Notes under the pieces: model-generated
What the model was told of the DNA's origin: nothing
Seen by the model: only the letters and a program-made list of their open reading frames with translations
Databases searched by the model: none
Program-made: the position numbers and the translations under genes
Source: Azoarcus sp.
GTDB taxonomy: Bacteria > Pseudomonadota > Gammaproteobacteria > Burkholderiales > Rhodocyclaceae
DNA: 64,000 nucleotides
Assembly: GCA_020725025.1 (NCBI GenBank)
Contig: DYFV01000002.1
Coordinates: 62,001-126,000 of the forward strand
Direction of reading: 5' to 3'
Shown here: in pieces, positions 1 to 64,000 of the stretch
Position numbering within the stretch: position 1 is the stretch's first letter
Layout of the letters: each line of letters opens with the position of its first letter

Positions 1-591
1 AACCCTGCGGTCACGGTCGTGCCGACCTGCATCGACGCCGCCCGCTACGACGTGACTGCAGAAAAGCCCGCCGACCATGTGGACCTCGTCTGGATAGGCA
101 GCCGCTCGACGCGCAAGTACCTGGAACAGGCCCTGCCCGCGCTGCGACTCGCGGCGGAGCGCGTCCCCGGCCTGCGGCTCAAGATCATCGCCGACTTCGA
201 TCTTCCCGACGCCGGCATCGAGACGGTGCCGGTGCGCTGGAGCGCCGAGCGCGAGGCCCGCGAGCTCGCGTCCTCGCACGTCGGCATCGCGCCGATGGCG
301 GACAACGACTGGACCCGCGGCAAGTGCGCGCTCAAGGTCCTGCAGTACATGGCAGCCGGGCTCCCGGTCGTCTCCTCGCGGGCGGGGGTCAATGCGGAAG
401 TCGTACGTCCGGGCGACAACGGATTTCTTGCGGACAGCCCCGAGGACTGGGCCAGGGCGATCGAGGATCTGGCCGGCGCCCCTGCCCTGCGCGAGAACCT
501 GGGACGGGCCGGCCGGGAGCTGGTGTTATCGCGCTACGCTACCGGGCCGGTGTTCGAGACCCTGAAGGGCGCACTCGAACGGCTCGCCTGA
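1..591 (+). CDS. Glycosyltransferase, GT4-like C-terminal part (5' truncated)
   Basis: The reading frame is open from the first base, so the N-terminal half lies outside the window. The visible 190+ residues look like the nucleotide-sugar-binding C-terminal domain of a GT-B (family 4) glycosyltransferase: a 'LVWIGSRSTRKYLE' strand-loop, then 'KCALKVLQYMAAGLPVVSS' and 'VRPGDNGFLADSPEDWARAI', the usual donor-binding E/G-rich stretch. It would transfer a sugar in surface polysaccharide synthesis at the cytoplasmic face of the inner membrane. It converges on the membrane protein of the opposite strand and the two overlap by 66 bases. Donor and acceptor cannot be told. Confidence 0.75.
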   Translation, partial: NPAVTVVPTCIDAARYDVTAEKPADHVDLVWIGSRSTRKYLEQALPALRLAAERVPGLRLKIIADFDLPDAGIETVPVRWSAEREARELASSHVGIAPMADNDWTRGKCALKVLQYMAAGLPVVSSRAGVNAEVVRPGDNGFLADSPEDWARAIEDLAGAPALRENLGRAGRELVLSRYATGPVFETLKGALERLA

Positions 592-2091
592 TCCGCCCCT
601 CCAGGGCGGGCATTCGTCGCGCACGAGCACGACCACCGAATCGCCCCCGCGGTTGGTGAAGCGTGCCACTTCCCTCGCCTTCCGGGACGCGACCCACTCG
701 GCGAACGCCTCGTCCTTGCGCCTCACGTCGAGCGCCAGCATGGTGTATCGCCCGGCCGAGAACGCCGCCGCGAGGCCGTCGCGGTCCAGCCCGTGCCGGG
801 CGACGGCGAGCGGCCAGCCCGCGAAGTAGGCGATGCGCCCATCCTCGACGAAGACCTGCTGCGGATCCCGCACATGCTCAGACAGCCACACGCCCGCATC
901 GCGATACTGCGTCTTCTTCGGCCCCAGGGACACCACGTTTGCCAGCGCCGCGACGAGCCCCAGCAGGATCAACGCCCACCGCCAGCGTGGAAAGCGCGCG
1001 AACATCGCCGCGAGGCCGACCGATGCGAGCGGCACCGCCAGGATGTTTAGGAAGCTTACGTAGCGTCCGGTGAGGAAGAACTGGTACATGAGGAAGACCA
1101 GCAGGACGGCGACGTACGCGCCGAACACCCAGCCCAGCGGCTGCCAGGCGCGAAGCCGCTCCCGCCCCCCGCCGCCCAGCAGGGCATAGGCCAGCGGCAC
1201 GAGCGTCACCCCCGCGATCTCGAGGAACTTCACGGGCAGGATGGAGAGCAGCCCGAAGAACAGGATGGTGCCGGCCTCGTCGGCCGAATAGCGATTGAGC
1301 ACCGCCGCCGCCATGCTGTCGGCGGCCGCGCCGAACCGTTCCATCGTCAGGGCGGGATTGGCCGCGGTGAGGTAGTACTGGAAACGGTGATGGAGGTCGA
1401 GTCCGCCGCCGACCGCCAGCCCGGCGCCGACCAGCAGCACGATACCCGGCGGTACGCACAACATCGCCACCCGCCGCAAGAAGCCACCCCGACGCGCCGC
1501 GAAGACCTGCCAGGCGAGGAGCGCCGGATACAGCACGACCGCCTCGACGCGGAACAGGCAGGCGAGGCCGATGAGGCCGTGCACCCAGGCCGCGCCGGAC
1601 CAGCGCGGCCGTTCGTCCCACCCCAGGGCGGCGAGTAGCGCGGCCAGGGCGAACAGCCAGAAGCCGAACTCGCGGATGATGTGGTCGCGGTAGCCATTGA
1701 GCGCCGGAAGCGCCAGCACCACCAGGCAGGCGGCCCAGGCCGCGTTCGGGAACTGCCGCCGGGTGATCTGAACCAGCGTCGCGCAGACGCCGGCCATGAG
1801 CAGCGCGCCGAGGCCGAACCCCACCGTCTCCAGGCCGAGTCCGGTCGTCCGCGACAGGACGGCGATCACGATGGGCAGGAAGGGCCAGTCGAAGTTGGCG
1901 CGCGCCGCCGCCCATCCACCGTCGAGGAAGAGCCGCGCGGTGTCGATGTAGAGCATCCCGTCCCGGTTCGGTCCGATCCCACCGGAGATCGCGATGGCGG
2001 ACAGGATCAGGCTGGCGATGAAGGCGACGCGGGCCGGCCCCAGCGCCCCCAGGGACAGGCCGACTCGATCGAAAGCGAGGCTCCTGGACAT
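526..2091 (-). CDS. Polytopic membrane protein, GT-C/GT39-like glycosyltransferase
   Basis: A 521-residue protein with about ten hydrophobic segments. The first periplasmic loop has 'GPNRDGMLYIDTARLF', resembling the acidic first-loop motif of GT-C (ArnT/PMT-like) transferases that use polyprenyl-phosphate sugars. A soluble C-terminal tail of about 120 residues follows the last helix. It is the last gene of the minus-strand group carbamoyltransferase-methyltransferase-GT2-this gene; its ATG directly follows the TGA of the GT2 gene. Likely role: sugar transfer onto lipid-linked glycan in the periplasm. Family membership rests on topology and the loop motif only; an oligosaccharide unit-processing role is the alternative. 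Confidence 0.6.
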   Translation of the reverse strand: MSRSLAFDRVGLSLGALGPARVAFIASLILSAIAISGGIGPNRDGMLYIDTARLFLDGGWAAARANFDWPFLPIVIAVLSRTTGLGLETVGFGLGALLMAGVCATLVQITRRQFPNAAWAACLVVLALPALNGYRDHIIREFGFWLFALAALLAALGWDERPRWSGAAWVHGLIGLACLFRVEAVVLYPALLAWQVFAARRGGFLRRVAMLCVPPGIVLLVGAGLAVGGGLDLHHRFQYYLTAANPALTMERFGAAADSMAAAVLNRYSADEAGTILFFGLLSILPVKFLEIAGVTLVPLAYALLGGGGRERLRAWQPLGWVFGAYVAVLLVFLMYQFFLTGRYVSFLNILAVPLASVGLAAMFARFPRWRWALILLGLVAALANVVSLGPKKTQYRDAGVWLSEHVRDPQQVFVEDGRIAYFAGWPLAVARHGLDRDGLAAAFSAGRYTMLALDVRRKDEAFAEWVASRKAREVARFTNRGGDSVVVLVRDECPPWRGGSGEPFECALQGLEHRPGSVAR

Positions 2092-3015
2092 TCAGCCCGC
2101 CATCCGGTTGAGCATCGCGCCGAAGCGCGCGTAATCGGCCGCCGTCGGCGTCTCGACGTAGGCGCGCAGTACGGCCGCGGCGACCCTGGGGAAGGCCATC
2201 GGATCCTTCCTGCGCATGCGCCGCCAGAAACGCCACACGTTCGTGCGGAAATGCCGCCGCAGGTCCGCCTCGGCGATCAATCCGCCGTTGGCGGCGACGA
2301 ACTTGGCGTAGGTCTGGAACAACGCGCCGAGCATCCTCACCCGCTTGCGCAGCGTATTGCCCGGATGCTTGCGGTAGCAGGCGAGCACCTCGGGCACGCG
2401 CGCGATCGGATAGCGTACCGACAGGCGCAGCCAGCAGTCGAGATCCTCGAGCGCCAGATTGCGGTCGAAGCCGCCGACCGACAGGAAGGCCTCGCGCCGC
2501 AGAGCGATCGTGGGATTGATCACCGAATGCTCGCCGAAGAAGAGCCAGCGGTAGGCCTCGCGGTCCGGCCCAGCCGGCGGACGCGCCCGTCGCTCGCGCC
2601 GCTCGACCGGCCGGCCCTCCTGGTCGACGTAGTCGGCGTCGGCGTGCACCAGGGCGATGTCCGGGCAGTTCCACTCTCCGATCGCGGCCTGGATGCGCTC
2701 GACCTTCTGCGGATGGAGCAGGTCGTCGGAGCCCAGCAGGTGCACCCACTCGCCGCGGCAGGCCTCGATGCACGCGTTCGAGGTGGCGCTCACCCCCTGG
2801 TTCTGCTGGCGCTCCAGCACGATGCGGCGGAACCGGTCCTTGCGCGCCTCCAGGAAGCGCCGCGCCACCTCGAAGGTGTCGTCCGGCGATCCGTCGTCGA
2901 TGACGACCAGCTCGAGCTCCGGGTAGGTCTGCGCGCACACCGATTCCAGGCAGGCTTCGATGAAGCGCGAATGGTTGTAGGCAGGGATCGCGACGCTTAC
3001 GAGGGGCTGGCTCAT
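2092..3015 (-). CDS. Family 2 glycosyltransferase
   Basis: A 307-residue GT-A enzyme. The start at 3015 gives the classic N-terminus 'VSVAIPAYNHSRFIEACLES', followed by 'ELVVIDDGSPDDT' (UDP-sugar binding) and 'LLGSDDLLHPQKVE' containing the metal-binding acidic pair. An upstream in-frame extension exists, but it overlaps the methyltransferase gene and has no family similarity. The ATG overlaps the methyltransferase TGA (ATGA, 3012-3015), which indicates translational coupling. It most likely adds a sugar to a lipid-linked O-antigen or capsule unit. The acceptor is unknown. Confidence 0.88.
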   Translation of the reverse strand: MSQPLVSVAIPAYNHSRFIEACLESVCAQTYPELELVVIDDGSPDDTFEVARRFLEARKDRFRRIVLERQQNQGVSATSNACIEACRGEWVHLLGSDDLLHPQKVERIQAAIGEWNCPDIALVHADADYVDQEGRPVERRERRARPPAGPDREAYRWLFFGEHSVINPTIALRREAFLSVGGFDRNLALEDLDCWLRLSVRYPIARVPEVLACYRKHPGNTLRKRVRMLGALFQTYAKFVAANGGLIAEADLRRHFRTNVWRFWRRMRRKDPMAFPRVAAAVLRAYVETPTAADYARFGAMLNRMAG

Positions 3016-3656
3016 CGCTTCTCGGCCATCAGCATGTACTGGACGGCGACGAAGGGCTCGACCAGGCGGGTGGGCACGTACCAGCGGCGGAAGCGGCTCT
3101 TCATGTGTGGCACCATCGGGCCGCGGATCGCCCAGCCGCACTCGGCGAGCATCTCGGCGAGGCTTCCCCTGGTGAAGAAATGCAGGTGCGTACGGTCCAT
3201 GATGCCCTGGTCGGTATAGCGGAACTCGCCCTTCAGCAGCAGCGGCAGCACCACCTTGTAGTGGCGCACGTTGGGGACGGAGAGCATCAGCCGGCAGCCG
3301 GGGGCGGTCTCGCGGTGCAGGAAAAGCAGCGCCTCCCAGGGATCGGCGAGATGTTCGAGGACGTCGGCCATCATCACCAGCTCGTACTGCTGCCAGGGCA
3401 CCCGGTCCGCCACCGCTTCGAGCGAGCCGCTCCACACCTGTCGCAGATGGCCCCGCGCGATCGCCGCGGCCTCGGCGTTGAGCTCGATCCCGTCGCAGGC
3501 GGCGGTGAGGCCGGTGCGCAGCAGCTCCCTGCCGAGAGCGCCCGAGGCGCAGCCGATATCGAGCGTCGACGCCCAGGACGTCCCCTGGCCGCCCAGGAAT
3601 TCGACGATCTCCTTCCGGTCGGCGACGTAGTACTCGGAGATGTCGTCGGCGCTCAT
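3012..3656 (-). CDS. Class I SAM-dependent methyltransferase
   Basis: A 214-residue protein with the Rossmann methyltransferase signature: motif I 'TLDIGCASGALGRELL' near residue 33 and 'VMMADVLEHLADPWEALLFL' (motif IV region, residues about 95-115), typical of the UbiG/Methyltransf_23 group. It sits between the carbamoyltransferase (11 bases upstream) and the GT2 gene (4-base overlap). It therefore probably methylates a sugar or glycan chain end in the same polysaccharide pathway. The substrate cannot be deduced; methylation of a glycan terminus as chain-length control is one possibility. Confidence 0.82.
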   Translation of the reverse strand: MSADDISEYYVADRKEIVEFLGGQGTSWASTLDIGCASGALGRELLRTGLTAACDGIELNAEAAAIARGHLRQVWSGSLEAVADRVPWQQYELVMMADVLEHLADPWEALLFLHRETAPGCRLMLSVPNVRHYKVVLPLLLKGEFRYTDQGIMDRTHLHFFTRGSLAEMLAECGWAIRGPMVPHMKSRFRRWYVPTRLVEPFVAVQYMLMAEKR

Positions 3657-3667
3657 GGGTTAATCGA

Positions 3668-5413
3668 TCACTCGGACGCCGGGTCGCCCTTGACGACGAG
3701 GATGTCCTCCATCACCAGGTACTGCAGATCCGACCCGAAGAACATGTTGAGCGCATCGGTCGGCGAGCAGATCATCGGCTCGCCGCGGCGGTTGAGCGAG
3801 GTGTTGAGCACCACGCCGTTGCCGGTGAGCTTCTCCAGCTCCACCATCAGGTCGTAGTAGCGCGGGTTGAACTCGCGCCGCAGCACCTGGGCCCGCGCGG
3901 TGCCGTCCTCGTGCACCACCTCGGGCACGCGGCGCTTCCACTCCTCGGCGACTTCGAAGGTGAAGGTCATGAAGGGGGCCGGGTGCTCGCTCTGCAGCAT
4001 CTTGGGGCCGACGGTGTCGAGCATGCTCGGGCAGAAGGGGCGCCAGCGCTCGCGGAACTTGATCTGCTCGTTGATGCGGTCGGCCACCCCCGGGGCGCTG
4101 GGGCAGCCGAGGATGGAGCGGCCGCCCAGGGCGCGCGGGCCGAACTCCATGCGTCCCTGGAACCACGCCACCGGATGGCCGTCGGCGAGGATCTTCGCGG
4201 TGCGCGCCGGGACGTCGTCGATCTTCTGCCACTGCGGCCGGGCCGGATGGCGGGCGCAGGCGGCGATCACGTCCTCGTTGGAGTAGTTCGGGCCGAGGTA
4301 GACGTGCTCCATCTTCTCCACCGGCACGCCGCGCTGCTCGGAGACGTAGGCGGCGGCGCCGACCGCGGTGCCCGAGTCGCCCGAGGCCGGCTGCACGAAG
4401 AGCTCGCGCAGCTCCGGGCGCGCGATGATCTTCTGGTTGAGCTTGACGTTGAGCGCCCCGCCGCCGGCGAAGGCGAGCCGGCCGGTCTCGCGCAGGATGT
4501 CGCCCAGGTAGTGGTCCATCATCTGCAGCGACAGGTCCTCGAACAGCTTCTGCATGCTCGCCGCGTAGTGGATGTAGGGCTCGTCGGCGATGTCGCCGTC
4601 GCGCTTGGGGCCCAGCCAGTCGATGAGCTTGGGCGAGAAGTAGTAGCCCTTGCCGTTCTCCTTGTAGCGGCGGAAGCCGATCACGTTGGCGAGCTCGGTG
4701 TCCACCACCAGCTCGCCGTTCTCGAATTTCGCCAGCCGCGAGAAGTCGTAGCGCTCCGGGTCGCCGTAGGGCGCCATGCCCATCACCTTGTACTCGCCGT
4801 CGAGCATCTCGAAGCCGAGGTACTCCGTGAGCGCGCCGTAGAGGCCGCCTAGGGAATCCGGATCGTAGAACTCCTTGATCTTGTGGATGCGGCCGTTCTC
4901 CCCGTAGCCGAAGAAGGTGGTGGCGTACTCGCCCTTGCCGTCGATGCCCAGGATCGCCGTCTTCTCCTTGAAGCCGGAGCAGTGGTAGGCGCTGGAGGCG
5001 TGGGCGAGGTGGTGCTCGACCGGGACGATCTGCACCTTCTTCGTGTCGAAGCCCAACTGCTGCAGACACCATTCGACCCGCTTGCGGTAGCGGTGGTAGC
5101 GACGGTTGCCCATCAGGATGGCGTCGAGCGCGCGGTCCGGTGCGTACCAGTAGCGCTTGGCGTAGTGCCAGCGGGCGGGCCCGAACAGGCTCACCGGGGC
5201 GAAGGGGATCGCCACGGCGTCCACGTCCTTGGGCTTGATGCCGGCGAAGTCCAGGCAGAACTTGGCCGACTCGTAGGGCATCCGGTTCTTGGCGTGCTTG
5301 TCGCGCACGAAGCGCTCTTCTTCCGCGGCGGCCACCAGGCGGCCGTCGATGTAGAGCGCGGCCGAGGGGTCGTGCGTCAGGGCACCGGACAGGCCGAGTA
5401 TGGTCAGGGGCAA
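3668..5413 (-). CDS. Carbamoyltransferase, NodU/CmcH family
   Basis: A 581-residue enzyme that makes carbamoyl-adenylate from carbamoyl phosphate and ATP and passes the carbamoyl group to a hydroxyl. The N-terminal ASKHA-type domain starts 'ILGLSGALTHDPSAAL' and holds the metal/ATP motif 'VEHHLAHASSAYHCSGF' (near residue 130). The C-terminal domain carries 'GRMEFGPRALGGRSILGCP' and 'FNPRYYDLM'. Length is normal for the family. It is the first gene of the minus-strand polysaccharide group, so the likely acceptor is a surface sugar, as for NodU on Nod factors or carbamoylated O-antigens. The acceptor sugar is inferred from context only. Confidence 0.92.
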   Translation of the reverse strand: MPLTILGLSGALTHDPSAALYIDGRLVAAAEEERFVRDKHAKNRMPYESAKFCLDFAGIKPKDVDAVAIPFAPVSLFGPARWHYAKRYWYAPDRALDAILMGNRRYHRYRKRVEWCLQQLGFDTKKVQIVPVEHHLAHASSAYHCSGFKEKTAILGIDGKGEYATTFFGYGENGRIHKIKEFYDPDSLGGLYGALTEYLGFEMLDGEYKVMGMAPYGDPERYDFSRLAKFENGELVVDTELANVIGFRRYKENGKGYYFSPKLIDWLGPKRDGDIADEPYIHYAASMQKLFEDLSLQMMDHYLGDILRETGRLAFAGGGALNVKLNQKIIARPELRELFVQPASGDSGTAVGAAAYVSEQRGVPVEKMEHVYLGPNYSNEDVIAACARHPARPQWQKIDDVPARTAKILADGHPVAWFQGRMEFGPRALGGRSILGCPSAPGVADRINEQIKFRERWRPFCPSMLDTVGPKMLQSEHPAPFMTFTFEVAEEWKRRVPEVVHEDGTARAQVLRREFNPRYYDLMVELEKLTGNGVVLNTSLNRRGEPMICSPTDALNMFFGSDLQYLVMEDILVVKGDPASE

Positions 5414-5430
5414 GGGAGATCCTCGTCAGG

Positions 5431-5445
5431 GCCGCACAGTGCGGC
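5431..5445. repeat. Short perfect inverted repeat upstream of the carbamoyltransferase
   Basis: GCCGCAC-A-GTGCGGC, 7-base arms around one base, 18 bases upstream of the carbamoyltransferase ATG (5413) and 54 bases beyond the cysM stop. It could be an operator for the polysaccharide operon or an RNA hairpin. There is no T-tract, so an intrinsic terminator is unlikely. Confidence 0.35.
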
Positions 5446-5499
5446 AGGCGAATTGCTTTGGGGCGCGATTATAGCCGCTCACCCGTAGGGCTGCGGATC

Positions 5500-6447
5500 T
5501 CAAGGTAATTCGGTACGGATTCCGGCGTGCGCCGGGGGGCGCCACATCCCGGTGGACACGTAGCGCTCGCCGGTATCCGGGAGCACCGTCACGATGCAGT
5601 CGAGTCGACGCCGCGCGGCGAGCTCGCAGGCGACGTGTACGAAGGCGCCCGAGGAAGGCCCGACGAAGAGCCCTTCGTGGGCGAGGCGCCGGCACATCGC
5701 CACCGCGTCGTCGAGGCTCACCGGCACGCGCTCGTCGATGACCGACTCGTCGAGGATGGCCGGGACGATGTCGTCCGGTGCGCCGAGCGGCTTCAGGCCC
5801 TCGATGCCGGGAAAGGTCTCGGGAATCGCCGCGGCGACGTGGGTGTCGGGATAGACCTCCTTCAGTCGCCGCCCTATCCCGGTGAGCGTGCCGCCGGTGC
5901 CCACGCCGGCCACCAGCGCGTCCGGCAGACCGGCGAACACCGGCGCGAGCTGGGCGAGAATCTCGCCCGCGGTGCCGTCGTAGTGCGAGCGCCAGTTTTC
6001 GGGGTTGGAGTACTGGTCGCAGTGCCAGTAGCGGTCCGGGTAGGTGTCCGCCAGGCGGCGGGCCTCGCGCAGCGCGAAATCGTAGCCTTCCACCGGATCC
6101 GTGATGACGAGCTCGGCGCCGCAGGCGCGGATGCGGTCGAGCCGCTCGGCGCTGGCGTTGCCGGGCACGACCAGGGTCACCGGCACGCCCAGCGCCGCGC
6201 CGAGCATGGCGTAGGAGATTCCGGCGTTGCCGGACGAGGAGTCGAGCAGGCGACGCCCGCCGCCGAGCTTGCCGGCGGCCAGCCCCTCCCGCAGCATGCG
6301 CGCGACCGGCCGGTCCTTGATCGAGCCGCCCGGGTTCACGCCCTCGAGCTTGGCGAAGAGCCGCGTGCGCGGGGCGACCTCGCGGATCACCGCGAGCTCC
6401 ACCAGCGGCGTATTGCCGATCGCGGCGATCAGGGCGGTCGTGGCCAT
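5500..6447 (-). CDS. cysM: Cysteine synthase CysM (O-acetyl- or O-phosphoserine type)
   Basis: A 315-residue fold-type II PLP enzyme. 'GVNPGGSIKDRPVARM' holds the PLP lysine (Lys44), 'DSSSGNAGISYAM' is the substrate loop and 'GVGTGGTLTGIGR' is the phosphate-binding loop. It is the last gene of an operon with a JAMM peptidase, a CysO-like carrier and a rhodanese-ThiF enzyme. That arrangement matches the mycobacterial CysO-CysM-Mec route, in which CysM takes sulfide from a protein thiocarboxylate instead of free sulfide. Two starts are possible: ATG at 6447 (used here; best family alignment) or GTG at 6459, which overlaps the upstream TGA as GTGA. Neither has a clear Shine-Dalgarno. Confidence 0.9.
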   Translation of the reverse strand: MATTALIAAIGNTPLVELAVIREVAPRTRLFAKLEGVNPGGSIKDRPVARMLREGLAAGKLGGGRRLLDSSSGNAGISYAMLGAALGVPVTLVVPGNASAERLDRIRACGAELVITDPVEGYDFALREARRLADTYPDRYWHCDQYSNPENWRSHYDGTAGEILAQLAPVFAGLPDALVAGVGTGGTLTGIGRRLKEVYPDTHVAAAIPETFPGIEGLKPLGAPDDIVPAILDESVIDERVPVSLDDAVAMCRRLAHEGLFVGPSSGAFVHVACELAARRRLDCIVTVLPDTGERYVSTGMWRPPAHAGIRTELP

Positions 6448-6455
6448 GGCGGCGA

Positions 6456-7628
6456 TCACGCCGCCGGGGCGGCGCAGAAGGCCTCGTAGTCGACGTAGCC
6501 GGGGAACTCGGCTCCGTCCCCGCAGTAGCGGCAGCGCGCGTTGCGCGAGAGGGCGTACTCCGAGAAGCGTGCGTGAAGCGCATCGTAGTGCAGCAACCGG
6601 CCCACCAACGGGTCGCCTATCGAGAGGATCAGCTTCACCGCCTCGACCGCTTCGAGGAGCCCCACCACACCCGGCAGCACGCCCAGCACGCCTGCCTCGG
6701 CGCACGAGGGCGCCATGTCGGGCGGCGGCGGCTCGGGATAGAGGCAGCGGTAGCAGGGGCCCGGCCGCCCGGGACGCCCCGGCCAGAACACCGACACCTG
6801 CCCTTCGAAGCGGTACACCGAGCCGTGCACGCAGGGCAGGCCCAGGCGCACGCAGGCGTCGTTCACCAGGTAGCGGGTCGGGAAGTTGTCCGAGCCGTCG
6901 ACCACCACGTCGAACCCGGCGAAGATCTCCTCCACGTTGGCGCTGGAGAGCCGCGCCTCGAAACCCGCCACCTTCACGGACGGGTTCAGCGCCTCGATCG
7001 CCTGGCGCGCCGAGGCGACCTTGCCCATGCCCACCCGCGCGTCGCTATGCAGGATCTGGCGCTGCAGGTTGCTGCGGTCGACCACGTCGTGATCGACCAC
7101 CCCGAGGGTGCCCACGCCAGCCGCGGCGAGGTAGAGGGCGGCGGGCGAGCCCAGGCCGCCCGCGCCGATCAGGAGCACCTTGCTGTCGAGGAGCTTCATC
7201 TGCCCTGCCTCGCCCACCTCCGGCATGGCGAGGTGGCGCGCGTAGCGCTCCCGCGCATGCGGATCCAGGCTGCGCGGCTGCTCGAAGGGCAGCCCCTCGT
7301 TCTTCCACCGATTGAAGCCGCCCACCATGGAAGCGACGTTGCGATAGCCCATGCGCAGCAGGTCGTCGGCAGCGAGCAGCGAACGCACCCCGCCCGCGCA
7401 CATGGTGATCAGCGGCCGCCCGAAGTCGGGCACCGCCTCCTCGATCCGGAGCTCCAGGAAGCCGCGCCCCAGGCGCAACGCGTCCGGAGGGCTGCCCTGG
7501 GCGATCTCGTCGGCCTCGCGCACGTCGACCAGCACCGCGCCGGCGGCGAGCCGGCGCGCGGCTTCCCTCGGGTCAACTTCCGGAATCCGCCCCTTGAGCT
7601 CCTGCAGTCTCCGGTCCTTGGCTTTCAT
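6456..7628 (-). CDS. Rhodanese-ThiF/MoeB fusion, sulfur-carrier adenylyltransferase/sulfurtransferase
   Basis: A 390-residue two-domain protein. Residues 1-115 are a rhodanese domain with active-site loop 'MCAGGVRS' (Cys77). Residues 122-390 are an E1-like adenylyltransferase with 'LLIGAGGLGSPAALYLAAAG' (ATP site), 'DHDVVDRSNLQRQ', and two CxxC zinc pairs ('CYRC', 'CRYC'). It should adenylate the C-terminus of the small carrier encoded just upstream and convert it to a thiocarboxylate. In mycobacterial MoeZ the rhodanese is C-terminal; here it is N-terminal. The start at 7628 has a GGAGG Shine-Dalgarno lying inside the carrier gene, with a 56-base overlap. Confidence 0.88.
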   Translation of the reverse strand: MKAKDRRLQELKGRIPEVDPREAARRLAAGAVLVDVREADEIAQGSPPDALRLGRGFLELRIEEAVPDFGRPLITMCAGGVRSLLAADDLLRMGYRNVASMVGGFNRWKNEGLPFEQPRSLDPHARERYARHLAMPEVGEAGQMKLLDSKVLLIGAGGLGSPAALYLAAAGVGTLGVVDHDVVDRSNLQRQILHSDARVGMGKVASARQAIEALNPSVKVAGFEARLSSANVEEIFAGFDVVVDGSDNFPTRYLVNDACVRLGLPCVHGSVYRFEGQVSVFWPGRPGRPGPCYRCLYPEPPPPDMAPSCAEAGVLGVLPGVVGLLEAVEAVKLILSIGDPLVGRLLHYDALHARFSEYALSRNARCRYCGDGAEFPGYVDYEAFCAAPAA

Positions 7629-7908
7629 GTGCGCCTCCTGCCACAGCGGGGATGATGGCGAGCACTGCGCCCTCGGGGAGCGGCGTGTCCAGGCCGTCGA
7701 GCGCGCGCACGTCCTGGCTGCCGAGGAAGATGTTCACGAACTGGCGCGGCGCACCCGAGCCGTCGATCACCCGCTCGAGAATGCCGGGGTGGCGCTCGCC
7801 GAGCCGCGCGAGCGCCTCGGCCACCGTGCCCGCCTCGACGGCGACCTCGTCGGCGCCCTCGGTGTAGGCGCGCAGCGGGGTCGGAATGCGGATCAGCACG
7901 CGACTCAT
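7573..7908 (-). CDS. CysO/MoaD-like ubiquitin-fold sulfur carrier with C-terminal tail
   Basis: A 111-residue protein. Residues 1-92 fit the beta-grasp MoaD/ThiS/CysO fold: 'MSRVLIRIPTPLRAYTEGAD' at the start and the typical end 'LPEGAVLAIIPAVAGG'. Active carriers normally end in Gly-Gly. Here translation continues for 19 residues (93-111) before the TGA at 7573. The ATG overlaps the stop of the JAMM peptidase gene (ATGA, 7905-7908). Its role would be to carry a thiocarboxylate sulfur to CysM. The tail must presumably be removed first, and the neighbouring JAMM peptidase is the obvious candidate, as reported for the HcyS/HcyD pair of Wolinella. Confidence 0.85.
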   Translation of the reverse strand: MSRVLIRIPTPLRAYTEGADEVAVEAGTVAEALARLGERHPGILERVIDGSGAPRQFVNIFLGSQDVRALDGLDTPLPEGAVLAIIPAVAGGAHESQGPETAGAQGADSGS

Positions 7909-8327
7909 GGCCGGATCTCCTCTTCCTCGAAAACCTTCTCGCCGTTCAGGCGCCAGGAGCGCATCTCCGTCACGCCGTCCGCGGTCACGGCGGCGATGAG
8001 GTAGGACCAGCCTTCCCACGCCAGCTCGCGGTCGGTCTCGGACGGGCGCGCAAGGTGGTCGGGATGGGTGTGCCAGACGCCGACGATCTCCACGCCCGCT
8101 GCCGTAGCGGCGGCTTCGGCGGCGAGGTAGTCGGTGGGGTCGATCACGTAGCGGTCGCGCGATCGCACGACCTGGACGTTGCGCGTCTCGCGCGCCACCG
8201 TGACCTCGGTCTCACCCGGCCGACGCAGCCCCAACAGCAGGCCGCAGGCTTCGCTCGGATATGCCGCCACCGCCCAGAGCGCCACGGCGCTCCGCTGCTC
8301 GGTCGGCATGCGCAGCACGCGTTCCAT
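7905..8327 (-). CDS. mec: Mec-type JAMM/MPN+ metallopeptidase
   Basis: A 140-residue zinc peptidase of the JAB1/MPN+ family. The full JAMM signature is present: Glu26 in 'YPSEACGLLLG', His86-x-His88-Pro in 'VGVWHTHPD', and Ser96-x-x-Asp99 in 'PSETD'. In the CysO pathway Mec cleaves the CysO-cysteine adduct and frees cysteine; here it may also trim the carrier tail. It is the first gene of the operon and overlaps the carrier gene by 4 bases. The start at 8327 (MERVL) is chosen because the upstream extension is low-complexity and unlike the family. Length is typical for bacterial Mec/RadC-like single-domain enzymes. Confidence 0.88.
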   Translation of the reverse strand: MERVLRMPTEQRSAVALWAVAAYPSEACGLLLGLRRPGETEVTVARETRNVQVVRSRDRYVIDPTDYLAAEAAATAAGVEIVGVWHTHPDHLARPSETDRELAWEGWSYLIAAVTADGVTEMRSWRLNGEKVFEEEEIRP

Positions 8328-8432
8328 GCTCGGACGCTCCCGGCAACAGCCTGGAATGGCTTTTAGAAACGCTGCGGCGCGTGGAGTTCGCGCCGGTCGG
8401 CCGAACGAAGCCGGCCTGGGCATGCCGACGGG

Positions 8433-8966
8433 TCAGGGGCAGGTCGTGGCGCCGGTCACCCGCGTCACGTCGGGCCGACCGGTGGCGCTGACGGTGATCG
8501 TCCGCTGCTGGGATCCCACGCTGGGCGTGCTGCGGCACAGGGTGAGGTTGGCGGCCGTCGATCCGACCCCGCTCGGATCGAAGCTGAGGCTGGTCAGCGC
8601 GCTGCTTTCCGAAAGTACCATCCCCGTCGGCAGCGCCGGCTCCGCGTGCAGTCGCGTCGCACCCACCAGCACGATCCAGCCATTGTTCCATGCACCGCCG
8701 CAGCTCGTGCCGTTCGTCGATGAGCAGAGGGTCACGGTGGCATTGCGCTTGATCGCCTCGCTGCGGGCCAGATGGACGCTGGCGACGAAGTTGTTGGAGA
8801 AGGTGTTGAGCCGGCTGCTGAGCCGCACGGCATCGAAGGACGGCACGGCCACCATCAGCAGGATGACTGCGATGGCGATCGTGATCATCAGCTCGATGAG
8901 GGTGAAGCCGCGCACGGATGCTCGGTGCCCGTCCGCCCCCCTTCGTGCCCCGCTCGGGATCGCCAT
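8433..8966 (-). CDS. fimT: Minor type IV pseudopilin, GspH/FimT family
   Basis: A 177-residue class III signal peptide protein. The prepilin peptidase site is 'VRG|FTLIELMITIAIAVIL', with Gly-1, Phe+1 and Glu+5, followed by the hydrophobic helix and the GspH-type beta domain with 'LARSEAIKRNATVTLCSS'. It would be cleaved and methylated by PilD and join the tip or priming complex of type IV pili. The ATG at 8966 lies just after the pilY1 TGA (8972-8974). It is the last gene of the minor pilin operon. FimT homologues in some bacteria bind DNA during natural transformation; whether this one does is unknown. Confidence 0.88.
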   Translation of the reverse strand: MAIPSGARRGADGHRASVRGFTLIELMITIAIAVILLMVAVPSFDAVRLSSRLNTFSNNFVASVHLARSEAIKRNATVTLCSSTNGTSCGGAWNNGWIVLVGATRLHAEPALPTGMVLSESSALTSLSFDPSGVGSTAANLTLCRSTPSVGSQQRTITVSATGRPDVTRVTGATTCP

Positions 8967-8971
8967 GGCCG

Positions 8972-11900
8972 TCACCGCTCGATGTACCAATAGACGCGTT
9001 CCTTGTTGCCCGCGGCGCCGCTGGTGCCGGTCTTCAGGGTCACCTCCACCGGCGAGGTCGGACTTGCGCCGATGATGAAGGGGACGGTCATCGGCTGGCC
9101 TGTCGCGGGATTGGTGACGGTCACCATACCGGACACCGGCGAAGGCGGCAGGCCGCCGCCTGCGATTTCGGCGAAGCGGCTGGTCGCGTCACCTACAGCC
9201 GATCCGGTCAGGAACGAGACGTTGTACACCCTAGCCGTACCGAGATTGCTGCTGCAGCTTCCGGGCTCGGGCACCGTCGGCATATGCGTGCTGAAGGTGA
9301 CCTCACCGAACAGGACGACGGCCGAGGTGACCACCTGCTCGGTCGAGCTGAGGGTCATGTACCAGCCTTTCTTCGCATCGAGCTGTTCCTGCGTGGGCTC
9401 CGAGCCGGTATTGGTGATCTCCAGAAGAGAGCCGAGGCACAGCACCGAAGCTCCGCAGGTATCGGCCTCGTCCGATAGCCAGCTTGCCGTGCTGGGCTTG
9501 TCCTGCACCATGAAGAACTTGTTGGCGACGCTGGTGGCCACCGTATGGGTCGACAGCGGGTGCTCACGATCGCCCGAGCCGACGAGGACCGCGTTGTAGG
9601 TCGGGGCGATGACCACTTCGGGCGCGAACAGGAACTTGCGGTTGGCGACACCCGCCGGGCAGGTCGCGTCCGAGCAGCCGAGCGAGGCGATCTTCGTCAT
9701 CGTCCAGCTTCCCTGCGCGAGCGTCCCGAAGGTGATGCGATAGATGTTGCCGCCCGTGTCCGCCACGTAGGCGTAATCGGCCTTTCCGGTGCTCTGGTTC
9801 GGCACCACCGTAACGTCGGCCGCGACACTCCGGTCGGTGGTGAAGGTTTGCAGTAGCGCGCCGGTATCCGCGTCCAGGACGTACACCTTGTTCCCCTTCG
9901 GGGAGGAGCAGGTGTTCGGCTCGGCGTCTTCGCAGGTGTCGTAACCGCCGCCCATGATCAGCATGGGGGTCGTTCCGGAGCCGTAGCCCGTCGCCTTGAG
10001 CGCCTTCGGAGCGGACCAGCTCTGACCCATGCCGGAGAAGCCCGTCGTGCACCCGCTGTCGTCACCCAGCGCAGTGGTGCAGCCCACGCGCCACATCAGG
10101 GTCGGGCTGGCGGGCGTCGACACGTCGAACGCGTATACCATGCGCCCACCGCGGCGCTGCGTGGCATAGATCCACACGGACGAGCCTTCCCGATGGGCGC
10201 TCACCGGCCCGTCGAAGAAGTAGGGCTTGGCGTCGGCTCCGCCCGTGCTCGGGAAGGGAACCGCCACGTTGTTGTCGTAAATCCGCTTCAGGCGGCTGTA
10301 CTGCTCCGGCGCGACGAAGGCCCACAGCTCGTCACCCGCCCCGCTCCCCGACTGGTTGCCGTTGATCGCGCGCAGCGCGCCGTCGTTTGCGCCATAGAAC
10401 ACGACGACGCCGGTGGAACCGCCATAGTCGACCGCAACGGGGCGCGAATGCACCACGTCGCCATGTACGGACGGTCGCATCGCGGAGGTGTCGTTCAGTC
10501 CGCGCTCATTCAGCACGTTCTGGCCGCGCGTCCAGTTGATGATGGCGTCGCGCTCGCTCGAGCTCGCCGCACCCAGACTCGCCGTCGTGATGGCGGCATT
10601 GCTGGTGCTAAAATTCTCGAGCGTGCTGTCGGCCCCGCAGCTACTGCAGGTCTTCACATTCCGGGACCCGGGCGACTTCGCACGCAGCATGACCCCGGCG
10701 GCGCCCTTCTCGACCACGTCGCCGTCGGGCGTGTTCGACCACTTGAGATCGTCGGCCGTGGCCGTCGGGAACAGCGTGTGGCCCGAGCAGGTACCCTCGG
10801 CGTCGGAGTCCGTGTAGTCCCAGTAGCTATCGACCGTGGTCGAGGATGTCCAGTAGCTGCGGGCGCACTGAGTAATGAAGCCGGTGAGGCTGTTGATGGC
10901 CGCGGTGCCATCGGCGTCGGCGAGACTGAGCCCGAAACCGCTACCCTCCACCGAGGCGACGAATTGGTACTGCTTCAGGTTGCCCGGCCAGCGCGGCGAG
11001 GCCCCCGTGCTGTCGGGGTTGTTCACCGGCCGGAACATGCCGATGAACACCTGGTTGAGGTAGGTACCCTGCGTATTGACGCTGACCGGCAGGCTGGCCG
11101 ATGCGAACACGCTGTTCACCGCCTGGATCTCGTCGAAGATGGTGTTTAGCGCAAGGACGATTTCGCTCCCGCCGTCGACGCTCGAGTCGACACGGAAGTA
11201 CTTTCCGTCGCTGACGTCTGCCATGCTCTGCAGAAGCGCGCTGTTGCCCATGCCGTTGTTGTGCCCGCCGGGCATCGGCGTCGGATCGACGTCGATCGTG
11301 TACGTGACGACGCCCATGCTCGCTTTAAGGAACCGCGACCATTCGTCGGCCACGTTGTCCTGATGCGAGCTGTAGGCGAGCGAGATTTCGGTCGTGTCCC
11401 CGCCTGCAGCGGCCAGTTCGTTTCTGGCGGACGTGTTGCGGGAGCTGTTGTCCTTGACCACGTTTCCACCCGACACCGTATTGCCGATGTAGATGATGTA
11501 GGTACCGCCGCAGCTTCCCATGGTCGCCGGGGAGGTGTACGTCGTGGCACTCGAAGAGCTCAGCGCATTGCCGGGCCGCGCGTGGACCGCATCGGTCGCG
11601 GCAGTTCCGGCGGTGTTCCCGGTGTAGTCGCGCAGCGGATGCTCCGCCCCCGCGCCGGTCGACTGCAGACCCGACAGATAGCGGTAAGCCTCGGACATCG
11701 TCCGGGCCAAGGTGCGGGCCGAGGCCCGGTCACCCCCGTTGTTCAAGGTCGTGTTGGTGAGGCCGTTGACGAGATTGGAATACAAGGGCCGGTTCGTCGC
11801 GTCCATGGTGCGGATCGCGGCGCGGACGAAGCCCGAGTCGGGTTCGCCGAACATCATCAGGCCGACGTTGAAGCGATCGAGCGGGAGATTGTCGAAGACC

Positions 11901-12097
11901 TCCTGCAACGCCGCCTTCTCGTTGTCAAACGCATCGTTCCAGTTGGCCGTGTTGTCGAGAACGATGAGTACGTTGGGCAGGTCGGTGCTCGCCGGCGTCC
12001 CGACTCCCATGAAGAGGTCGATGTCCTCGGCGTGCAGAGACGGCGCACCGAGCAGCAGCCCGATCGCCAGCCAGCGCTTGATTGTCCGGATTGCCAT
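8972..12097 (-). CDS. pilY1: Type IV pilus tip adhesin/biogenesis factor PilY1
   Basis: A 1041-residue exported protein (signal peptide ending near 'LGAPSLHAED'). The N-terminal half is von Willebrand factor A-like and begins 'LPNVLIVLDNTANWNDAF'. The C-terminal half is the PilC/PilY1 beta-propeller, seen as repeated PQQ-like strands such as 'VVFYGANDGALRAINGNQSG' and 'GNKVYVLDADTGALLQTF'. PilY1 caps the pilus with the minor pilins, controls retraction and can bind host surfaces. The usual MIDAS DxSxS is replaced by D-N-T-A-N. The start at 12097 has a GAGGAG ribosome site. The protein is co-transcribed with pilX upstream and fimT downstream. Confidence 0.93.
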   Translation of the reverse strand: MAIRTIKRWLAIGLLLGAPSLHAEDIDLFMGVGTPASTDLPNVLIVLDNTANWNDAFDNEKAALQEVFDNLPLDRFNVGLMMFGEPDSGFVRAAIRTMDATNRPLYSNLVNGLTNTTLNNGGDRASARTLARTMSEAYRYLSGLQSTGAGAEHPLRDYTGNTAGTAATDAVHARPGNALSSSSATTYTSPATMGSCGGTYIIYIGNTVSGGNVVKDNSSRNTSARNELAAAGGDTTEISLAYSSHQDNVADEWSRFLKASMGVVTYTIDVDPTPMPGGHNNGMGNSALLQSMADVSDGKYFRVDSSVDGGSEIVLALNTIFDEIQAVNSVFASASLPVSVNTQGTYLNQVFIGMFRPVNNPDSTGASPRWPGNLKQYQFVASVEGSGFGLSLADADGTAAINSLTGFITQCARSYWTSSTTVDSYWDYTDSDAEGTCSGHTLFPTATADDLKWSNTPDGDVVEKGAAGVMLRAKSPGSRNVKTCSSCGADSTLENFSTSNAAITTASLGAASSSERDAIINWTRGQNVLNERGLNDTSAMRPSVHGDVVHSRPVAVDYGGSTGVVVFYGANDGALRAINGNQSGSGAGDELWAFVAPEQYSRLKRIYDNNVAVPFPSTGGADAKPYFFDGPVSAHREGSSVWIYATQRRGGRMVYAFDVSTPASPTLMWRVGCTTALGDDSGCTTGFSGMGQSWSAPKALKATGYGSGTTPMLIMGGGYDTCEDAEPNTCSSPKGNKVYVLDADTGALLQTFTTDRSVAADVTVVPNQSTGKADYAYVADTGGNIYRITFGTLAQGSWTMTKIASLGCSDATCPAGVANRKFLFAPEVVIAPTYNAVLVGSGDREHPLSTHTVATSVANKFFMVQDKPSTASWLSDEADTCGASVLCLGSLLEITNTGSEPTQEQLDAKKGWYMTLSSTEQVVTSAVVLFGEVTFSTHMPTVPEPGSCSSNLGTARVYNVSFLTGSAVGDATSRFAEIAGGGLPPSPVSGMVTVTNPATGQPMTVPFIIGASPTSPVEVTLKTGTSGAAGNKERVYWYIER

Positions 12098-12122
12098 TCT
12101 TTTTCTCCTCGCGTCCGGCCGG

Positions 12123-12623
12123 TCAGATGCAGTCGGAAGTGTTGTACTGCGCCTGCGTCAGTCGCTTGCGGACGCCTTGACGGACGGTGACCGCCGCGCC
12201 GGTCTGCGCGCTGTTCACCGTATCGACGGTGGCTACAATCTCCCACACCGTGTTGTAGTCGCTGCTGGTCGTCACACCGGATGTCACGCCGCTCAAGGTA
12301 CTGGGGTCGACGGCGACGGGGGCGGCCTGGATGCAGACCGGCGCCGCCACGTCGATCTCGTAGTCGTCGGTCCCGTTCTGGTCGATGTCGACAAGCACCG
12401 TCGCCGCCACGGGCAGCGACGTGAAGTCGCTGCTGATGATCTGCTCGATGGCGATATTGCTGGCGGCGATCGCCTCGTCGCGGAACTGCATGTTGCCGAC
12501 CGCCTTGAGGTTCATCGTGCTCAGCGTGAATCCGCTCACCACGAAGAGCGTGATGAGCACGAGGATGATCATGCCGATGACCAGCGTCGCACCGCGCTGG
12601 GCGAATTGAGTAGCGGGGCGCAT
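12123..12623 (-). CDS. pilX: Minor pilin PilX
   Basis: A 166-residue minor pilin. After a short leader, 'FAQRGATLVIGMIILVLITL' gives the prepilin cleavage site and helix; as in other PilX proteins the +5 Glu is absent. The C-terminal domain contains an EF-hand-like loop D-I-D-Q-N-G-T-D-D (codons 12363-12389). The ATG at 12623 shares one base with the pilW TGA (TGATG); a GTG one codon upstream is also possible. It works with PilV, PilW, PilE and PilY1 in priming pilus assembly. Confidence 0.85.
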   Translation of the reverse strand: MRPATQFAQRGATLVIGMIILVLITLFVVSGFTLSTMNLKAVGNMQFRDEAIAASNIAIEQIISSDFTSLPVAATVLVDIDQNGTDDYEIDVAAPVCIQAAPVAVDPSTLSGVTSGVTTSSDYNTVWEIVATVDTVNSAQTGAAVTVRQGVRKRLTQAQYNTSDCI

Positions 12624-13681
12624 CACGGTGTTTCCCTCCTCCCCGAGGGATTGACCAGACGGACTGTGGTCGTGAGCAGGTGGCGCTTGAATCCGTCGTT
12701 GAACGGGCCCAGCGTCCCGGTAGCACCGAGCCTGTAGGTCTTCGTGTCGGTGTAGCCCGCCGACGCTTCCGGAGCGCGCACCAGGACGTGGATCTTCAGC
12801 GCCACGACATCCGTGAGCTGCGCGGCGGTGCAGGGCGCGCAGGTCACGTAGGTATCGGGCGAGCCATCACCTCGGACGATGGTGCCCGCCAGCGGATCGT
12901 AGTTGACCGCGGCGTTGCTGCTGTCCCTATTGTCGATGCCGTACTCGAACCGCAGCGCCTGGATCCCCTCGATCAACGGGACTGCGGCCTGGAAGGCGCC
13001 GTCGGCGTACGCCGACCGCATCAGCGTGAAATCGTCGCGCACGTAGTAGATATTCGAGACGAGAATTCGGACCGGCGCCAGGGTACCGTCGCAGGCCATG
13101 GTCTGAAGGGTGAAACCGCCAGTGCCGAATGCGTAGCCCACGGACGGCACAGCGTTGATTTCGTCCTCGCAGCGCGACGCCTGGAAGCAAACCTGGTTTG
13201 CGGGGCAGGCCGACCCCGGCGCGGCGTTCACCGGCTGGGCGTAACGAACGACGATAGCGTGCGTACCGGCCAGTTGGTCGACCACGACCGCACAGGTGCC
13301 GAGTCCGCTCTGCACCGGAATGCCAATGAGATTATTGAGGTCGGCCGCCGTCCACGACGCCGGCGCAAGACACGGGTCCGGCTCGGCGGTCGGCGCGTCG
13401 CCGGGAGAGGTGATCGTCCGGTCGTCGAACTGCGGCAGGTAGCCGGCCCAGTATCCCGCATGCGAGAGATCGTTCTGCAGGAGCTGAATGGCGAAGCGAC
13501 CGTTCTCGATGACCCGGTTCATCTTCTCCATTTCGCTGTGGCTGCGCATCACGTTCACGTAGAGCGTGAGCAGCGCGCCCACGATCAGAAGGCCGAGGAC
13601 CATGGCCACCATGAGTTCGACCAGCGACATGCCGCGCTCGCCGGCCGGCGCCCGGAATCCGTGCCTGCGCGCCCCGCTCAT
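12623..13681 (-). CDS. pilW: Minor pilin PilW
   Basis: A 352-residue minor pilin, larger than its neighbours, as PilW usually is. The leader ends 'APAGERG|MSLVELMVAMVLGLL', with Glu at +5, followed by 'RSHSEMEKMNRVIENGRFAI' and 'LLQNDLSHAGYWAG', typical of PilW. Several cysteines in the C-terminal part could form disulfides in the periplasm. The ATG at 13681 overlaps the pilV TGA (ATGA). It sits at the base of the PilY1 tip complex in known systems. Confidence 0.88.
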   Translation of the reverse strand: MSGARRHGFRAPAGERGMSLVELMVAMVLGLLIVGALLTLYVNVMRSHSEMEKMNRVIENGRFAIQLLQNDLSHAGYWAGYLPQFDDRTITSPGDAPTAEPDPCLAPASWTAADLNNLIGIPVQSGLGTCAVVVDQLAGTHAIVVRYAQPVNAAPGSACPANQVCFQASRCEDEINAVPSVGYAFGTGGFTLQTMACDGTLAPVRILVSNIYYVRDDFTLMRSAYADGAFQAAVPLIEGIQALRFEYGIDNRDSSNAAVNYDPLAGTIVRGDGSPDTYVTCAPCTAAQLTDVVALKIHVLVRAPEASAGYTDTKTYRLGATGTLGPFNDGFKRHLLTTTVRLVNPSGRRETP

Positions 13682-14280
13682 GACGAGAGATCTCCGATCC
13701 GGACGATGGTGGTCACTGCGCGCCGGCACCGGTCGTTGGTGCAGGCCGAGCCGGCTCCGCCGTTGTAGCTGCCCTGCCCGCAGGTGCTCGCAGGCACCGA
13801 AGAGGGTGTAAGCCCCTGCCAGGCCACGGTGATGAGGTAATCGTCACCGCCCAGCCACTGCACGCAGCCGCGCCCGCCAACCATCGCTCCGACGTTATCG
13901 CTATCGCCATCGTTATCGATATCGAGGGTTTCGGCCGCGCCCTGCAGGGCGCTGCACCACTCGCTCGCGTCGATCTGCTGCCGGGTGCCTGCCGCTGCCG
14001 GGCATACCACGCCGGTGCCGAGCGGGTTGGCGGTCACGTAGTTCGCCGCATTGGCCCGATTCGCCGAAAGGCGGCTCGCCATGTCGTTGAGCAGGATCAG
14101 GGCCTGCGCCCGCTGATAGGCTTCCATTTCCGAAACCTGAAGGCGGGACAGCAGGCCCGCGAGACCGAGCAACCCGATTGCCACCACGATCAACGTGACG
14201 AGCACCTCGATCAGCGACGAACCGCGTGCGGCCTTGGAGGAGGAGCCGGCTTCGATGCCTGGTAGGGGTTTGATGGACAT
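13678..14280 (-). CDS. pilV: Minor pilin PilV
   Basis: A 200-residue minor pilin. The prepilin site is 'AARG|SSLIEVLVTLIVVAIG' with Glu at +5, then 'QVSEMEAYQRAQALILLNDM', characteristic of PilV. The C-terminal domain has an EF-hand-like loop D-I-D-N-D-G-D-S-D (13897-13923), written almost entirely in GAT codons, unlike the GAC-rich surroundings. The start lies 4 bases after the pilE stop. Role: minor pilin of the type IV pilus tip/priming complex. Confidence 0.87.
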   Translation of the reverse strand: MSIKPLPGIEAGSSSKAARGSSLIEVLVTLIVVAIGLLGLAGLLSRLQVSEMEAYQRAQALILLNDMASRLSANRANAANYVTANPLGTGVVCPAAAGTRQQIDASEWCSALQGAAETLDIDNDGDSDNVGAMVGGRGCVQWLGGDDYLITVAWQGLTPSSVPASTCGQGSYNGGAGSACTNDRCRRAVTTIVRIGDLSS

Positions 14281-14284
14281 GTCG

Positions 14285-14743
14285 TCACCACTTGTCGGCG
14301 GGAGATTTCACTCCCTCGCTGGTGAGACTCAGGTTTCCGTCGCTCGCCTGGGCGCCCTGTGCCGTGAAGGTGATGGTGAAGTTCGGCGGCGTGGCGGCGT
14401 TGTTTACCCCGAGCGAGGCGTCGGTCACCTGATAACGCCCGCTCAGGTCGGACGGGAGCGAATAATTCAACGCCGCGAGGGTGGTCGCGTAGCTCCGGTT
14501 CGCGAGGAAGAACTGCTGCTGGCGGTTGGCGAGATCCATCATCTCGGCCTGAGCAGCCGCGCGGTTCGAGCGGATGATGTACTGCTGGTAGCTGGGCAGC
14601 GCCACCGCGGCGAGAATGGCCACGATCGCCACGGTGACCATCAACTCGATCAGCGTGAAGCCGCGCACACGCGCACCGACTGCTGCGCGGGAAGTCGCAC
14701 CGATCCGGAACGGATTACCGACTCTGGTCATTTCTTCGCTCAT
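14285..14743 (-). CDS. pilE: PilE-like minor pilin
   Basis: A 152-residue type IV pilin-like protein. Prepilin site 'ARVRG|FTLIELMVTVAIVAIL', then 'ALPSYQQYIIRSNRAAAQAE', the usual start of PilE proteins. Its compact C-terminal domain fits a minor pilin rather than a highly expressed major pilin. It is the first gene of the minor pilin operon. The start at 14743 (MSEEM) is chosen over a longer frame; a second ATG at 14731 is also possible. Both leaders are longer than usual and neither has a strong ribosome site, so the start is uncertain. Confidence 0.83.
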   Translation of the reverse strand: MSEEMTRVGNPFRIGATSRAAVGARVRGFTLIELMVTVAIVAILAAVALPSYQQYIIRSNRAAAQAEMMDLANRQQQFFLANRSYATTLAALNYSLPSDLSGRYQVTDASLGVNNAATPPNFTITFTAQGAQASDGNLSLTSEGVKSPADKW

Positions 14744-15167
14744 GCCTGCTGCGTCCACTCGTGCGGGAATCGCACACCGCCCCGCCTTGCGCGGACCGGC
14801 ACCGAAGGGAGCGAGCGCTCGCTCCATCAAACCTCAGGCACTACCCCCCCACGGGCGGGATCCACGCACGATCCACGGCCTATTTGAAACAAATTCTAAC
14901 CGACTCCTGAGGGAAGTATGCAAATCGGCGTATCGGTGCGACGGAAGGGCGCACAGCCGGGACAAGCGGACGGGGATGCACGGCGCCGAGGAATCCGGGA
15001 ATTGGCGCCGGATCTCGCTCTCCGCAGTTTGCCCGGTGCGCCAAAGCGCAGGCGCGCCAATGCATGCGGGGACATGATGTATGTATTACGTATAGCCTAA
15101 ACGCATAAACAGCCCGCAGGCATGACCGGACCATTACCCCTCCGATCGCGGGCCCACCCCGCCTCGC
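14744..15167. other. Non-coding gap between pilE and polA
   Basis: 424 bases without a convincing gene; frames here lack family similarity and ribosome sites. The gap must hold the minor pilin promoter (minus strand) and the 3' end of the polA transcript. On the minus strand TTGCAT (14918-14923) and TAGAAT (14893-14898) are 19 bases apart, a weak sigma-70 candidate. An AT-rich stretch at about 15074-15112 stands out from the GC-rich background. No clear intrinsic terminator was found. Confidence 0.4.
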
Positions 15168-17912
15168 TCAATGCGCCTCGTCCCAGTTCTCCCCCACGCC
15201 GACCTCGACGAGCAGCGGCACCGACAGCTCCGCCACCCCCGCCATCAGCGCCGGCAGCTCGGCGCGCACCCGCTCCACCTCGGCACGGGGCACTTCGAGC
15301 ACCAGCTCGTCGTGCACCTGCAGGACCAGCCGGGAGGCGAGCCCCGACTCGGAGAGCCAGCGGTGGGCCGCGATCATCGCCTTCTTGATGAGGTCGGCCG
15401 CGGTGCCCTGCATGGGCGCGTTGATCGCGGCGCGCTCGGCGGCCTGACGGCGGCCGGCCTGGCTCGCGCGGATCTCGGGGAGGTAGAGGCGGCGGCCGAA
15501 CACGGTCTCCACGTAGCCGCGCTCGCGCGCCTCGGCCTTGACCCGGTCCATGTAGGCCGCCACGCCGGGGTAGCGGGCGAAGTAGCGGTCGATGTAGGCG
15601 GCGGCTGCCGCGCGCTCGAGACCCAGGTTCTTGGCCAGGCCGTGGGCGCTCATGCCGTAGATGAGGCCGAAGTTGATCACCTTGGCGTAGCGGCGCTGCT
15701 CGGAGGCGACCTCTTCCGGGGCGAGCCCGAAGATCTCCGCGGCGGTAGCGCGGTGGATGTCCTCTCCGTTGGCGAAGGCGTCGAGCAGGCGGGCATCGCC
15801 CGACAGGTGGGCCATGATGCGCAGCTCGATCTGGGAGTAGTCGGCGGAGACGATCACGTGGTCCCGCGGCGCGATGAAGGCGGCGCGGATGCGCCGGCCC
15901 TCGGCAGTGCGGATGGGAATGTTCTGCAGGTTGGGGTCGGTGCTGGCGAGCCGGCCGGTGACCGCCACCGCCTGGGAGAAGCTGGTGTGCACCCGCCCGG
16001 TCCTGGGATTGACCATGCGCGGGAGCTTGTCGGTGTAGGTGCCCTTGAGCTTGGCGAGGCTGCGGTGCTCCAGCAGCAGCTTGGGCAGCGGGTAGTCCTC
16101 GGCGAGCTGGGCGAGCACCTCCTCGTCGGTGGAGGGCTGGCCGGTGGCGGTCTTCTTCACCACGGGAAGTCCCAGCTTGCCGAACAGGATCTCGCCGAGC
16201 TGCTTGGGCGAGCCGAGGTTGAAGGGCTGGCCGGCGAGCTCGTGGGCCTCGCGCTCCAGCGTCATCAGGCGCCGGCCGAGCTCCTCGCTCTGCTGGGCGA
16301 GGAGGAAGGTGTCGATGAAGACGCCGGTGCGCTCCATCTCGAAGAGCACCCGCATCACCGGCAGCTCGATGTCGCGGTAGAGCGCGGCGAGCGCCGGGAC
16401 CGCCTCCAGCTGCGGCCACAGGTGCTCGTGCAGGCGCAGGGTGATGTCGGCGTCCTCGGCGGCGTACTCGGTGGCGCGGTCGATGGCGACCTGGTCGAAG
16501 CAGATCTGCCCGGCGCCCTTGCCGCACACCGCGGTGTAGGGGATGGTCTCGAGCCCCAGGTGACGCCGTGCGAGCGCGTCCATGTCGTGGGTCTTGTCGC
16601 TCTCGATCACGTAGGACTCGAGCAGCGTGTCGTGGGCGATGCCGCCCAGCCGCAGCCCGTGGTTGGCGAGGATGTGGGCGTCGTACTTGAGGTTCTGGCC
16701 GACCTTGCGGTGCGCGTCGGACTCCAGCCAGGGCCTGAGGCGCGCGAGCACCTCGTCGCGCGGCAGCTGCGCCGGCGCGCCCGGATAGCTGTGGGCGAGC
16801 GGGAGATAGGCGGCCTCGCCCTCGACGATCGCGAAGGACATGCCCACCAGCTGGGCGGCGAGCGGATCGAGGCTGGTCGTCTCGGTATCGAAGGCGACCA
16901 GCTCGGCCGCTTCCAGGCGCGCGAGCCAGGCGTCGAAGCTCGCCCAGTCGAGGATGGCCTGGTAGCCCGTGCGGTGCCCGCCCGGCTCGCCGGTCATCGG
17001 CTCGGCGGCTGCGCCGGACTTGCCGGCGTCGGCGGGAGACGACCGCGGCCGGTCCGAGGTCTGCTGCGCGCCGTCGAGATCCTTCAGCCAGGTGCGGAAC
17101 TCGAAGCGCTCGTAGAGCGCGCGCAGGGCCGCCTTGTCGTCGTCGCGGGCGGGCAGGTCCTCGAGCTTCACCGGCAGGTCGAGCCCGGTCTCCACTGTCA
17201 CCAGCTTGCGCCCGAGCGGCAGGAACTCGAGATGCCTCCTCAGGTTCTCGCCCACCTTGCCGCCGATCTTGTCGGCGTTGGCGATCAGGTTGTCCAGCGT
17301 GCCGTACTCGGCGAGCCACTTCACCGCGGTCTTGGGGCCGCACTTGTCGACGCCGGGGATATTGTCGACCGCGTCGCCCACCAGGGTCAGGTAGTCGACG
17401 ATGCGCTCCGGCGGCACGCCGAACTTGGCGGTGACCCCGTCCGCGTCGAGCACTTCCTCGCTCATGGTGTTCACCCAGCGCACGCCCGGGCGGACCAGCT
17501 GGGTGAGGTCCTTGTCTCCGGTGGAGATCACCACCTCCCAGCCGCGCTCGAGCGCCTGGCGGGTGAGGGTGCCGATGACGTCGTCCGCTTCCACGCCGTC
17601 GATCATCAGCAGCGGCCAGCCCTCCGCGCGCACCGCCTCATGCAGCGGCTCGACCTGCGCGCGCAGATCGTCGGGCATGGGCGGACGGTGCGCCTTGTAC
17701 TCCGGATACCAGTCGTCGCGGAAGGTCTTTCCCTTGGCGTCGAAGACGCAGGCGCGGTACTCCGCCTTGTAGTCGCTCTCCAGGCGACGTAGCATCGACA
17801 GCACCCCGCGGATCGCCCCAGTCGGCTCGCCGAGCGAGTTGCGCAGGTCCGGGAGCGCGTGAAAGGCGCGGTAAAGGTAGCTGGAGCCATCGACGAGCAG
17901 CAGGCAGGGCAT
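15168..17912 (-). CDS. polA: DNA polymerase I
   Basis: A 914-residue, full-length Pol I. The N-terminal 5' nuclease has 'LLVDGSSYLYRAFHALPDLR' and 'GVEADDVIGTL'. The 3'-5' exonuclease has 'VAFDTETTSLDP' with its catalytic Asp and Glu, so proofreading looks intact. The polymerase domain has motif A 'DYSQIELR', motif B 'NFGLIYGMS' and motif C 'QVHDELVLE'. It fills gaps and removes RNA primers during replication and repair. The start at 17912 gives the canonical N-terminus; the much longer upstream frame runs into the divergent LOG gene. Intergenic space to that gene is about 90 bases and must hold both promoters. Confidence 0.97.
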   Translation of the reverse strand: MPCLLLVDGSSYLYRAFHALPDLRNSLGEPTGAIRGVLSMLRRLESDYKAEYRACVFDAKGKTFRDDWYPEYKAHRPPMPDDLRAQVEPLHEAVRAEGWPLLMIDGVEADDVIGTLTRQALERGWEVVISTGDKDLTQLVRPGVRWVNTMSEEVLDADGVTAKFGVPPERIVDYLTLVGDAVDNIPGVDKCGPKTAVKWLAEYGTLDNLIANADKIGGKVGENLRRHLEFLPLGRKLVTVETGLDLPVKLEDLPARDDDKAALRALYERFEFRTWLKDLDGAQQTSDRPRSSPADAGKSGAAAEPMTGEPGGHRTGYQAILDWASFDAWLARLEAAELVAFDTETTSLDPLAAQLVGMSFAIVEGEAAYLPLAHSYPGAPAQLPRDEVLARLRPWLESDAHRKVGQNLKYDAHILANHGLRLGGIAHDTLLESYVIESDKTHDMDALARRHLGLETIPYTAVCGKGAGQICFDQVAIDRATEYAAEDADITLRLHEHLWPQLEAVPALAALYRDIELPVMRVLFEMERTGVFIDTFLLAQQSEELGRRLMTLEREAHELAGQPFNLGSPKQLGEILFGKLGLPVVKKTATGQPSTDEEVLAQLAEDYPLPKLLLEHRSLAKLKGTYTDKLPRMVNPRTGRVHTSFSQAVAVTGRLASTDPNLQNIPIRTAEGRRIRAAFIAPRDHVIVSADYSQIELRIMAHLSGDARLLDAFANGEDIHRATAAEIFGLAPEEVASEQRRYAKVINFGLIYGMSAHGLAKNLGLERAAAAAYIDRYFARYPGVAAYMDRVKAEARERGYVETVFGRRLYLPEIRASQAGRRQAAERAAINAPMQGTAADLIKKAMIAAHRWLSESGLASRLVLQVHDELVLEVPRAEVERVRAELPALMAGVAELSVPLLVEVGVGENWDEAH

Positions 17913-18003
17913 CGGCAAATCCTTGCGGAAAACGGAGACGCCCGCGCGGCCGGAAAATGCTTGCCGCACCAGGCAGTTCGAGAAAACCGGAATCGAGAAC
18001 GAC

Positions 18004-18729
18004 ATGACGGCGAAAGAAAAGCTTCCCCACGGCGTCCCGAGCGCCACGGCGCCGCGCTTCAACGCGCGCGAGTCCTGGCGGATCTTCGGGATTATGGCAG
18101 AGTTCGTGGAGGCGACCGAACGGCTCAACGCCATCCGCCCGGCGGTGTCCATCTTCGGCAGCGCCCGCACCACGCCGGACCACAAGTACTACCTGCTCGC
18201 CGAGCGCATCGCGCGGCTCCTGTCCGACGCCGGCTTCGCGGTGATCTCGGGCGGCGGCCCCGGCATCATGGAGGCGGCCAACAAGGGCGCCTACTTCGGC
18301 AAGAGCCCCTCGGTGGGCCTGAACATCCAGCTGCCGATGGAGCAGGCGGCCAACCCCTACCAGGACATCTCGCAGACCTTCCAGCACTTCTTCGCGCGCA
18401 AGTTCATGTTCGTGAAGTTCGCCTCGGCCTACGTGGTGCTGCCGGGCGGCTTCGGTACCCTGGACGAGCTGCTGGAGGCGATGACGCTGATCCAGACCGG
18501 CAAGAGCCGCAACATCCCGATCATCCTGGTGCACGGGCCGTTCTGGAAGGGATTGCTCGACTGGTTCCGCGACCGGCTGGTGGCCGAGCGCATGATCAAC
18601 CCCACCGACCTGGACCTGGTGCAGGTCATCGACGAGCCGGAACAGGTGGTCGAGGCCATATTCAAACACTACGAGACCCGCGGCTTCCTGCCGCTGCCCG
18701 AAGAGCACGAGCTGATGCTGAACCTGTAG
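18004..18729 (+). CDS. LOG family protein (nucleotide 5'-monophosphate phosphoribohydrolase-like)
   Basis: A 241-residue protein of the LOG/'lysine decarboxylase-like' family. Signature motifs are 'ISGGGPGIMEAANKGA' and 'VLPGGFGTLDELLEAMTLIQ' (PGGxGTxxE). Characterised members cleave the N-glycosidic bond of AMP or cytokinin nucleotides; they are not lysine decarboxylases. The start at 18004 (MTAKEKL) is chosen because the family begins here; a frame extends to 17923. It is divergent from polA and is followed by a dispersed palindromic repeat and the DUF2782-thrB pair, an order common in betaproteobacteria. Confidence 0.88.
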   Translation: MTAKEKLPHGVPSATAPRFNARESWRIFGIMAEFVEATERLNAIRPAVSIFGSARTTPDHKYYLLAERIARLLSDAGFAVISGGGPGIMEAANKGAYFGKSPSVGLNIQLPMEQAANPYQDISQTFQHFFARKFMFVKFASAYVVLPGGFGTLDELLEAMTLIQTGKSRNIPIILVHGPFWKGLLDWFRDRLVAERMINPTDLDLVQVIDEPEQVVEAIFKHYETRGFLPLPEEHELMLNL

Positions 18730-18748
18730 GGGCGAAGCGAACGCCGGT

Positions 18749-18781
18749 CCCGGATTCCGCTGGGGCTCCATCGGGGCTACG
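18749..18781 (+). repeat. Dispersed palindromic repeat, copy 1 (single unit)
   Basis: A single unit of a repeat found four times in this window: CCCGGATTCCGC, then GGGGCTCCATC, then GGCTACG. It lies just after the LOG gene stop. It is half of the inverted pair seen at the other sites, resembling REP-like intergenic repeats of proteobacteria. Confidence 0.7.
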
Positions 18782-18864
18782 GGGCGGCGCCGGGCTTCGT
18801 CCGGTGCGCGACCGGAGCCGCAGCGCCGCCTCTGATAGAATGTTCGCATTCAAGGAGAACAACC

Positions 18865-19191
18865 ATGCGTCGCACGCTGATCGTCCTGCTGATGGCCGTG
18901 GCCGGCCCGCTCGCCGCGCAACAGCCACCCAAGCTCGAGCCGCTGCCCGAGCCGCCCCCGCCTCCGCCGGGCGTCGCGGACGAGACGTTCGAGCCCGAGG
19001 TCACGATTCTCAAGCGCGGCGAGGACACGGTGGAGGAGTTCCGCATCCGCGGACGGCTCTACATGGTCAAGGTCACCCCGCCCCACGGCGTGCCCTACTA
19101 CCTTGTCGACCACGAGGGCAACGGCGTGATGCGGCGCCAGGACGTCGCCCCCACGCTCTCCGTGCCCATGTGGGTACTGAAGTCCTGGTAG
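18865..19191 (+). CDS. DUF2782 family exported protein
   Basis: A 108-residue protein with a signal peptide (about residues 1-19, ending 'AGPLAAQ'), a proline-rich stretch 'LPEPPPPPPG', and the conserved DUF2782 core 'VTILKRGEDTVEEFRIRGRL'. The function of the family is unknown; it is usually found between polA and thrB, as here. An AAGGAG ribosome site precedes the ATG, and TGATAGAAT at 18833-18841 is a plausible extended -10. Predicted periplasmic. Confidence 0.85.
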   Translation: MRRTLIVLLMAVAGPLAAQQPPKLEPLPEPPPPPPGVADETFEPEVTILKRGEDTVEEFRIRGRLYMVKVTPPHGVPYYLVDHEGNGVMRRQDVAPTLSVPMWVLKSW

Positions 19192-19225
19192 CAGGCAACG
19201 TCCACCCGATTCTTCGCCACATTCG

Positions 19226-20170
19226 ATGTCGGTTTTCACTTCGGTTCCCGCCGCCACTCTCGCGGACTGGCTGCGCCATTACGCCGTCGGGCGGCTCGTC
19301 GCCTTCGAGGGCATCAGCGCCGGCGTCCAGAACAGCAACTTCTTCGTCACGACCACACTCGGCCGCTACGTCCTGACGCTGTTCGAAGCCATCCCCCGCG
19401 CCGAGTTGCCCTTCTACCTCAACCTGATGGCGCACCTCGCACGCCACGGCCTGCCGGTGCCCGGCCCCATCGCCGACCGCGACAACGAATACCTCGGCAC
19501 CCTGTGCGATCGGCCGGCCGCGCTGGTGATGCGCCTGTCGGGCCGCTCGGACATGAATCCGGGTCCGGACCGCTGCGCGCGCGTGGGCGCGATGCTGGCG
19601 GGTCTGCACCTGGCGGGCCTGTCCTACGGACGGCGCCAGGACAATCCCCGCGGCGCGGCCTGGCGCAGCGCCACCGCGGCGCGCGTGCGCCCCTTTCTTC
19701 CGGCCGACGAGCAGGCGCTGCTCGACGCCGAGCTCGCCTTCCAGGCCGAGGTGGACGTCTCCGCCCTGCCCCAGGGCGTGATCCATGCCGACCTCTTCCG
19801 GGACAACGTGCTGTGGGACGGCGAGCACATCGGCGGCGTGATCGACTTCTATTTCGCCGGACGCGACGCCCTGCTCTTCGACGTGGCGGTCACCGTGAAC
19901 GACTGGTGCACCACCCCCGCGGGCGAGATCGATCCCGTGCGCTGCGAGGCGCTCCTGGGCGCCTACCACGCGGAGCGCCCCTTCACCGCCGCCGAGCGCG
20001 CCGCCTGGCCCGCCATGCTGCGCGCGGCTGCGCTGCGCTTCTGGCTGTCGCGGGCGGAGGACTTCCACCTGCCCAAATCGGGCGAGATGGTGCTGGTGAA
20101 ACCGCCCGCCGAATACCGCGACATCCTGCGCCTGCGGGGCGCCGGCGCCCCGTGCCTACCCGGGGTTTGA
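19226..20170 (+). CDS. thrB: Homoserine kinase, type II (ThrB)
   Basis: A 314-residue kinase of the APH/choline-kinase fold, the form of ThrB used by pseudomonads and betaproteobacteria. It phosphorylates homoserine with ATP in threonine synthesis. Visible motifs are 'GISAGVQNSNFFV' near the N-terminus, 'QGVIHADLFRDNVLW' (catalytic HxDLxxxN) and 'GVIDFYFAGRDALLFD' (DxD-type metal site). Length is normal. It lies 34 bases after DUF2782 and is likely in the same transcript. Confidence 0.95.
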   Translation: MSVFTSVPAATLADWLRHYAVGRLVAFEGISAGVQNSNFFVTTTLGRYVLTLFEAIPRAELPFYLNLMAHLARHGLPVPGPIADRDNEYLGTLCDRPAALVMRLSGRSDMNPGPDRCARVGAMLAGLHLAGLSYGRRQDNPRGAAWRSATAARVRPFLPADEQALLDAELAFQAEVDVSALPQGVIHADLFRDNVLWDGEHIGGVIDFYFAGRDALLFDVAVTVNDWCTTPAGEIDPVRCEALLGAYHAERPFTAAERAAWPAMLRAAALRFWLSRAEDFHLPKSGEMVLVKPPAEYRDILRLRGAGAPCLPGV

Positions 20171-20264
20171 TGTGCCCGGGTGCATCGGCTAGCATCGGAA
20201 GCCGATCCGCGCTGATTCGGGAAGAATCCCATCCCGCGCGCATAGCCGCCTGCCGCACCGAGCG

Positions 20265-21062
20265 ATGACCGACCCGACCGCCCCCGATTCCGCCCCGCCC
20301 CGGCGGCGCCCTGCCCTGCCGCGCCCGGGCACCGTCACCCCCGAGCTGACCCTGGGCTGGCTCGCCGCCGGCTGGCGCATGCTCGTCGCCGACCCCGTGG
20401 TGTGGGTGGTCCAGACCGTCATCCTCATCCTGATCCTCGCCGCGCTCGGCTTCATCCCCTTCCTCGGCTGGGCGGTCGCGCCCATCGCGCTGCCGGTGCT
20501 GCTGGGCGGCATGCTGGCCGGTGCGGCGGCCCACCACCGGGGTGAGCGCGTGCGCATCGACCATCTCTTCGAGGGCCTGCGCCGGCATGCCGGCAATCTC
20601 CTCATGATCGGCCTTTTCCACCTGCTCGGCGCGCTGCTCGCGGCGCTGGTGGCCGCCGCCATCGGCAGCAGCGCCGCGCTGACCGGCGTGGTGGTGGGCG
20701 CCTTCGCCGGCGCAGGCGTGGCGGCCGGCGGCGTCATGCTGGCGGTGGCGGTGTTCACCGTGCTGTGGGTGCTGCTCGTGATGGCCCTGTCCTTCTCACC
20801 GGCGCTGGTGATGCTGCAGGACGTCGCCCCGCTCGATGCGATGAAACTCTCCGCGCACGCCTGCCTCTCGAATCTGCTCACCTTCCTCCTGTTCGGGCTG
20901 ATGCTCTACGTGCTCACCTGGATCGCCATGCTGCCGGCCGGGCTCGGCATGCTGGTCCTCGTCCCGGTCGCGGTGGGCGCGATCCACGCCGCCTGGCAGG
21001 ACACCTTTCTCGGACGGGCGGCGCTGCTGCCACCCGCCGCTCCCGATTCGGATAACCCCTGA
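20265..21062 (+). CDS. BPSS1780-like multi-pass membrane protein (first copy)
   Basis: A 265-residue inner-membrane protein with about six hydrophobic helices after a proline-rich cytoplasmic N-terminus; residues 28-45 ('ELTLGWLAAGWRMLVADP') resemble the start of BPSS1780-family proteins. Function is unknown. It lies 5 bases upstream of a second protein of similar size and layout, suggesting a paired or heteromeric membrane protein. Both precede nadD in one plus-strand run. Confidence 0.65.
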   Translation: MTDPTAPDSAPPRRRPALPRPGTVTPELTLGWLAAGWRMLVADPVVWVVQTVILILILAALGFIPFLGWAVAPIALPVLLGGMLAGAAAHHRGERVRIDHLFEGLRRHAGNLLMIGLFHLLGALLAALVAAAIGSSAALTGVVVGAFAGAGVAAGGVMLAVAVFTVLWVLLVMALSFSPALVMLQDVAPLDAMKLSAHACLSNLLTFLLFGLMLYVLTWIAMLPAGLGMLVLVPVAVGAIHAAWQDTFLGRAALLPPAAPDSDNP

Positions 21063-21067
21063 CCCGC

Positions 21068-21844
21068 ATGCAAGCACGACAACTCCCCACCCAGCGCGGC
21101 TGGGCCTGGCTCCAGGAAGGCCTGGGGATCTGGCGCCGCAATCCGGCGCTGCTCACTTTCGCCGCCTTCGGCTATCTCCTCATGCTGCTGCTGATCAGCG
21201 TGGTCCCGCTCATCGGCCAGCCGGTGGCCTCGCTGCTGATGCCGGTGTTCTCCCTGGGCGTGCTCAACACCTGCCGCGCCATCGACGAGGGGCGGAAACC
21301 AGGTCCGGACATCCTGTTCTCGGGCTTCCAGCAGAACCTTCCCGGCCTGGTGACCATCGGCGGCATCTACCTGGTAGCCAGCCTCCTTGCGCTGATGGTG
21401 ACGTCCCTCGCCGACGGCGGCACCCTCCTGCAAGTGATGACCACCGGCGGCAGCCTCGACCCCGAGGCAACCCGACGTCCCGGCTTCACCGTGGCGCTCC
21501 TCATCGCGCTCGTCGCCTCCACGCCGGTCATGATGGCCTACTGGTTCGCGCCCATCCTGGCCGGCTGGTGGAACGTGCCGGCGCCGAAGGCGATGTTCTT
21601 CAGCTTCATCGCCTGCCTGCGCAACTGGCGCCCCTTTCTCGCCTATGGGGTGGCCCTGCTGGTGTTCGCCGCCATCCTGCCGGGGCTGCTGATCGGCACG
21701 GTGGGGCTGGTCTCACCCACGCTCGCCACGCTGCTCTCGGTACCCTTGCCGCTGCTGCTCATCCCGGTCATCTTCGCCAGCTTCTACGCCAACGCGCGCG
21801 ACGTGTTCCGCGAAACCAGCGATGAAGCCGACGCCACCGAGTGA
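21068..21844 (+). CDS. BPSS1780-like multi-pass membrane protein (second copy)
   Basis: A 258-residue membrane protein with about six helices, beginning 'RGWAWLQEGLGIWRRNPALL' and with the family-typical 'AYWFAPILAGWWNVPAPKAM' and 'FFSFIACLRNWRPF' in the C-terminal half. Function is unknown. It appears to be a diverged paralogue of the preceding gene. Its last 23 bases overlap the nadD start, consistent with one operon. Confidence 0.7.
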   Translation: MQARQLPTQRGWAWLQEGLGIWRRNPALLTFAAFGYLLMLLLISVVPLIGQPVASLLMPVFSLGVLNTCRAIDEGRKPGPDILFSGFQQNLPGLVTIGGIYLVASLLALMVTSLADGGTLLQVMTTGGSLDPEATRRPGFTVALLIALVASTPVMMAYWFAPILAGWWNVPAPKAMFFSFIACLRNWRPFLAYGVALLVFAAILPGLLIGTVGLVSPTLATLLSVPLPLLLIPVIFASFYANARDVFRETSDEADATE

Positions 21845-22505
21845 CGCGGGTCCGCTGGGCATCCTCGGCGGCACCTTCGACCCCATCCATTGCGCCCACC
21901 TGCGGCTCGCGGAAGAGGCGCGGGAGGCGCTCGCCCTGGAGCAGGTGCTCTTCATCCCGGCCGGCCAGCCGCCGCACCGGGGCATTCCGCGCTCCACGGC
22001 GGCCGACCGCCTGGAGATGGTGCGGCTCGCCACCGCGGGCAACCCCGCCTTCGCGGTGGATCCGGGCGAGGTCTTCGCCACCGGCAAGAGCTACACGGTC
22101 CTGACCCTGGAGCGGCTGCGCGCCGCCCACGGCACGCGCCCGCTGGTGCTGATCCTGGGTGCCGACGCCTTTCAGGGCTTGCCGGGCTGGCACCGCTGGC
22201 GCGAGCTCCTCGAACTCGCTCACCTGGCGGTGGCCAACCGCCCCGGCTACGCGCCGCACGGCCGGCGCTGGCCGGGGGTGCTGGCGCCGGAACTGGAAGC
22301 CGCCTGCGCAGGTCGCATACATACCGATGCGGCCGTGCTGCGCGATGCGCCGGCCGGGGCCATCGTCCCTTTCGACATGACCCCGCTCGCGATTTCCGCC
22401 TCGCTGGTGCGCGATCTCATCCACGCCGGGCGCAGTCCCCGTTATTTGCTGCCCGATTCCGTTCTCGACTATATTGCTTTGCACCACCTCTACCGCCGAA
22501 CCTGA
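21822..22505 (+). CDS. nadD: Nicotinate-nucleotide adenylyltransferase
   Basis: A 227-residue enzyme that joins nicotinate mononucleotide to AMP from ATP in NAD synthesis. It has 'LGILGGTFDPIHCAHLRLAE' (GxFDPxHxxH nucleotidyl-transfer motif), 'LILGADAFQGLPGWHRW' and the C-terminal 'ISASLVRDLIHAGRSPRYLL' (ISxTxxR-like). Length is standard. Its TGA shares one base with the rsfS ATG (TGATG). Confidence 0.95.
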   Translation: MKPTPPSDAGPLGILGGTFDPIHCAHLRLAEEAREALALEQVLFIPAGQPPHRGIPRSTAADRLEMVRLATAGNPAFAVDPGEVFATGKSYTVLTLERLRAAHGTRPLVLILGADAFQGLPGWHRWRELLELAHLAVANRPGYAPHGRRWPGVLAPELEAACAGRIHTDAAVLRDAPAGAIVPFDMTPLAISASLVRDLIHAGRSPRYLLPDSVLDYIALHHLYRRT

Positions 22506-22879
22506 TGGATATCCGCAAGCTCCAGGAAGTCGTCGTCGCCGCCCTCGAGGACATCAAGGGACGTGACATCGAAGTCATCGATACTCACAAGCTCACCGCG
22601 CTCTTCGAGCGCATCATCATTGCCAGCGCCGAGTCGAACCGGCAGACCCGCGCGCTTGCGCGTCACGTCCAGGACAAGGTGAAAGAAGCCGGCGGGACTG
22701 TGGTCAGCGTGGAAGGCGAGGAGACCGGCGAGTGGGTGCTGGTCGACCTGGGCGACGTGGTGGTACACGTGATGCAGCCCGCCGTGCGCGACTACTACCG
22801 CCTGGAAGAGCTGTGGTCCTCCACGCCCACTCGGCGCGGGCGGCTCACCGCCGAAGCGGTACACCCGGCCGGCGAGTGA
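22505..22879 (+). CDS. rsfS: Ribosomal silencing factor RsfS
   Basis: A 124-residue RsfS/Iojap protein that binds uL14 on the 50S subunit and blocks subunit joining under starvation. Recognisable stretches are 'ALEDIKGRDIEVIDTH', 'IIIASAESNRQTRALARHV' and 'WVLVDLGDVVVHVMQPAVRD'. It overlaps nadD by one base, the usual coupling for this pair. Confidence 0.95.
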   Translation: MDIRKLQEVVVAALEDIKGRDIEVIDTHKLTALFERIIIASAESNRQTRALARHVQDKVKEAGGTVVSVEGEETGEWVLVDLGDVVVHVMQPAVRDYYRLEELWSSTPTRRGRLTAEAVHPAGE

Positions 22880-22900
22880 GGACTCCCCGTCAGCACGCAG

Positions 22901-23005
22901 CCCGGATGGAGCGCAACGGAATCCGGGAGCTGCCACTCCCGAATCGGCGCCGTTCGGGCTCTGACCGCCCGACCCGGAACCCGCCGGGGCTCCATCCAGG
23001 CCACG
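22901..23005. repeat. Dispersed palindromic repeat, copy 2 (inverted pair)
   Basis: Two units in opposite orientation: 22901-22927 (CCCGGATGGAGCG ... GGAATCCGGG) and 22973-23005 (CCCGGAACCCGCC ... CTCCATCCAGGCCACG). They flank about 45 bases and could form a long imperfect hairpin between rsfS and rlmH. Confidence 0.75.
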
Positions 23006-23030
23006 AGCCGACCAAGCCGGAAATGCGGCC

Positions 23031-23501
23031 GTGAAACTCTTCGTTGTCGCCGTGGGCACCCGCATGCCCGGCTGGGTCGCGGCCGGCTTCGAGGAGTTCG
23101 CCAGACGCATGCCGCGCGAGCTGCCGCTGCAGCTCGTCGAGGTGAAGGCCGAGCCGCGCACCACCGGCAAGACGGTGGAGGCCATGATGGCCGCCGAGGC
23201 GGCGCGCATCGAATCGGCGCTGCCGGCGCGCTGCCGGCGGGTGATCCTCGACGAGCGGGGCGCGGACCTCACCACCCACGCCCTGGCAAAGCGCCTCGAA
23301 GGCTGGCAGGCGGCCGGCGAGGACGTGGCGCTCATCGTAGGCGGCCCCGACGGGCTAGACCCGGGCTTCAAGGCGAGCGCCCACGAGACGCTGCGCCTGT
23401 CCAGCCTCACCCTGCCCCACGCGCTGGTGCGGCCGCTGCTGGCCGAGGCGCTCTACCGCGCCTGGAGCGTGCTCAAGAATCACCCCTATCACCGCGAGTA
23501 G
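23031..23501 (+). CDS. rlmH: 23S rRNA pseudouridine-1915 N3-methyltransferase RlmH
   Basis: A 156-residue SPOUT methyltransferase acting on helix 69 of 23S rRNA. The family signature is present: '[15 protein letters not shown]', '[14 protein letters not shown]' and '[20 protein letters not shown]' with 'NHPYHRE' at the C-terminus. The start is GTG at 23031. It is normally followed by maf and rng; here these are 16 kb away, beyond an accessory block. Confidence 0.95.
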
Positions 23502-23578
23502 CCGCATCGAACCTTCCCGCTGGCGGGTGTCTGTTCTATAGAGACAGGAAGTCCGATCGACTGCGGGGAGCATCCGTC

Positions 23579-24349
23579 ATGCAACTGCCGGCCGAACCAC
23601 GTGCCGTTCTCATCGACCTGGCCGGCGTCCTGCACGTGGGCGACGAGGCCATCCCGGGGGCCGTCGAGGCGCTCGCGCGGCTGCGCGCGAGCGGCCTGCG
23701 GCTGCACTTTCTCACCAACACCACCCGCACGCCCCGCCCGGCCATCGTGGCACGGCTGCAGCGCCTGGGCTTCCAGGTGGCGGCCGAAGAGATCCATACC
23801 GCGGCGCTCGCCACCCGCGAGGTGGTGGCCCGCCACGGGCTGCGTCCGCACTACCTGGTGCACCCGGACATCGCCGAAGAGATGGGGCCGAGCGATCCCG
23901 AACCCGACGTGGTGGTGATCGGCGACGCCGGCCCGTACTTCGGCTTCGAGCGCCTCAACACCGCGTTCCGGCTGCTGATGGAGGGGCTCCCCCTCATCGC
24001 CATGGCGCGCAACCGGTATTTCCGCGAGCCCGACGGACTCACCCTCGACGCGGGGGCCTTCGTCGCCGCACTGGAGTACGCGGCCGGGGTCCAGGCCGAA
24101 GTGGTCGGCAAACCGGCGAGTCCTTTCTTTCTCGCCGCCCTCAAGGCTGTACGCACGGCGCCGGGCGACGCGATCCTGATCGGCGACGATCTGCACGACG
24201 ACATCGGCGGTGCGCAGCGGGCCGACATCCCTGCCATCCTGGTGCGCACCGGCAAGTACCGGCCGCAGGACGAGGCCGACCCGGTCGTCCGCCCCGCCTG
24301 GGTGGCGGACGACTTCGCGGCCGCGGTCTCCGTCATCCTCGATCGCTGA
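23579..24349 (+). CDS. HAD-IIA hydrolase, LHPP-like
   Basis: A 256-residue HAD superfamily phosphatase. Motif I is 'VLIDLAGVLHVGD'; the usual second Asp is Ala, as in the LHPP/TIGR01458 group that reads DxSG/DxAG. Motif II is 'HFLTNTTRTPRP', motif III is Lys in 'VVGKPASPFF', motif IV is 'LIGDDLHDDIGGAQ'. Characterised relatives hydrolyse pyrophosphate or phospho-His/Lys. Substrate here is unknown. The 3' end overlaps the convergent OmpA-type gene by 17 bases. Confidence 0.85.
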   Translation: MQLPAEPRAVLIDLAGVLHVGDEAIPGAVEALARLRASGLRLHFLTNTTRTPRPAIVARLQRLGFQVAAEEIHTAALATREVVARHGLRPHYLVHPDIAEEMGPSDPEPDVVVIGDAGPYFGFERLNTAFRLLMEGLPLIAMARNRYFREPDGLTLDAGAFVAALEYAAGVQAEVVGKPASPFFLAALKAVRTAPGDAILIGDDLHDDIGGAQRADIPAILVRTGKYRPQDEADPVVRPAWVADDFAAAVSVILDR

Positions 24350-24929
24350 CCGACAGGGTGTCGGCGCGGAACTCGACGCGGCGGTTCTCGGCCGCGTACG
24401 GGTTGGCGGCATCATAGGGCCGATGCGGGCCGTATCCCACGGTGCGCAGCATGGTGGCGGGGATGCCGTGCTGCACCACCAGGTAGCGCTTCACCGCCTC
24501 GGCGCGCCGCAGCGACAGCCGCTCGTTGTAGTGAATCGAACCCACCGCGTCGGTGTGCCCTTCGATCACGACACGGGTGCCCGGTGCGGCGAGCTTGATC
24601 CCCTCGGCCATGGCGTCGAGCTGGCGCATGGCTTCCGGCAGGATGCTGGCAGAGTCGAAGGCGAACTGCACCGGCAGCGCCAGCCCGTCCGGCATGTCGG
24701 CCTGGGCCGGCGGCGAAGCGGCGGCGACCTGCTGCGCCTCCTCCGGCAGGAGCCGGATCGAGCGGAACTTGATGGGCCGCGCCACGCCGGCCTTGTGCTC
24801 CAGGATGGCGGCAACCTCGCGCGGGTCGGGGGTTTCGTCGGCGCGATACAGGCGCACCTCGCCGGCGTGCAGGATCTGGGGGCCGAGGGCCAGGACGAGG
24901 CTCAGGGAAAGCAGGCGGGTCAGTCTCAT
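24333..24929 (-). CDS. OmpA-family envelope protein
   Basis: A 198-residue exported protein: signal peptide 'LTRLLSLSLVLALGPQILHA', a linker of about 70 residues, and a C-terminal OmpA/Pal domain that binds peptidoglycan. The domain shows 'FAFDSASILPEAMRQLDAMA', 'VVIEGHTDAVGSIHYNERLS' and 'RRAEAVKRYL'. No beta-barrel and no lipobox cysteine, so it is a periplasmic peptidoglycan-binding protein. The start at 24929 is set by the signal peptide and GGAGAC-like ribosome site. Confidence 0.88.
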   Translation of the reverse strand: MRLTRLLSLSLVLALGPQILHAGEVRLYRADETPDPREVAAILEHKAGVARPIKFRSIRLLPEEAQQVAAASPPAQADMPDGLALPVQFAFDSASILPEAMRQLDAMAEGIKLAAPGTRVVIEGHTDAVGSIHYNERLSLRRAEAVKRYLVVQHGIPATMLRTVGYGPHRPYDAANPYAAENRRVEFRADTLSVSDRG

Positions 24930-25037
24930 GGCGGTCTCCTTGGGGAAGTGGCGCAGTGCCGTTGTGCCCCATGAGTCGCGGCCCGAGCGGATTCGGTTCA
25001 CGCCGGTTTTCCAGGGGGTGGGGGCTGGCATTCGTCG

Positions 25038-25139
25038 CCCGGATGGAGGCAGGGAATCGGCGGCCGGCGCTGACGTGGCACGGCCATGGACCCTTGCGCC
25101 CCCGTTCCCGGATTCCGCCGGGGCTCCATCCAGGCTACG
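25038..25139. repeat. Dispersed palindromic repeat, copy 3 (inverted pair)
   Basis: A degraded unit at 25038-25060 (CCCGGATGGAGG ... GGGAATCGG) and a well-kept inverted unit at 25107-25139 (CCCGGATTCCGCC, GGGGCTCCATCCAGGCTACG). It fills the gap between the OmpA-type gene and the hydrolase gene, which contains no other recognisable element. Confidence 0.72.
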
Positions 25140-25151
25140 TGCCGGCACGGG

Positions 25152-25967
25152 TCAGCGGGCGTCGAGCCGCTCGGCCAGTCCCGCGAGGATCGCCGGCCAG
25201 CGCTCCTGCCAGCAGCACACGTGGTCGTAGCCGGCGATCTCCACCACCTCGACCCCGGGCCGGCCCTGCGCGTAGCCCTGCACCAGCGCCGGCGGGACGG
25301 TGGTATCGCGGCTGCCGACGTAATGGCGCTGCAGCACGGCAGCCGGCAGGGAAGGCCGCAGGCGCGGATCGAGGGAACCGGTGAGCGGACTGTAGCGGTG
25401 CAGGCGGCTCCAGCCCGCGACGTCGAGGTTCGCCCCCACGGTTACCACCGCCACGGCCTGCGGGAAGCGCTCGGCAAGCAGCACGGCCAGCGTGCCGCCG
25501 CCGCTATGGCCGAAGAAGACGAGCCGCGGCGGTGGCCGCCCGGCGAGGATACGGGCGAGGGCCGCTGCCATGCTGTCGACCACTTCCGGGGCGTAGCGGC
25601 GGTCGGTCCAGACCGCCGGCGCGCAGCGTACGTCCTGGAGGCCGAAGTGGCAGGGACGCCCCAGGTAGAGCGCCGGTCCCGCATCGAGGGCCATCAGCTC
25701 GAGCATGAGCGGCCGGCGCGGGGTCGGATCGGCCGCCACGTGGACCTCGGCCACCCACGGCGTGCCGTCGTGCTCGATGTAGACGTGCAGGATTCCACGT
25801 CCCGTGCCCGCCCGGGTGTAGACCAGATGACGGAAGGGCTCGCCGGCGACCACCTCGCGGGCGAAGCCGTGCGCCGCGGCACGCGCCTCGATGCGGGCGG
25901 CCGGGCTCGCGCAGGCGGCGAGCGCCAGAGCCGCCAGCGCCGCTGCCGCCGCCCCGCGTCCTGCCAT
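25152..25967 (-). CDS. Lipoprotein alpha/beta hydrolase
   Basis: A 271-residue protein with a lipoprotein signal ('AALALAACAS', lipobox Cys) and an alpha/beta hydrolase fold. The nucleophile elbow is 'VFFGHSGGGTLAVLLAERF' (Ser). Further on are 'YVGSRDTTVPPALV' (probable acid) and 'IAGYDHVCCWQERWP' (catalytic His). It should be a membrane-anchored esterase or lipase-like enzyme facing the periplasm. The ATG lies 2 bases after the stop of the autotransporter gene, so both are one operon. Substrate unknown. Confidence 0.8.
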   Translation of the reverse strand: MAGRGAAAAALAALALAACASPAARIEARAAAHGFAREVVAGEPFRHLVYTRAGTGRGILHVYIEHDGTPWVAEVHVAADPTPRRPLMLELMALDAGPALYLGRPCHFGLQDVRCAPAVWTDRRYAPEVVDSMAAALARILAGRPPPRLVFFGHSGGGTLAVLLAERFPQAVAVVTVGANLDVAGWSRLHRYSPLTGSLDPRLRPSLPAAVLQRHYVGSRDTTVPPALVQGYAQGRPGVEVVEIAGYDHVCCWQERWPAILAGLAERLDAR

Positions 25968-25969
25968 CC

Positions 25970-27304
25970 TCAGAACTCGCCGCGCACCCCGACCGTGAGC
26001 GCGTAGGCGGTGGTGTCCTCCATCCCCAGCACGGAATCGAGGGCGGCGAAGGCCGACAGCCCGCCGGGCATCTGCGTGCTCACGCCCACGGCCAGGGTGA
26101 AGAAGTTGCGATCGGGGTTTTCGGTAGGGATGACGAAAAAGGTGTTGAACGGATCGTGGGTGTACTTCGCGACGAGGGAACGGCTGTCGTTCTTGAACTC
26201 GTGGTTCCATTCGAGGGCGGCGTAAGGCACGAACACGCCGTAGCCGGTGCTGACCTCGGTGGACAGGCGCGCGCCCAGCGCGCTCTGCAGCGAGCGCGTG
26301 GTGCGCGAGCCGATGTCCAGCCCCAGCCCGGCATTGGGCTCCCGCTCGGTGAAATCGTCCACTTCCAGGTTGAGGTAGTCGACCCGTCCGTAGGGCGTGA
26401 CCGTGAGCCGGTTCATGCGCAGGTCGTAGCCGGCCCCGACGGTGGCGCTCCACTGCTGCCCATTCGTGTCGCCGCGCGCGGCGGTGTTGATGCCGAGCGC
26501 CGGCAGCACGATGTTGCGCCTGGTCTCGTAGTCCAGCCACGCGTAGCCGAGCTGGGCATCGACGTACCAGTCGCCGATATTGTAGGCGGCGTAGGCGGTG
26601 AGACCCCAGTTGTCCGACTCCACGTCCCCGGCATCGCGGCTGAAATCGACGTCGGTGCGCGACCACGACAGTGCCACACCCGCAGCCAGCTGATCGCTGA
26701 AGCGGTAGTCGACGCCGCCGGTGAGACCGTAGTCGTCGAAGTCGAAGCCGTCCTCGCGGCTCGTATCGTCGCGGTCGCCCGTGTTGTAGTTGACGTTGAG
26801 GAAGCCGCCCCAGGGCCCGGCCGCGATGCCGTCGGCCGCCGCCCCGCCGCCGCGGCGCACCCCTTCGGCCGCAGCCAGCGCCCGCCCCTGGGGGTCCGGT
26901 GCGGGTCCGGAGAAGAGCAGGCCGCGTCCGCCCGCTCGCAGGGCGAGCAGCCTTCCGTAGATGGCGTTGCGTGCAACCGTGGTGGTCGCAACGCGGCCCT
27001 GGGCATGCATCTCCTCGGCAGCCGCCGCCTGCATGGTGCCGGGCACCAGGCTGGGCGTCGTCCGCGCCAGTCCACGCATGGCACTACACGTGGTGAAGAG
27101 TCGATCCTGTCCCTCCGTCCGGTTCAGAGGGGCAAGCTGCGGACACAGGGTGTCGATGGCCACCGCGGTCGGTCGCTGCACCTCGTTCAGTCCGGGCACG
27201 GCACTGAGCACCGGACTGGCTTGCCCAAAGGCCGCCCCCGCCCACGCGCATGCCGACGCGGCGACCACCGCCGCCTTGCCCACCTTCATTCCGTTGGTAT
27301 TCAT
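25970..27304 (-). CDS. Autotransporter (type Va) with short passenger
   Basis: A 444-residue protein: signal peptide about residues 1-27 ('ACAWAGAAFGQASP'), a short helical passenger with two Cys ('LCPQLAPLNRTEGQDRLF' ... 'TTCSAMRGLA'), a glycine-rich linker, and a C-terminal autotransporter beta-domain from about residue 165. The barrel shows alternating aromatic strands ('GGFLNVNYNTGDRDDTSRED', 'VDYRFSDQLAAGVALSWSRT') and ends in Phe ('VGVRGEF'). The GGGAGG ribosome site supports the start at 27304. The passenger does not match an enzyme I recognise. It is followed directly by the lipoprotein hydrolase. Confidence 0.85.
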   Translation of the reverse strand: MNTNGMKVGKAAVVAASACAWAGAAFGQASPVLSAVPGLNEVQRPTAVAIDTLCPQLAPLNRTEGQDRLFTTCSAMRGLARTTPSLVPGTMQAAAAEEMHAQGRVATTTVARNAIYGRLLALRAGGRGLLFSGPAPDPQGRALAAAEGVRRGGGAAADGIAAGPWGGFLNVNYNTGDRDDTSREDGFDFDDYGLTGGVDYRFSDQLAAGVALSWSRTDVDFSRDAGDVESDNWGLTAYAAYNIGDWYVDAQLGYAWLDYETRRNIVLPALGINTAARGDTNGQQWSATVGAGYDLRMNRLTVTPYGRVDYLNLEVDDFTEREPNAGLGLDIGSRTTRSLQSALGARLSTEVSTGYGVFVPYAALEWNHEFKNDSRSLVAKYTHDPFNTFFVIPTENPDRNFFTLAVGVSTQMPGGLSAFAALDSVLGMEDTTAYALTVGVRGEF

Positions 27305-27371
27305 TCGCGCCTCCCGCTCGACGTTCCACGGCCCCCGCCGCACTTCCCTCAATCTAGCCCAGCAACATTGG

Positions 27372-27401
27372 ATTCCAAGTCGGTTAAGATATTGTTGTCA
27401 A
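27372..27401 (-). promoter_or_regulatory. Candidate sigma-70 promoter of the autotransporter operon
   Basis: On the minus strand TTGACA (27396-27401) and TGGAAT (27372-27377) are 18 bases apart. The -35 is a perfect match. A TTGTTG...CAACAA dyad (27392-27397 with 27420-27425) overlaps the -35 and could be an operator. It lies in the divergent gap 27305-27746, which otherwise contains only the ECF-type promoter. Confidence 0.5.
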
Positions 27402-27512
27402 AGGACTTTAGCCGATTAGCAACAAGACGGTAGGCGATCTGCCCAACTCCAGGTATTGGCACTTCCGGAACTTCCTACACGCATTCCGGGACCGGACGGA
27501 GGGCTTTTTTTC

Positions 27513-27540
27513 GAACCGTTTTTCCATGCCCGGCGACCCA
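27513..27540 (+). promoter_or_regulatory. Candidate ECF-sigma promoter upstream of caspase-like gene 1
   Basis: GAACCG (27513-27518), 14 bases, then GCGACCCA (27533-27540). The same two boxes, with 14 or 15 bases between, precede the ECF sigma gene and both small repeat-protein genes in this cluster. This copy has one mismatch in the downstream box. It is 206 bases before the ATG. An alternative is that this copy is coincidental. Confidence 0.5.
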
Positions 27541-27746
27541 TGCCACAGCGCGCAGCGCGGGCCTGCCGCGGGTGCTATACGTTAAGTGCCGAGACTGGCG
27601 GCGCCGCGCCCACGCGTGCCCGCCCCGTCGCCGGACGGCATGTCCGGAGCGGCTCCGGGCCTGGGTCCGGTACGTGTGACGCCGTGTTCGTGGCAATAAG
27701 GGCGGCGGCTGTGCGCGTCCGGAATCGCACCAGGAGGAGTTCGGCA

Positions 27747-29738
27747 ATGAAACCAACCGCTCGACTTGGAGGGACCCTGTTTCGCCTCGCGCTGGTCCTG
27801 ACCGCCGCGATGGGGGGATCGCTCGCCGGCTGGTCGGCGACGCCTCCGCTACCGTCCGGCACCCAGGAGGTGGACCGCTTTCTCATCGTCGATTGCCTGC
27901 TCCCCGGTCAGGTGCGCCGTCTGGGTACCGCCCTGACCTACCTCACCCCGCGCCGGCCGGCCAAGCTCACCGCCGAGGAATGCGCGCTGCGCGGAGGCGA
28001 GTACGTCGCCTACGACCGCGCCGATCTCGCCACTGCACTGGCCGTGTGGCTGCCGCTCGCCGAAAAGGGCGACCCCCAGGCCCAGACCTACGCCGGCGAG
28101 CTCTACGAGCGCGGTGTCGGCGGCGTCGCCCCCGATTACGCACGGGCGGCGCAGTGGTACCGCAAGGCCGCCGAACAGGGCCATCCGCGCGCGCGCATCA
28201 ATCTCGGTTTCCTCTACGAAAAAGGCCTGGGGGTTTCCAAGGACCCCGTCACGGCCCTGAACCTCTATCGCCAGGCGGCGGGAATCGAAGAGGCGGTCGC
28301 GCTCGACGGCACCGCCGTCTCCGCCGAGCGCGAGGCGCAGCTCGAGGCCCTGCGGCGCGAGCTCGACGACACCCGGCGCCAGCTCGAGGAGGCGCAGGAG
28401 CGCCTGCGCCGCCAGCAGAGCGAGCACCGTTCCGAGCAGGAACGCCTGCAGCGCGAGCGCGACGAGGCGCGCGCGAGCGGCTCGGCCGCGGAGCGGGCCC
28501 GGGTGGCGGAGCTGGAGGCGCGACTCGCCGAGCGCGAGGCGGCGCTCGCCCGCCAGGCGGCCGAGGCGGCCCGTCTGGAGCAGGCGGCCCAGCGCCATCA
28601 GGCCGAGCTCGCGAGACTGCAGGCCCAGCGCACCGAAGCGCCGCCCGCGCCGAAGGTGGCACTCGCTCCGCCCAGCATCCAGCTCATCGACCCGCCCGTG
28701 GTAACGATGCGTAGTCCGCTCACCGTGCAGTTGCGCGGCGCACCCGCCATGCGCGAGATCGTGGGCAAGGTCACCGCGCCGGCGGGGCTGCTGTCTTTCA
28801 CGGTGAACGACCGCAGCGAGCAGGTCGACGCCCAGGGACTCTTCAAGACCAGTCTGCAACTGGGCGGCGAGCCGACACCGGTGACGCTGGTGGCGGTCGA
28901 CCGCCGCGGCAAGCGCGCGGCGCTCGAGTTCACCCTGGTGCCGGAGGCGCTGCAACAGGCGGCGCCGGACAAGCCGCAGGTACCCGACCTCGAATTCGGG
29001 CACTACCACGCGCTGGTGATCGGCAACCAGAACTACCGGGAGCTGCTCTCGCTCGACACCGCTATCAACGACGCGCGCGCCGTGAGCGAGGTCCTCGCGG
29101 ACAAGTACGGCTTCAAGGTCACCACGCTCACCGACGCGACCCGCTACGACATCCTGTCCGCCCTCAACAAGCTGCGTGCCCAGCTCACGGAGAAGGACAA
29201 CCTGCTCATCTACTACGCCGGCCACGGGGAGCTCGACCGCGCCAACCTGCGCGCCCACTGGCTGCCGGTCGACGCCGAGCTCGACAGCAACGCCAACTGG
29301 ATCTCCAGCGTGGCCATCACCGACATCATCAACGCCATGTCGGTGAAGCACGTGCTGATCGTGGCCGACTCCTGCTACTCGGGCGCGATGACCCGCTCGT
29401 CGATCGCCCAGCTGCAGCCGGGACTGTCCGACGAGTCGCAGGTGACCTTCCTCAAGGCGCTGGTGCAGGCGCGCGCCCGCACCGTGCTCACCTCCGGCGG
29501 CGTCCAGCCCGTCATGGACGGCGGCGGCGGCGAGCACTCGGTGTTCGCGCGCGCCTTCCTGGAGGTGCTGCGTGAGAACGCCGGCGTGCTGGAAGCCGCG
29601 CGCCTGTACCGGGAAGTGGCCGCGCGCGTGCTGCTGCTGGCCTCGCGCTTCCAGGTGGAGCAGAAACCCGAGTACGCGCCGCTGAAGTTCGCGGGCCACG
29701 AGTCGGGGGACTTCGTCTTCGTGCCCGCGGGCACCTGA
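27747..29738 (+). CDS. Caspase-like protein with Sel1 repeats and coiled coil
   Basis: A 663-residue exported or anchored protein. N-terminal hydrophobic signal (about 11-31), Sel1-type repeats at about 92-178 ('YARAAQWYRKAAEQGHPRAR'), a long Glu/Arg-rich coiled coil at about 185-295, a beta-rich linker, and a C14 caspase-like domain from about 415. The catalytic dyad is His493 ('IYYAGHGELD') and Cys543 ('VADSCYSGAM'). Such orthocaspase-type domains usually cleave after basic residues. The start at 27747 has an AGGAGG site. It lies just upstream of the ECF sigma gene and begins a plus-strand cluster. Target proteins unknown. Confidence 0.85.
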   Translation: MKPTARLGGTLFRLALVLTAAMGGSLAGWSATPPLPSGTQEVDRFLIVDCLLPGQVRRLGTALTYLTPRRPAKLTAEECALRGGEYVAYDRADLATALAVWLPLAEKGDPQAQTYAGELYERGVGGVAPDYARAAQWYRKAAEQGHPRARINLGFLYEKGLGVSKDPVTALNLYRQAAGIEEAVALDGTAVSAEREAQLEALRRELDDTRRQLEEAQERLRRQQSEHRSEQERLQRERDEARASGSAAERARVAELEARLAEREAALARQAAEAARLEQAAQRHQAELARLQAQRTEAPPAPKVALAPPSIQLIDPPVVTMRSPLTVQLRGAPAMREIVGKVTAPAGLLSFTVNDRSEQVDAQGLFKTSLQLGGEPTPVTLVAVDRRGKRAALEFTLVPEALQQAAPDKPQVPDLEFGHYHALVIGNQNYRELLSLDTAINDARAVSEVLADKYGFKVTTLTDATRYDILSALNKLRAQLTEKDNLLIYYAGHGELDRANLRAHWLPVDAELDSNANWISSVAITDIINAMSVKHVLIVADSCYSGAMTRSSIAQLQPGLSDESQVTFLKALVQARARTVLTSGGVQPVMDGGGGEHSVFARAFLEVLRENAGVLEAARLYREVAARVLLLASRFQVEQKPEYAPLKFAGHESGDFVFVPAGT

Positions 29739-29748
29739 CGGAAATTTC

Positions 29749-29776
29749 GAACCGGATGATGTGACGCTGCGACTCA
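29749..29776 (+). promoter_or_regulatory. Candidate ECF-sigma promoter (autoregulatory)
   Basis: GAACCG (29749-29754), 14 bases, GCGACTCA (29769-29776), ending 17 bases before the sigma factor ATG. It matches the motifs before the two small repeat-protein genes, including flanking GAT after the first box. Its location before the sigma gene itself is what ECF factors that control their own transcription show. Confidence 0.7.
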
Positions 29777-29793
29777 CGGGTGACGAAGCGAGC

Positions 29794-30366
29794 ATGGAAC
29801 TCTCCAACGACGAGATCTTCATCCTGCTGGCGCAGGTGCGGGCGGGCGACGAGGGGGCGATGCGCACCCTCTACCAGGCCTTCAGCCGCAAGGTGTACGC
29901 CTTCGCGCTGAACCGGATGCGGGATCCCCAGCAGGCCGAGGAGGTCGTGGTCGACACGATGTACGAGGTGTGGCGCCATCCGGACCGCTTCCGGGGGGCC
30001 TCGCGGTTTTCCACCTGGCTCATCGGGATCGCCCGCCACAAGATGCTCAGCGCGCTGCGCGGCCGCGATCCGCAGCACGAGGACGTGGACGAGATGGGCG
30101 AGACGCTCGCTTCCGAGGATCCGGGTGCCTTCGAGCTCCTGGCCGAGCGCCAGCGTCGCGAAGGGGTTCAGCACTGCATGGGCAAGCTGAGCGACGAACA
30201 CCGCGAATGCCTGCACCTGGTGTTCTACGAGGGGATGTCGGTGGGCGAGGTGGCGAGCGTGCAGGGATGTCCCGAGAACACCGTGAAGACGCGCCTCTTC
30301 TACGCGCGCCAGAAGATCCGGAACTGTTTGAGACTGCTACTGGAGAAAGAAGGTGAAGAACGATAG
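29794..30366 (+). CDS. ECF-type RNA polymerase sigma factor
   Basis: A 190-residue sigma-70 family factor with only regions 2 and 4. Region 2: 'LYQAFSRKVYAFALNRMRDP', 'AEEVVVDTMYEVWRHPDRFR' and 'FSTWLIGIARHKMLSALRGR'. Region 4: 'LSDEHRECLHLVFYEGMSVG' and 'CPENTVKTRLFYARQKIR', the DNA-recognition helix. The ATG at 29794 is used; a GTG at 29761 lies within the candidate promoter. The gene overlaps the anti-sigma gene by 14 bases. It probably drives the four GAACCG-N14/15-GCGACYCA promoters in this cluster. Confidence 0.93.
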   Translation: MELSNDEIFILLAQVRAGDEGAMRTLYQAFSRKVYAFALNRMRDPQQAEEVVVDTMYEVWRHPDRFRGASRFSTWLIGIARHKMLSALRGRDPQHEDVDEMGETLASEDPGAFELLAERQRREGVQHCMGKLSDEHRECLHLVFYEGMSVGEVASVQGCPENTVKTRLFYARQKIRNCLRLLLEKEGEER

Positions 30367-31039
30367 CGAAAGCCGAAGACGGTTCCGGGAGCTCCTGCCC
30401 TGGCATGTGAACGGCACCCTGAGCGATGACGAGCGCGACTGGGTGGAGGACTACCTGCGCGAACACCCCGACGCCCGCGCCGAGCTGCGCTGGCAGGAGG
30501 GTCTGCAGACGCAGCTGCGGCAGACCGTGCCGTCGCCGCCCACCCCCGACGTGGGGCTCGAGCGCTTCATGGCGCGCATCCATGCCGAGACGGCCGGCGC
30601 GCAGGCACGCCCGGCCGCCCGTGCCGCGGCCCACCCCGGCTTCGCCGACCGGCTGCGCGACTTCCTCGCCCGCTGGCAGCTCACGCCGGCGCTGGCGCTG
30701 GCCGCAACCGTGGTCGTGGCCCAGGCGGCCATCATCGGCGCCCTCCTCGTGGGCCAGCAGGAGGCCGATCCCGAGTTCGCCACGGTGCGCTCGGTCGCGC
30801 CCGGTCAGCTGGTGACCGGACCGGTGCTGCAGCTCACCTTCCGGGCCGACGCGACGGAGGCCCAACTGCGCCAGCTCCTCGTGCAAATCGGGGGCACCCT
30901 GGTGGGCGGGCCGGGTCAACTGGGCAACTACCTGGTGGCGGTGCCGCCCGAGCGCGTCGAGCAGGTTTCGCAACAGCTCGCCGGCAATGCGCTGGTGGAG
31001 GACGTGGCCGTCCTGCAGCAGATGCCGGCGCGGGAATGA
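30353..31039 (+). CDS. Membrane anti-sigma factor, zinc-less ZAS-like domain
   Basis: A 228-residue single-span protein overlapping the sigma gene. The N-terminal domain 'FRELLPWHVNGTLSDDERDW' and 'VEDYLREHPDARAELRWQEG' has the layout of an anti-sigma zf-HC2 (ZAS) domain, but the HxxxCxxC cysteines are absent, so zinc is probably not bound. A hydrophobic helix at about 110-135 ('LALAATVVVAQAAIIGALLV') is followed by a periplasmic domain of about 90 residues ending 'GNALVEDVAVLQQMP', which resembles a small ferredoxin-like sensor fold. Role: hold the sigma factor at the membrane until an envelope signal arrives. Confidence 0.82.
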   Translation: MKNDSESRRRFRELLPWHVNGTLSDDERDWVEDYLREHPDARAELRWQEGLQTQLRQTVPSPPTPDVGLERFMARIHAETAGAQARPAARAAAHPGFADRLRDFLARWQLTPALALAATVVVAQAAIIGALLVGQQEADPEFATVRSVAPGQLVTGPVLQLTFRADATEAQLRQLLVQIGGTLVGGPGQLGNYLVAVPPERVEQVSQQLAGNALVEDVAVLQQMPARE

Positions 31040-31055
31040 AGATTGGAGGTGGATC

Positions 31056-31940
31056 ATGGCCGCACGCCTGGCATCGATGCTGCCCACCCTGTGCGCCGTC
31101 GTCCTGTCGACCGCCGCCGCGCTGACCCACGCCCCGCCCGGGCACGCCGCCGACGGGACGGGCGATGAGCAGCGCATCGCGCTGATCATCGGCAATAGCG
31201 ACTACGCCCGCAGTCCGCTCAAGAACCCGGTGAACGACGCCCGCGCCATGGCCGAGGCCCTGGAGCGGCTGGGGTTCGAGGTGGAACTGCAGGAGAACGC
31301 GACCCTCACCGAGATGATCGGGGCGCTTCGGCGCTTCACCGCTGCCGCCAGCGAAAACGACGTGCGGCTCTTCTACTACGCCGGCCACGGGATCCAGGTG
31401 AAGGGCCGCAACTATCTCATCCCGGTGGACGCCGAGCTGATGAGCGAGGACGAGGTGGGCTTCAAGAGCGCCGACGTGAACGAGCTGCTCGAGCGGCTCG
31501 GGCAGCTGCGCAGCGGGCTCAACATCATGATTCTCGACGCCTGCCGCAACAATCCCTTCGCCAACCTGAACTTCGTCGGTCCGGACGGGCGCCTGGTGCG
31601 CTTTCGCGGATCCGGCCGGCCCGGGCTCGCGCCGGTGGACGCCCCGGCGGGCACCCTGGTCGCCTTCGCCACCGCCCCCGGCTCGGTGGCGATGGACGGG
31701 GGCAACCAGCGCAACAGCCTGTACACCCGCCACCTGCTCGACCACATCGGCGCCCCCGGCCTGCCGGTGGAGCAGCTCTTCAAGCGCGTGCGCATCGCCG
31801 TGGCGCAGGAGACGAAGTGGCTGCAGGTCCCCTGGGAGAGCAGCAGCCTGATGGGCGACTTCTGCTTCCGCACCCCGCCCGACGGGCAGTGCTCGTTCGG
31901 CGGCGGGAGTCTCGTCGACACGTCCCGATTCGCCCGCTGA
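31056..31940 (+). CDS. Secreted caspase-like protein (C14 family)
   Basis: A 294-residue protein with a signal peptide (about 1-31, ending 'PGHAAD') and a single caspase-like domain: 'IALIIGNSDYARSPLKNPVN', 'DARAMAEALERLGFEV', His111 in 'LFYYAGHGIQVKGRNYLIPV', Cys163 in 'IMILDACRNNPF'. Both catalytic residues are present. The end has two extra Cys ('FCFRTPPDGQCSF'). It lies 16 bases after the anti-sigma gene with a GGAGG ribosome site, so it is likely in the sigma operon. Unlike the first caspase-like gene it lacks Sel1 and coiled-coil parts. Confidence 0.87.
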   Translation: MAARLASMLPTLCAVVLSTAAALTHAPPGHAADGTGDEQRIALIIGNSDYARSPLKNPVNDARAMAEALERLGFEVELQENATLTEMIGALRRFTAAASENDVRLFYYAGHGIQVKGRNYLIPVDAELMSEDEVGFKSADVNELLERLGQLRSGLNIMILDACRNNPFANLNFVGPDGRLVRFRGSGRPGLAPVDAPAGTLVAFATAPGSVAMDGGNQRNSLYTRHLLDHIGAPGLPVEQLFKRVRIAVAQETKWLQVPWESSSLMGDFCFRTPPDGQCSFGGGSLVDTSRFAR

Positions 31941-31978
31941 CGGGCAGTCGGGCCCAGGCGTCGAGGACGAGGTGCGTC

Positions 31979-33193
31979 GTGAACATTGCCGCCACCCCGG
32001 TCGCCGCCCTGGCGCTCGCCGCAGCGCTGTTCGGCGGCTGCGCCACCCCCGAGCCGGCCGCGCCACCGCAGCCGCCCGTAGCGGCCGATCCGGAGCTCGG
32101 CGCGCCGCGAGCCTACACGCCGACTCCCTCCCCGGAGGAGGAGCCGGCCGCCCCGCCGGCTGTCGCCGCCGCCACGCCCTGCCCGCCGGAGTTCTCCGGC
32201 TCGTGCTACCCGGTGTGGTTCGGCACCAACCGCAGGCCGGTGGATCCGGCCGACCACGGCAAGGGCTACACCGGCGAGTTCGACGAGCGCACGCACTTCG
32301 GCAAGCGCATCGTCTACATCCCGGAGAGTCATCGCCCGGGTGAGCTCGGCTCGCCCTTGTGGCGGCGGATCCTCACCGGGCGCGACGACCGCATCCGGCT
32401 GGGTCCGGCGACCCACCTCGACAGGGAGCAGTTCACGCGCGAAGTCCGCGAGGTGCTCGCCCGGCTCGACCCGACCGAGCGCAACATCCTGGTCTACATC
32501 CACGGCTTCAACACCAGCTTCGAGGAGGCGGCCCGCCGCGCCGCGCAGCTGGGCTTCGACCTGCGGGTGCCCGGCCTCACCGCCTTCTACAGCTGGCCGT
32601 CCCGGGGCAGGCTCTCCGGCTACCTCACCGATCTGGCCGCAGTGGAGGCGAGCGAGGAGCACATCGCCCGCTTCCTGGTGCGGGTGGCCGAGCTGGGCGG
32701 CCCCGGCAAGGTCCACATCATCGCCCACAGCATGGGCAACCGGGGACTGCTGCGCGCGATGCACCGCGCCACTGCGCGGGCGGCGCTCGCCGCGGGCGTT
32801 CGCTTCGGACAGATCTTCCTCGCCGCCCCGGACGTGGATGTGGCGCTCTTCCGCCAACTCGCCGGGATCTACCCCAAGGTGTCGGACCGCACCACGCTCT
32901 ACGTCGCCGACGAGGACAAGGCGCTCGCCGCCATGGCCTGGCTCGCCCAGGGCGAAAAGGCGGGCAGCGCCCCGCCGCTCATCGTGCTGCCCGGCATCGA
33001 CACCATCCGGGTGAAGGGCAGCGGCCTCTTCCAGCTTGGCCACAGCTACGTCGCGGAGGATCTCGACGTGATCGAGGACATCCGCACCCTGCTCTACTGG
33101 CAGGAACCGCCCGAACTGCGCGGCCACCGCAACGGCTGGCCCGTGCCGGACACGAGCGCGCAGGCCGGAGGGGCGTGGGTCATCGGCGAGTGA
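31979..33193 (+). CDS. Lipoprotein alpha/beta hydrolase, DUF900 family
   Basis: A 404-residue lipoprotein (lipobox 'ALFGGCATPEP') with a Pro-rich linker and a DUF900 esterase/lipase-like domain. 'NILVYIHGFNTSFEEAARRA' holds the oxyanion-hole HG, and 'VHIIAHSMGNRGLLRAM' the nucleophile Ser; 'GHSYVAEDLDVIEDIRTLLY' probably supplies the His. The GTG start at 31979 follows a GAGGACGAGG site. It follows the second caspase by 38 bases and is probably the last gene of the sigma operon before the next ECF promoter. It acts in the periplasm on an unknown ester or amide. Confidence 0.82.
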   Translation: MNIAATPVAALALAAALFGGCATPEPAAPPQPPVAADPELGAPRAYTPTPSPEEEPAAPPAVAAATPCPPEFSGSCYPVWFGTNRRPVDPADHGKGYTGEFDERTHFGKRIVYIPESHRPGELGSPLWRRILTGRDDRIRLGPATHLDREQFTREVREVLARLDPTERNILVYIHGFNTSFEEAARRAAQLGFDLRVPGLTAFYSWPSRGRLSGYLTDLAAVEASEEHIARFLVRVAELGGPGKVHIIAHSMGNRGLLRAMHRATARAALAAGVRFGQIFLAAPDVDVALFRQLAGIYPKVSDRTTLYVADEDKALAAMAWLAQGEKAGSAPPLIVLPGIDTIRVKGSGLFQLGHSYVAEDLDVIEDIRTLLYWQEPPELRGHRNGWPVPDTSAQAGGAWVIGE

Positions 33194-33236
33194 ACACCGC
33201 GCGCCGCCCTCTCCGAAAAAAAATTGCAATCTGTTC

Positions 33237-33265
33237 GAACCGGATCGCCACGTCCCTGCGACTCA
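33237..33265 (+). promoter_or_regulatory. Candidate ECF-sigma promoter of repeat-protein gene 1
   Basis: GAACCG (33237-33242), 15 bases, GCGACTCA (33258-33265), then the shared tail CAGATGGGGCA. An A-rich run lies about 10 bases upstream, as an UP element might. The whole block is repeated before the second paralogue at 33726. Confidence 0.75.
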
Positions 33266-33333
33266 GGGTCAGATGGGGCACGAATCGCAGCCTTCATCTG
33301 CAACCTCACCCAATCGAGACAGGAGATCCGACC

Positions 33334-33600
33334 ATGAAGACCATCGCCAAGACCCTCGCCATCGCCACCCTCGGTTTCGTCGGCGTCACCGGCGCATTCG
33401 CGGCCGACCAGCTCAACGCCAACAACAACCGCGCGACCCAGACCAACAGCGGCGCGCGCGCCGAGCAGAAGATCAAGATCGGCTTCCTGGACGGCAAGCT
33501 CTTCGGCAGCGCGCGGGTGAACGCGAACAACAACCGGGTCACCCAGAGCAACAGCGGCGCGCGCGCCAAGCAGGAAGTCGAGATCGGCGTCTACAAGTAA
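33334..33600 (+). CDS. Small exported repeat protein 1 (curlin-like?)
   Basis: An 88-residue protein: signal peptide about 1-24 ('LGFVGVTGAFAADQ'), then two copies of a 24-residue repeat 35 residues apart (27-50 and 62-85). The repeat reads [LV]NANNNR[AV]TQ[TS]NSGARA, then [EK]Q, with alternating charged and hydrophobic residues to the end. Asn/Gln/Gly spacing recalls curlin repeats but the Gln-Gln spacing is 9 rather than 11, so homology is unproven. The gene has its own candidate ECF promoter and terminator and is followed by a near-identical copy. A CsgG-like lipoprotein is encoded 1 kb downstream. Possible role: secreted fibre or matrix subunit. Confidence 0.8.
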   Translation: MKTIAKTLAIATLGFVGVTGAFAADQLNANNNRATQTNSGARAEQKIKIGFLDGKLFGSARVNANNNRVTQSNSGARAKQEVEIGVYK

Positions 33601-33621
33601 GCCCGCCGCCCTTCCTGCCCC

Positions 33622-33649
33622 GAAACAGCCCGGTCCGCCGGGCTGTTTC
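33622..33649 (+). terminator. Intrinsic terminator-like hairpin after repeat protein 1
   Basis: A perfect 12-bp stem, GAAACAGCCCGG (33622-33633) and CCGGGCTGTTTC (33638-33649), with a TCCG loop, followed by CGTTT. The same hairpin follows the second paralogue with paired base changes that keep the stem. Confidence 0.7.
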
Positions 33650-33725
33650 CGTTTACGGCCCACGGGCCGTCGGGCCTCCGGACTCCGCACTGCCCCGCAG
33701 ATTCACCGACAAGCCGAAATTTCTT

Positions 33726-33754
33726 GAACCGGATCGCTGCCGTTCTGCGACTCA
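33726..33754 (+). promoter_or_regulatory. Candidate ECF-sigma promoter of repeat-protein gene 2
   Basis: GAACCG (33726-33731), 15 bases, GCGACTCA (33747-33754), then GGACAGATGGGGCA. It has the same spacing and tail as the promoter of the first paralogue, so promoter and gene were duplicated together. Confidence 0.75.
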
Positions 33755-33830
33755 TGGACAGATGGGGCAGACAACGCCGCCTCCATCTTCGCCCCCAACC
33801 CCGGCAACACAGACACGAAGGAGACACATC

Positions 33831-34097
33831 ATGCAAACCATCGCCAAGGCCCTCGCCATCGCCACCCTCGGTTTCGTCGCCACCACCGGCGCGTTCGCGG
33901 CCGACCAGCTCAACGCCAACAACAACCGCGTGACCCAGACCAACAGCGGCGCGCGGGCCGAGCAGAAGGTGAAGATCGGCTTCCTGTCCGGCAAGCTCTT
34001 CGGCAGCGCCACGGTGAATGCCAACAACAACCGCGTCACCCAGAGCAACAGCGGCGCGCGCGCCAAGCAGGAAGTGGAGATCGGCGTCTACAAGTAA
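33831..34097 (+). CDS. Small exported repeat protein 2 (curlin-like?)
   Basis: An 88-residue paralogue of the protein at 33334-33600, differing at only a handful of positions: MQ for MK at the start, VATT for VGVT in the signal peptide, V for A in repeat 1, K-V-K for K-I-K, S for D and T for R in the linker. The two 24-residue repeats (27-50, 62-85) are otherwise the same. Changes are conservative and spare the repeat core, so both copies seem to be under selection. It has its own promoter and terminator. Likely made in large amounts and exported through the Sec system. Confidence 0.82.
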   Translation: MQTIAKALAIATLGFVATTGAFAADQLNANNNRVTQTNSGARAEQKVKIGFLSGKLFGSATVNANNNRVTQSNSGARAKQEVEIGVYK

Positions 34098-34117
34098 GCC
34101 ATCCGCCCCTCCTGCCC

Positions 34118-34147
34118 CGACGCAGCCCGGTCCGCCGGGCTGCGTCG
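34118..34147 (+). terminator. Intrinsic terminator-like hairpin after repeat protein 2
   Basis: A perfect 13-bp stem, CGACGCAGCCCGG (34118-34130) and CCGGGCTGCGTCG (34135-34147), TCCG loop, followed by TTC. Compared with the hairpin at 33622 both arms changed together, evidence that the stem is functional. Confidence 0.72.
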
Positions 34148-34226
34148 TTCGCGGGAGCCCGCCTACCGGGAAACCGGGGTGCCCCGCTGGGTGCTGCCAC
34201 CTACACTGCATTTCACGGAGTCCGTT

Positions 34227-34541
34227 ATGAAGCCAGTCAAATGCAAGATCCTGCCGCTCGCGCTCGTCGCGCTGATGGGCGGCGCCCACCTGGCCCATGC
34301 GGCCAGCTCCCAACCGATTCCCATCGAGGCGGAAGATCGCGCCAAGCTCGCACGGGTGAAAGCCCGCGGCAACGCGGCCTCGCGTGCGTTCGCCGGCGCG
34401 GGCAAGGGCGCGCGGGACGACGGGGATGCTTGCAGCATCGCCATCGGCAACGTGGACACCGACGGGCGCGGGCGCGGTCCGCGCGAAGTGAACATCTTCA
34501 TCCCGGGCGACATCTTCCAGATCGACAACCGGTGCCGCTAG
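34227..34541 (+). CDS. Small exported protein of unknown function
   Basis: A 104-residue protein with a clear signal peptide (about 1-26, 'LVALMGGAHLAHAASS'). The mature part has an Ala/Lys/Arg-rich helix ('AKLARVKARGNAASRAFAGA'), then 'DACSIAIGNVDTDGRGRGPR' and 'EVNIFIPGDIFQIDNRCR'. The two Cys, 30-odd residues apart, could form a disulfide. I do not recognise the family. It lies between the repeat proteins and the CsgG-like gene, 40 bases from the latter, so it may be an accessory export or nucleation factor. A TACACT -10-like box is at 34202-34207. Confidence 0.7.
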   Translation: MKPVKCKILPLALVALMGGAHLAHAASSQPIPIEAEDRAKLARVKARGNAASRAFAGAGKGARDDGDACSIAIGNVDTDGRGRGPREVNIFIPGDIFQIDNRCR

Positions 34542-34581
34542 CCCGGATACGACGCCCAGGCCGAAACGAGGAGGCAGTCAG

Positions 34582-36150
34582 ATGACCCTCACAGGACAAG
34601 GCCGCCGCGCGCGGCTCTTCGCACCCCTGGCGGTGAGCCTCGCCTTGGTGGGGTGCGCCGCGATGGACGTGAAGACCGACACCGTCAAGCAGACGGAGGA
34701 GATCCGCAAGGGCCCCGAATCGGTGCCGCGACGCTCGATCACGAGCTTCTCCGACGCGCTGCGCTGCATGGACACCACGCTCGCCAACTACGGCGTGCGC
34801 GACGTCTCGGTGCTGGTCGAGGACATCGTCGACCAGACCAAGAAGGTGAACGCCGGCACCAAGGACATGCTGATCACGGCGGTGTCCGAGATGACCGCAC
34901 GGAGCCGGGCCATCCGGCTGGTGGCGTTCGGGCTGGATTCGAGCAACCTGATCACCTTCCTGCAACAGGCCGAAAGCAAGAGCGCCTACGCGGTGATCCC
35001 CGAGTTCGACATCAAGGGCTCGATCACCCAGCTCGACGAGAACCTCATCCAGAAACAGGCGGACGCCGGCCTCGGCTTCGATTCGGGCGGCAGCGTGGGA
35101 CTGGGCTTCGGCTACGCCAAGGACGCCGCATCCAACATCCTCGCGCTCGACCTCACCATGCTCGACACCAGCGACTTCTCCATCCTGCCGGGCGTGACTT
35201 CGCGCAACGCGGTGGTGATCTTCAAGGAAGGCAAGGGTTTCGACGCCGACGCGACGATCCGCAAGTTCGGCATCAACTACAACCTGAGCCTGTCGCGCTC
35301 GGAAGGGCAGTCGCAGGCGCTGCGCACGCTCGTGGAGCTCGCCACGGTGGAGCTCTTCGGCCGGCTCACGCGCACCCCCTACTGGATCTGCCTGGGCTCG
35401 ACCGGCAGCGAGCCGGAGATCCTGCGCGAGATCGAGGACTGGTACCACGCCTTCGCCACCAGGCCGCCCCGGCTCACCACCTGGTTCCAGGGCCAGTTGC
35501 GCCTGCGCGGCTACTATCACGGCCCGGTCGACGGCGTCGACAGCCCCGAGCTCGCCCAGGCCGCGGCCGCCTACCGGCGCGCGCTGGGGCTCCCCGAGGA
35601 GGGCGGGCTCGACCTGGCGTTCTTCACCGCCTATCTCAACGCCGATCATGCGAAGGTGATGGCCGCCTATCCGCCCCCCGCCCCACCCGTGGCGCCGGAC
35701 TCCGGCGGCTCCGGCCCGGCTTCCCCGGCCCTCGCGCTGTCGGTGGGCACGCCGGACGGCCAGCAGCGCTTCCGCCGCGGCGAGCTGATCAACCTGGTGG
35801 TGCAGGCGAGCCGCGACGCGCACGTCCACTGCTACCTGCAGGACGAGAACGGTGCGATCCAGCGCTTCTTCCCCAACCGCTTCGCGCGCGATGCGCTGGT
35901 GCGTGCCGGCGTCCCGCTGCGGCTGCCGGGCGAGATGCGCTTCCAGTTCATCGCCAACGACCGGGGCGTGCGCGAGACGGTGGCCTGCTTCGGCGCCGAG
36001 CGCGACCTCCAGGCCCAACTGCCCGGCGTGGTCGTGGGGACCGACTTCGAGGACCTGCCCGTCACCTCGCTCGAGCAGGTCCGTACAGCCTTCCGGCGCG
36101 CAGCCGGCAACGAACTTGCGGAGGCCACTTTCCATGTCGACATCCGTTGA
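34582..36150 (+). CDS. CsgG-like lipoprotein with peptidoglycan-binding and DUF4384 domains
   Basis: A 522-residue lipoprotein (lipobox 'LALVGCAAM', Cys25). Residues about 50-265 resemble the CsgG/HfaB outer-membrane channel family: 'LVEDIVDQTKKVNAGTKDML', 'SAYAVIPEFDIKGSITQLDE' and a Gly-rich 'GLGFDSGGSVGLGFGYAKD' that fits the membrane hairpin region. Residues 300-352 look like a peptidoglycan-binding domain ('QLRLRGYYHGPVDGVDSPEL'). Residues 383-470 match DUF4384 ('FRRGELINLVVQASRDAHVH', 'GAIQRFFPNRF'). Predicted role: secretion pore or envelope anchor for the small repeat proteins. The CsgG assignment is by pattern and moderate. Confidence 0.7.
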   Translation: MTLTGQGRRARLFAPLAVSLALVGCAAMDVKTDTVKQTEEIRKGPESVPRRSITSFSDALRCMDTTLANYGVRDVSVLVEDIVDQTKKVNAGTKDMLITAVSEMTARSRAIRLVAFGLDSSNLITFLQQAESKSAYAVIPEFDIKGSITQLDENLIQKQADAGLGFDSGGSVGLGFGYAKDAASNILALDLTMLDTSDFSILPGVTSRNAVVIFKEGKGFDADATIRKFGINYNLSLSRSEGQSQALRTLVELATVELFGRLTRTPYWICLGSTGSEPEILREIEDWYHAFATRPPRLTTWFQGQLRLRGYYHGPVDGVDSPELAQAAAAYRRALGLPEEGGLDLAFFTAYLNADHAKVMAAYPPPAPPVAPDSGGSGPASPALALSVGTPDGQQRFRRGELINLVVQASRDAHVHCYLQDENGAIQRFFPNRFARDALVRAGVPLRLPGEMRFQFIANDRGVRETVACFGAERDLQAQLPGVVVGTDFEDLPVTSLEQVRTAFRRAAGNELAEATFHVDIR

Positions 36151-36499
36151 ACCCCTGCGCCGGTGGGCGCTGTCGGGCCTCGTCGCGGCGCTCGTGGTGC
36201 CGCTGGCCGCGGCCGGCGTCACCAGCAAGGAGGAGAACGCGGCGTCCGCCCCGGTCGCACAGCCCAAGGCGAAGGCGAGCGCCAAGCCCGCGGCGGCGCC
36301 TCCCGGCTACCGCTTGCGCTGCTGGCAGGAAGGTCGGCTCATCCTCGAGGAGACGACGCGCGACGCCCCGCCCGAGTCGGCCCTGGACGTGCTGCGCCTG
36401 CACGACCGCAACGGCGGCACCTTGCTGCTGCTGGAGACGGCCAACGCGACCTGCCTGCTCAACGCGGCGACGACGCCCCCCGCCAAGCCGAAACCCTGA
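36134..36499 (+). CDS. Small exported protein of unknown function
   Basis: A 121-residue protein whose start overlaps the CsgG-like gene by 17 bases, so translation is coupled. It has a signal sequence (about 10-27, 'ALSGLVAALVVPLAAAG'), an Ala/Lys/Pro linker, and a compact domain 'GYRLRCWQEGRLILEETTRD' ... 'LLLLETANATCLLN' with two Cys. No family is recognised. Tight coupling suggests it works with the CsgG-like lipoprotein, perhaps in the place that CsgE/CsgF take in curli systems, but there is no sequence support for that. Confidence 0.72.
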   Translation: MSTSVEPLRRWALSGLVAALVVPLAAAGVTSKEENAASAPVAQPKAKASAKPAAAPPGYRLRCWQEGRLILEETTRDAPPESALDVLRLHDRNGGTLLLLETANATCLLNAATTPPAKPKP

Positions 36500-36576
36500 G
36501 ACACATTCCCGTAACCGAACGGCTCGACGCGCGCCGCCACGCGGCGCGCGTCGGCCGGCATTCGAGGAGACGATTC

Positions 36577-37284
36577 ATGAACCCGATCCGCCCCCTTCTT
36601 CCGTTCTGCCTCGCGGCGCTGCTCGGCGCCGCCCCCCTTTCCGCCGCCGCCGGGACGCTGGCGAGCGAATCGCGTCCGGTGGCCGATTTCGACCGCGTGG
36701 TGCTGCGCGCGAGCGGCGAGCTCCTGCTGCGCCAAGGCTCACGCGAGGGCCTGCGCATCGAGGCCGAGCCGCGGCTGCTGCCGGTCATCGCCAGCGAGAT
36801 CCGCGACGGCACCCTCTACCTGGAGTTCCGGGCTCCGCAGGTGAATACCTTGCAGCCGGTGCGTTTCCACCTCACCGTGAAGGAGATCGAGTCGCTATCG
36901 TCCGAGGCGAGCGCCGACATCCACGCCGGCCCGCTGACCGGGCGCCGCTTCGCGCTCGAGCTCGCCGGCAGCGGGAACGTGGACATCGCCGCGCTCGAGT
37001 TCGAGGAAAGCCGTACCCGCATCACCGGCTCGGGCCGGGTCGCGATCGGCGGCGGCCACATCGGCAGCCAGACCGTGGAGATCGACGGTGCCGGCGACTA
37101 CCTCGCGGGCGAGGCGGCGAGCGCGCGCACGCGGGTCCGGATCCTCGGCAGCGGCAACGTGGAAGTCGAGGCGCGCGAGCGGCTGGTGGCCGAGATCAGC
37201 GGCAGCGGCGACGTGCGTTATCGCGGCAGCCCGCGGGTGGAAGAGCGCATCAGCGGCGCGGGAAGCGTGGAACCGGTCGACTGA
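36577..37284 (+). CDS. DUF2807 (head GIN domain) exported protein
   Basis: A 235-residue protein with a signal peptide (about 1-25, 'LLGAAPLSAAAG') and a DUF2807/GIN domain: 'VADFDRVVLRASGELLLRQG', then repeated beta-helix-like strands each with 'GSG', 'GAG' or 'GSGDV' turns ('ELAGSGNVDIAALEF', 'AEISGSGDVRYRGSP'). Family function is unknown; structures are right-handed beta-helices in the envelope. It is the last gene of the plus-strand cluster and is closed by a strong palindrome. Confidence 0.85.
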   Translation: MNPIRPLLPFCLAALLGAAPLSAAAGTLASESRPVADFDRVVLRASGELLLRQGSREGLRIEAEPRLLPVIASEIRDGTLYLEFRAPQVNTLQPVRFHLTVKEIESLSSEASADIHAGPLTGRRFALELAGSGNVDIAALEFEESRTRITGSGRVAIGGGHIGSQTVEIDGAGDYLAGEAASARTRVRILGSGNVEVEARERLVAEISGSGDVRYRGSPRVEERISGAGSVEPVD

Positions 37285-37287
37285 GCC

Positions 37288-37313
37288 GCCGCCGGGCGCA
37301 TGCGCCCGGCGGC
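37288..37313. terminator. Perfect 26-bp palindrome, probable terminator
   Basis: A perfect palindrome centred on CAT|G (GCCGCCGGGCGC and its complement), right after the DUF2807 stop and before the convergent gene ending at 37358. As RNA it makes an 11-bp hairpin with a 4-base loop in either direction. No T-tract, so it may act as a transcript-end stabiliser. Confidence 0.55.
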
Positions 37314-37357
37314 CTGCAGGAGCGGCGGAAGCCGCGAACCGGTGCGCAAGGGAAGAT

Positions 37358-37684
37358 TCAGTGCAGTCCGGACAGCGCGGCAGCCGCCTCCTCGCGGGTG
37401 AAGAAGCGGCCGTCGCGCACGAAGCCCGAGACCACCGAGGCGCGCACCTTGGCCACCCGGCCGCAGGCATGGCGCGCCAGCACGAGTTCGTCGGGCAGGC
37501 CGTCGAGCAGGTGGAAGGGTGCCGGCCGGCCGTCGCCGAAGCGCGAAAGGTGGATGGTGCGGGTGCGGGTATCGAGGAAGGCGGGCCGGAAGCCGATGTC
37601 GCGGTTCTCCGCACTCACGCCGCCGCTGCCTTCGAAGCGGGCGTTTTCCGATTCGAGCTTCCGGGGGGTCATCGTGACGTTCAT
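37358..37684 (-). CDS. Conserved hypothetical protein, 108 residues
   Basis: A cytoplasmic protein without signal or membrane segment. It contains 'NRDIGFRPAFLDTRTRTIHL', 'LLDGLPDELVLARHACGRVA' and ends 'GFVRDGRFFTREEAAAALSG', a layout I have no family name for. The start at 37684 has a GGAG ribosome site; a second ATG is at 37672. It is on the minus strand, 122 bases after the heme-binding protein gene. Function unknown. Confidence 0.65.
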   Translation of the reverse strand: MNVTMTPRKLESENARFEGSGGVSAENRDIGFRPAFLDTRTRTIHLSRFGDGRPAPFHLLDGLPDELVLARHACGRVAKVRASVVSGFVRDGRFFTREEAAAALSGLH

Positions 37685-37806
37685 CGTGGCGCTCCTGGAG
37701 GGCGCCGGCTTCGTGTTCCGGCCGGCTCGTGCATGGGTCGCACGCGCCACACCGCAGGTTCGAAAAGTCGTGAGGCGGCGCTCGGGACGAGCCCGTCGTC
37801 ACCCCC

Positions 37807-38697
37807 TCACCGGACGGCGGAGAAGTCGAACTGCAGGGGCTCGGACACGCTCTTGTGCTCGGCCGATCCCCTGTTGAACACCGCGATCTGACCGAGCAGG
37901 CGATCGCCCGGCTTGAACGCAACGTCGTCCTGATGACCGGTCGCGAGCGCACGGCCGAACTCCAGCTGCCAATGGCCCGCTTTCCAGGCGCCCTTGGCCG
38001 CCACGTCGGCCGCACTGCCCGTGGCCTTCGCGGGCTCGAACGAAACCAGCCGCTCGCCCTTCTTCTCGCGGGGTCGCGGCAGCATCTCGTAGGGCGCCGT
38101 GCCCGCATCGCGGCGCTTGGCGATGTAGATCACCGGCCCGCCCTTCATCTCGTACTCGGCCACGGACTCGAGCATCCTGGTGGTCACGTGGTGGGTCGAG
38201 TCCTCGGCGACGCCGGACGGATTTGTGCGTGCGGCCGACCAAAGCCACACGTCCACCTTGTAATCACGGGTGGTGAGCATCGAGCGGTCGAAGTCGCCTG
38301 CCATGTGGAAGCGCACCGCGAACATGTCCTCGTACTGGTTCTCGCGCTGGTACTTCTCGCCACGCCAGGCCCACTCCCTGTGCCGGATGTCCGCGGCGTC
38401 GTCGGGATAGCGGACGGCGAGGAAGAAGCGCCCCGCCGCCACGCCGGCTTTCAGCTCCACCGTGAGATCGCCGGTCACGTTGCGGTCGCCCGCCGGCTCG
38501 AGACCGAACTTGGCGCGCTCCTCCCGCTCGAGCGCGGGCTTGACCGGCACCTTCACCCAGCCGTCGCGCCCCCACTCGGCCAGATCGCCGTCCATCTTGG
38601 GCGCGGCGCCGAGCGCGTGCACCGCAACGACCTGGGGCGCCTGCGCCGCCGCGGCGAAGGGCAGGCTCACGAGAAGGGACACGAACAGCCTTTTCAT
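37807..38697 (-). CDS. Ethylbenzene-dehydrogenase-related heme-binding protein
   Basis: A 296-residue periplasmic protein with a signal peptide (1-18, 'LLVSLPFAAAAQA'). The body fits the EB_dh (ethylbenzene dehydrogenase gamma/cytochrome c-552-like) family of b-type heme-binding beta-sandwiches: 'ALGAAPKMDGDLAEWGRDGW', 'FFLAVRYPDDAADIRHREWA', 'VDVWLWSAARTNPSGVAEDS' and 'GHWQLEFGRALATGHQDDVA'. It is 29 bases downstream of a cupredoxin gene in the same direction. It may carry electrons for a periplasmic oxidoreductase, but no molybdenum catalytic subunit is in the window. Confidence 0.78.
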   Translation of the reverse strand: MKRLFVSLLVSLPFAAAAQAPQVVAVHALGAAPKMDGDLAEWGRDGWVKVPVKPALEREERAKFGLEPAGDRNVTGDLTVELKAGVAAGRFFLAVRYPDDAADIRHREWAWRGEKYQRENQYEDMFAVRFHMAGDFDRSMLTTRDYKVDVWLWSAARTNPSGVAEDSTHHVTTRMLESVAEYEMKGGPVIYIAKRRDAGTAPYEMLPRPREKKGERLVSFEPAKATGSAADVAAKGAWKAGHWQLEFGRALATGHQDDVAFKPGDRLLGQIAVFNRGSAEHKSVSEPLQFDFSAVR

Positions 38698-38726
38698 GGT
38701 GAAAACCTCTTGTGGTCGGGTGCGCC

Positions 38727-39194
38727 TTACTCGACGACGATCTTGCCGTGCATGCCCTTGTCCTTGTGGTCTTCGATGGTGCATACCACTTCGTAGCTGC
38801 CCTTGGTCACCGGCACGAAGAAGGCCTCGACGACACCGCCCTGCTTGTAGGCCTCCAGCGCGGTGAAGAACGGCGCCTTCACCTCGCCGCCGTTGGGCTT
38901 GGGCGTCTGGACCTTGCGCCAGGCGACCGAGCGGAAGAACTTCTCGGCGGTGTAGTAGTGGTCGTTCTCGCCGACGTTCTTGATCACCAGCCGGTACGGC
39001 TGGCCGGCCTTCAGCCTGAGGTCCTGCGGGGCGAAGTTGTGATCGTCGAGCTCCACGGTGACCGTTTCCAGCTTCTCCCAATCGGCCGCCTTGACGATCT
39101 CGCCGGCATTGGTGATGTAGTCGGCCGCCAGGACCAGCGAGGGCACTGCCACGAGGGCGCCGGAAACGGCGAGAGCGATGAACGACTTGCGCAT
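38727..39194 (-). CDS. Cupredoxin-like periplasmic copper protein
   Basis: A 155-residue protein with a signal peptide (1-23, 'VAVPSLVLA|ADY'). The cupredoxin domain has 'TVELDDHNFAPQDLRLKAGQ' and 'YRLVIKNVGENDHYYTAEKF' (His79), and the C-terminal ligand loop 'YEVVCTIEDHKDKGMHGKI' with Cys138-x4-His143-x4-Met148, which fits a type 1 copper site. Predicted one-electron carrier in the periplasm. It precedes the heme-binding protein gene and is probably co-transcribed with it. Confidence 0.85.
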   Translation of the reverse strand: MRKSFIALAVSGALVAVPSLVLAADYITNAGEIVKAADWEKLETVTVELDDHNFAPQDLRLKAGQPYRLVIKNVGENDHYYTAEKFFRSVAWRKVQTPKPNGGEVKAPFFTALEAYKQGGVVEAFFVPVTKGSYEVVCTIEDHKDKGMHGKIVVE

Positions 39195-39728
39195 GACGAC
39201 TGCTCCTTGGTTGTTTGCGCGCGTAGCGCTGTCCGCGCCGCACGAGGCGGCGCGTGGAAAAAGAGACCTGCTCGTCGTGGGGAAGGGTTCGCCGGCACCT
39301 GCGGTGCGCCCGGGCACTTTTCGCGCATGCCCGGCACAGACCGCGGATGACGGCAATCTGCCTTGGCGCCCAGGAAGCGGACGCGAGGCAAGCGCCTATG
39401 TCGTTCGTTGTAATGACGCAAATCCGCCCTGCGCTCGCCATATTGCAGGGCAGCACGGAGGCAAAGAGCCGGTATCCGATGCGATGCCAGAGCTGCATGA
39501 GAAGCATGACGCTGCGGCGCTGCACCGCAAGGCGAATCTCGGCGGCATTGTATCAAATAGCCACAAAGTCATATAGCCGGCACGCATCGATCGATCCCGC
39601 CCTCGCGGCCGCGGGTCGTCGGCGATCCGCGGCCGTTCGGCGCCGCCTACGGCACACCGGATATGACCGTCACCACGGGTGCGGGTAGAATCCGGCTGGC
39701 TTTCCGTTTTCCTGTCGAGCTGACATCG
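39195..39728. other. Non-coding gap between the cupredoxin gene and maf
   Basis: 534 bases, divergent promoter region. No frame here has a ribosome site and family-like sequence. It should hold the cupredoxin promoter (minus) and the maf promoter (plus; see 39663). A short AT-rich stretch at about 39546-39575 stands out. This is the right-hand edge of the accessory block inserted between rlmH and maf. Confidence 0.45.
39663..39691 (+). promoter_or_regulatory. Candidate sigma-70 promoter of maf-rng
   Basis: ATGACC (39663-39668), 17 bases, TAGAAT (39686-39691), 37 bases before the maf ATG. Spacing is ideal and both boxes match the consensus at four or five of six positions. Confidence 0.5.
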
Positions 39729-40349
39729 ATGACGACGCTGCAAACCCGCATTTACCTCGCCTCGCGCAGTCCGCGCCGGCGCGAGCTGCTGCGCCAGATC
39801 GGCGTACACTTCGACCTTCTGGTGTTTCGCGGCGGCGAGCGCGGCGAAGACGCCGACGTGGACGAGACGCCTCTGCCGGACGAGCCGGTCGAGCGCTACG
39901 TGGAGCGCGTCGCGCTCACCAAGGCGGAGGCCGGCTTCCGTCGCCTGCACTGGCGCATGCTGCCGCGCAATCCGGTGCTGGCCGCCGATACCACGCTCGA
40001 GCTGGAGGGCGAGATCATCGGCAAGCCCCGCGACGGCGACGACGCGCGCGCCATCCTGCAGCGCCTGTCGGGACGGAGCCACCGGGTGCTCACCGCCGTG
40101 GCGATCAGCGACGGTATGCGCATCCGCAGCCGGGTGAGCGTGAGCGACGTGCGTTTCCGCACGCTCACTGACAACGAGATCCGCCAGTACGTCGCCTCCG
40201 GCGAGCCGATGGACAAGGCCGGCGCCTACGCGATCCAGGGGCGCGCGGCGGTCTTCATCGAGGAGATCCACGGCAGCTACACCGGCATCATGGGCTTGCC
40301 GCTCTTCGAAACGGCGCAACTGCTGCAGGAGTTCGGGTATCCGCTATGA
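39729..40349 (+). CDS. maf: Maf family nucleotide pyrophosphatase
   Basis: A 206-residue house-cleaning pyrophosphatase that hydrolyses non-canonical or pyrimidine nucleoside triphosphates. It has 'IYLASRSPRRRELLRQIGVH', 'VLAADTTLELEGEIIGKPRD' and 'MDKAGAYAIQGRAAVFIEEI', all family signatures. The start at 39729 gives the canonical N-terminus; a longer frame starts at 39663 inside the promoter. It is followed by rng 72 bases later, the usual order. Confidence 0.94.
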   Translation: MTTLQTRIYLASRSPRRRELLRQIGVHFDLLVFRGGERGEDADVDETPLPDEPVERYVERVALTKAEAGFRRLHWRMLPRNPVLAADTTLELEGEIIGKPRDGDDARAILQRLSGRSHRVLTAVAISDGMRIRSRVSVSDVRFRTLTDNEIRQYVASGEPMDKAGAYAIQGRAAVFIEEIHGSYTGIMGLPLFETAQLLQEFGYPL

Positions 40350-40421
40350 CTGGTTGATGGGCAATGCGCAAGCGTTGACGGGGGGTCTGCGATTGCGCAT
40401 TTTCCATTGGCGGCGGTCCAA

Positions 40422-41876
40422 ATGAGTGTCGAGTTTCTGGTGAACTTCACCCCGCAGGAGACGCGGGTCGCAGTGGTCGAGCAGGGGGTGGTGCAGGAGC
40501 TGCACGTCGAGCGTACGGCCAGCCGGGGCATCGTCGGCAACGTCTATCTGGGCAAGGTGGTCCGGGTGCTGCCGGGCATGCAGTCGGCCTTCATCGACAT
40601 CGGTCTCGAGCGCACCGCCTTCCTGCATGTGGCCGACATCTGGAGCGACCGCCACAACGGCGACACCGGGCGGCCGATCGAGCGCATCCTGGCCGAGGGC
40701 CAGAGCCTCATGGTGCAGGTGCTGAAGGACCCGATCGGCACCAAGGGGGCGCGGCTGTCCACCCAGATCAGCATCGCCGGTCGGCTTCTGGTGTATCTCC
40801 CCCAGGAAAAGCACATCGGGATCTCCCAGCGCATCGAGGACGAAGCCGAGCGCGAGGCGCTGCGCGAACGGCTCACCCGCCTCGTGCCGGAGGACGAGCC
40901 GGGCGGCTTCATCGTGCGCACCATGGCCGAGTCGGCCTCCGATGCGGAGCTCTCCGCCGACATCGCGTATCTGAGGAAGCTGTGGGGCGAGATCCGCAAC
41001 GGGGCCACGGGACGGCTGCCGCCCGCCGTGCTCTACGAGGACCTCTCCCTGGGCCACCGCGTGCTGCGCGACCTGGTGGACGACGAGACGGGTCGCATCC
41101 TCATCGACTCGCGGGAGAACTTCCAGAAGCTCACCGCCTTCGCCGAGGAATACACGCCGAAGGTGCTGCCGCTCCTGGAGCACTACTCCGGCGAGCGGCC
41201 GCTGTTCGAGCTGCACAGCATCGAGGACGAGATCCAGAAGGCGCTCGCGCGCCGGGTCGACCTCAAGTCGGGCGGCTACCTCATCATCGACCAGACCGAG
41301 GCGATGACCACCATCGACGTGAACACCGGCGGCTTCGTCGGCGCGCGCAACTTCGACGACACCATCTTCAAGACCAACCTGGAGGCGGCCCAGACCATCG
41401 CCCGGCAGCTGCGCCTCAGGAACCTCGGCGGCATCATCATCATCGACTTCATCGACATGGAAAACGCCGAGCACCGCGACATGGTGCTCGACGAGTTCCG
41501 CAAGGCGCTGGCCCGCGACCACACCAAGATGAGCGTCAACGGCTTCACCGCCCTGGGGCTCGTGGAGATGACCCGCAAGCGCACCCGGGAGTCGCTCGCG
41601 CACCTGCTGTGCGAGCCCTGCCCCACCTGCGGCGGTCGCGGCGAGGTGAAGACCGCGCGCACGGTGTGCTACGAAATCCTGCGCGAGCTCCTGCGCGAGG
41701 CGCGTCAGTTCAACGCCAAGGAGTTCCGCGTGCTCGCGGCGCACAACGTGATCGACCTCTTCCTGGACGAGGAGTCCCAGTCGCTCGCCATGCTCTCCGA
41801 CTTCATCGGCAAGAAGATCTCCCTGCATCCCGAGGCGAGCTACACCCAGGAACAGTTCGACATCGTGCTGCTGTGA
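40422..41876 (+). CDS. rng: Ribonuclease G
   Basis: A 484-residue RNase E/G family endonuclease that matures the 16S rRNA 5' end and decays mRNA. N-terminal S1 domain ('ASRGIVGNVYLGKVVRVLPG', 'MQSAFIDIGLERTAFLHVAD'), DNase I-like catalytic part ('YLIIDQTEAMTTIDVNTGGF', 'GGIIIIDFIDMENAEHRDMV') and the Zn-link 'CEPCPTCGGRG'. It ends soon after the Zn-link, so it is RNase G and not RNase E. The TGA overlaps the GTG of the next gene. Confidence 0.96.
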   Translation: MSVEFLVNFTPQETRVAVVEQGVVQELHVERTASRGIVGNVYLGKVVRVLPGMQSAFIDIGLERTAFLHVADIWSDRHNGDTGRPIERILAEGQSLMVQVLKDPIGTKGARLSTQISIAGRLLVYLPQEKHIGISQRIEDEAEREALRERLTRLVPEDEPGGFIVRTMAESASDAELSADIAYLRKLWGEIRNGATGRLPPAVLYEDLSLGHRVLRDLVDDETGRILIDSRENFQKLTAFAEEYTPKVLPLLEHYSGERPLFELHSIEDEIQKALARRVDLKSGGYLIIDQTEAMTTIDVNTGGFVGARNFDDTIFKTNLEAAQTIARQLRLRNLGGIIIIDFIDMENAEHRDMVLDEFRKALARDHTKMSVNGFTALGLVEMTRKRTRESLAHLLCEPCPTCGGRGEVKTARTVCYEILRELLREARQFNAKEFRVLAAHNVIDLFLDEESQSLAMLSDFIGKKISLHPEASYTQEQFDIVLL

Positions 41877-42832
41877 GCGCCCCCCGCCCGGACGGCCCCG
41901 CAGAGCCGACTCCGCAACGCTACCCGAGCGCGCCCCTGCGCTACGCGGCGGCGACCCGTCCGGGCTTTCTCAGCGTCACCCTCATCGGCTGCCTCGTCGG
42001 CTTTGCCGCCGCGTACGCCGACGGCGCGCCCTTCGACGGGCTGCTCGCCGCCGTCGCGCTCGTACTCGCGCTCGTCGCCCACGCCGCCGGCAACGTCATC
42101 AACGACTACCACGATGCCGAAAGCGGTGCGGATGCCGCCAACACCGGGCGGCTGTTCCCCTTCACCGGCGGCAGCCGCTTCATCCAGAACGGCGTGCTCA
42201 CGCCGGGTGAGACCGCGCGCTTCGGCTACGGCCTGCTCGGTCTGGTGGTGCCGGGCGGGCTGTGGCTCGCGAGCCAGGCGGGCGGCGGCCTGCTCGCGAT
42301 CGGCTTCCTCGGCCTGCTGCTGGGCTGGGCCTATTCTGCGCCGCCGCTCAAGCTCGTGAGCCGCGGGCTTGGGGAGCTCGTCATCGCGGCATGCTGGCTG
42401 CTGGTGGTGGTCGGCGCCGACTACGTGCAGCGCGGCGCCTTCGCCTGGACCCCGATCGCCGCCGGCGTACCGTTCGCGCTACTCGTGGCCAACGTGCTCT
42501 TCATCAACCAGTTTCCGGACGCCGCAGGCGATGCGGCCGCGGGCAAGCACACGCTGGTCGTGCGCCTCGGGGCCGACACCGCCAAATGGGGCTACTTCGG
42601 CATCGCCGTGGCCGCCTATATCTGGCTCGTGCTGCAGGTGGGCCGAGACAACCTGCCCCAGGCCTGCGCCGCGGCGGCCTTCACGCTGCTCGCCTCCTTC
42701 CATGCTGCGCGCGGCCTGCGCGAGCATGCGCGGGAGCCGGCCGAGCTGGGCACCCCCATCAAGCTGACGATCGCCGCAGCCAATCTTCACGGCCTCGTCC
42801 TCGCCGCCACCCTCGCCTACGCCCGCCCCTAG
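41873..42832 (+). CDS. UbiA/MenA-type prenyltransferase
   Basis: A 319-residue membrane protein with about eight helices and both Asp-rich motifs of the UbiA superfamily: 'GNVINDYHDAESGADAANTG' (NDxxDxxxD) and 'FPDAAGDAAAGKHTLVVRLG' (DxxGDxxxGK). Wording of the first motif is closer to MenA (dihydroxynaphthoate polyprenyltransferase) than to UbiA. The GTG start at 41873 overlaps the rng TGA (GTGA). Its TAG stop is the first of a run of CCCCTAG heptamers. Substrate is inferred. Confidence 0.8.
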   Translation: MSAPRPDGPAEPTPQRYPSAPLRYAAATRPGFLSVTLIGCLVGFAAAYADGAPFDGLLAAVALVLALVAHAAGNVINDYHDAESGADAANTGRLFPFTGGSRFIQNGVLTPGETARFGYGLLGLVVPGGLWLASQAGGGLLAIGFLGLLLGWAYSAPPLKLVSRGLGELVIAACWLLVVVGADYVQRGAFAWTPIAAGVPFALLVANVLFINQFPDAAGDAAAGKHTLVVRLGADTAKWGYFGIAVAAYIWLVLQVGRDNLPQACAAAAFTLLASFHAARGLREHAREPAELGTPIKLTIAAANLHGLVLAATLAYARP

Positions 42833-42888
42833 CCCCTAGCCCCTAGCCCCTAGCCCCTAGCCCCTAGACCCTAGCCCCTAGCCCCTAG
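42826..42888 (+). repeat. Nine tandem CCCCTAG heptamers between the prenyltransferase and ruvA
   Basis: Nine direct copies of a 7-mer, perfect except copy 7 (ACCCTAG, 42868-42874). Copy 1 includes the TAG stop of the prenyltransferase; the last copy ends 2 bases before the ruvA ATG. The repeat therefore fills the whole intergenic region and leaves no Shine-Dalgarno for ruvA. The complementary strand has eight G4 runs and one G3 run, enough for a G-quadruplex. Confidence 0.97.
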
Positions 42889-42890
42889 CC

Positions 42891-43490
42891 ATGATCGGAC
42901 GCATCGCCGGCATCCTGCTGGAAAAGAACCCGCCCCAGATCCTCGTCGACTGCAACGGCGTCGGCTACGAGCTGGACGTACCCATGAGCACCTTCTACAA
43001 CCTGCCCGCCACCGGCGAGCGGGTGGCGCTCCACACCCATTTCGCAGTGCGCGAGGACGGGCACTTCCTCTACGGCTTCGCCAGTGCGGAGGAGCGGGCG
43101 GCCTTCCGCCAGCTCCTGAAGGTCTCGGGGATCGGGGCACGCACCGCGCTCGCCGTACTCTCCGGCCTATCGGTCACCGACCTCGTCCAGGCGGTGGCCC
43201 TGCAGGAGGCGGGCCGGCTGGTGAAGATCCCGGGCATCGGCAAGAAGACCGCCGAGCGGCTGCTCCTGGAGCTGCGCGACAAGCTGGGGCAGGCGATCCC
43301 TGCCCTCGCCCCGCGCCCGGGACAAACGGCGGCCGGGGCGCCCGGCGACGCCCGGGCGGACATCCTCCACGCGCTGCTCGCGCTCGGCTACAACGAGCGC
43401 GAGGCGGCCGGGGCGATGAAGGCGCTGCCGGAAGGGTGCGGCGTCGCCGAAGGCATCCGGCTGGCGCTGCGCCAATTGTCGAAAAGCTGA
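42891..43490 (+). CDS. ruvA: Holliday junction helicase subunit RuvA
   Basis: A 199-residue RuvA. It starts with the canonical '[20 protein letters not shown]', has the helix-hairpin-helix pair '[20 protein letters not shown]' and '[20 protein letters not shown]', and the C-terminal RuvB-binding domain ('[20 protein letters not shown]'). It binds Holliday junctions as a tetramer and guides the RuvB motor. There is no ribosome site upstream because the CCCCTAG array abuts the ATG. ruvB is not adjacent: two PEP-CTERM genes lie between. Confidence 0.96.
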
Positions 43491-43591
43491 ACCGCGGCGG
43501 AGGGGCCGCGGCGGGCGCGTTGCCAGACGATCGCGGTCGACGCGGTCCCTACCGGCGGCACCGTAGCTCGTACCATACCCGCTTTGCGCAG

Positions 43592-43625
43592 CTGTCGCCT
43601 GTGCCCGACAGCTTTGATTGTCGGG
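43592..43625 (+). promoter_or_regulatory. Overlapping inverted repeats upstream of PEP-CTERM gene 1 (possible enhancer site)
   Basis: CTGTCG (43592-43597) pairs with CGACAG (43606-43611), and CCCGACA (43604-43610) pairs with TGTCGGG (43619-43625). The group lies about 75-105 bases before the sigma-54 promoter, where activator sites usually are. A TGTCG is also found 70 bases before the second sigma-54 promoter (44662-44666). A ruvA terminator is the alternative, but the T-tract is poor. Confidence 0.4.
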
Positions 43626-43698
43626 ATTTCTTACGCCGTTTTTTGGCTCGAAAACCGCTTCCACCGCCTTCCGTCGCGAAAACAGCCGTTTGGCCGAT

Positions 43699-43714
43699 TG
43701 GCACAATCGATGCT
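43699..43714 (+). promoter_or_regulatory. Sigma-54 promoter of PEP-CTERM gene 1
   Basis: TGGCACAATCGATGCT matches the -24/-12 consensus TGGCAC-N5-TTGC with invariant GG and GC ten bases apart. It is 46 bases before the ATG. The same element precedes the second PEP-CTERM gene. Confidence 0.78.
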
Positions 43715-43759
43715 GAATCTCCCTCGGGCAGATCGCCTGAAATCTTGTGGAGATCGGAC

Positions 43760-44569
43760 ATGAAAAAGCTAATCGGAACCTTGGGCGTCGCGAGCGCCCT
43801 GCTCGTCGCCCCGGCGGCTCACGCGGAACTGGTCACCCAGTGGGACTACGTCGTGACCCTGGAATGGACGGACGCCACCTTCGTGGCCGGCGCCAACGAC
43901 GGTGACCCGTTCGGGCCCGGCACCACCTTCCAGAACGAAGACGTCATCAGCTGGGGCGCGCCCGGCGGCGACTTCACGAATCAGGCTGCGGCCCCCGAAG
44001 ATGCCCGCAGCGCGCTGGTGATCACCGACGACCCGGCCAACGGCACTGCGATCACCAACGGCGGCCCGGCGCCGACCAACACGGTGACTCACTGGAACAA
44101 CGCGATCCACCAATCCTACGACACCCTCGACACCGCCACCGCCGAGACCACGCTGACGCTCACGCCGCTGGTGCCCCCGGGCGACCCGCAGGAAACGGTC
44201 GATCGCACGTTCGTCGTGGAGTTCGCCGAGACCGTGAACGAGGCGCCCTGCGGCTTCGAGTCCGATTCCGTGTGTGACGACATCTTCACCATCATCCTGG
44301 GCGAGCTCTCCTTCGACTTCGTCTTCGACGGCATCACCTACACCGTGACGATCGTCGAGTTGTCGGGCAATCTGGGCGAGCTCACCGACGCGCAATGCGC
44401 TGCGGCCGGCGCCGCCCCCGGTTGCGTGGGCATCACCACCCTCGAGAACGCCGCGCAGGACGTGAACTTCGGCATCCTCATCTCCGCCGCCGTCCCCGAG
44501 CCGGGCGTGCTGGCCCTCCTGGGCATCGGGCTGATCGGACTGGGCGCCATGCGTCGCAAGAGCCTCTGA
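43760..44569 (+). CDS. PEP-CTERM protein, THxN family (copy 1)
   Basis: A 269-residue exported protein with a signal peptide (1-22, 'ALLVAPAAHAEL'), a beta-rich body carrying the 'NTVTHWNNAI' THxN motif near residue 115 and two Cys pairs ('APCGFESDSVCDD', 'AQCAAAGAAPGC'), and a C-terminal PEP-CTERM sorting signal: VPEP, a hydrophobic helix, then RRK. Exosortase would cleave at this signal and pass the protein to the surface or exopolysaccharide matrix. Exosortase genes are not in the window. It has a sigma-54 promoter upstream and a strong terminator downstream, so it is a monocistronic unit. Confidence 0.92.
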   Translation: MKKLIGTLGVASALLVAPAAHAELVTQWDYVVTLEWTDATFVAGANDGDPFGPGTTFQNEDVISWGAPGGDFTNQAAAPEDARSALVITDDPANGTAITNGGPAPTNTVTHWNNAIHQSYDTLDTATAETTLTLTPLVPPGDPQETVDRTFVVEFAETVNEAPCGFESDSVCDDIFTIILGELSFDFVFDGITYTVTIVELSGNLGELTDAQCAAAGAAPGCVGITTLENAAQDVNFGILISAAVPEPGVLALLGIGLIGLGAMRRKSL

Positions 44570-44588
44570 GGCTTACTTGCCACACCGG

Positions 44589-44615
44589 AAAAAGGGAGCT
44601 TCGGCTCCCTTTTTT
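44589..44615 (+). terminator. Intrinsic terminator after PEP-CTERM gene 1
   Basis: Stem AAAAAGGGAGC / GCTCCCTTTTT with a TTCG tetraloop and a T-tract; 20 bases after the stop. A textbook Rho-independent terminator. Confidence 0.95.
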
Positions 44616-44731
44616 GTTGCCCCACCCGCCCGGAAGCACGGCAGGAACCCCACCTGGACAGTGTCGAAAAGTTTTACAGTAATCCCTTACCCCATAGCCG
44701 GTACTTTTTATATATCAACGCGTTAGCTTGA

Positions 44732-44747
44732 TGGCACGGCTGATGCT
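44732..44747 (+). promoter_or_regulatory. Sigma-54 promoter of PEP-CTERM gene 2
   Basis: TGGCACGGCTGATGCT, a near-perfect -24/-12 element, 53 bases before the ATG. It matches the element at 43699 in 12 of 16 positions, including all conserved ones. An AT-rich stretch (TTTTTATATAT, 44705-44715) lies just upstream and might favour bending. Confidence 0.85.
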
Positions 44748-44799
44748 ACATGACTGGCGAGAGCAATCCCGGACACCTCACCTACCCCAGGGAGCAGAC

Positions 44800-45597
44800 A
44801 TGAACATCAAGAAAATCCTTGCTGCAGCGGGCCTGACCGGCGCCCTTGCGTTCGCATCCAGCGCCCATGCGGTGCTCATCACTTCGTGGGACTACACGGT
44901 CACCCTCGCGTGGACCAACAACGTCACCTTCACCGACGGCGGCGGCACCCCCTACAATGACGCAAGCCTGATCAGCTGGGGCGCCAGCGGCGTCGGCACC
45001 GATCCGGTGAACAGCGGCGACGCGGCGACCTCGCGCAGCGGCCTGGAGATCACCGACTCGCCCGCCAACGGCGTCGCGTTCACCAACGGCCCGTTCGCCC
45101 CGACGAACACGGTCACCCACTTCAACAACGCCATCCTGGCCAGTTTCGCCACCCTCAGCACGGCCGAACTCGTCACCTCGCTCACCCTGACGCCGCTCAC
45201 CCCCGTGGTGGGTCCGGACATCGGTCCGGTCTCGACGAATTTCGCCGTGCGCTTCACCGAGACCCTCAACTCGGCGCCCTGCGGTTTCGACGCCGAGACG
45301 GTGTGCGACGACATCTTCGTGGTGACCTTCGGCGACCTCGACTTCTCGTTCGACCTGGACGGCTTCACCTACACGGTGAACATCATCGAGACGACTCAGA
45401 GCCTGAACGCCTTGTCGCCGGAGGCGTGCGCCGCGGCCGGGGCAGCCTTCCCGTGCATCGGCTTCCAGACGCCCGAAGGCCAGGCCACTCCCGCCTCGTT
45501 CGCCTTCACCATCACCGCCGTGCCCGAGCCCGGCATCCTGGCCCTGCTCGGCCTGGGACTCCTCGGCCTGGGGCTTGCCCGCCGCAAGACCCACTGA
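44800..45597 (+). CDS. PEP-CTERM protein, THxN family (copy 2)
   Basis: A 265-residue paralogue of the protein at 43760. Signal peptide (1-24, 'ALAFASSAHAV'), body with 'NTVTHFNNAI' and the same Cys pairs ('APCGFDAETVCDD', 'EACAAAGAAFPC'), and a C-terminal VPEP-helix-RRK sorting signal. The two proteins share domain order throughout but have diverged in the loops, so the duplication is old. Ribosome site GGGAGCAG. Sigma-54 promoter upstream, tetraloop terminator downstream. Predicted surface or matrix protein, of the kind linked with floc formation in related bacteria. Confidence 0.92.
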   Translation: MNIKKILAAAGLTGALAFASSAHAVLITSWDYTVTLAWTNNVTFTDGGGTPYNDASLISWGASGVGTDPVNSGDAATSRSGLEITDSPANGVAFTNGPFAPTNTVTHFNNAILASFATLSTAELVTSLTLTPLTPVVGPDIGPVSTNFAVRFTETLNSAPCGFDAETVCDDIFVVTFGDLDFSFDLDGFTYTVNIIETTQSLNALSPEACAAAGAAFPCIGFQTPEGQATPASFAFTITAVPEPGILALLGLGLLGLGLARRKTH

Positions 45598-45618
45598 GTC
45601 GTCGGCGCGACCGGATCA

Positions 45619-45641
45619 GGGGAGCTTCGGCTCCCCTTTTT
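45619..45641 (+). terminator. Intrinsic terminator after PEP-CTERM gene 2
   Basis: GGGGAGC / GCTCCCC stem with TTCG tetraloop and TTTTT tail, 22 bases after the stop. It closely resembles the terminator of the first copy. Confidence 0.95.
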
Positions 45642-45684
45642 CTTTGGGGTGCGACGGCGGGCTGCCGTGGGCTACACTTCGCGC

Positions 45685-46737
45685 ATGATCGAAACCGACA
45701 AGCTCCAGGGGCCGCGGCTCGTGTCCGCGCAGGCGGCCGACCGCCAGGAAGACGCCGTCGAGCGGGCGCTGCGTCCCAAGCGGCTCGCCGAGTACGTGGG
45801 CCAGGCGCGCATCCGCGAACAGCTCGAGATCTTCATCCAGGCCGCGCGCGGGCGCGGCGAAGCACTCGACCACGTGCTGCTGTTCGGCCCGCCGGGGCTG
45901 GGCAAGACCACGCTCGCGCACATCGTCGCTGCGGAGATGGGCGTCAACCTCCGCCAGACCTCGGGACCGGTGCTGGAGCGCGCAGGCGACCTCGCGGCGC
46001 TGCTCACCAACCTCGAGCCGCACGACGTGCTCTTCATCGACGAGATCCATCGCCTCTCGCCCGTGGTTGAGGAGATCCTCTATCCGGCGCTCGAGGACTA
46101 CCAGATCGACATCATGATCGGCGAGGGCCCGGCGGCCCGCTCGGTGAAGCTCGACCTGCCGCCGTTCACCCTGATCGGCGCCACCACCCGCGCCGGCATG
46201 CTCACCAACCCGCTGCGCGACCGCTTCGGGATCGTGTCGCGGCTGGAGTTCTACACGGCCGAAGAGCTCGGCTTCATCGTCGAGCGCTCGGCACGCCTGC
46301 TGGGCGTCGACATCGACGAAGGCGGCGCCGGCGAGATCGCGCGGCGGGCACGCGGTACGCCGCGAATCGCGAACCGCCTGCTGCGCCGGGTGCGCGACTA
46401 CGCGCAGGTGCGCGCGGGCGGCCACATCAGCGCCGAGGTCGCGGATGCGGCGCTCGGCATGCTGGAGGTGGACCACCTGGGCCTCGACATCATGGACCGC
46501 AAGCTTCTCGGCGCCATGCTGGAAAAGTTCGGCGGCGGGCCGGTAGGCCTCGACAACCTCGCTGCGGCCATCGGCGAATCCAGCGACACCATCGAGGATG
46601 TGTTGGAGCCTTACCTCATCCAGCAGGGCTACCTGCAGCGCACCCCGCGCGGGCGCATGGCCACGCCGTCCATCTGGCGCCACTTCGGCCTCACGCCGCC
46701 CGGCGCAGCGGCGAGCGGCAACCTGTGGGCACAGTAG
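45685..46737 (+). CDS. ruvB: Holliday junction helicase motor RuvB
   Basis: A 350-residue AAA+ ATPase that drives branch migration with RuvA. Walker A '[20 protein letters not shown]', Walker B '[13 protein letters not shown]', sensor 1 '[11 protein letters not shown]', arginine finger region 'NPLRDRFG', and the winged-helix C-terminus ('[20 protein letters not shown]'). The start at 45685 is the family start. A TACACT -10-like box ends only 8 bases before the ATG, so transcripts may have a very short leader. It is separated from ruvA by the PEP-CTERM pair. Confidence 0.96.
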
Positions 46738-46775
46738 GCCGCCCGGCGGCCGCCCCGCCGGGGGAGCCCGCTCGC

Positions 46776-47309
46776 TCAGCGCGCCTCCGCCTCCAGCAGC
46801 GACGGGACCCCGCTCATCCTTTCGCGCGCATCGAAATCCGGCGCATCGACCTTCTCCTCGACCGGATGCTTCGTCATCATGAGAAAGGCACCGAGCGCAA
46901 CGAGCAGAATGGCCCCGGCCATCACCGTAGCCACCGCATAAGGCAGATTCCCGGCAAGCTCGAACTGGCTGAACTTGATCACGAGCAGCAGGCCCTCGAG
47001 CGCCAGGGCGATGCAGGCGATACTGATGAAACGGGGTACCGTACGCCCCAACACGACGGCGATATGTCCATCCTCGGGGTCGCCGTACTCACGGCTGACC
47101 ACCAGGCCGAGCTCGAAGGCGGCGAGCGCGATGACCGCGGTGTTGATGGCCTTCACCGCCGCCGCCGCGATCTGGTCGGGCTCGGCGATGGCGTTCACCA
47201 GACCATAGAGGGTGATGAGTCCGAGCAGCGCCGCGAAGGCGAAGAAGATGGCGGAGAATCCGAATGCGATCAGGCGTCGCAGCATGTAGGGAGCGTTGTA
47301 GTCGTTCAT
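46776..47309 (-). CDS. Four-helix inner membrane protein, unknown function
   Basis: A 177-residue protein with four hydrophobic segments ('FGFSAIFFAFAALLGLITLY', 'AINTAVIALAAFELGLVVS', 'FISIACIALALEGLLLVIKF', 'AVATVMAGAILLVALGAFLM') and a short acidic C-terminal tail. The middle loop 'REYGDPEDGHIAVVLGRTVP' is the most distinctive part. There is some likeness in layout to PsiE-type proteins, not enough for a name. It is convergent with ruvB. The start at 47309 (MNDYN) is favoured by the membrane topology. Confidence 0.7.
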   Translation of the reverse strand: MNDYNAPYMLRRLIAFGFSAIFFAFAALLGLITLYGLVNAIAEPDQIAAAAVKAINTAVIALAAFELGLVVSREYGDPEDGHIAVVLGRTVPRFISIACIALALEGLLLVIKFSQFELAGNLPYAVATVMAGAILLVALGAFLMMTKHPVEEKVDAPDFDARERMSGVPSLLEAEAR

Positions 47310-47442
47310 GATCGGCCTCGTGTTGTCGTTTCCGCCGTCATCATGGCCGGGGCGCCGCGAGAAATGCGGCGGATGTGTATCGAAGCGTTTGCTGCAGGAC
47401 AGTATCGGCAGGCCCGCGATCGTGCCCGGCCACGCCCGGATC

Positions 47443-47459
47443 GTGTGGGAAATCCACAC
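47443..47459. repeat. Operator-like inverted repeat GTGTGG-N5-CCACAC
   Basis: A perfect 6-base dyad with a 5-base centre in the divergent region between the membrane protein (starts 47309) and the SGNH hydrolase (starts 47591). A partial further CCACAC follows at 47463-47468. Spacing and size suit a dimeric regulator. The remaining bases of 47310-47590 show no other element I can support. Confidence 0.4.
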
Positions 47460-47590
47460 ACACCACACGGACGCGACGGATATTCCTCGGGACTGACGCA
47501 GCACAGTCCCTGCCGCGTGCCCATGGGCCGGCTTCACATTCTTTTACCAGGCTCGCCGCGGCCGGACGAGCCGCCCGGGAGGAAGGCACC

Positions 47591-48235
47591 ATGAGGCAGA
47601 TCCTTGTTTACGGCGACTCCCTTTCGTGGGGCATCGTCCCCGGAACCCGCGCCCGCCATCCGTTCGACGTGCGCTGGCCGGGCGTGCTGGAGCGGCAGCT
47701 CACCGAAGCCGGGCTGGACGTCCGCGTGATCGAGGATTGTCTCAACGGGCGGCGCACCGTCTGGGAGGACCCGTTCAAGCCGGGCCGCAACGGCCTCGTC
47801 GGGCTCGAGCAGCGTATCGAGCTCCATTCGCCGCTGGCGCTGGTCGTGCTGATGCTCGGCAACAACGACTTCCAGTCCATGCATCCCCACACCGCCTGGC
47901 ACGCCGCGCAAGGGGTGGCCGCGCTGGCGGGAGCCATCCGCCGCGCGCCGATCGAGCCGGGCATGCCGGTGCCACCCATCCTCATCGTGGCGCCTCCGCC
48001 GGTGACCCGGCCGGCCGGCACGATGGCCGACAAGTTCCGGGGCGCGGACGAGAAGTGCCGCGGGCTGGCTGCGGCGCTGGAAGCGGTCGCGGCCCAGGCG
48101 GGGTGCGCCTTCTACGACGCGGGCGGGGTCGCGCGCTGCAGCCCGACCGACGGCGTGCATCTGGACGCCGCCGACCACATCGCGCTCGGCGAAGCGCTGG
48201 CCACGGTCGTGCCGCCCCTGCTCGGACCGGCCTGA
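47591..48235 (+). CDS. SGNH/GDSL hydrolase (arylesterase-like)
   Basis: A 214-residue esterase. Block I 'ILVYGDSLSWGIVP' holds the nucleophile Ser, block III 'LMLGNNDFQS' the oxyanion Asn, and block V 'DGVHLDAADH' the catalytic Asp and His. No signal peptide, so it acts in the cytoplasm. Relatives act on aryl or acyl esters. The ATG at 47591 follows a GGGAGGAAGG site. A small membrane protein follows 8 bases later. Confidence 0.87.
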   Translation: MRQILVYGDSLSWGIVPGTRARHPFDVRWPGVLERQLTEAGLDVRVIEDCLNGRRTVWEDPFKPGRNGLVGLEQRIELHSPLALVVLMLGNNDFQSMHPHTAWHAAQGVAALAGAIRRAPIEPGMPVPPILIVAPPPVTRPAGTMADKFRGADEKCRGLAAALEAVAAQAGCAFYDAGGVARCSPTDGVHLDAADHIALGEALATVVPPLLGPA

Positions 48236-48243
48236 GATCCGCG

Positions 48244-48594
48244 GTGCGCACCTTCCTCGCCTTCGTGATCGTGATGTGTCTGGTCGGCGGGCTCTACCTG
48301 CTCGGCGGCCCGTCCTTCTTCTGGCCCGACCGCCTGGACCCGTCCCACGGCGTACTCCTGAGCGGGGTCTCCTCGAAACTCCTCGGCGCAGGCCTGCTCC
48401 TGGTGAGCGCGCTCGGGGTCATGGCCGCACGCCAGGCCGCGCACAGCGGCGGCAAGCCCGCCCCGAAAGACTGGCAGCTGCGCTACTTCCTGCTCCTGGT
48501 GCTCGCGCTCGCCCTGATCGGAACCGCCTTCAGCGTGGGCGAGCGGGGGCCGAACCCCGACTGGCGCGCGCCGGCCGGCCGTCAGCCGACCTGA
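48244..48594 (+). CDS. Small membrane protein, unknown function
   Basis: A 116-residue protein with three hydrophobic segments ('FLAFVIVMCLVGGLYLLGG', 'LLGAGLLLVSALGVMAA', 'YFLLLVLALALIGTAFSVGE'). It starts with GTG at 48244, just after the esterase stop. The 3' end overlaps the convergent rlmI gene by 13 bases. I recognise no family. Likely co-transcribed with the esterase. Confidence 0.65.
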   Translation: MRTFLAFVIVMCLVGGLYLLGGPSFFWPDRLDPSHGVLLSGVSSKLLGAGLLLVSALGVMAARQAAHSGGKPAPKDWQLRYFLLLVLALALIGTAFSVGERGPNPDWRAPAGRQPT

Positions 48595-49772
48595 AGCGCG
48601 AGCCCCTTGAGGTACTCGCCCTCGGGCACGGCGAGCCCCACCGGGTGATCGGGCGCCGCAGCGAGGCGATGGAGGATGCGGGCATCGACGCCGGCGTCGC
48701 TCGCCGCGCCGGCGACGATCTTCTGGAAGAGCTCCAGGCCGATCCCGCCCGAGCAGGAATAGGTCATGAGGATGCCGCCCGGGTTCAACAGGCGGAAGCC
48801 GAACAGGTTGATGTCCTTGTAGGCGCGGGCGGCCCGATCGGCATGCGACGCGGAGGGGGCGAACTTCGGCGGATCGAGCACGATGAGGTCGAAACGCCGA
48901 CCGGCCGCGCGCAACGCACGCAAGGCCTCGAACACGTCGTCCTCCTGCCACTCGGCACGTTCGCCGGGCAGTTGCGGATTGAGCACGATATTGCGCCTGG
49001 CGGTCTCCAGTGCCGGCCCCGAGGAATCGATGGAGAGCACCGAGTTCGCCCCGCCGGCAAGGGCCTGGAGCGAAAAGCCGCCCGTATAGCAGAAGCAGTT
49101 CAACACGCTGCGCCCGGCGGAGAGAAGACCTGTGAGCCGGCGGTTGTCGCGCTGGTCCAGATAGAAGCCGGTCTTGTGCCCCGCGACCACGTCCACCTCC
49201 ATGCGCACCCCATGCTCCACGATGGTGAGCCGCTCCTCGGGCAGCGCCCCATGGACGCAGCCGGTGACCGGGGCAAGGCCCTCCAGCGAGCGCACATCCG
49301 AGTCCGAACGTTCGTAGACCGCCTGGCACCCCGTTGCCTGGACCAGCGCGGCGATGATCGCGTCGCGCCACTTGTCGGCCCCGGCGCTGGTGAGCTGCAG
49401 CACCACGACCTCGCCGAAGCGGTCGGCGATCACTCCCGGCAGCCCGTCCGACTCGCCGTGGATGAGGCGCAGGCCGTCCTGTCCGGCAAGCAGCGGATGC
49501 GCCGCGCGACGGGCCACCGATTCGGCCACGCGCCGCTTGAAGAAGGCGTGGTCGATCACCGCTTCCCCATCGAAGCACCACATCCGCGCGCGGATCTGCG
49601 ACTGGGGCGACCAGGCGGCGCGGCCGAACACGCGGCCGTCGTCGGCCACCACCTCCACGGTGTCGCCCGGCCGCGCGCGTCCCTCCAGGCGCGCCACCGA
49701 ACCGGCGAAGACCCAGGGGTGACGCCGCAGGAGCGAACGCTCCTTGCCGGGTTGAAGAACGAGCTTGGCCAT
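48582..49772 (-). CDS. rlmI: 23S rRNA m5C1962 methyltransferase RlmI-like
   Basis: A 396-residue class I methyltransferase with an N-terminal PUA domain ('LLRRHPWVFAGSVARLEG', 'DTVEVVADDGRVFGRAAWSP') and the RlmI core 'GHKTGFYLDQRDNRRL', 'VLNCFCYTGGFSLQALAGGA' (SAM site), 'FDLIVLDPPKFAPS' (catalytic DPPxF) and 'GGILMTYSCSGGI' (catalytic Cys). Length fits the family. It methylates C1962 of 23S rRNA in E. coli. RlmK-type rRNA methyltransferases are the alternative. Confidence 0.9.
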   Translation of the reverse strand: MAKLVLQPGKERSLLRRHPWVFAGSVARLEGRARPGDTVEVVADDGRVFGRAAWSPQSQIRARMWCFDGEAVIDHAFFKRRVAESVARRAAHPLLAGQDGLRLIHGESDGLPGVIADRFGEVVVLQLTSAGADKWRDAIIAALVQATGCQAVYERSDSDVRSLEGLAPVTGCVHGALPEERLTIVEHGVRMEVDVVAGHKTGFYLDQRDNRRLTGLLSAGRSVLNCFCYTGGFSLQALAGGANSVLSIDSSGPALETARRNIVLNPQLPGERAEWQEDDVFEALRALRAAGRRFDLIVLDPPKFAPSASHADRAARAYKDINLFGFRLLNPGGILMTYSCSGGIGLELFQKIVAGAASDAGVDARILHRLAAAPDHPVGLAVPEGEYLKGLALQVG

Positions 49773-49920
49773 GTGAGTTACCGCGGGAGGGGAACGAAAG
49801 GCCGCAGAGTGTAAAGGCAGCGCTCCGCCTTCACCAGCGCTCCGGCGCCGTTCGGGAGCATCGGCGGCCGTGCCCGGGCGGATAGGTATCGCGCCGACCG
49901 CCCCCCGACCGCCCGTGCCC

Positions 49921-50436
49921 TCAGTCGCGCAGCATGAGCCGGATCCGGTCCGCCGTTTCCAGGAGCTCGGTCAGATCCCGCGAGCTGAGAAGATTGCCGA
50001 AGTACTCGAGCGCGCGCGAAGTGACGTACAGATGGCCGTTATGACGCTTTCGGATCCAGCCCAGCTCCACCAGGCGGGCGATCTTGCGCCGCACCGTCTC
50101 ACGCGGCAGGCCGGTCGCGGCGGCGATCGAGTAGGCGTTACAGGGCTTCAATACGCACGGCGGCTCCTCGCCGTCGCCGCTCAGCGCACCGGCGCGCATC
50201 TCGACGACATTCTCCCGGGCGCCGATGTTGTGCAGCGCGATCTCGCCCAGCAGGATCGGCAGCAGGATGTCGCGCTCGAACTCCTCGTACAGCCGCCTGA
50301 GATTGCGGATCTCGTAGCGCGCCAGCAGCAGCGCCACCGAACGCAGGGCGTTCTGGCGTAGGCGCAGATTTTCGGTGACCTCGGAGGTCCCGTTATGGAC
50401 GGGCGGAGGCCCGTTAGTGTGGGTATCGTATGACAT
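49921..50436 (-). CDS. Winged helix-turn-helix transcriptional regulator
   Basis: A 171-residue DNA-binding protein. The helix-turn-helix is 'AYSIAAATGLPRETVRRKIA' followed by 'RLVELGWIRKRHNGHLYVT', a winged helix of the MarR/IclR type (residues about 100-140). The N-terminal 95 residues are helical ('RSVALLLARYEIRNLRRLYE') and may bind a ligand or make a dimer. No target is evident; the gap 50437-50622 upstream would hold its own promoter. It faces the same way as xerC-DUF484. Confidence 0.78.
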   Translation of the reverse strand: MSYDTHTNGPPPVHNGTSEVTENLRLRQNALRSVALLLARYEIRNLRRLYEEFERDILLPILLGEIALHNIGARENVVEMRAGALSGDGEEPPCVLKPCNAYSIAAATGLPRETVRRKIARLVELGWIRKRHNGHLYVTSRALEYFGNLLSSRDLTELLETADRIRLMLRD

Positions 50437-50622
50437 GACTGCCTAGCTCCCTCTGTCCGGGCTCAGGACCCCTCGCATGCTCGTTCTTTATGAAATTCTG
50501 ATGTGAGCATAGCGGAGCCCGGCACGCCGACCCGCGTCTCGCTCCCCGAATTGGGCAACACTCTGAAACGAGTTGGCTGTTGTCATTCTCCAGCCGGCAG
50601 ATGCAGGGCACCTTGTGGAATG

Positions 50623-51543
50623 TCAACGCTTCTTCGCGCGCGGATGAGCCGCGTCGTACACCTTCGCGAGGTGCTGGAAGTCGAGATGGGTATAGACCTG
50701 GGTGCTGCGGATGCTGGCGTGGCCGAGCAGCTCCTGCACCGCGCGCAGGTCGCCGCTCGACTGCAGCAGATGGCTGGCGAAGCTGTGGCGCAGCATGTGC
50801 GGATGCACGTGCACGCCCAGCCCACGGGTCTGCGCCCAGCGCGCGAGGCGCGAGCGGATCGCCCCGGGGCTCATGCGCGCTCCGTGGCGGGTGAGGAAAA
50901 GCGCCGGGCTGTCGGCGCAGCGCCATTGCGGCCGCTCCGCGAGCCAGTCGGCGAGCGCCTGCGCGGCCCGAGTGCCGACCGGGACGGTGCGGGTCTTGCC
51001 GCGCTTGCCGCGAACGGTGACCAGTCGCTCGGCGAGGTCGAGGCCACCGTCGACGTCCAGTCCGGCGAGCTCGGCAAGCCGCAGCCCCGAAGAATAGAAA
51101 AGCTCGAACATGGCCCGGTCCCGCCGCTCCAGGGCGTCCTCGGGCGCAGCATCGAGCAATGCGCCGGCCTGCTCCGGGGACAGCACGCGAGGCAGAAGCT
51201 GCGGCGCCTTCGGGGCGCGCACGCCGTCGGTGGGATTCGTCCGGGCCCCCTGATGGCGCATGCGCCAGCGGAAGAAGCCCCGCCACGCCGACAGCACCCG
51301 CGCGAGCGAACGCGGGGCGAGCCCCGCCCCATGCAGCCGGGCGACGAAGCGGCGGATGTCGTGAGTCGTGAGCTCGTCCGGCAGGCGCGCCTCGGCCAGC
51401 GCGGCCAGCCGCAGCAGGTCGCGGCGGTAGTTCTCGAGGGTGAGCGGCGCGGCACGCCGCTGGCTGGCGAGGTGATGCAGGTAGGCTTCGAGCCAGCCCG
51501 GCACCACGGCGGGAACGGCCGGCACACCCTCGCGCGGGGTCAC
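50623..51543 (-). CDS. xerC: Tyrosine recombinase XerC
   Basis: A 306-residue tyrosine recombinase that, with XerD, resolves chromosome dimers at dif. All catalytic residues are visible: Arg155 ('SSGLRLAELAGLD'), Lys180 ('VRGKRGKTRTVPVG'), His249 and Arg252 ('HPHMLRHSFASHLL'), His275 ('LLGHASIRST') and the nucleophile Tyr284 ('TQVYTHLDF'). Its position after dapF-DUF484 is the standard chromosomal one, so it is not a phage or integron integrase. The GTG start at 51543 lies 2 bases after the DUF484 stop. Confidence 0.95.
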   Translation of the reverse strand: MTPREGVPAVPAVVPGWLEAYLHHLASQRRAAPLTLENYRRDLLRLAALAEARLPDELTTHDIRRFVARLHGAGLAPRSLARVLSAWRGFFRWRMRHQGARTNPTDGVRAPKAPQLLPRVLSPEQAGALLDAAPEDALERRDRAMFELFYSSGLRLAELAGLDVDGGLDLAERLVTVRGKRGKTRTVPVGTRAAQALADWLAERPQWRCADSPALFLTRHGARMSPGAIRSRLARWAQTRGLGVHVHPHMLRHSFASHLLQSSGDLRAVQELLGHASIRSTQVYTHLDFQHLAKVYDAAHPRAKKR

Positions 51544-51545
51544 GA

Positions 51546-52196
51546 TCAGCCCAGCTGCCGTCGCAGGGCCGAGGCGATGACGTCGCCGAGACGGGAAAGG
51601 TAGAGGGTGCCCATCTCGCGGTAGAAGCGCTCAGCCTCCTCGCTGCCGAGTGCGAGCAGGCCGAACACCTGCGCCTCCCGCCGCAGCGGCACCAGCGCGA
51701 CCGAGCGGACGTGGGGCGCGGCCTCGCCGAACCAGGCGATCACCTCGAGGTTGCTCGGCGCGCCGCAGTAGGGATGGCGCAGATCGCCGGCGAAGAAGCG
51801 CACGGCCTCGGACACGGGCTCGAAGTCCTCGCCCTCTCGCTTGAGCACGCTGTTCCAGACCCGCATCGCCACGTGCGGCACGGCGAAGTCCTCGCGCATG
51901 CTCTGGAACAGTACGAAGCGCAGGCTCTCGTAGTCGTCCGCCTCGAGCAGCGACAGGGTGAGCCGGTGCATCTTCTCGCCGATCTCGTCGTTCTCCTCGC
52001 CGAAGCGGATGAGCTCGGCGAGCTTGCCTTCGAGGGCGCGGATCTTGTCGCGCAGGGCGTGGAGCTGGCGCTCGGCGAGCGAGATCGCCTGGCCGCCGTG
52101 CGGATGGGGAACCGTGAGCTGGGAGAAGAGCTCGCCGTGCTCCGCGAGGAAATCCGGATGATCCTTGAGATAGCGTGCGACGTCGTCGGCGTTCAT
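51546..52196 (-). CDS. DUF484 family protein (GAF-like)
   Basis: A 216-residue cytoplasmic protein. N-terminal helix pair 'DDVARYLKDHPDFLAEHGEL' and 'ISLAERQLHALRDKIRALEG' forms a coiled coil; the C-terminal half is GAF-like ('SVALVPLRREAQVFGLLALG', 'MGTLYLSRLGDVIASAL'). DUF484 is found with dapF and xerC in many proteobacteria and its function is unknown. Start at 52196. Confidence 0.9.
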   Translation of the reverse strand: MNADDVARYLKDHPDFLAEHGELFSQLTVPHPHGGQAISLAERQLHALRDKIRALEGKLAELIRFGEENDEIGEKMHRLTLSLLEADDYESLRFVLFQSMREDFAVPHVAMRVWNSVLKREGEDFEPVSEAVRFFAGDLRHPYCGAPSNLEVIAWFGEAAPHVRSVALVPLRREAQVFGLLALGSEEAERFYREMGTLYLSRLGDVIASALRRQLG

Positions 52197-52285
52197 GGAA
52201 AGGGGACTCCAGTCCGGGGCGCGGGCCCCGTCGTGTTCGTTGCCACCGAAGCGGCCATCACCGCTCCGCTCGTGTTCGGGCGCGC

Positions 52286-53119
52286 TCAGTCGAGCTCGAT
52301 CTCGCCCTCGAAAACCGTCACCGCCGGCCCGGTCATGAGCACAGGCCGCCCCGGCCCGGCCCACGCGATCTCGAGCTCGCCGCCGCGGGTCGTCACCCGT
52401 ACCGGCGAGCTCACAAGCCCGCGCAGGATGCCCGCCACCACGGCCGCGCAGGCGCCCGTCCCGCAGGCGAGCGTCTCGCCCGCACCGCGCTCGAAGACCC
52501 TCAGGCGCACGTGATGCTCGTCCACCACCTGCATGAACCCGGCGTTGACGCGGGCGGGGAAGCGCGGGTGGTTCTCGATCGCCGGCCCCTGGCTCTCCAC
52601 CGGCGCGGTCTCCACGTCGGCGACCACCTGCACCGCGTGCGGGTTGCCCATTGAGACGGCGGTGATCGCCACCTCCTCGTCCCCCAGCGCGAGCGGCTGC
52701 ACCACCGCGTCGGAGTCCGAGACGAAAGGCACGCGCGCGGGCTCGAGCACCGGCACACCCATATCCACCGTCACCAGCCCGCTTGCCTCGAGCCGCGGGG
52801 AGATGACGCCCGATCGCGTCTCCACGCGGATCTCGCCCTTGTCGGTGAGCCCCTTCTCGTGCACGAAGCGCACGAAGCAGCGCGCGCCGTTGCCGCATTG
52901 CTCGACCTCGCCGCCGTCTGCGTTGAAGATGCGGTAGCGAAAATCGACCCCGGGTGCTTCGGGACGCTCGACCACGAGCAGCTGGTCGCAACCGACCCCG
53001 AAATGCCGGTCGGCGAGAAATCTGACCCGGCGCTCGTCGAGCGTCACGGTCTGGCGGATGGCGTCGATCACGACGAAGTCGTTACCGAGGCCGTGCATCT
53101 TGGTGAAGCGCAGGCGCAT
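52286..53119 (-). CDS. dapF: Diaminopimelate epimerase
   Basis: A 277-residue PLP-independent epimerase that turns LL- into meso-diaminopimelate for lysine and peptidoglycan. Both catalytic Cys are present: Cys75 in '[20 protein letters not shown]' and the second in '[20 protein letters not shown]'. N-terminus '[19 protein letters not shown]' is canonical. The start at 53119 excludes an upstream extension that overlaps the divergent gene. Confidence 0.97.
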
Positions 53120-53249
53120 GGGTGGAAAGCGGTCGCAGCCCGGCTGGGCGAATCTGCGGATTCTCGCCCAGCCACCGCAGCGCGTCCAGCGGCGCCGTGT
53201 GCGCTGCGGCAATATGCGGCCGCATCTCGCCCGTGCGAGAATGCCGCCG

Positions 53250-53489
53250 ATGACGAACGCACGCCCCTCTCTGCGCATTCCGCTGGCCGCCTGGCTGCTC
53301 GGGCTTCCCGGACTGCTCTGCCTCGTCGGCGGCGCCGTCGTCCTGGCGGGCGACTTCGGCGCCATCCACCCGCTGCTCGGCGAGCCCGGAACGGGACTCG
53401 CGCTCATCGTGTCGGCGGTGGCACTTCTCGGCAGCGCCGCCTTTCCGATCGCGCTCGCCCGGCTCGCCGACCGCGACCAGACTCAGTAG
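53250..53489 (+). CDS. Small two-helix membrane protein
   Basis: A 79-residue protein with two hydrophobic helices ('[20 protein letters not shown]', '[20 protein letters not shown]') joined by a short loop with '[13 protein letters not shown]'. ATG at 53250; an ATG three codons upstream (53241) is possible. It is divergent from dapF and its end overlaps the acyltransferase gene by 7 bases. No family recognised; it could be a chance frame, but composition fits a membrane protein. Confidence 0.5.
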
Positions 53490-54358
53490 GGGCGCGCCTC
53501 GCCCGGCGGGCGGGTCTTGAAGCGGCGGTGCACCCAGTAGTACTGCTCGGGCATGGTGCGGATCACCGCCTCGATCCACGCGTTCATCCGCCGCGTGTCG
53601 GCCACCGCGTCCTCGGTGGGAAATTCCGGCCACGGCTCGCCCAGCTCCACGCGATAGCCCTGCCCGCCCGGCAGCATGCGCGTCACGCACGGCACCACGG
53701 CGGCGCCGGCTAGCCGGGCGAGCCGCGACAGCCCCGTGATGGTGGCGGCCGGCACACCGAAGAAGGGCACGAAGATCGACTCGCGCCGCCCGTAATCCAT
53801 GTCCGGCAAGTAGTAGAAGGGGCGGCCGGCCTTCATCGCCTTGACCGTGCCGCGCACGCCGTCCTGCCGCGAGAGCAGCAGCTGGTCGCCGAAACGGCTC
53901 CGCCCGTGATGCAGCCAATGGTCGAAGACCGGGTTCTTCTGCCGCGCGTAGATGCTCACGCAGTCGAAGCTCATCGCCACCCGCGTGCCGCCCATGTCGA
54001 GCCCGACGAAATGCGGGGCGAGCAGGATCACCGGGCGCCCTTCGGCCTGCAGCGCGCGCAGCCGCTCCTCGCCCTCGAGCTGCACCAGCCGGCGCAGCCG
54101 CTCCGGGCTCGCCCACCAGGCCAGGCTGCGCTCCAGCATGCTGCGGCCGAGCGCATGGAAATGGCCGCGCGCGATCGTCGCACGCTCGCGAGCGTCGAGC
54201 TCGGGGAAGCACAGGCGCAGATTCACCTCCACGATGTGACGCCGACCTCGCGCGAGGCGGTAGAGGACCTCTCCGACTGCGCGGCCCAGCACCGCCAGCA
54301 GCGGCAGCGGCAGCCAGTGCAACAGCCAGAACGAAGCGACGGCCAGACGGCTCAGCAT
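53483..54358 (-). CDS. Lipid A late acyltransferase, LpxL family (copy 1)
   Basis: A 291-residue inner-membrane acyltransferase that adds a secondary acyl chain to lipid A from acyl-ACP. N-terminal membrane anchor ('FWLLHWLPLPLLAVLGRAVG'), the catalytic HxxxxD in 'LLAPHFVGLDMGGTRVAMSF' (His116, Asp121), and 'FYYLPDMDYGRRESIFVPFF' typical of the family. The ATG at 54358 overlaps the stop of the next upstream copy by 7 bases. Which of LpxL or LpxM it is cannot be said. Confidence 0.93.
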   Translation of the reverse strand: MLSRLAVASFWLLHWLPLPLLAVLGRAVGEVLYRLARGRRHIVEVNLRLCFPELDARERATIARGHFHALGRSMLERSLAWWASPERLRRLVQLEGEERLRALQAEGRPVILLAPHFVGLDMGGTRVAMSFDCVSIYARQKNPVFDHWLHHGRSRFGDQLLLSRQDGVRGTVKAMKAGRPFYYLPDMDYGRRESIFVPFFGVPAATITGLSRLARLAGAAVVPCVTRMLPGGQGYRVELGEPWPEFPTEDAVADTRRMNAWIEAVIRTMPEQYYWVHRRFKTRPPGEARPY

Positions 54359-55218
54359 GCGGAATCCTCCGGCGGGGGCTCGACGCCCGAGGGGCGCTTG
54401 TAGCGGTTGTAGCCCCACAGGTACTGGGCGGGGCAGGCCAGGATGAGGCGCTCGATCTCCCGGTTGATCGCGGCGCAGCGCTCCTCGATCGACCCCTCGA
54501 TGGGCTCCCTCGGCTCGGACGTGCGTACCACGTACCCGGCTCCGCGCGGAAGCCGCTCGGCCCAGATGAGGATCGGGCGCACGCTCTTTACCTCCGAGAG
54601 CCGCGCCGCCAGCGTCATGGTCCACGCCGGGCGGCCGAAGAAGGGCGCCCACACGCCTTCGCCGCGGGCCGGCGCCTGGTCGGGCAGCATGCCCACCGCC
54701 TCGTGGCTGCGGAGCGTCTTCACCAGCTTGCGCACCCCGGAGAGATCGGCCGGCGCGGTGCGCATCTGCCCGCGCGCACGCCCGGCCTCCATCAGGGGCT
54801 GCAGGGCCGCCTTGCGCGGCGGGCGGTAGAGCACCGTGATCGGCGCGTGGGAGGCATAGTATTGCGCCGTGATCTCGAAGCAGCCGAGATGGGGCGTGAG
54901 GAAGAGAATGCCGGCGCCGGCCGCGTGCGCGGCATCGACCACCTCCCAGCCCTCCACACGCACCACCTTCGCGACCACCTCGCTGCTCGGGCGCAGCCAC
55001 AGCCACGGCAGCTCGAGTGCCTGGCGGCCGGCCTCGGCGATCGCGGCGTTGCGCACGGCGCGGTCGTGACGGCCGAGGGCGCGCGCGAGATTCGCATCCA
55101 GGCGCCGCCGGTAGGACGGGGAAAGCCACCAGGTGGCCCAGCCGAGCCAGCCGCCCAGGGCGTGCAGCCAGCCGAGCGGCAGCCGGGCGAGAGCGCGAAA
55201 GAGGAACGAGACGATCAC
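54352..55218 (-). CDS. Lipid A late acyltransferase-like, LpxL family (copy 2)
   Basis: A 288-residue acyltransferase, first of the pair in transcription order. It has the motif in the form HxxxxE ('ILFLTPHLGCFEITAQYYAS'), 'VGMLPDQAPARGEGVWAPFF' and a C-terminal 'CPAQYLWGYNRYKRP'. Glu in place of Asp is found in part of the family. The GTG start at 55218 is 43 bases from the metK -35 on the other strand, so the two promoters share a short divergent region. Confidence 0.9.
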   Translation of the reverse strand: MIVSFLFRALARLPLGWLHALGGWLGWATWWLSPSYRRRLDANLARALGRHDRAVRNAAIAEAGRQALELPWLWLRPSSEVVAKVVRVEGWEVVDAAHAAGAGILFLTPHLGCFEITAQYYASHAPITVLYRPPRKAALQPLMEAGRARGQMRTAPADLSGVRKLVKTLRSHEAVGMLPDQAPARGEGVWAPFFGRPAWTMTLAARLSEVKSVRPILIWAERLPRGAGYVVRTSEPREPIEGSIEERCAAINREIERLILACPAQYLWGYNRYKRPSGVEPPPEDSAC

Positions 55219-55261
55219 GATCGGTGGTAGTCGTAGTCGGATGGCCGGATCTGCCGGCGCA

Positions 55262-55289
55262 TTGACCGGAACTGATCAAAAGCTATAAT
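55262..55289 (+). promoter_or_regulatory. Strong sigma-70 promoter of metK
   Basis: TTGACC (55262-55267), 16 bases, TATAAT (55284-55289). It is the best sigma-70 match in the window. Expected transcription start is about 55296, leaving a leader of about 154 bases before the metK ATG. Confidence 0.85.
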
Positions 55290-55295
55290 TATCGC

Positions 55296-55437
55296 TTAGC
55301 CGCCGAGTTAATTCGACAACTTGCAGGGCGGCCGCTTGGCGCGAGGGCGCACGGCTCAGAAATACTGCTAAAGCGTCGCCTGCTCGACGAAATCCCCGGA
55401 GCCGGCCACGCCGGAAAGCTCGGGGATTTTTGTTTTT
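55296..55437 (+). ncRNA. Structured metK leader, candidate riboswitch or attenuator
   Basis: The leader folds into several stems: GCCGCC/GGCGGC (55299-55304 with 55327-55332, inner AGTT/AACT), CGCTT/AAGCG (55333-55337 with 55371-55375, enclosing the GCGC-GAGG-GCGC hairpin 55339-55350), CGTCG/CGACG (55374-55378 with 55385-55389), and the terminator at 55390. The third stem shares two bases with the second, so the two exclude each other. I could not match it to the SAM-I, SAM-II or SAH consensus as I remember them. SAM is the obvious ligand to test because metK makes it. Confidence 0.6.
55390..55437 (+). terminator. Intrinsic terminator inside the metK leader
   Basis: AAATCCCCG (55390-55398) pairs with CGGGGATTT (55421-55429); after a one-base bulge the stem goes on with AGC/GCT and CGGC/GCCG around a CAC triloop. 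TTTTTGTTTTT follows. It ends 12 bases before the metK ATG, just before its GAGGAG ribosome site, so read-through must be controlled for metK to be made. Confidence 0.9.
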
Positions 55438-55449
55438 GAGGAGCAGTGC

Positions 55450-56616
<1,167 letters not shown>

Positions 56617-56623
56617 CCATACC

Positions 56624-56647
56624 GGCCGCGGACTGAAACCCGCGGCC
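56624..56647 (+). terminator. Hairpin after metK
   Basis: A perfect 8-bp stem GGCCGCGG / CCGCGGCC with an 8-base loop, 8 bases after the metK stop. No T-tract follows, so it may stabilise the 3' end or act with Rho. Confidence 0.5.
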
Positions 56648-56743
56648 CATCCCGGCGCCGCCCGCTGACGGGTGGCGCCGGCGAACCGGCAGCGCAAGGC
56701 CGCACTCAAAAAGAACCAACAAAGCTCTCCCCGTCCCGAACCC

Positions 56744-57832
56744 ATGATTACTCAGGCATTGCTGTTCGCGCTCGGTCTCGTCACGCTGGTCATCGGCGCC
56801 GAGGCCCTCGTGCGTGGCGCCTCGCGGCTGGCCATCTCCTTCGGGGTATCCCCGCTCGTGGTCGGCCTCACCGTGGTCGCCTTCGGCACCAGCGCGCCCG
56901 AGATGGCGGTATCCCTTGGCGCTGCGCTCGACGGCAAGCCGGATCTGGCGATCGGCAACGTGGTCGGCAGCAACATCGCCAACGTCCTCCTCATTCTCGG
57001 CGTCTCCGCGCTGATCGCGCCACTGCTGGTGGCCGAGCAGATCATCAGGCAGGAAATCCCGATCATGATCGGCGCATCGGTGCTGATGGTGGCGATGGCG
57101 CTCGACGGAATGATCGGACGTGTCGAATCGGGGCTGCTCGTCGTGCTCGTCATCGGCTACACCGTGTTCCTGATCCGCCAGTCGCGGCGTGCATCCAAGG
57201 AAACGATGGACGAGTTCGCGACGGAGATCCCCACCTCGAGCTGGGATCGCCACTGGAGCGTCCAGCTCCTGCTGGTGGCCATCGGACTCGCGATGCTGGT
57301 GCTGGGCGCGGACTGGCTCGTTACCGCGGCGGTGACCTTCGCCCGTGCCCTGGGCGTCAGCGAACTGGTGATCGGGCTCACCATCGTCGCGGTGGGCACT
57401 TCGATGCCGGAGATCGCCACCTCCATCGTCGCGGCCGTGCGCGGGCAGCGCGACATCGCGGTAGGCAACGTGGTGGGCAGCAACGTCTTCAACATCTTCG
57501 CCTGCATCGGCGCCACCGGCCTGGTCGCTTCCGGAGGGTTGCCCGTCTCCGAGGCGGCACGCAACTTCGACCTGTGGGTGATGCTGGCGGTCGCCTTCGC
57601 CTGCCTGCCCATCCTCATGACCGGCCGCGAGATCGCGCGCTGGGAAGGGGTCGTATTCCTCGGCTACTACGCCGCCTACCTCGCCTACCTGATCCTCGCC
57701 GCCCAGCGCCACGAGAGCCTTCCGGCCTTCTCGGCCGCGATGCTGAGCTACGTGATTCCGCTCACCGTCATCACCGTCGTGGTGAGTGTGGTCCGCCACC
57801 AGACGATGGCGCCGGAGAGCCGGCGCTCCTGA
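56744..57832 (+). CDS. Calcium/sodium antiporter, CaCA family (YrbG-like)
   Basis: A 362-residue inner-membrane antiporter with ten or so helices in two inverted halves. Each half has an alpha repeat: 'VGLTVVAFGTSAPEMAVSLG' with 'LAIGNVVGSNIANVLLILG', and 'IGLTIVAVGTSMPEIATSIV' with 'IAVGNVVGSNVFNIFACIG'. The acidic Glu in each GTS-PE motif binds the ion. The central loop is short (about 40 residues), as in bacterial members. Start at 56744. Direction of exchange is inferred from the family. Confidence 0.93.
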   Translation: MITQALLFALGLVTLVIGAEALVRGASRLAISFGVSPLVVGLTVVAFGTSAPEMAVSLGAALDGKPDLAIGNVVGSNIANVLLILGVSALIAPLLVAEQIIRQEIPIMIGASVLMVAMALDGMIGRVESGLLVVLVIGYTVFLIRQSRRASKETMDEFATEIPTSSWDRHWSVQLLLVAIGLAMLVLGADWLVTAAVTFARALGVSELVIGLTIVAVGTSMPEIATSIVAAVRGQRDIAVGNVVGSNVFNIFACIGATGLVASGGLPVSEAARNFDLWVMLAVAFACLPILMTGREIARWEGVVFLGYYAAYLAYLILAAQRHESLPAFSAAMLSYVIPLTVITVVVSVVRHQTMAPESRRS

Positions 57833-58136
57833 CCCCATCGCCCGCCCGGCTGCCTGCGGCCGGGCATGCGGCGGCGGCAGCTCGGCAGCGGAAACGCGCC
57901 GCTCGTCGCATCACGCAACGCGCCGCTTGGCCTCGCGCCATGTTCGGAGCATGATTCCCATTACCGGCAATACAGTTTGCCGCTGCCGTGCCGTTATTCG
58001 ATCTTGTTGGCCCCCTCCTTCATCGGGAGCGGGGCCGCGTGTGCGCGGCGATGCCGATCGGACGGCCTCGCCTGCACGGGCGCCGCATGCCAATGCCCTG
58101 CGACGGTATCGAAACGAACAACTTGCGGAGCATGCC
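57833..58136 (+). other. Non-coding gap between the antiporter and DUF1631 genes
   Basis: 304 bases. A GC-rich hairpin (GCCCGGC ... GCCGGGC, about 57842-57864) follows the antiporter stop and may end its transcript. The rest shows no frame with support and no promoter I can place with confidence. Confidence 0.4.
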
Positions 58137-60272
58137 GTGACAGTCGACAACCCAGCCCCTGCGGCAGGCAGACCGGACGGTTTCCGGCCCTATGCGGGCG
58201 TGCTCGCGGAGGTCCGCGGGCTGCTCGAAGCGCGCGCCGCCGCCGCGCTGGCCCGCGCCCTCGACAAGCTGGACGAAACGCTGCAGGCGCGGCGCCAGGA
58301 ATCGACCGGCGCGCTCGAGCAGTCGCTCGCGCTGATGGAGGCGCAGTCCCAGCTCCGCTCGCTCGCTCGCGACCCCCTGCAGCGCTTCCGCAGCACTTTC
58401 GCCACGAGTTACCGCAAGCGCGCCGAGGAGCGAGCGCCGGGGCAGAACGTCTACGATGACGAACGCAGGGCCGGCAACGAGCTCAGCCTGGTGGACGACG
58501 AGCAGATGTCGGAGGAACTGGCGGTCAAGAATCTCGCCAACCGCCTGTTCGGCAAATGCGCCGGCGAGATGCCGGATTTCGAGGCGCGCGTGGCCTTCAT
58601 GCTCGGCCGCGAATCGATCGAATCCGCGGCCAACCCGCTCGGCCCGGCCGCCCTGTGCGAGACGCTGAAGGAACTGTGCTGGTCGCTCGACACGGCGCGC
58701 GAGACCAAGCTGATGCTGCTCGAGATGCTGGCCGCGCAGGTCGGCGAAGAGCTGATCCCGATCTACAAGGAGGTCAACGAGCTGCTGATCGCGCGCCGCA
58801 TCCTCCCGCTGGGACGGCCGTGGGTTAAGCGCTCGCGCGAGGACCGGCGCGCGGTCAAGCGCCCGGAAAGCGTCGACCGCCGCAAGGGCAGCTCCGGGAT
58901 CATCGAGGAGCTCTTCATGCCCCGCAGCAGCGGGGGCGAGGGCCTGCCCGCCGGGATCATGGACTGGCGCACCCCGGGTGCCGGCGCGGACCTCATGCAG
59001 ATGCTCACCCGCCTGCAGAAGGGCGAAACGCAGGTCGCCCTCGGCGATCACGCGTTCTCGTTCGACTCGGTCGTGGCGGACGGCACCGGCAACGTGCTCA
59101 ATGCACTCATCGAGGCGGGGCTGGGCAAGCACCTCGGAAAGGTGGAGGGGATCGTCATCGACGTGGTCGCCACCCTGTTCGACTACATCTTCGACGACGA
59201 CCGCGTACCGGCGCCGATGAAGGGCCTCATCGGGCGGCTGCAGATCCCCGTGCTGAAGCTGGCGATGATGGACCACAGCTTCTTCTCGAACCGCTCGCAG
59301 CCGGCGCGCAAGCTCATCAACACCTTGGCGCAGGCCGCAACCACCTGGGACGGCGAGCTCACCCCCGACACCTGGCTCTACCGCACGGCCGAGGCCTGCG
59401 TGCTGCGCATCCAGAACGAGTTCGCCGACAACCCGGAGGTGTTCGCCGCGTGCCTGCAAACCGTCGAAGGCGAGCTCGCCGAGCAGGAGCGGCGCGTCGA
59501 CGCCAAGGCCGCAGCCCTGACCGGCAAGCTCGAGCAGCGTGAGCGGGTGGAGATCGCGAAGACGGTTGCCCAGAGCGCCGTCGAGACGCATGCGGCCAAC
59601 GCCGAGCTACCCGAGTCTCTGCGGACCTTCCTGGCCGGGCCCTGGGTGAGGGTGCTCACCCGCGCCGCTCTCGAAGGCGGAGAAGACGGCCAGGCCTGGC
59701 GCGATGCCTGCTCCACCATGGACGAGCTGGTATGGAGCGTGCTGCCCAAGACCGCCGCGAACGACCGGCAACGCCTGGTCCAGCGCCTGCCCCAGCTCCT
59801 GAAGGGCCTGCGTACCGGGCTGGAAGCCGCGGCCGTCGAACAGGAGGTTCGCGAGGCCTTCTTTGCCGAGCTGGTGAAGCTGCATGCCGCGGCGGTGAAG
59901 GCCGGCATGCAGCCCCCCGCGCCGCCGGCGGACGCCGAGCCGCATGCGCCGCTGCTGCCGACCGGCCCCAGCAGGAAACCAACCCCCGAGGAACCGCAAG
60001 AAACCTTCGAAGTCGAGATGCTGCAACGCGGCGACTGGATCGAGCTCGCCGACGAGGGCGGCGAGATCCGTCGCGTGCGGCTCACCTGGGTCAGTCCCGC
60101 ACGCACCATGTACCTCTTCGCCAATCGCCAGGGGCAGCGCGCGCTCGCGCTCACCCGTAGCGAGCTGGCCCGCCGCTTCGCGAACAAGGAAGCGTTCGCC
60201 GCGCACGAGGAGGCGCTCATGGACCGCGTGGTCGACAACGTCCTCGACCGCTATCAGCAGACCCAAGCCTGA
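58137..60272 (+). CDS. DUF1631 family protein
   Basis: A 711-residue cytoplasmic protein, mostly helical, matching DUF1631 in length and layout: 'LLEARAAAALARALDKLDET', 'MSEELAVKNLANRLFGKCAG', 'VFDYIFDDDR'-type segment near 350, and 'LIGRLQIPVLKLAMMDHSFF'. The C-terminal 90 residues ('MLQRGDWIELADEGGEIRRV', 'RTMYLFANRQGQRALALTRS') look like a PilZ-type beta-barrel, so cyclic-di-GMP binding is possible although the RxxxR motif is not clear. GTG start at 58137 with GCGGAG upstream. HDOD gene follows 11 bases later. Confidence 0.85.
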   Translation: MTVDNPAPAAGRPDGFRPYAGVLAEVRGLLEARAAAALARALDKLDETLQARRQESTGALEQSLALMEAQSQLRSLARDPLQRFRSTFATSYRKRAEERAPGQNVYDDERRAGNELSLVDDEQMSEELAVKNLANRLFGKCAGEMPDFEARVAFMLGRESIESAANPLGPAALCETLKELCWSLDTARETKLMLLEMLAAQVGEELIPIYKEVNELLIARRILPLGRPWVKRSREDRRAVKRPESVDRRKGSSGIIEELFMPRSSGGEGLPAGIMDWRTPGAGADLMQMLTRLQKGETQVALGDHAFSFDSVVADGTGNVLNALIEAGLGKHLGKVEGIVIDVVATLFDYIFDDDRVPAPMKGLIGRLQIPVLKLAMMDHSFFSNRSQPARKLINTLAQAATTWDGELTPDTWLYRTAEACVLRIQNEFADNPEVFAACLQTVEGELAEQERRVDAKAAALTGKLEQRERVEIAKTVAQSAVETHAANAELPESLRTFLAGPWVRVLTRAALEGGEDGQAWRDACSTMDELVWSVLPKTAANDRQRLVQRLPQLLKGLRTGLEAAAVEQEVREAFFAELVKLHAAAVKAGMQPPAPPADAEPHAPLLPTGPSRKPTPEEPQETFEVEMLQRGDWIELADEGGEIRRVRLTWVSPARTMYLFANRQGQRALALTRSELARRFANKEAFAAHEEALMDRVVDNVLDRYQQTQA

Positions 60273-60283
60273 GGAAATCCCCG

Positions 60284-61207
60284 ATGAGCGAAACGCCCCC
60301 GACGCGCGACCCCAACGAGACGATCGGCAACATCCGCAAGTTCCTGGTGGCCGCCGAATCGCTGCCCAGCCCCAAGGGCACCGCGTTGCGTTTCGTCGAG
60401 CTCGCCCGCGACCCGGACGCCAGCATCGACGAGATGGTGCAGGTGATCCGCTCCGACCCGGCGCTCGCCGGATTCGTGCTCCGCGCCGCCAACGCCGCAC
60501 GCTTCGGCGGCGGCAAGCCGATACTCGATCTCAACCGCGCGCTGGTGCGCCTCGGGGTGAACGCGGTGCGCAGCCATGCGCTCGCCGTCTCCCTCATCCG
60601 CGAGGGCACCCGAGTGCGCTGCGAGCGCTTCGACTACAATGGCTTCTGGACGGCCTCGCTCCTGGGGGCCTCGCTGATGGAAGCCCTGGCGCAGCGCACC
60701 GGCGGGTTCCCCTCCGCCGACGCCTTCGTGCTCGGCCTGCTGGGACGCGTCGGGAAGCTCGCCTTCGCCACCGCGGCACCGACCGAATACGCGCAGGTGC
60801 TGGAACGCCAGGCGGCGGGCGGCGTGCCCCTGGAGACCCTGGAGCAGCGCGCCTTCGGCTTCGACCACCACGAGCTGTCCTCGGTCCTGCTCGCCGACTG
60901 GGGCATCCCCACCGCGCTGGCGGACGTGGTGTACTGGCAGTGCGACCCGGAAGGCGGCGGCTTCGCCCCCGACTCGCGTCCCTACCGCATGGCTGGCGCC
61001 CTGCAACTCGCCAGCACGCTCGCCGACAGCTGCCTCGCCCCGGACGCCGCCAGCGTCGATGCCGCCACGGTGTACCTGCGCGCGGCGGTCCTGGAGCTAT
61101 CCGCCGAGGAAGTGACCGCGATCACCGAGTCCTCCCTCGCGGACCTGCGCGACTGGCTGCGCCTGGTGGGCCTGCCTGCGCCGGCCACGCCGCCGCGGCC
61201 GCTGTGA
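60284..61207 (+). CDS. HDOD domain signalling protein
   Basis: A 307-residue protein with an HDOD domain, an HD-like fold without the full metal site: 'LPSPKGTALRFVELARDPDA', 'IRSDPALAGFVLRAANAARF', 'ALVRLGVNAVRSHALAVSLI' and 'GFDHHELSSVLLADWGIPTA'. HDOD proteins take part in signalling linked to motility and second messengers. The tight spacing with the DUF1631/PilZ-like gene suggests a shared pathway. It converges on tupA with a 15-base gap. Confidence 0.87.
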   Translation: MSETPPTRDPNETIGNIRKFLVAAESLPSPKGTALRFVELARDPDASIDEMVQVIRSDPALAGFVLRAANAARFGGGKPILDLNRALVRLGVNAVRSHALAVSLIREGTRVRCERFDYNGFWTASLLGASLMEALAQRTGGFPSADAFVLGLLGRVGKLAFATAAPTEYAQVLERQAAGGVPLETLEQRAFGFDHHELSSVLLADWGIPTALADVVYWQCDPEGGGFAPDSRPYRMAGALQLASTLADSCLAPDAASVDAATVYLRAAVLELSAEEVTAITESSLADLRDWLRLVGLPAPATPPRPL

Positions 61208-61222
61208 CGGCCGCCGCCGGCC

Positions 61223-62056
61223 TTACTGCCCGGCGTTGGGGAAGAACAGCTGCTCGCCGTTGATGCGGTAGGCGGCGATCGCCGACTGCCCGGGCTCCGA
61301 GGTCACCCAGTCGACGAACTTCTGGGCCGGCTCGACCTTGACGTGCGGATGCCGCTTGGGATCGACCGCGATCACCCCGTACTGGTTGAAGAGCCGCTTG
61401 TCGCCCTCCACCAGCACGGCGAGGTCGGCGCGGTTGCGGAAGTTGAGCCAGGTCCCGCGGTCGGCCAGGACGTAGGCACCCGAGGACGCGGCGATGTTGA
61501 GCGCCGGCCCCATGCCGCAACCGCAGGCCTTGTAGCCGGCCCAGGTGCTGGGATCGACGCCGGCCATCTTCCAGTAGCGCAGCTCGGCCGCGTGGGTGCC
61601 GCTCTTGTCGCCGCGGGAGACGAACTCGCCCCGGCTCGCGGCGAGCTTGCCGAGCGCTGCGACGATGTCCTTGCCGCGCACGCCGACCGGATCGCCCTTC
61701 GGCCCGACCAGCACGAAGTCGTTGTACATCACCGCAAAGCGCCTGATCCCGTAGCCCTCCGCGACGAACTTCTCCTCGGCCACCGTATCGTGCACGAACA
61801 GCACGTCGGCATCCCCCCGGCGCGCCATGTCGAGCGCCTGACCGGTGCCGACCGCCACCACCTTGACCTCGACCCCGGTCGCCTTGCTGAAGGCCGGCAG
61901 CAGGTGGGTGAAGAGGCCGGACTGCTCGGTGGAGGTGGTCGAGGCCATCACGATGGACTGCGATTGCGCCGAGGCGCCGCCGGCGGCCAGCCCGGAGCTG
62001 AGCGCCAGGGCGCAGCCGGCGAGAACGAGCGAGCGGAACGCTCCAGGGATGTTCAT
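61223..62056 (-). CDS. tupA: Tungstate-binding periplasmic protein TupA-like
   Basis: A 277-residue substrate-binding protein of an ABC importer. Signal peptide (1-30, 'SSGLAAGGASAQS'), then the TupA signature 'VMASTTSTEQSGLFTHLLPA' and 'VVAVGTGQALDMARRGDADV', with 'GDKSGTHAAELRYWKMAG' later; the TTST and GTGQ loops bind the oxyanion. The permease and ATPase genes (tupB, tupC) are not next to it. A divergent ModE-like regulator with a binding-protein domain lies 117 bases away and may respond to the same ion. Confidence 0.9.
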   Translation of the reverse strand: MNIPGAFRSLVLAGCALALSSGLAAGGASAQSQSIVMASTTSTEQSGLFTHLLPAFSKATGVEVKVVAVGTGQALDMARRGDADVLFVHDTVAEEKFVAEGYGIRRFAVMYNDFVLVGPKGDPVGVRGKDIVAALGKLAASRGEFVSRGDKSGTHAAELRYWKMAGVDPSTWAGYKACGCGMGPALNIAASSGAYVLADRGTWLNFRNRADLAVLVEGDKRLFNQYGVIAVDPKRHPHVKVEPAQKFVDWVTSEPGQSAIAAYRINGEQLFFPNAGQ

Positions 62057-62173
62057 TCGAGTCTCCTCGTGGATGAAATGCGCGGATGGGCGCGGCAGGC
62101 CGCGGAGGCAGGGCAGGCGGCGGTTTTTGCGGTAACGTATGCGCCCCGCCGACTCGCCGCAATATGAAGCGTC

Positions 62174-63385
62174 GTGCATAGGATCCGTCTCCACTACACC
62201 CTCGGCCCCGACGGCGGCCCCGCCCGCATCGGCAACCCGCTCCTCGACCTCCTGCAGGCGGTGGCCGCCACCGGGTCGATCACCGGGGCCGCGCGCGAGC
62301 TCGATCTCTCCTACCGTCACGTGTGGGGCGAGCTCAGGCGCTGGGAGGGCGTGCTCGGTCACGGCCTCATCGTGTGGGAGAAAGGCCAGGCGGCGCGGCT
62401 CACCGAGTTCGCGGCCAAGCTCCTGTGGGCCGAGCGCCAGGCTCAGGCACGGCTGCTGCCGCAGATCGAGGCGTTGCGTGCCGATCTGGAGCGCGCCTTC
62501 GCCGTGGCCTTCGACGACAGCGCCCATGTGCTTACCTTCTACGCCAGCCACGACGAGGCGCTCTCCTGTCTGCGCGAGGAGGCGCTCGCCGAGACGCAGC
62601 GCCTGCACCTGGACATCCGCTTCACCGGCAGCGTCGACGCCATTCGCGCGCTGAACGAAGGACGCTGCACCCTCGCCGGCTTCCACACCATGGACACGCC
62701 CGCCGCCGGCTCGCTCGCCCGGCGCACCTACAAGCCGCTTCTGCGCCCGGGGCGCCACAAGCTCATCGGCTTCGCCCGGCGCACCCAGGGCCTCATCGTC
62801 GCCCGCGGCAATCCGCTACGGCTCGCCTCCCTCGCCGATGTCGCGCGCCGCCGGGCGCGTTTCGCCAACCGGGTGCTCGGCAGCGGCACCCGGGTGCTCC
62901 TGGACGAGCTCTTGATCGATGCCGGGCTCGCACCGGCCGACATCGCCGGCTACGACCGCACCGAGCCCTCCCACGCGGCCGTCGCCGAGGCGGTGGAGAG
63001 CGGCGAGGCGGATGCCGGCTTCGGCATCGAAGCGACCGCCCGCGCGCGCGGGCTGGACTTCGTCCCGCTCGCCCAGGAGCGCTACCACCTCGCCTGCCTC
63101 AGGGACGCGCTGGAGCAGCCGGCCACCCAGGCGCTGCTCCGGCTTCTGCGCACCGAACGCTGGCAGACGCGCCTGGCGGCGATTCCCGGCTATGCGGCCG
63201 CCGAGAGCGGAGAGGTGCTGTCGATGCGGCGCGTGCTCCCATGGTGGCACTACCGGACCGTGCGGGCGCATGCGGCCTCCCCGGATTCCGCTTCGCTCCA
63301 TCCGGGCTACGAGGAGGCCGGGACATCGTGCAGCCCCGATGAAGCCCCGGCGGAATCCGGGACGCGCAGCCCGACGGCGCGTTGA
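62174..63385 (+). CDS. ModE-like regulator with periplasmic-binding-protein-like domain
   Basis: A 403-residue transcription factor. The N-terminal winged helix is ModE/LysR-like ('LLQAVAATGSITGAARELDL', 'SYRHVWGELRRWEGVLGHGL'). From about residue 120 there is a PBP-like domain ('LTFYASHDEALSCLREEALA', 'TLAGFHTMDTPAAGSLARRT', 'FANRVLGSGTRVLLDELLID') that likely binds molybdate or tungstate. It is divergent from tupA, so probably regulates it. Start GTG at 62174. The last 35 residues (from about 369) are encoded by the dispersed palindromic repeat and are not part of the family. Confidence 0.83.
   Translation: MHRIRLHYTLGPDGGPARIGNPLLDLLQAVAATGSITGAARELDLSYRHVWGELRRWEGVLGHGLIVWEKGQAARLTEFAAKLLWAERQAQARLLPQIEALRADLERAFAVAFDDSAHVLTFYASHDEALSCLREEALAETQRLHLDIRFTGSVDAIRALNEGRCTLAGFHTMDTPAAGSLARRTYKPLLRPGRHKLIGFARRTQGLIVARGNPLRLASLADVARRRARFANRVLGSGTRVLLDELLIDAGLAPADIAGYDRTEPSHAAVAEAVESGEADAGFGIEATARARGLDFVPLAQERYHLACLRDALEQPATQALLRLLRTERWQTRLAAIPGYAAAESGEVLSMRRVLPWWHYRTVRAHAASPDSASLHPGYEEAGTSCSPDEAPAESGTRSPTAR
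63280..63361. repeat. Dispersed palindromic repeat, copy 4 (inverted pair, inside a gene end)
   Basis: Units 63280-63311 (CCCGGATTCCGC, TTCGCTCCATCCGGGCTACG) and 63334-63361 (CCCCGATGAAGCC, CGGCGGAATCCGGG) in opposite orientation. Unlike copies 1-3, which are intergenic, this one lies within the last 35 codons of the ModE-like gene. Confidence 0.8.
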
Positions 63386-63437
63386 CGCCCTCCCCCGCCG
63401 CCCACACAATCGCGCCGTCACCCCCCGGACGCCGCCC

Positions 63438-64000
63438 ATGCTCCCCCTCGATACCCTGGCCGCCTTTCTCGCCGTGTCGGTGGTGATCACCTTCGCCCCC
63501 GGCCCCGACAACCTGATGGTGCTCGGGCAGAGCCTCGCCCGCGGCCGCATGGCCGGCTTCGGCATCGCGGTAGGCTGCGCGCTGGGCTGCTTCACCCACA
63601 CCCTGTGGGCGACGCTGGGCGTGAGCGCGGTCCTGGCCGCCGCCCCGAACGCCTTCCTGGCACTGAAGATCGCCGGCGCGGCCTACCTGGTATGGCTGGG
63701 CATCAACGCGCTGCGCAGCGGCGGCATCGGCGCCGGCGTCGAAACCGCAGCCCCGCCGCTGCCTTGGCGCCGCTACGTCGCTCGCGGCTTCATCGCCAAC
63801 GCGGTCAACCCCAAGGTCGCACTCTTCTTCCTCGCCTTCCTGCCGCAGTTCACCCGGCCTGAGGCCGGCCCGGCGGGCGTGCAGATGGTGCTGCTGGGCC
63901 TCGTGTTCGCCGTGCAGACGGTGTTCGTGTTCGGCGCCATCGCGCTCGCCGCGGGAAGCATCGGCCGGCTGCTGGCGCGGCGCCCACGGCTCGGCCCCTG
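63438..64000 (+). CDS. LysE/RhtB family amino-acid exporter (3' truncated)
   Basis: 187 codons are visible before the window ends; family members are about 205-210 residues, so little is missing. N-terminal 'ITFAPGPDNLMVLGQSLARG' is the RhtB/LysE signature (PGPxxL), followed by 'AYLVWLGINALRSGG' and 'GFIANAVNPKVALFFLAFLP' (NPK motif). Five or six membrane helices. It exports amino acids such as threonine or homoserine lactone-like compounds; the substrate cannot be told. Confidence 0.9.
   Translation, partial: MLPLDTLAAFLAVSVVITFAPGPDNLMVLGQSLARGRMAGFGIAVGCALGCFTHTLWATLGVSAVLAAAPNAFLALKIAGAAYLVWLGINALRSGGIGAGVETAAPPLPWRRYVARGFIANAVNPKVALFFLAFLPQFTRPEAGPAGVQMVLLGLVFAVQTVFVFGAIALAAGSIGRLLARRPRLGP

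Follow-up and report, generated by a model that had tools for sequence, protein, structure and literature searches.

Introduction

Among described surface-protein export systems, curli and the HfaABD system offer the closest comparisons for the locus presented here. The minimal curli repeat is given as X6QXGX2NX10, and two true curli systems are reported from the Burkholderiales in the same source (PMC3521004). The HfaA protein of Caulobacter is described as curlin-like, and its surface location as dependent on HfaB (PMC6707917).

We analyzed a 64,000-nucleotide stretch of an Azoarcus sp. genome (the window), in which eleven genes, A to K, lie in that order on the plus strand (27747–37284). 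This block resembles the curli system (csgBAC-csgDEFG) in two respects: (i) lipoprotein I has a CsgG-type domain, and (ii) the longer subunits encoded by its relatives bear the minimal curli repeat as defined in PMC3521004. It differs in that its repeats, spaced 30-32 or 35 residues apart, have no Curlin_rpt Pfam match, its small proteins H and J belong to no Pfam family, and its regulator is an ECF sigma factor. With HfaABD the block shares a protein that aligns with HfaB and a similar layout, since small exported genes precede the HfaB genes that we fetched, as F to H precede I. Unlike HfaABD, it includes an ECF sigma factor, an anti-sigma factor and caspases, I carries a peptidoglycan-binding-like and a DUF4384 domain at its C-terminal end, and the repeat family and H have the signal peptide alone in common with HfaA. 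Such a cluster is not described in the titles and abstracts of the matches listed from the open-licence PubMed Central literature.

Results

The block and its neighbors

Open reading frame coordinates and Pfam matches bore out the gene identities and order proposed in an earlier sequence-only reading of the window, except that its ten genes are eleven (Table 1). It had also claimed export signals for nearly all products; by inspection and a hydropathy script, 9 of the 11, all but B and C, carry an N-terminal signal or lipobox. Its limits for the block (27513-37284) begin at the first base of a sigma motif; genes on both sides belong to the block as well. Leftward, it continues on the minus strand with OmpA-like, hydrolase and autotransporter genes (24336-27307), all three of which recur in relatives (hydrolase homologs in L119, L121 and L039; autotransporter homologs in L032-L034, L119 and L121). 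The rightward neighbor encodes a 108-aa protein and has its own sigma motif; a search of three MAG loci gave no homolog of it, and E had none in the relatives' loci examined. As a control, window ORFs of at least 70 aa that match the relatives' loci all fall within 24210-37877, with two exceptions.

Table 1. Positions in the window of the block A–K, its neighbors and the sigma motif matches.
Feature	Coordinates	Strand	Evidence and remarks
OmpA-like protein, 198 aa	24336..24929	-	Pfam OmpA 5.5e-21; homologs beside system in relatives; motif 70 bp upstream
Sigma motif GAACC-N16-CGACTCA upstream of OmpA	24972..24999	-	
Alpha/beta hydrolase, probable lipoprotein	25152..25970	-	Pfam Abhydrolase_1 7.2e-7 on 25152-25895; start set by eye
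Autotransporter beta-domain protein	25973..27307	-	Pfam Autotransporter 3.1e-66
Sigma motif upstream of A	27513..27540	+	234 bp to start
A: exported Sel1 + coiled-coil + C14 caspase-like protease	27747..29738	+	Pfam C14 1.5e-23, Sel1 6.1e-18
Sigma motif upstream of B	29749..29776	+	45 bp upstream; putative autoregulation
B: ECF sigma factor	29794..30366	+	Pfam r2 2e-16, r4_2 1.6e-11
C: membrane anti-sigma, one helix, conserved C-terminal domain	30353..31039	+	zf-HC2 and Fervidolysin_NPro-like under cut-off
D: exported C14 caspase-like protease	31056..31940	+	Pfam 7.2e-45
E: DUF900 alpha/beta-hydrolase lipoprotein	~31979..33193	+	Pfam 7.6e-35; GTG start inferred
Sigma motif upstream of F	33237..33265	+	
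F: exported 88-aa protein, two degenerate curlin-like repeats	33334..33600	+	
Sigma motif upstream of G	33726..33754	+	
G: near copy of F	33831..34097	+	91% identity
H: small exported protein	34227..34541	+	tail C-x-I-x-IGN...N-x-C; relatives: homologs between repeat gene and I
I: lipoprotein, CsgG/HfaB-type domain (14-273) + peptidoglycan-binding-like domain + DUF4384	34582..36150	+	
J: small exported protein	36134..36499	+	RCWQ-x-GR motif; relatives: homologs downstream of I
K: exported DUF2807 (head GIN adhesin-like) protein	36577..37284	+	Pfam 1.2e-32
108-aa protein without signal	37361..37684	-	no Pfam match; motif 77 bp upstream
Sigma motif upstream of 108-aa gene	37734..37761	-	

Homology of lipoprotein I to the CsgG/HfaB family

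I had been called a CsgG-like lipoprotein, and profile comparison with 21 HfaB homologs upheld the call (hhalign 98.8%, E 9e-17, 243 columns; 50 column shuffles gave at most 0.9%). Against E. coli CsgG alone the value was 69.9% over 192 columns, and the HfaB model was matched by 13 of 21 I homologs at E<=0.01, the best at 5e-7. I had no match to Pfam CsgG (PF03783), which one of the 21 homologs matched at 0.0018, and at 28.4 bits it fell below the cut-off of 300 for the HfaB equivalog NF037935. At E<=10, a profile search of solved structures listed 16 sequences. Most of these aligned with the peptidoglycan-binding-like domain, and the others were LolA (0.041) and three weak matches to cytochrome-oxidase assembly factors; CsgG was absent among the 16. 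Full-length homology of the channel domain confirms, at the sequence level, that I belongs to the CsgG/HfaB superfamily. An AlphaFold2 model of I from four sequences (mean pLDDT 42.1, pTM 0.30) was too poor for fold comparison.

Membership in this superfamily could also fit a different role. I may be a non-pore periplasmic lipoprotein, and the block an envelope-maintenance response in which F, G, H and J would cover or reinforce the periplasm or outer membrane and no polymer would form outside. The extra domains of I and its OmpA-like partner would suit wall tethering, and the model of I does not resolve CsgG membrane hairpins. However, the alignment between I and HfaB covers nearly the whole length, and the relatives have repeat proteins with curli-type motifs upstream of their I homologs. 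We regard this alternative as unlikely.

Repeat proteins and small exported proteins

F and G are near-identical, as had been noted (91% identity, both 88 aa), and each has two degenerate repeats. At the end of contig C132 stands a 55-bp copy of the region upstream of F, so the genome may contain further copies. Seven of eight longer repeat proteins from relatives contain 4-12 copies of QxGxxN, where shuffling expects 0.14-1.17, and the protein with 12 repeats is that of G171; the eighth (L017) has none, and there are 0 copies in F, G and three 88-aa MAG homologs. By sequence, F and G are related to these subunits with 4-12 curli-type repeats. Curlin_rpt (PF07012) was matched neither by F at 0.1 nor by the eight relatives at E<=1, and when profiles of the repeat family were compared with CsgA and CsgB no significant homology emerged, the matches being no better than chance. 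Alignment of the repeat proteins and H with HfaA was confined to signal peptides, and H and J had no Pfam match at 0.1. An AlphaFold2 model of F from five sequences (mean pLDDT 48.4) was too poor for fold comparison; at low confidence, it places three short strands in each repeat.

Recurrence of the gene set in relatives

The sequence-only reading had named a lack of conserved co-occurrence as evidence against it; relatives do repeat the association. Of 399 genomes of the order, 18 have an I homolog, and these include all 8 in which the repeat profile was found. Two sets of genes occur together in the relatives' loci: (i) the repeat protein, a small Cys protein and a CsgG/HfaB-like lipoprotein; and (ii) the ECF sigma factor, anti-sigma factor and caspase. 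One locus, L119, preserves the order hydrolase-autotransporter-A-B-C-D and also has OmpA. K homologs lie beside I in L006-L009, L031, L035 and L130. Class-wide, the repeat profile found 1 of 369 genomes, the Azoarcus source genome itself, and the 16 genomes listed from the same genus gave no match to F or G. We excluded a match in G123 (E 0.005, L010) from all counts, as it looks unrelated.

Orthologs of B are 68-70% identical in three Rhodocyclaceae MAGs, and the sigma gene shares a locus with I in four genomes of two other families (G171, G205, G244 and G426). Among 250 genomes of the order, 11 have a close sigma homolog. Four of these are I-positive and one more, G106, contains a weaker homolog of I, which leaves 6 of the 11 with no I nearby. 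The G106 sigma factor is 56% identical and lies ~8 kb from the I homolog; K, OmpA, a small exported protein and a WD40-C14 protein are encoded there too. Conversely, 6 of 16 I-positive genomes lack a sigma match at 1e-20.

A shared motif and the local sigma factor

B and C have the features of an ECF/anti-sigma pair: sigma-70 regions 2 and 4, an adjacent membrane anti-sigma factor and a putative autoregulatory promoter, the last being a sequence match only. We composed the motif pattern, GAACC-N16/17-CGAC(T/C)CA, after inspecting the window's own sites. Of its 9 matches in the 5.44-Mb genome, 6 fall inside the block, in agreement with the earlier claim that shared promoter motifs tie these genes to the local sigma factor; the reversed pattern has 0. 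Against the 6 matches in the window, 200 dinucleotide shuffles gave a mean of 0.025 and never more than 1. Three MAG genomes together have 18 matches, 8 of them no more than 6 kb from the sigma gene and one more upstream of the L006 repeat gene. Eight non-MAG relatives gave 12 exact matches versus 18 for the reversed control, and the sole one at the module, in G172, is upstream of the repeat gene. One match (C23, L049) is probably fortuitous, since the sequence around it is unlike that at the other sites. From these sequence matches, we infer that sigma B binds the motif.

The counts also bear on whether this is one system or two. The export cassette might be a module independent of a neighboring envelope sensor made up of ECF sigma, anti-sigma and protease, and this lineage might have gained the motif upstream of F and G recently. 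The six close-sigma genomes without I nearby, the six I-positive genomes without a sigma match, and the 7 of 8 non-MAG relatives whose module lacks the exact motif would all fit such an arrangement. Set against it are the loci that hold both sigma and I, the ~8 kb spacing in G106 and the motif upstream of the G172 repeat gene, and we consider it improbable.

Anti-sigma factor C and the caspase-like proteases

Pfam matches of C to zf-HC2 (0.013) and Fervidolysin_NPro-like (0.0021) are both below cut-off, as is its 38-bit score against NCBIfam anti-sigma models; a hydropathy script places a membrane helix at ~115-133. The sub-cut-off zf-HC2 and NCBIfam matches, the position and the topology identify C, by sequence features, as an anti-sigma factor. 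Its C-terminal domain, recognizable in 10/10 aligned sequences, appears weakly like a subtilisin prodomain; the Fervidolysin_NPro-like match recurs in 1 of 5 C homologs. The protease encoded by the adjacent gene differs between genomes: it is caspase-like in G171, three MAGs and the window itself, and a subtilisin in four further loci, which come from two families. The D gene lies immediately downstream of the anti-sigma gene in L035, L119, L120 and L121 as well as in the window, and an anti-sigma gene is also present in L136.

Like C14 caspase-like proteases and orthocaspases, A and D have a C14 domain and a His/Cys dyad (His493/Cys543 in 4/4 aligned sequences for A, His111/Cys163 in 5/5 for D), and among solved chains those closest to D in sequence belong to MALT1 paracaspase. 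Unlike them, A and D look exported and D is encoded right after an anti-sigma gene. Could the locus instead be a regulated cell-death or defense island, with two caspase-like effectors and the exported proteins as partners or triggers? Both proteases match the PADLOC caspase model (3.2e-13 for A and 8.5e-19 for D) and retain the dyad. Yet both look exported, 0 of 8 other scanned proteins (G left out) match a defense model, and A, the B–D operon, OmpA and the repeat genes are tied together by the motif. We consider a defense role highly improbable.

A tentative and somewhat doubtful proposal is that a periplasmic caspase acts as a transcription switch: the anti-sigma C-terminal domain would bind the adjacent protease and be read or cut by it, and the resulting cleavage or release would free sigma for production of the curli-like export system. 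If true, this would be caspase-gated sigma-factor signaling across the envelope.

Discussion

Given the computed gene content, co-occurrence, motif and I–HfaB homology, we think that the block is probably an ECF-controlled, curli- or holdfast-like system for surface-protein export, with a fiber as the inferred product. The interpretation in the sequence-only reading, a fiber or matrix secreted under stress and controlled by proteolysis, is partly supported, by the sigma-linked promoters, the conserved co-occurrence, the relationship of I to CsgG/HfaB and the curli-type repeats of subunits in relatives.

In the mechanism we propose, a signal would inactivate the membrane anti-sigma factor C, freeing sigma B to transcribe its own gene together with C, D and E. 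B would also transcribe caspase A, the OmpA-like gene, the 108-aa gene, a distant patatin gene, F and G, with H to K probably in one transcript after G. F and G would be secreted, leaving the cell through a pore formed by I, whose first ~270 residues are of CsgG/HfaB type and whose extra domains may tether it to the wall. H and J may be small exported helpers, and K and the autotransporter adhesin-like partners. By polymerization, the product would most likely become a curli-like or holdfast-anchor-like surface coat or fiber.

If this reading is right, the block would represent (i) an extra branch of CsgG/HfaB export systems that has a subunit family of its own, (ii) a sigma factor whose targets are legible from the genome, and (iii) a testable job for exported caspase-like proteases.

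Gene content and conserved neighbourhood of the cluster

The sequence-only reading described a run of envelope and protease genes on one strand, and this observation holds: reading frames and Pfam searches verified the listed genes, A to K in the table, every one on the plus strand. F and G are 91% identical, and H and J matched no Pfam family at 0.1. C matched zf-HC2, a subtilisin-type prodomain model (Pfam) and anti-sigma models, each under cut-off. The catalytic His and Cys are kept in 4/4 aligned homologs of A and 5/5 of D. For I, the closest named relatives are three Rhodocyclaceae MAGs (68-71% identity).

Genes of the cluster, flanking genes and promoter motif sites
Feature	Position (window unless stated)	Content or setting
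OmpA-like gene	24336-24929, minus	
Hydrolase	25152-25970, minus	
Autotransporter	25973-27307, minus	
A	27747-29738, plus	two Sel1 repeats, C14 domain (Pfam)
B	29794-30366, plus	ECF sigma factor (Pfam)
C	30353-31039, plus	anti-sigma; single membrane helix, about residues 115-133
D	31056-31940, plus	C14 domain (Pfam)
E	31979-33193, plus	DUF900 hydrolase
F	33334-33600, plus	88-aa repeat protein
G	33831-34097, plus	88-aa repeat protein
H	34227-34541, plus	
I	34582-36150, plus	CsgG/HfaB-like lipoprotein: N-terminal domain, peptidoglycan-binding-like domain (just under cut-off), DUF4384 (Pfam)
J	36134-36499, plus	
K	36577-37284, plus	DUF2807 (Pfam)
108-aa gene	37361-37684, minus	
Six motif sites		upstream of OmpA, A, B, F, G and the 108-aa gene; distances 45-234 bp
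Motif site, L050	this genome, G000:C25:5874-5901	upstream of patatin-like gene
Motif site, L057	end of contig C132	within 55-bp copy of F upstream region

Searched with an alignment of I, 18 of 399 order genomes proved to carry a homolog, this genome counted. These order-genome homologs, three MAG loci and the genome G044 gave 22 loci outside the window, at which phmmer detected, adjoining I, a repeat protein at 12/22 (weakly in L040), H at 12, J and an OmpA-like protein at 10 each, K at 6, a close ECF factor at 4, A at 3 (E < 1e-100), and C and D at 1; these counts are lower bounds, because contig ends cut several loci. By inspection, three loci (L036, L044 and L046) have repetitive exported proteins upstream of I that the profile missed. 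Those at L044 and L046 (family f49) are of another repeat type, ending NGCQACN. The repeat profile was found in 8/399 genomes, with I present in all 8; since it was derived from neighbours of I, the telling result is that it is absent elsewhere. Within the class sample it was found in this genome only (1/369). F and G had no match in any of the 16 same-genus genomes listed, and the distribution of the cluster is therefore patchy. Two Azospirillum plasmids (NZ_CP029832.1 and NC_016587.1) carry I homologs at 34-37% identity, annotated as DUF4384 proteins.

One MAG locus (L119) groups the hydrolase, autotransporter, A, B, C, D and OmpA together, and L120 and L121 hold parts of this set. The MAG F/G-H-I-J-K genes sit on contigs separate from the A-D half, starting inside or just before a repeat gene; MAG contigs L006 and L007 start inside one. 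As a control, window ORFs of >=70 aa, antisense shadow ORFs included, were compared with the relatives' loci, and all matches fell within 24210-37877 except ORFs 5500-6705 and 60284-61207.

A shared putative promoter motif

The upstream sites of F and G have in common GAACCGGATCGC...TGCGACTCA, which we expressed as the pattern GAACC-N16/17-CGAC(T/C)CA. This pattern has 6 sites in the window, versus a mean of 0.025 and a maximum of 1 in 200 dinucleotide shuffles, a count that is not independent because the pattern was written once the window's sites were known; counts from other genomes are independent. Genome-wide there are 9 sites versus 0 for the reversed pattern, and the ninth appears to be chance. 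The L050 site, far from the window, is a good extended match, and its patatin-like phospholipase gene is a likely distant regulon member. Contig C132 terminates in an exact copy of window 33237-33291, so the assembly may have lost a further F-like copy there.

The three MAG genomes encode sigma orthologs of B (68-70% identity) and contain 18 exact motif sites (9, 5 and 4), where the reversed control gave 3 (0, 3 and 0). Eight of the 18 are 2.6-5.2 kb away from the sigma gene, some directly upstream of OmpA and one within a coding region (L121); a ninth is upstream of the L006 repeat gene. Eight other genomes gave 12 sites versus 18 for the control, and among them the motif marks the module only in G172, upstream of its repeat gene. 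The motif is also present in loci with a related sigma factor and without export genes: at L133 it lies between sigma and anti-sigma, and at L136 it precedes the first sigma reading frame by about 75 bp.

The sigma/anti-sigma/protease unit

Of the 250 order genomes searched for B, 11 have a close homolog, and four of these are on the I-positive list, which comes from the search of 399 order genomes. We fetched and scanned the regions around the remaining seven, and an anti-sigma homolog adjoins a sigma gene in 7/7. At L130 (G106), where the sigma factor is 56% identical to B, an I homolog below the threshold of the order-wide search lies about 8 kb from the sigma gene (28% identity over 283 positions, without DUF4384). 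The locus also encodes K (DUF2807), an OmpA-like protein, a WD40-C14 protein, a transporter of the two-partner-secretion type and an exported protein of 107 aa that has short repeats. At L132, L133, L134 and L136, in other order genomes, an S8 subtilisin directly follows the anti-sigma gene, the place of a caspase-like gene in the window; L131 and L135 had no protease among the genes scanned.

All 10 aligned homologs (L135 and L136 left out) share a recognisable domain at the C-terminus of the anti-sigma factor (...IR..L...G..IV.GPGQLG.Y...), whether caspase or subtilisin comes next; the prodomain model matched only 1/5 anti-sigma homologs. Recurrence of the domain with either protease, and replacement of caspase by subtilisin, suggest from sequence comparison that the domain may be a partner of the adjacent protease and that both proteases may occupy one equivalent slot after the anti-sigma factor.

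The putative channel protein and candidate repeat subunits

I did not match the CsgG Pfam model. We gathered 21 HfaB homologs with the NCBIfam model and compared them with a profile of 21 I homologs, obtaining 98.8% probability (E 9e-17) over 243 columns, from the lipobox to nearly the end of HfaB. None of 50 column shuffles exceeded 0.9%. Against E. coli CsgG alone, I scored 69.9% over 192 columns. The AlphaFold model of I was too poor to be informative. Another protein of this genome (L048, C31:24485-24970) passes the CsgG Pfam cut-off (30.9 bits).

Dueholm et al. (PMC3521004) give the minimal curli repeat as X6QXGX2NX10. Q-x-G-x-x-N occurs in 7/8 long repeat proteins (6, 6, 4, 4, 6, 12 and 4 copies), spaced by 30-32 or 35 residues apart from a single 160-residue gap in L037; shuffling the L037 protein 2000 times likewise gave up to 4 copies. 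The L017 protein has zero copies, and its units are one residue longer. F and G have two degenerate units, retaining the frame [LV]NANN...Q...SG...Q...IG. In profile comparisons, the repeat family had no significant match to CsgA or CsgB, and its alignment with HfaA was limited to signal peptides.

A stress-induced secreted fibre or matrix under proteolytic control had been proposed for the cluster; the regulatory and export parts of this reading are well supported, and fibre formation and proteolytic control are still conjectural. The channel domain is like those of curli and of the holdfast anchor, but the cluster failed membership tests for both systems, and for these reasons we file it as CsgG/HfaB-type surface-protein export, distinct from curli and the holdfast anchor.
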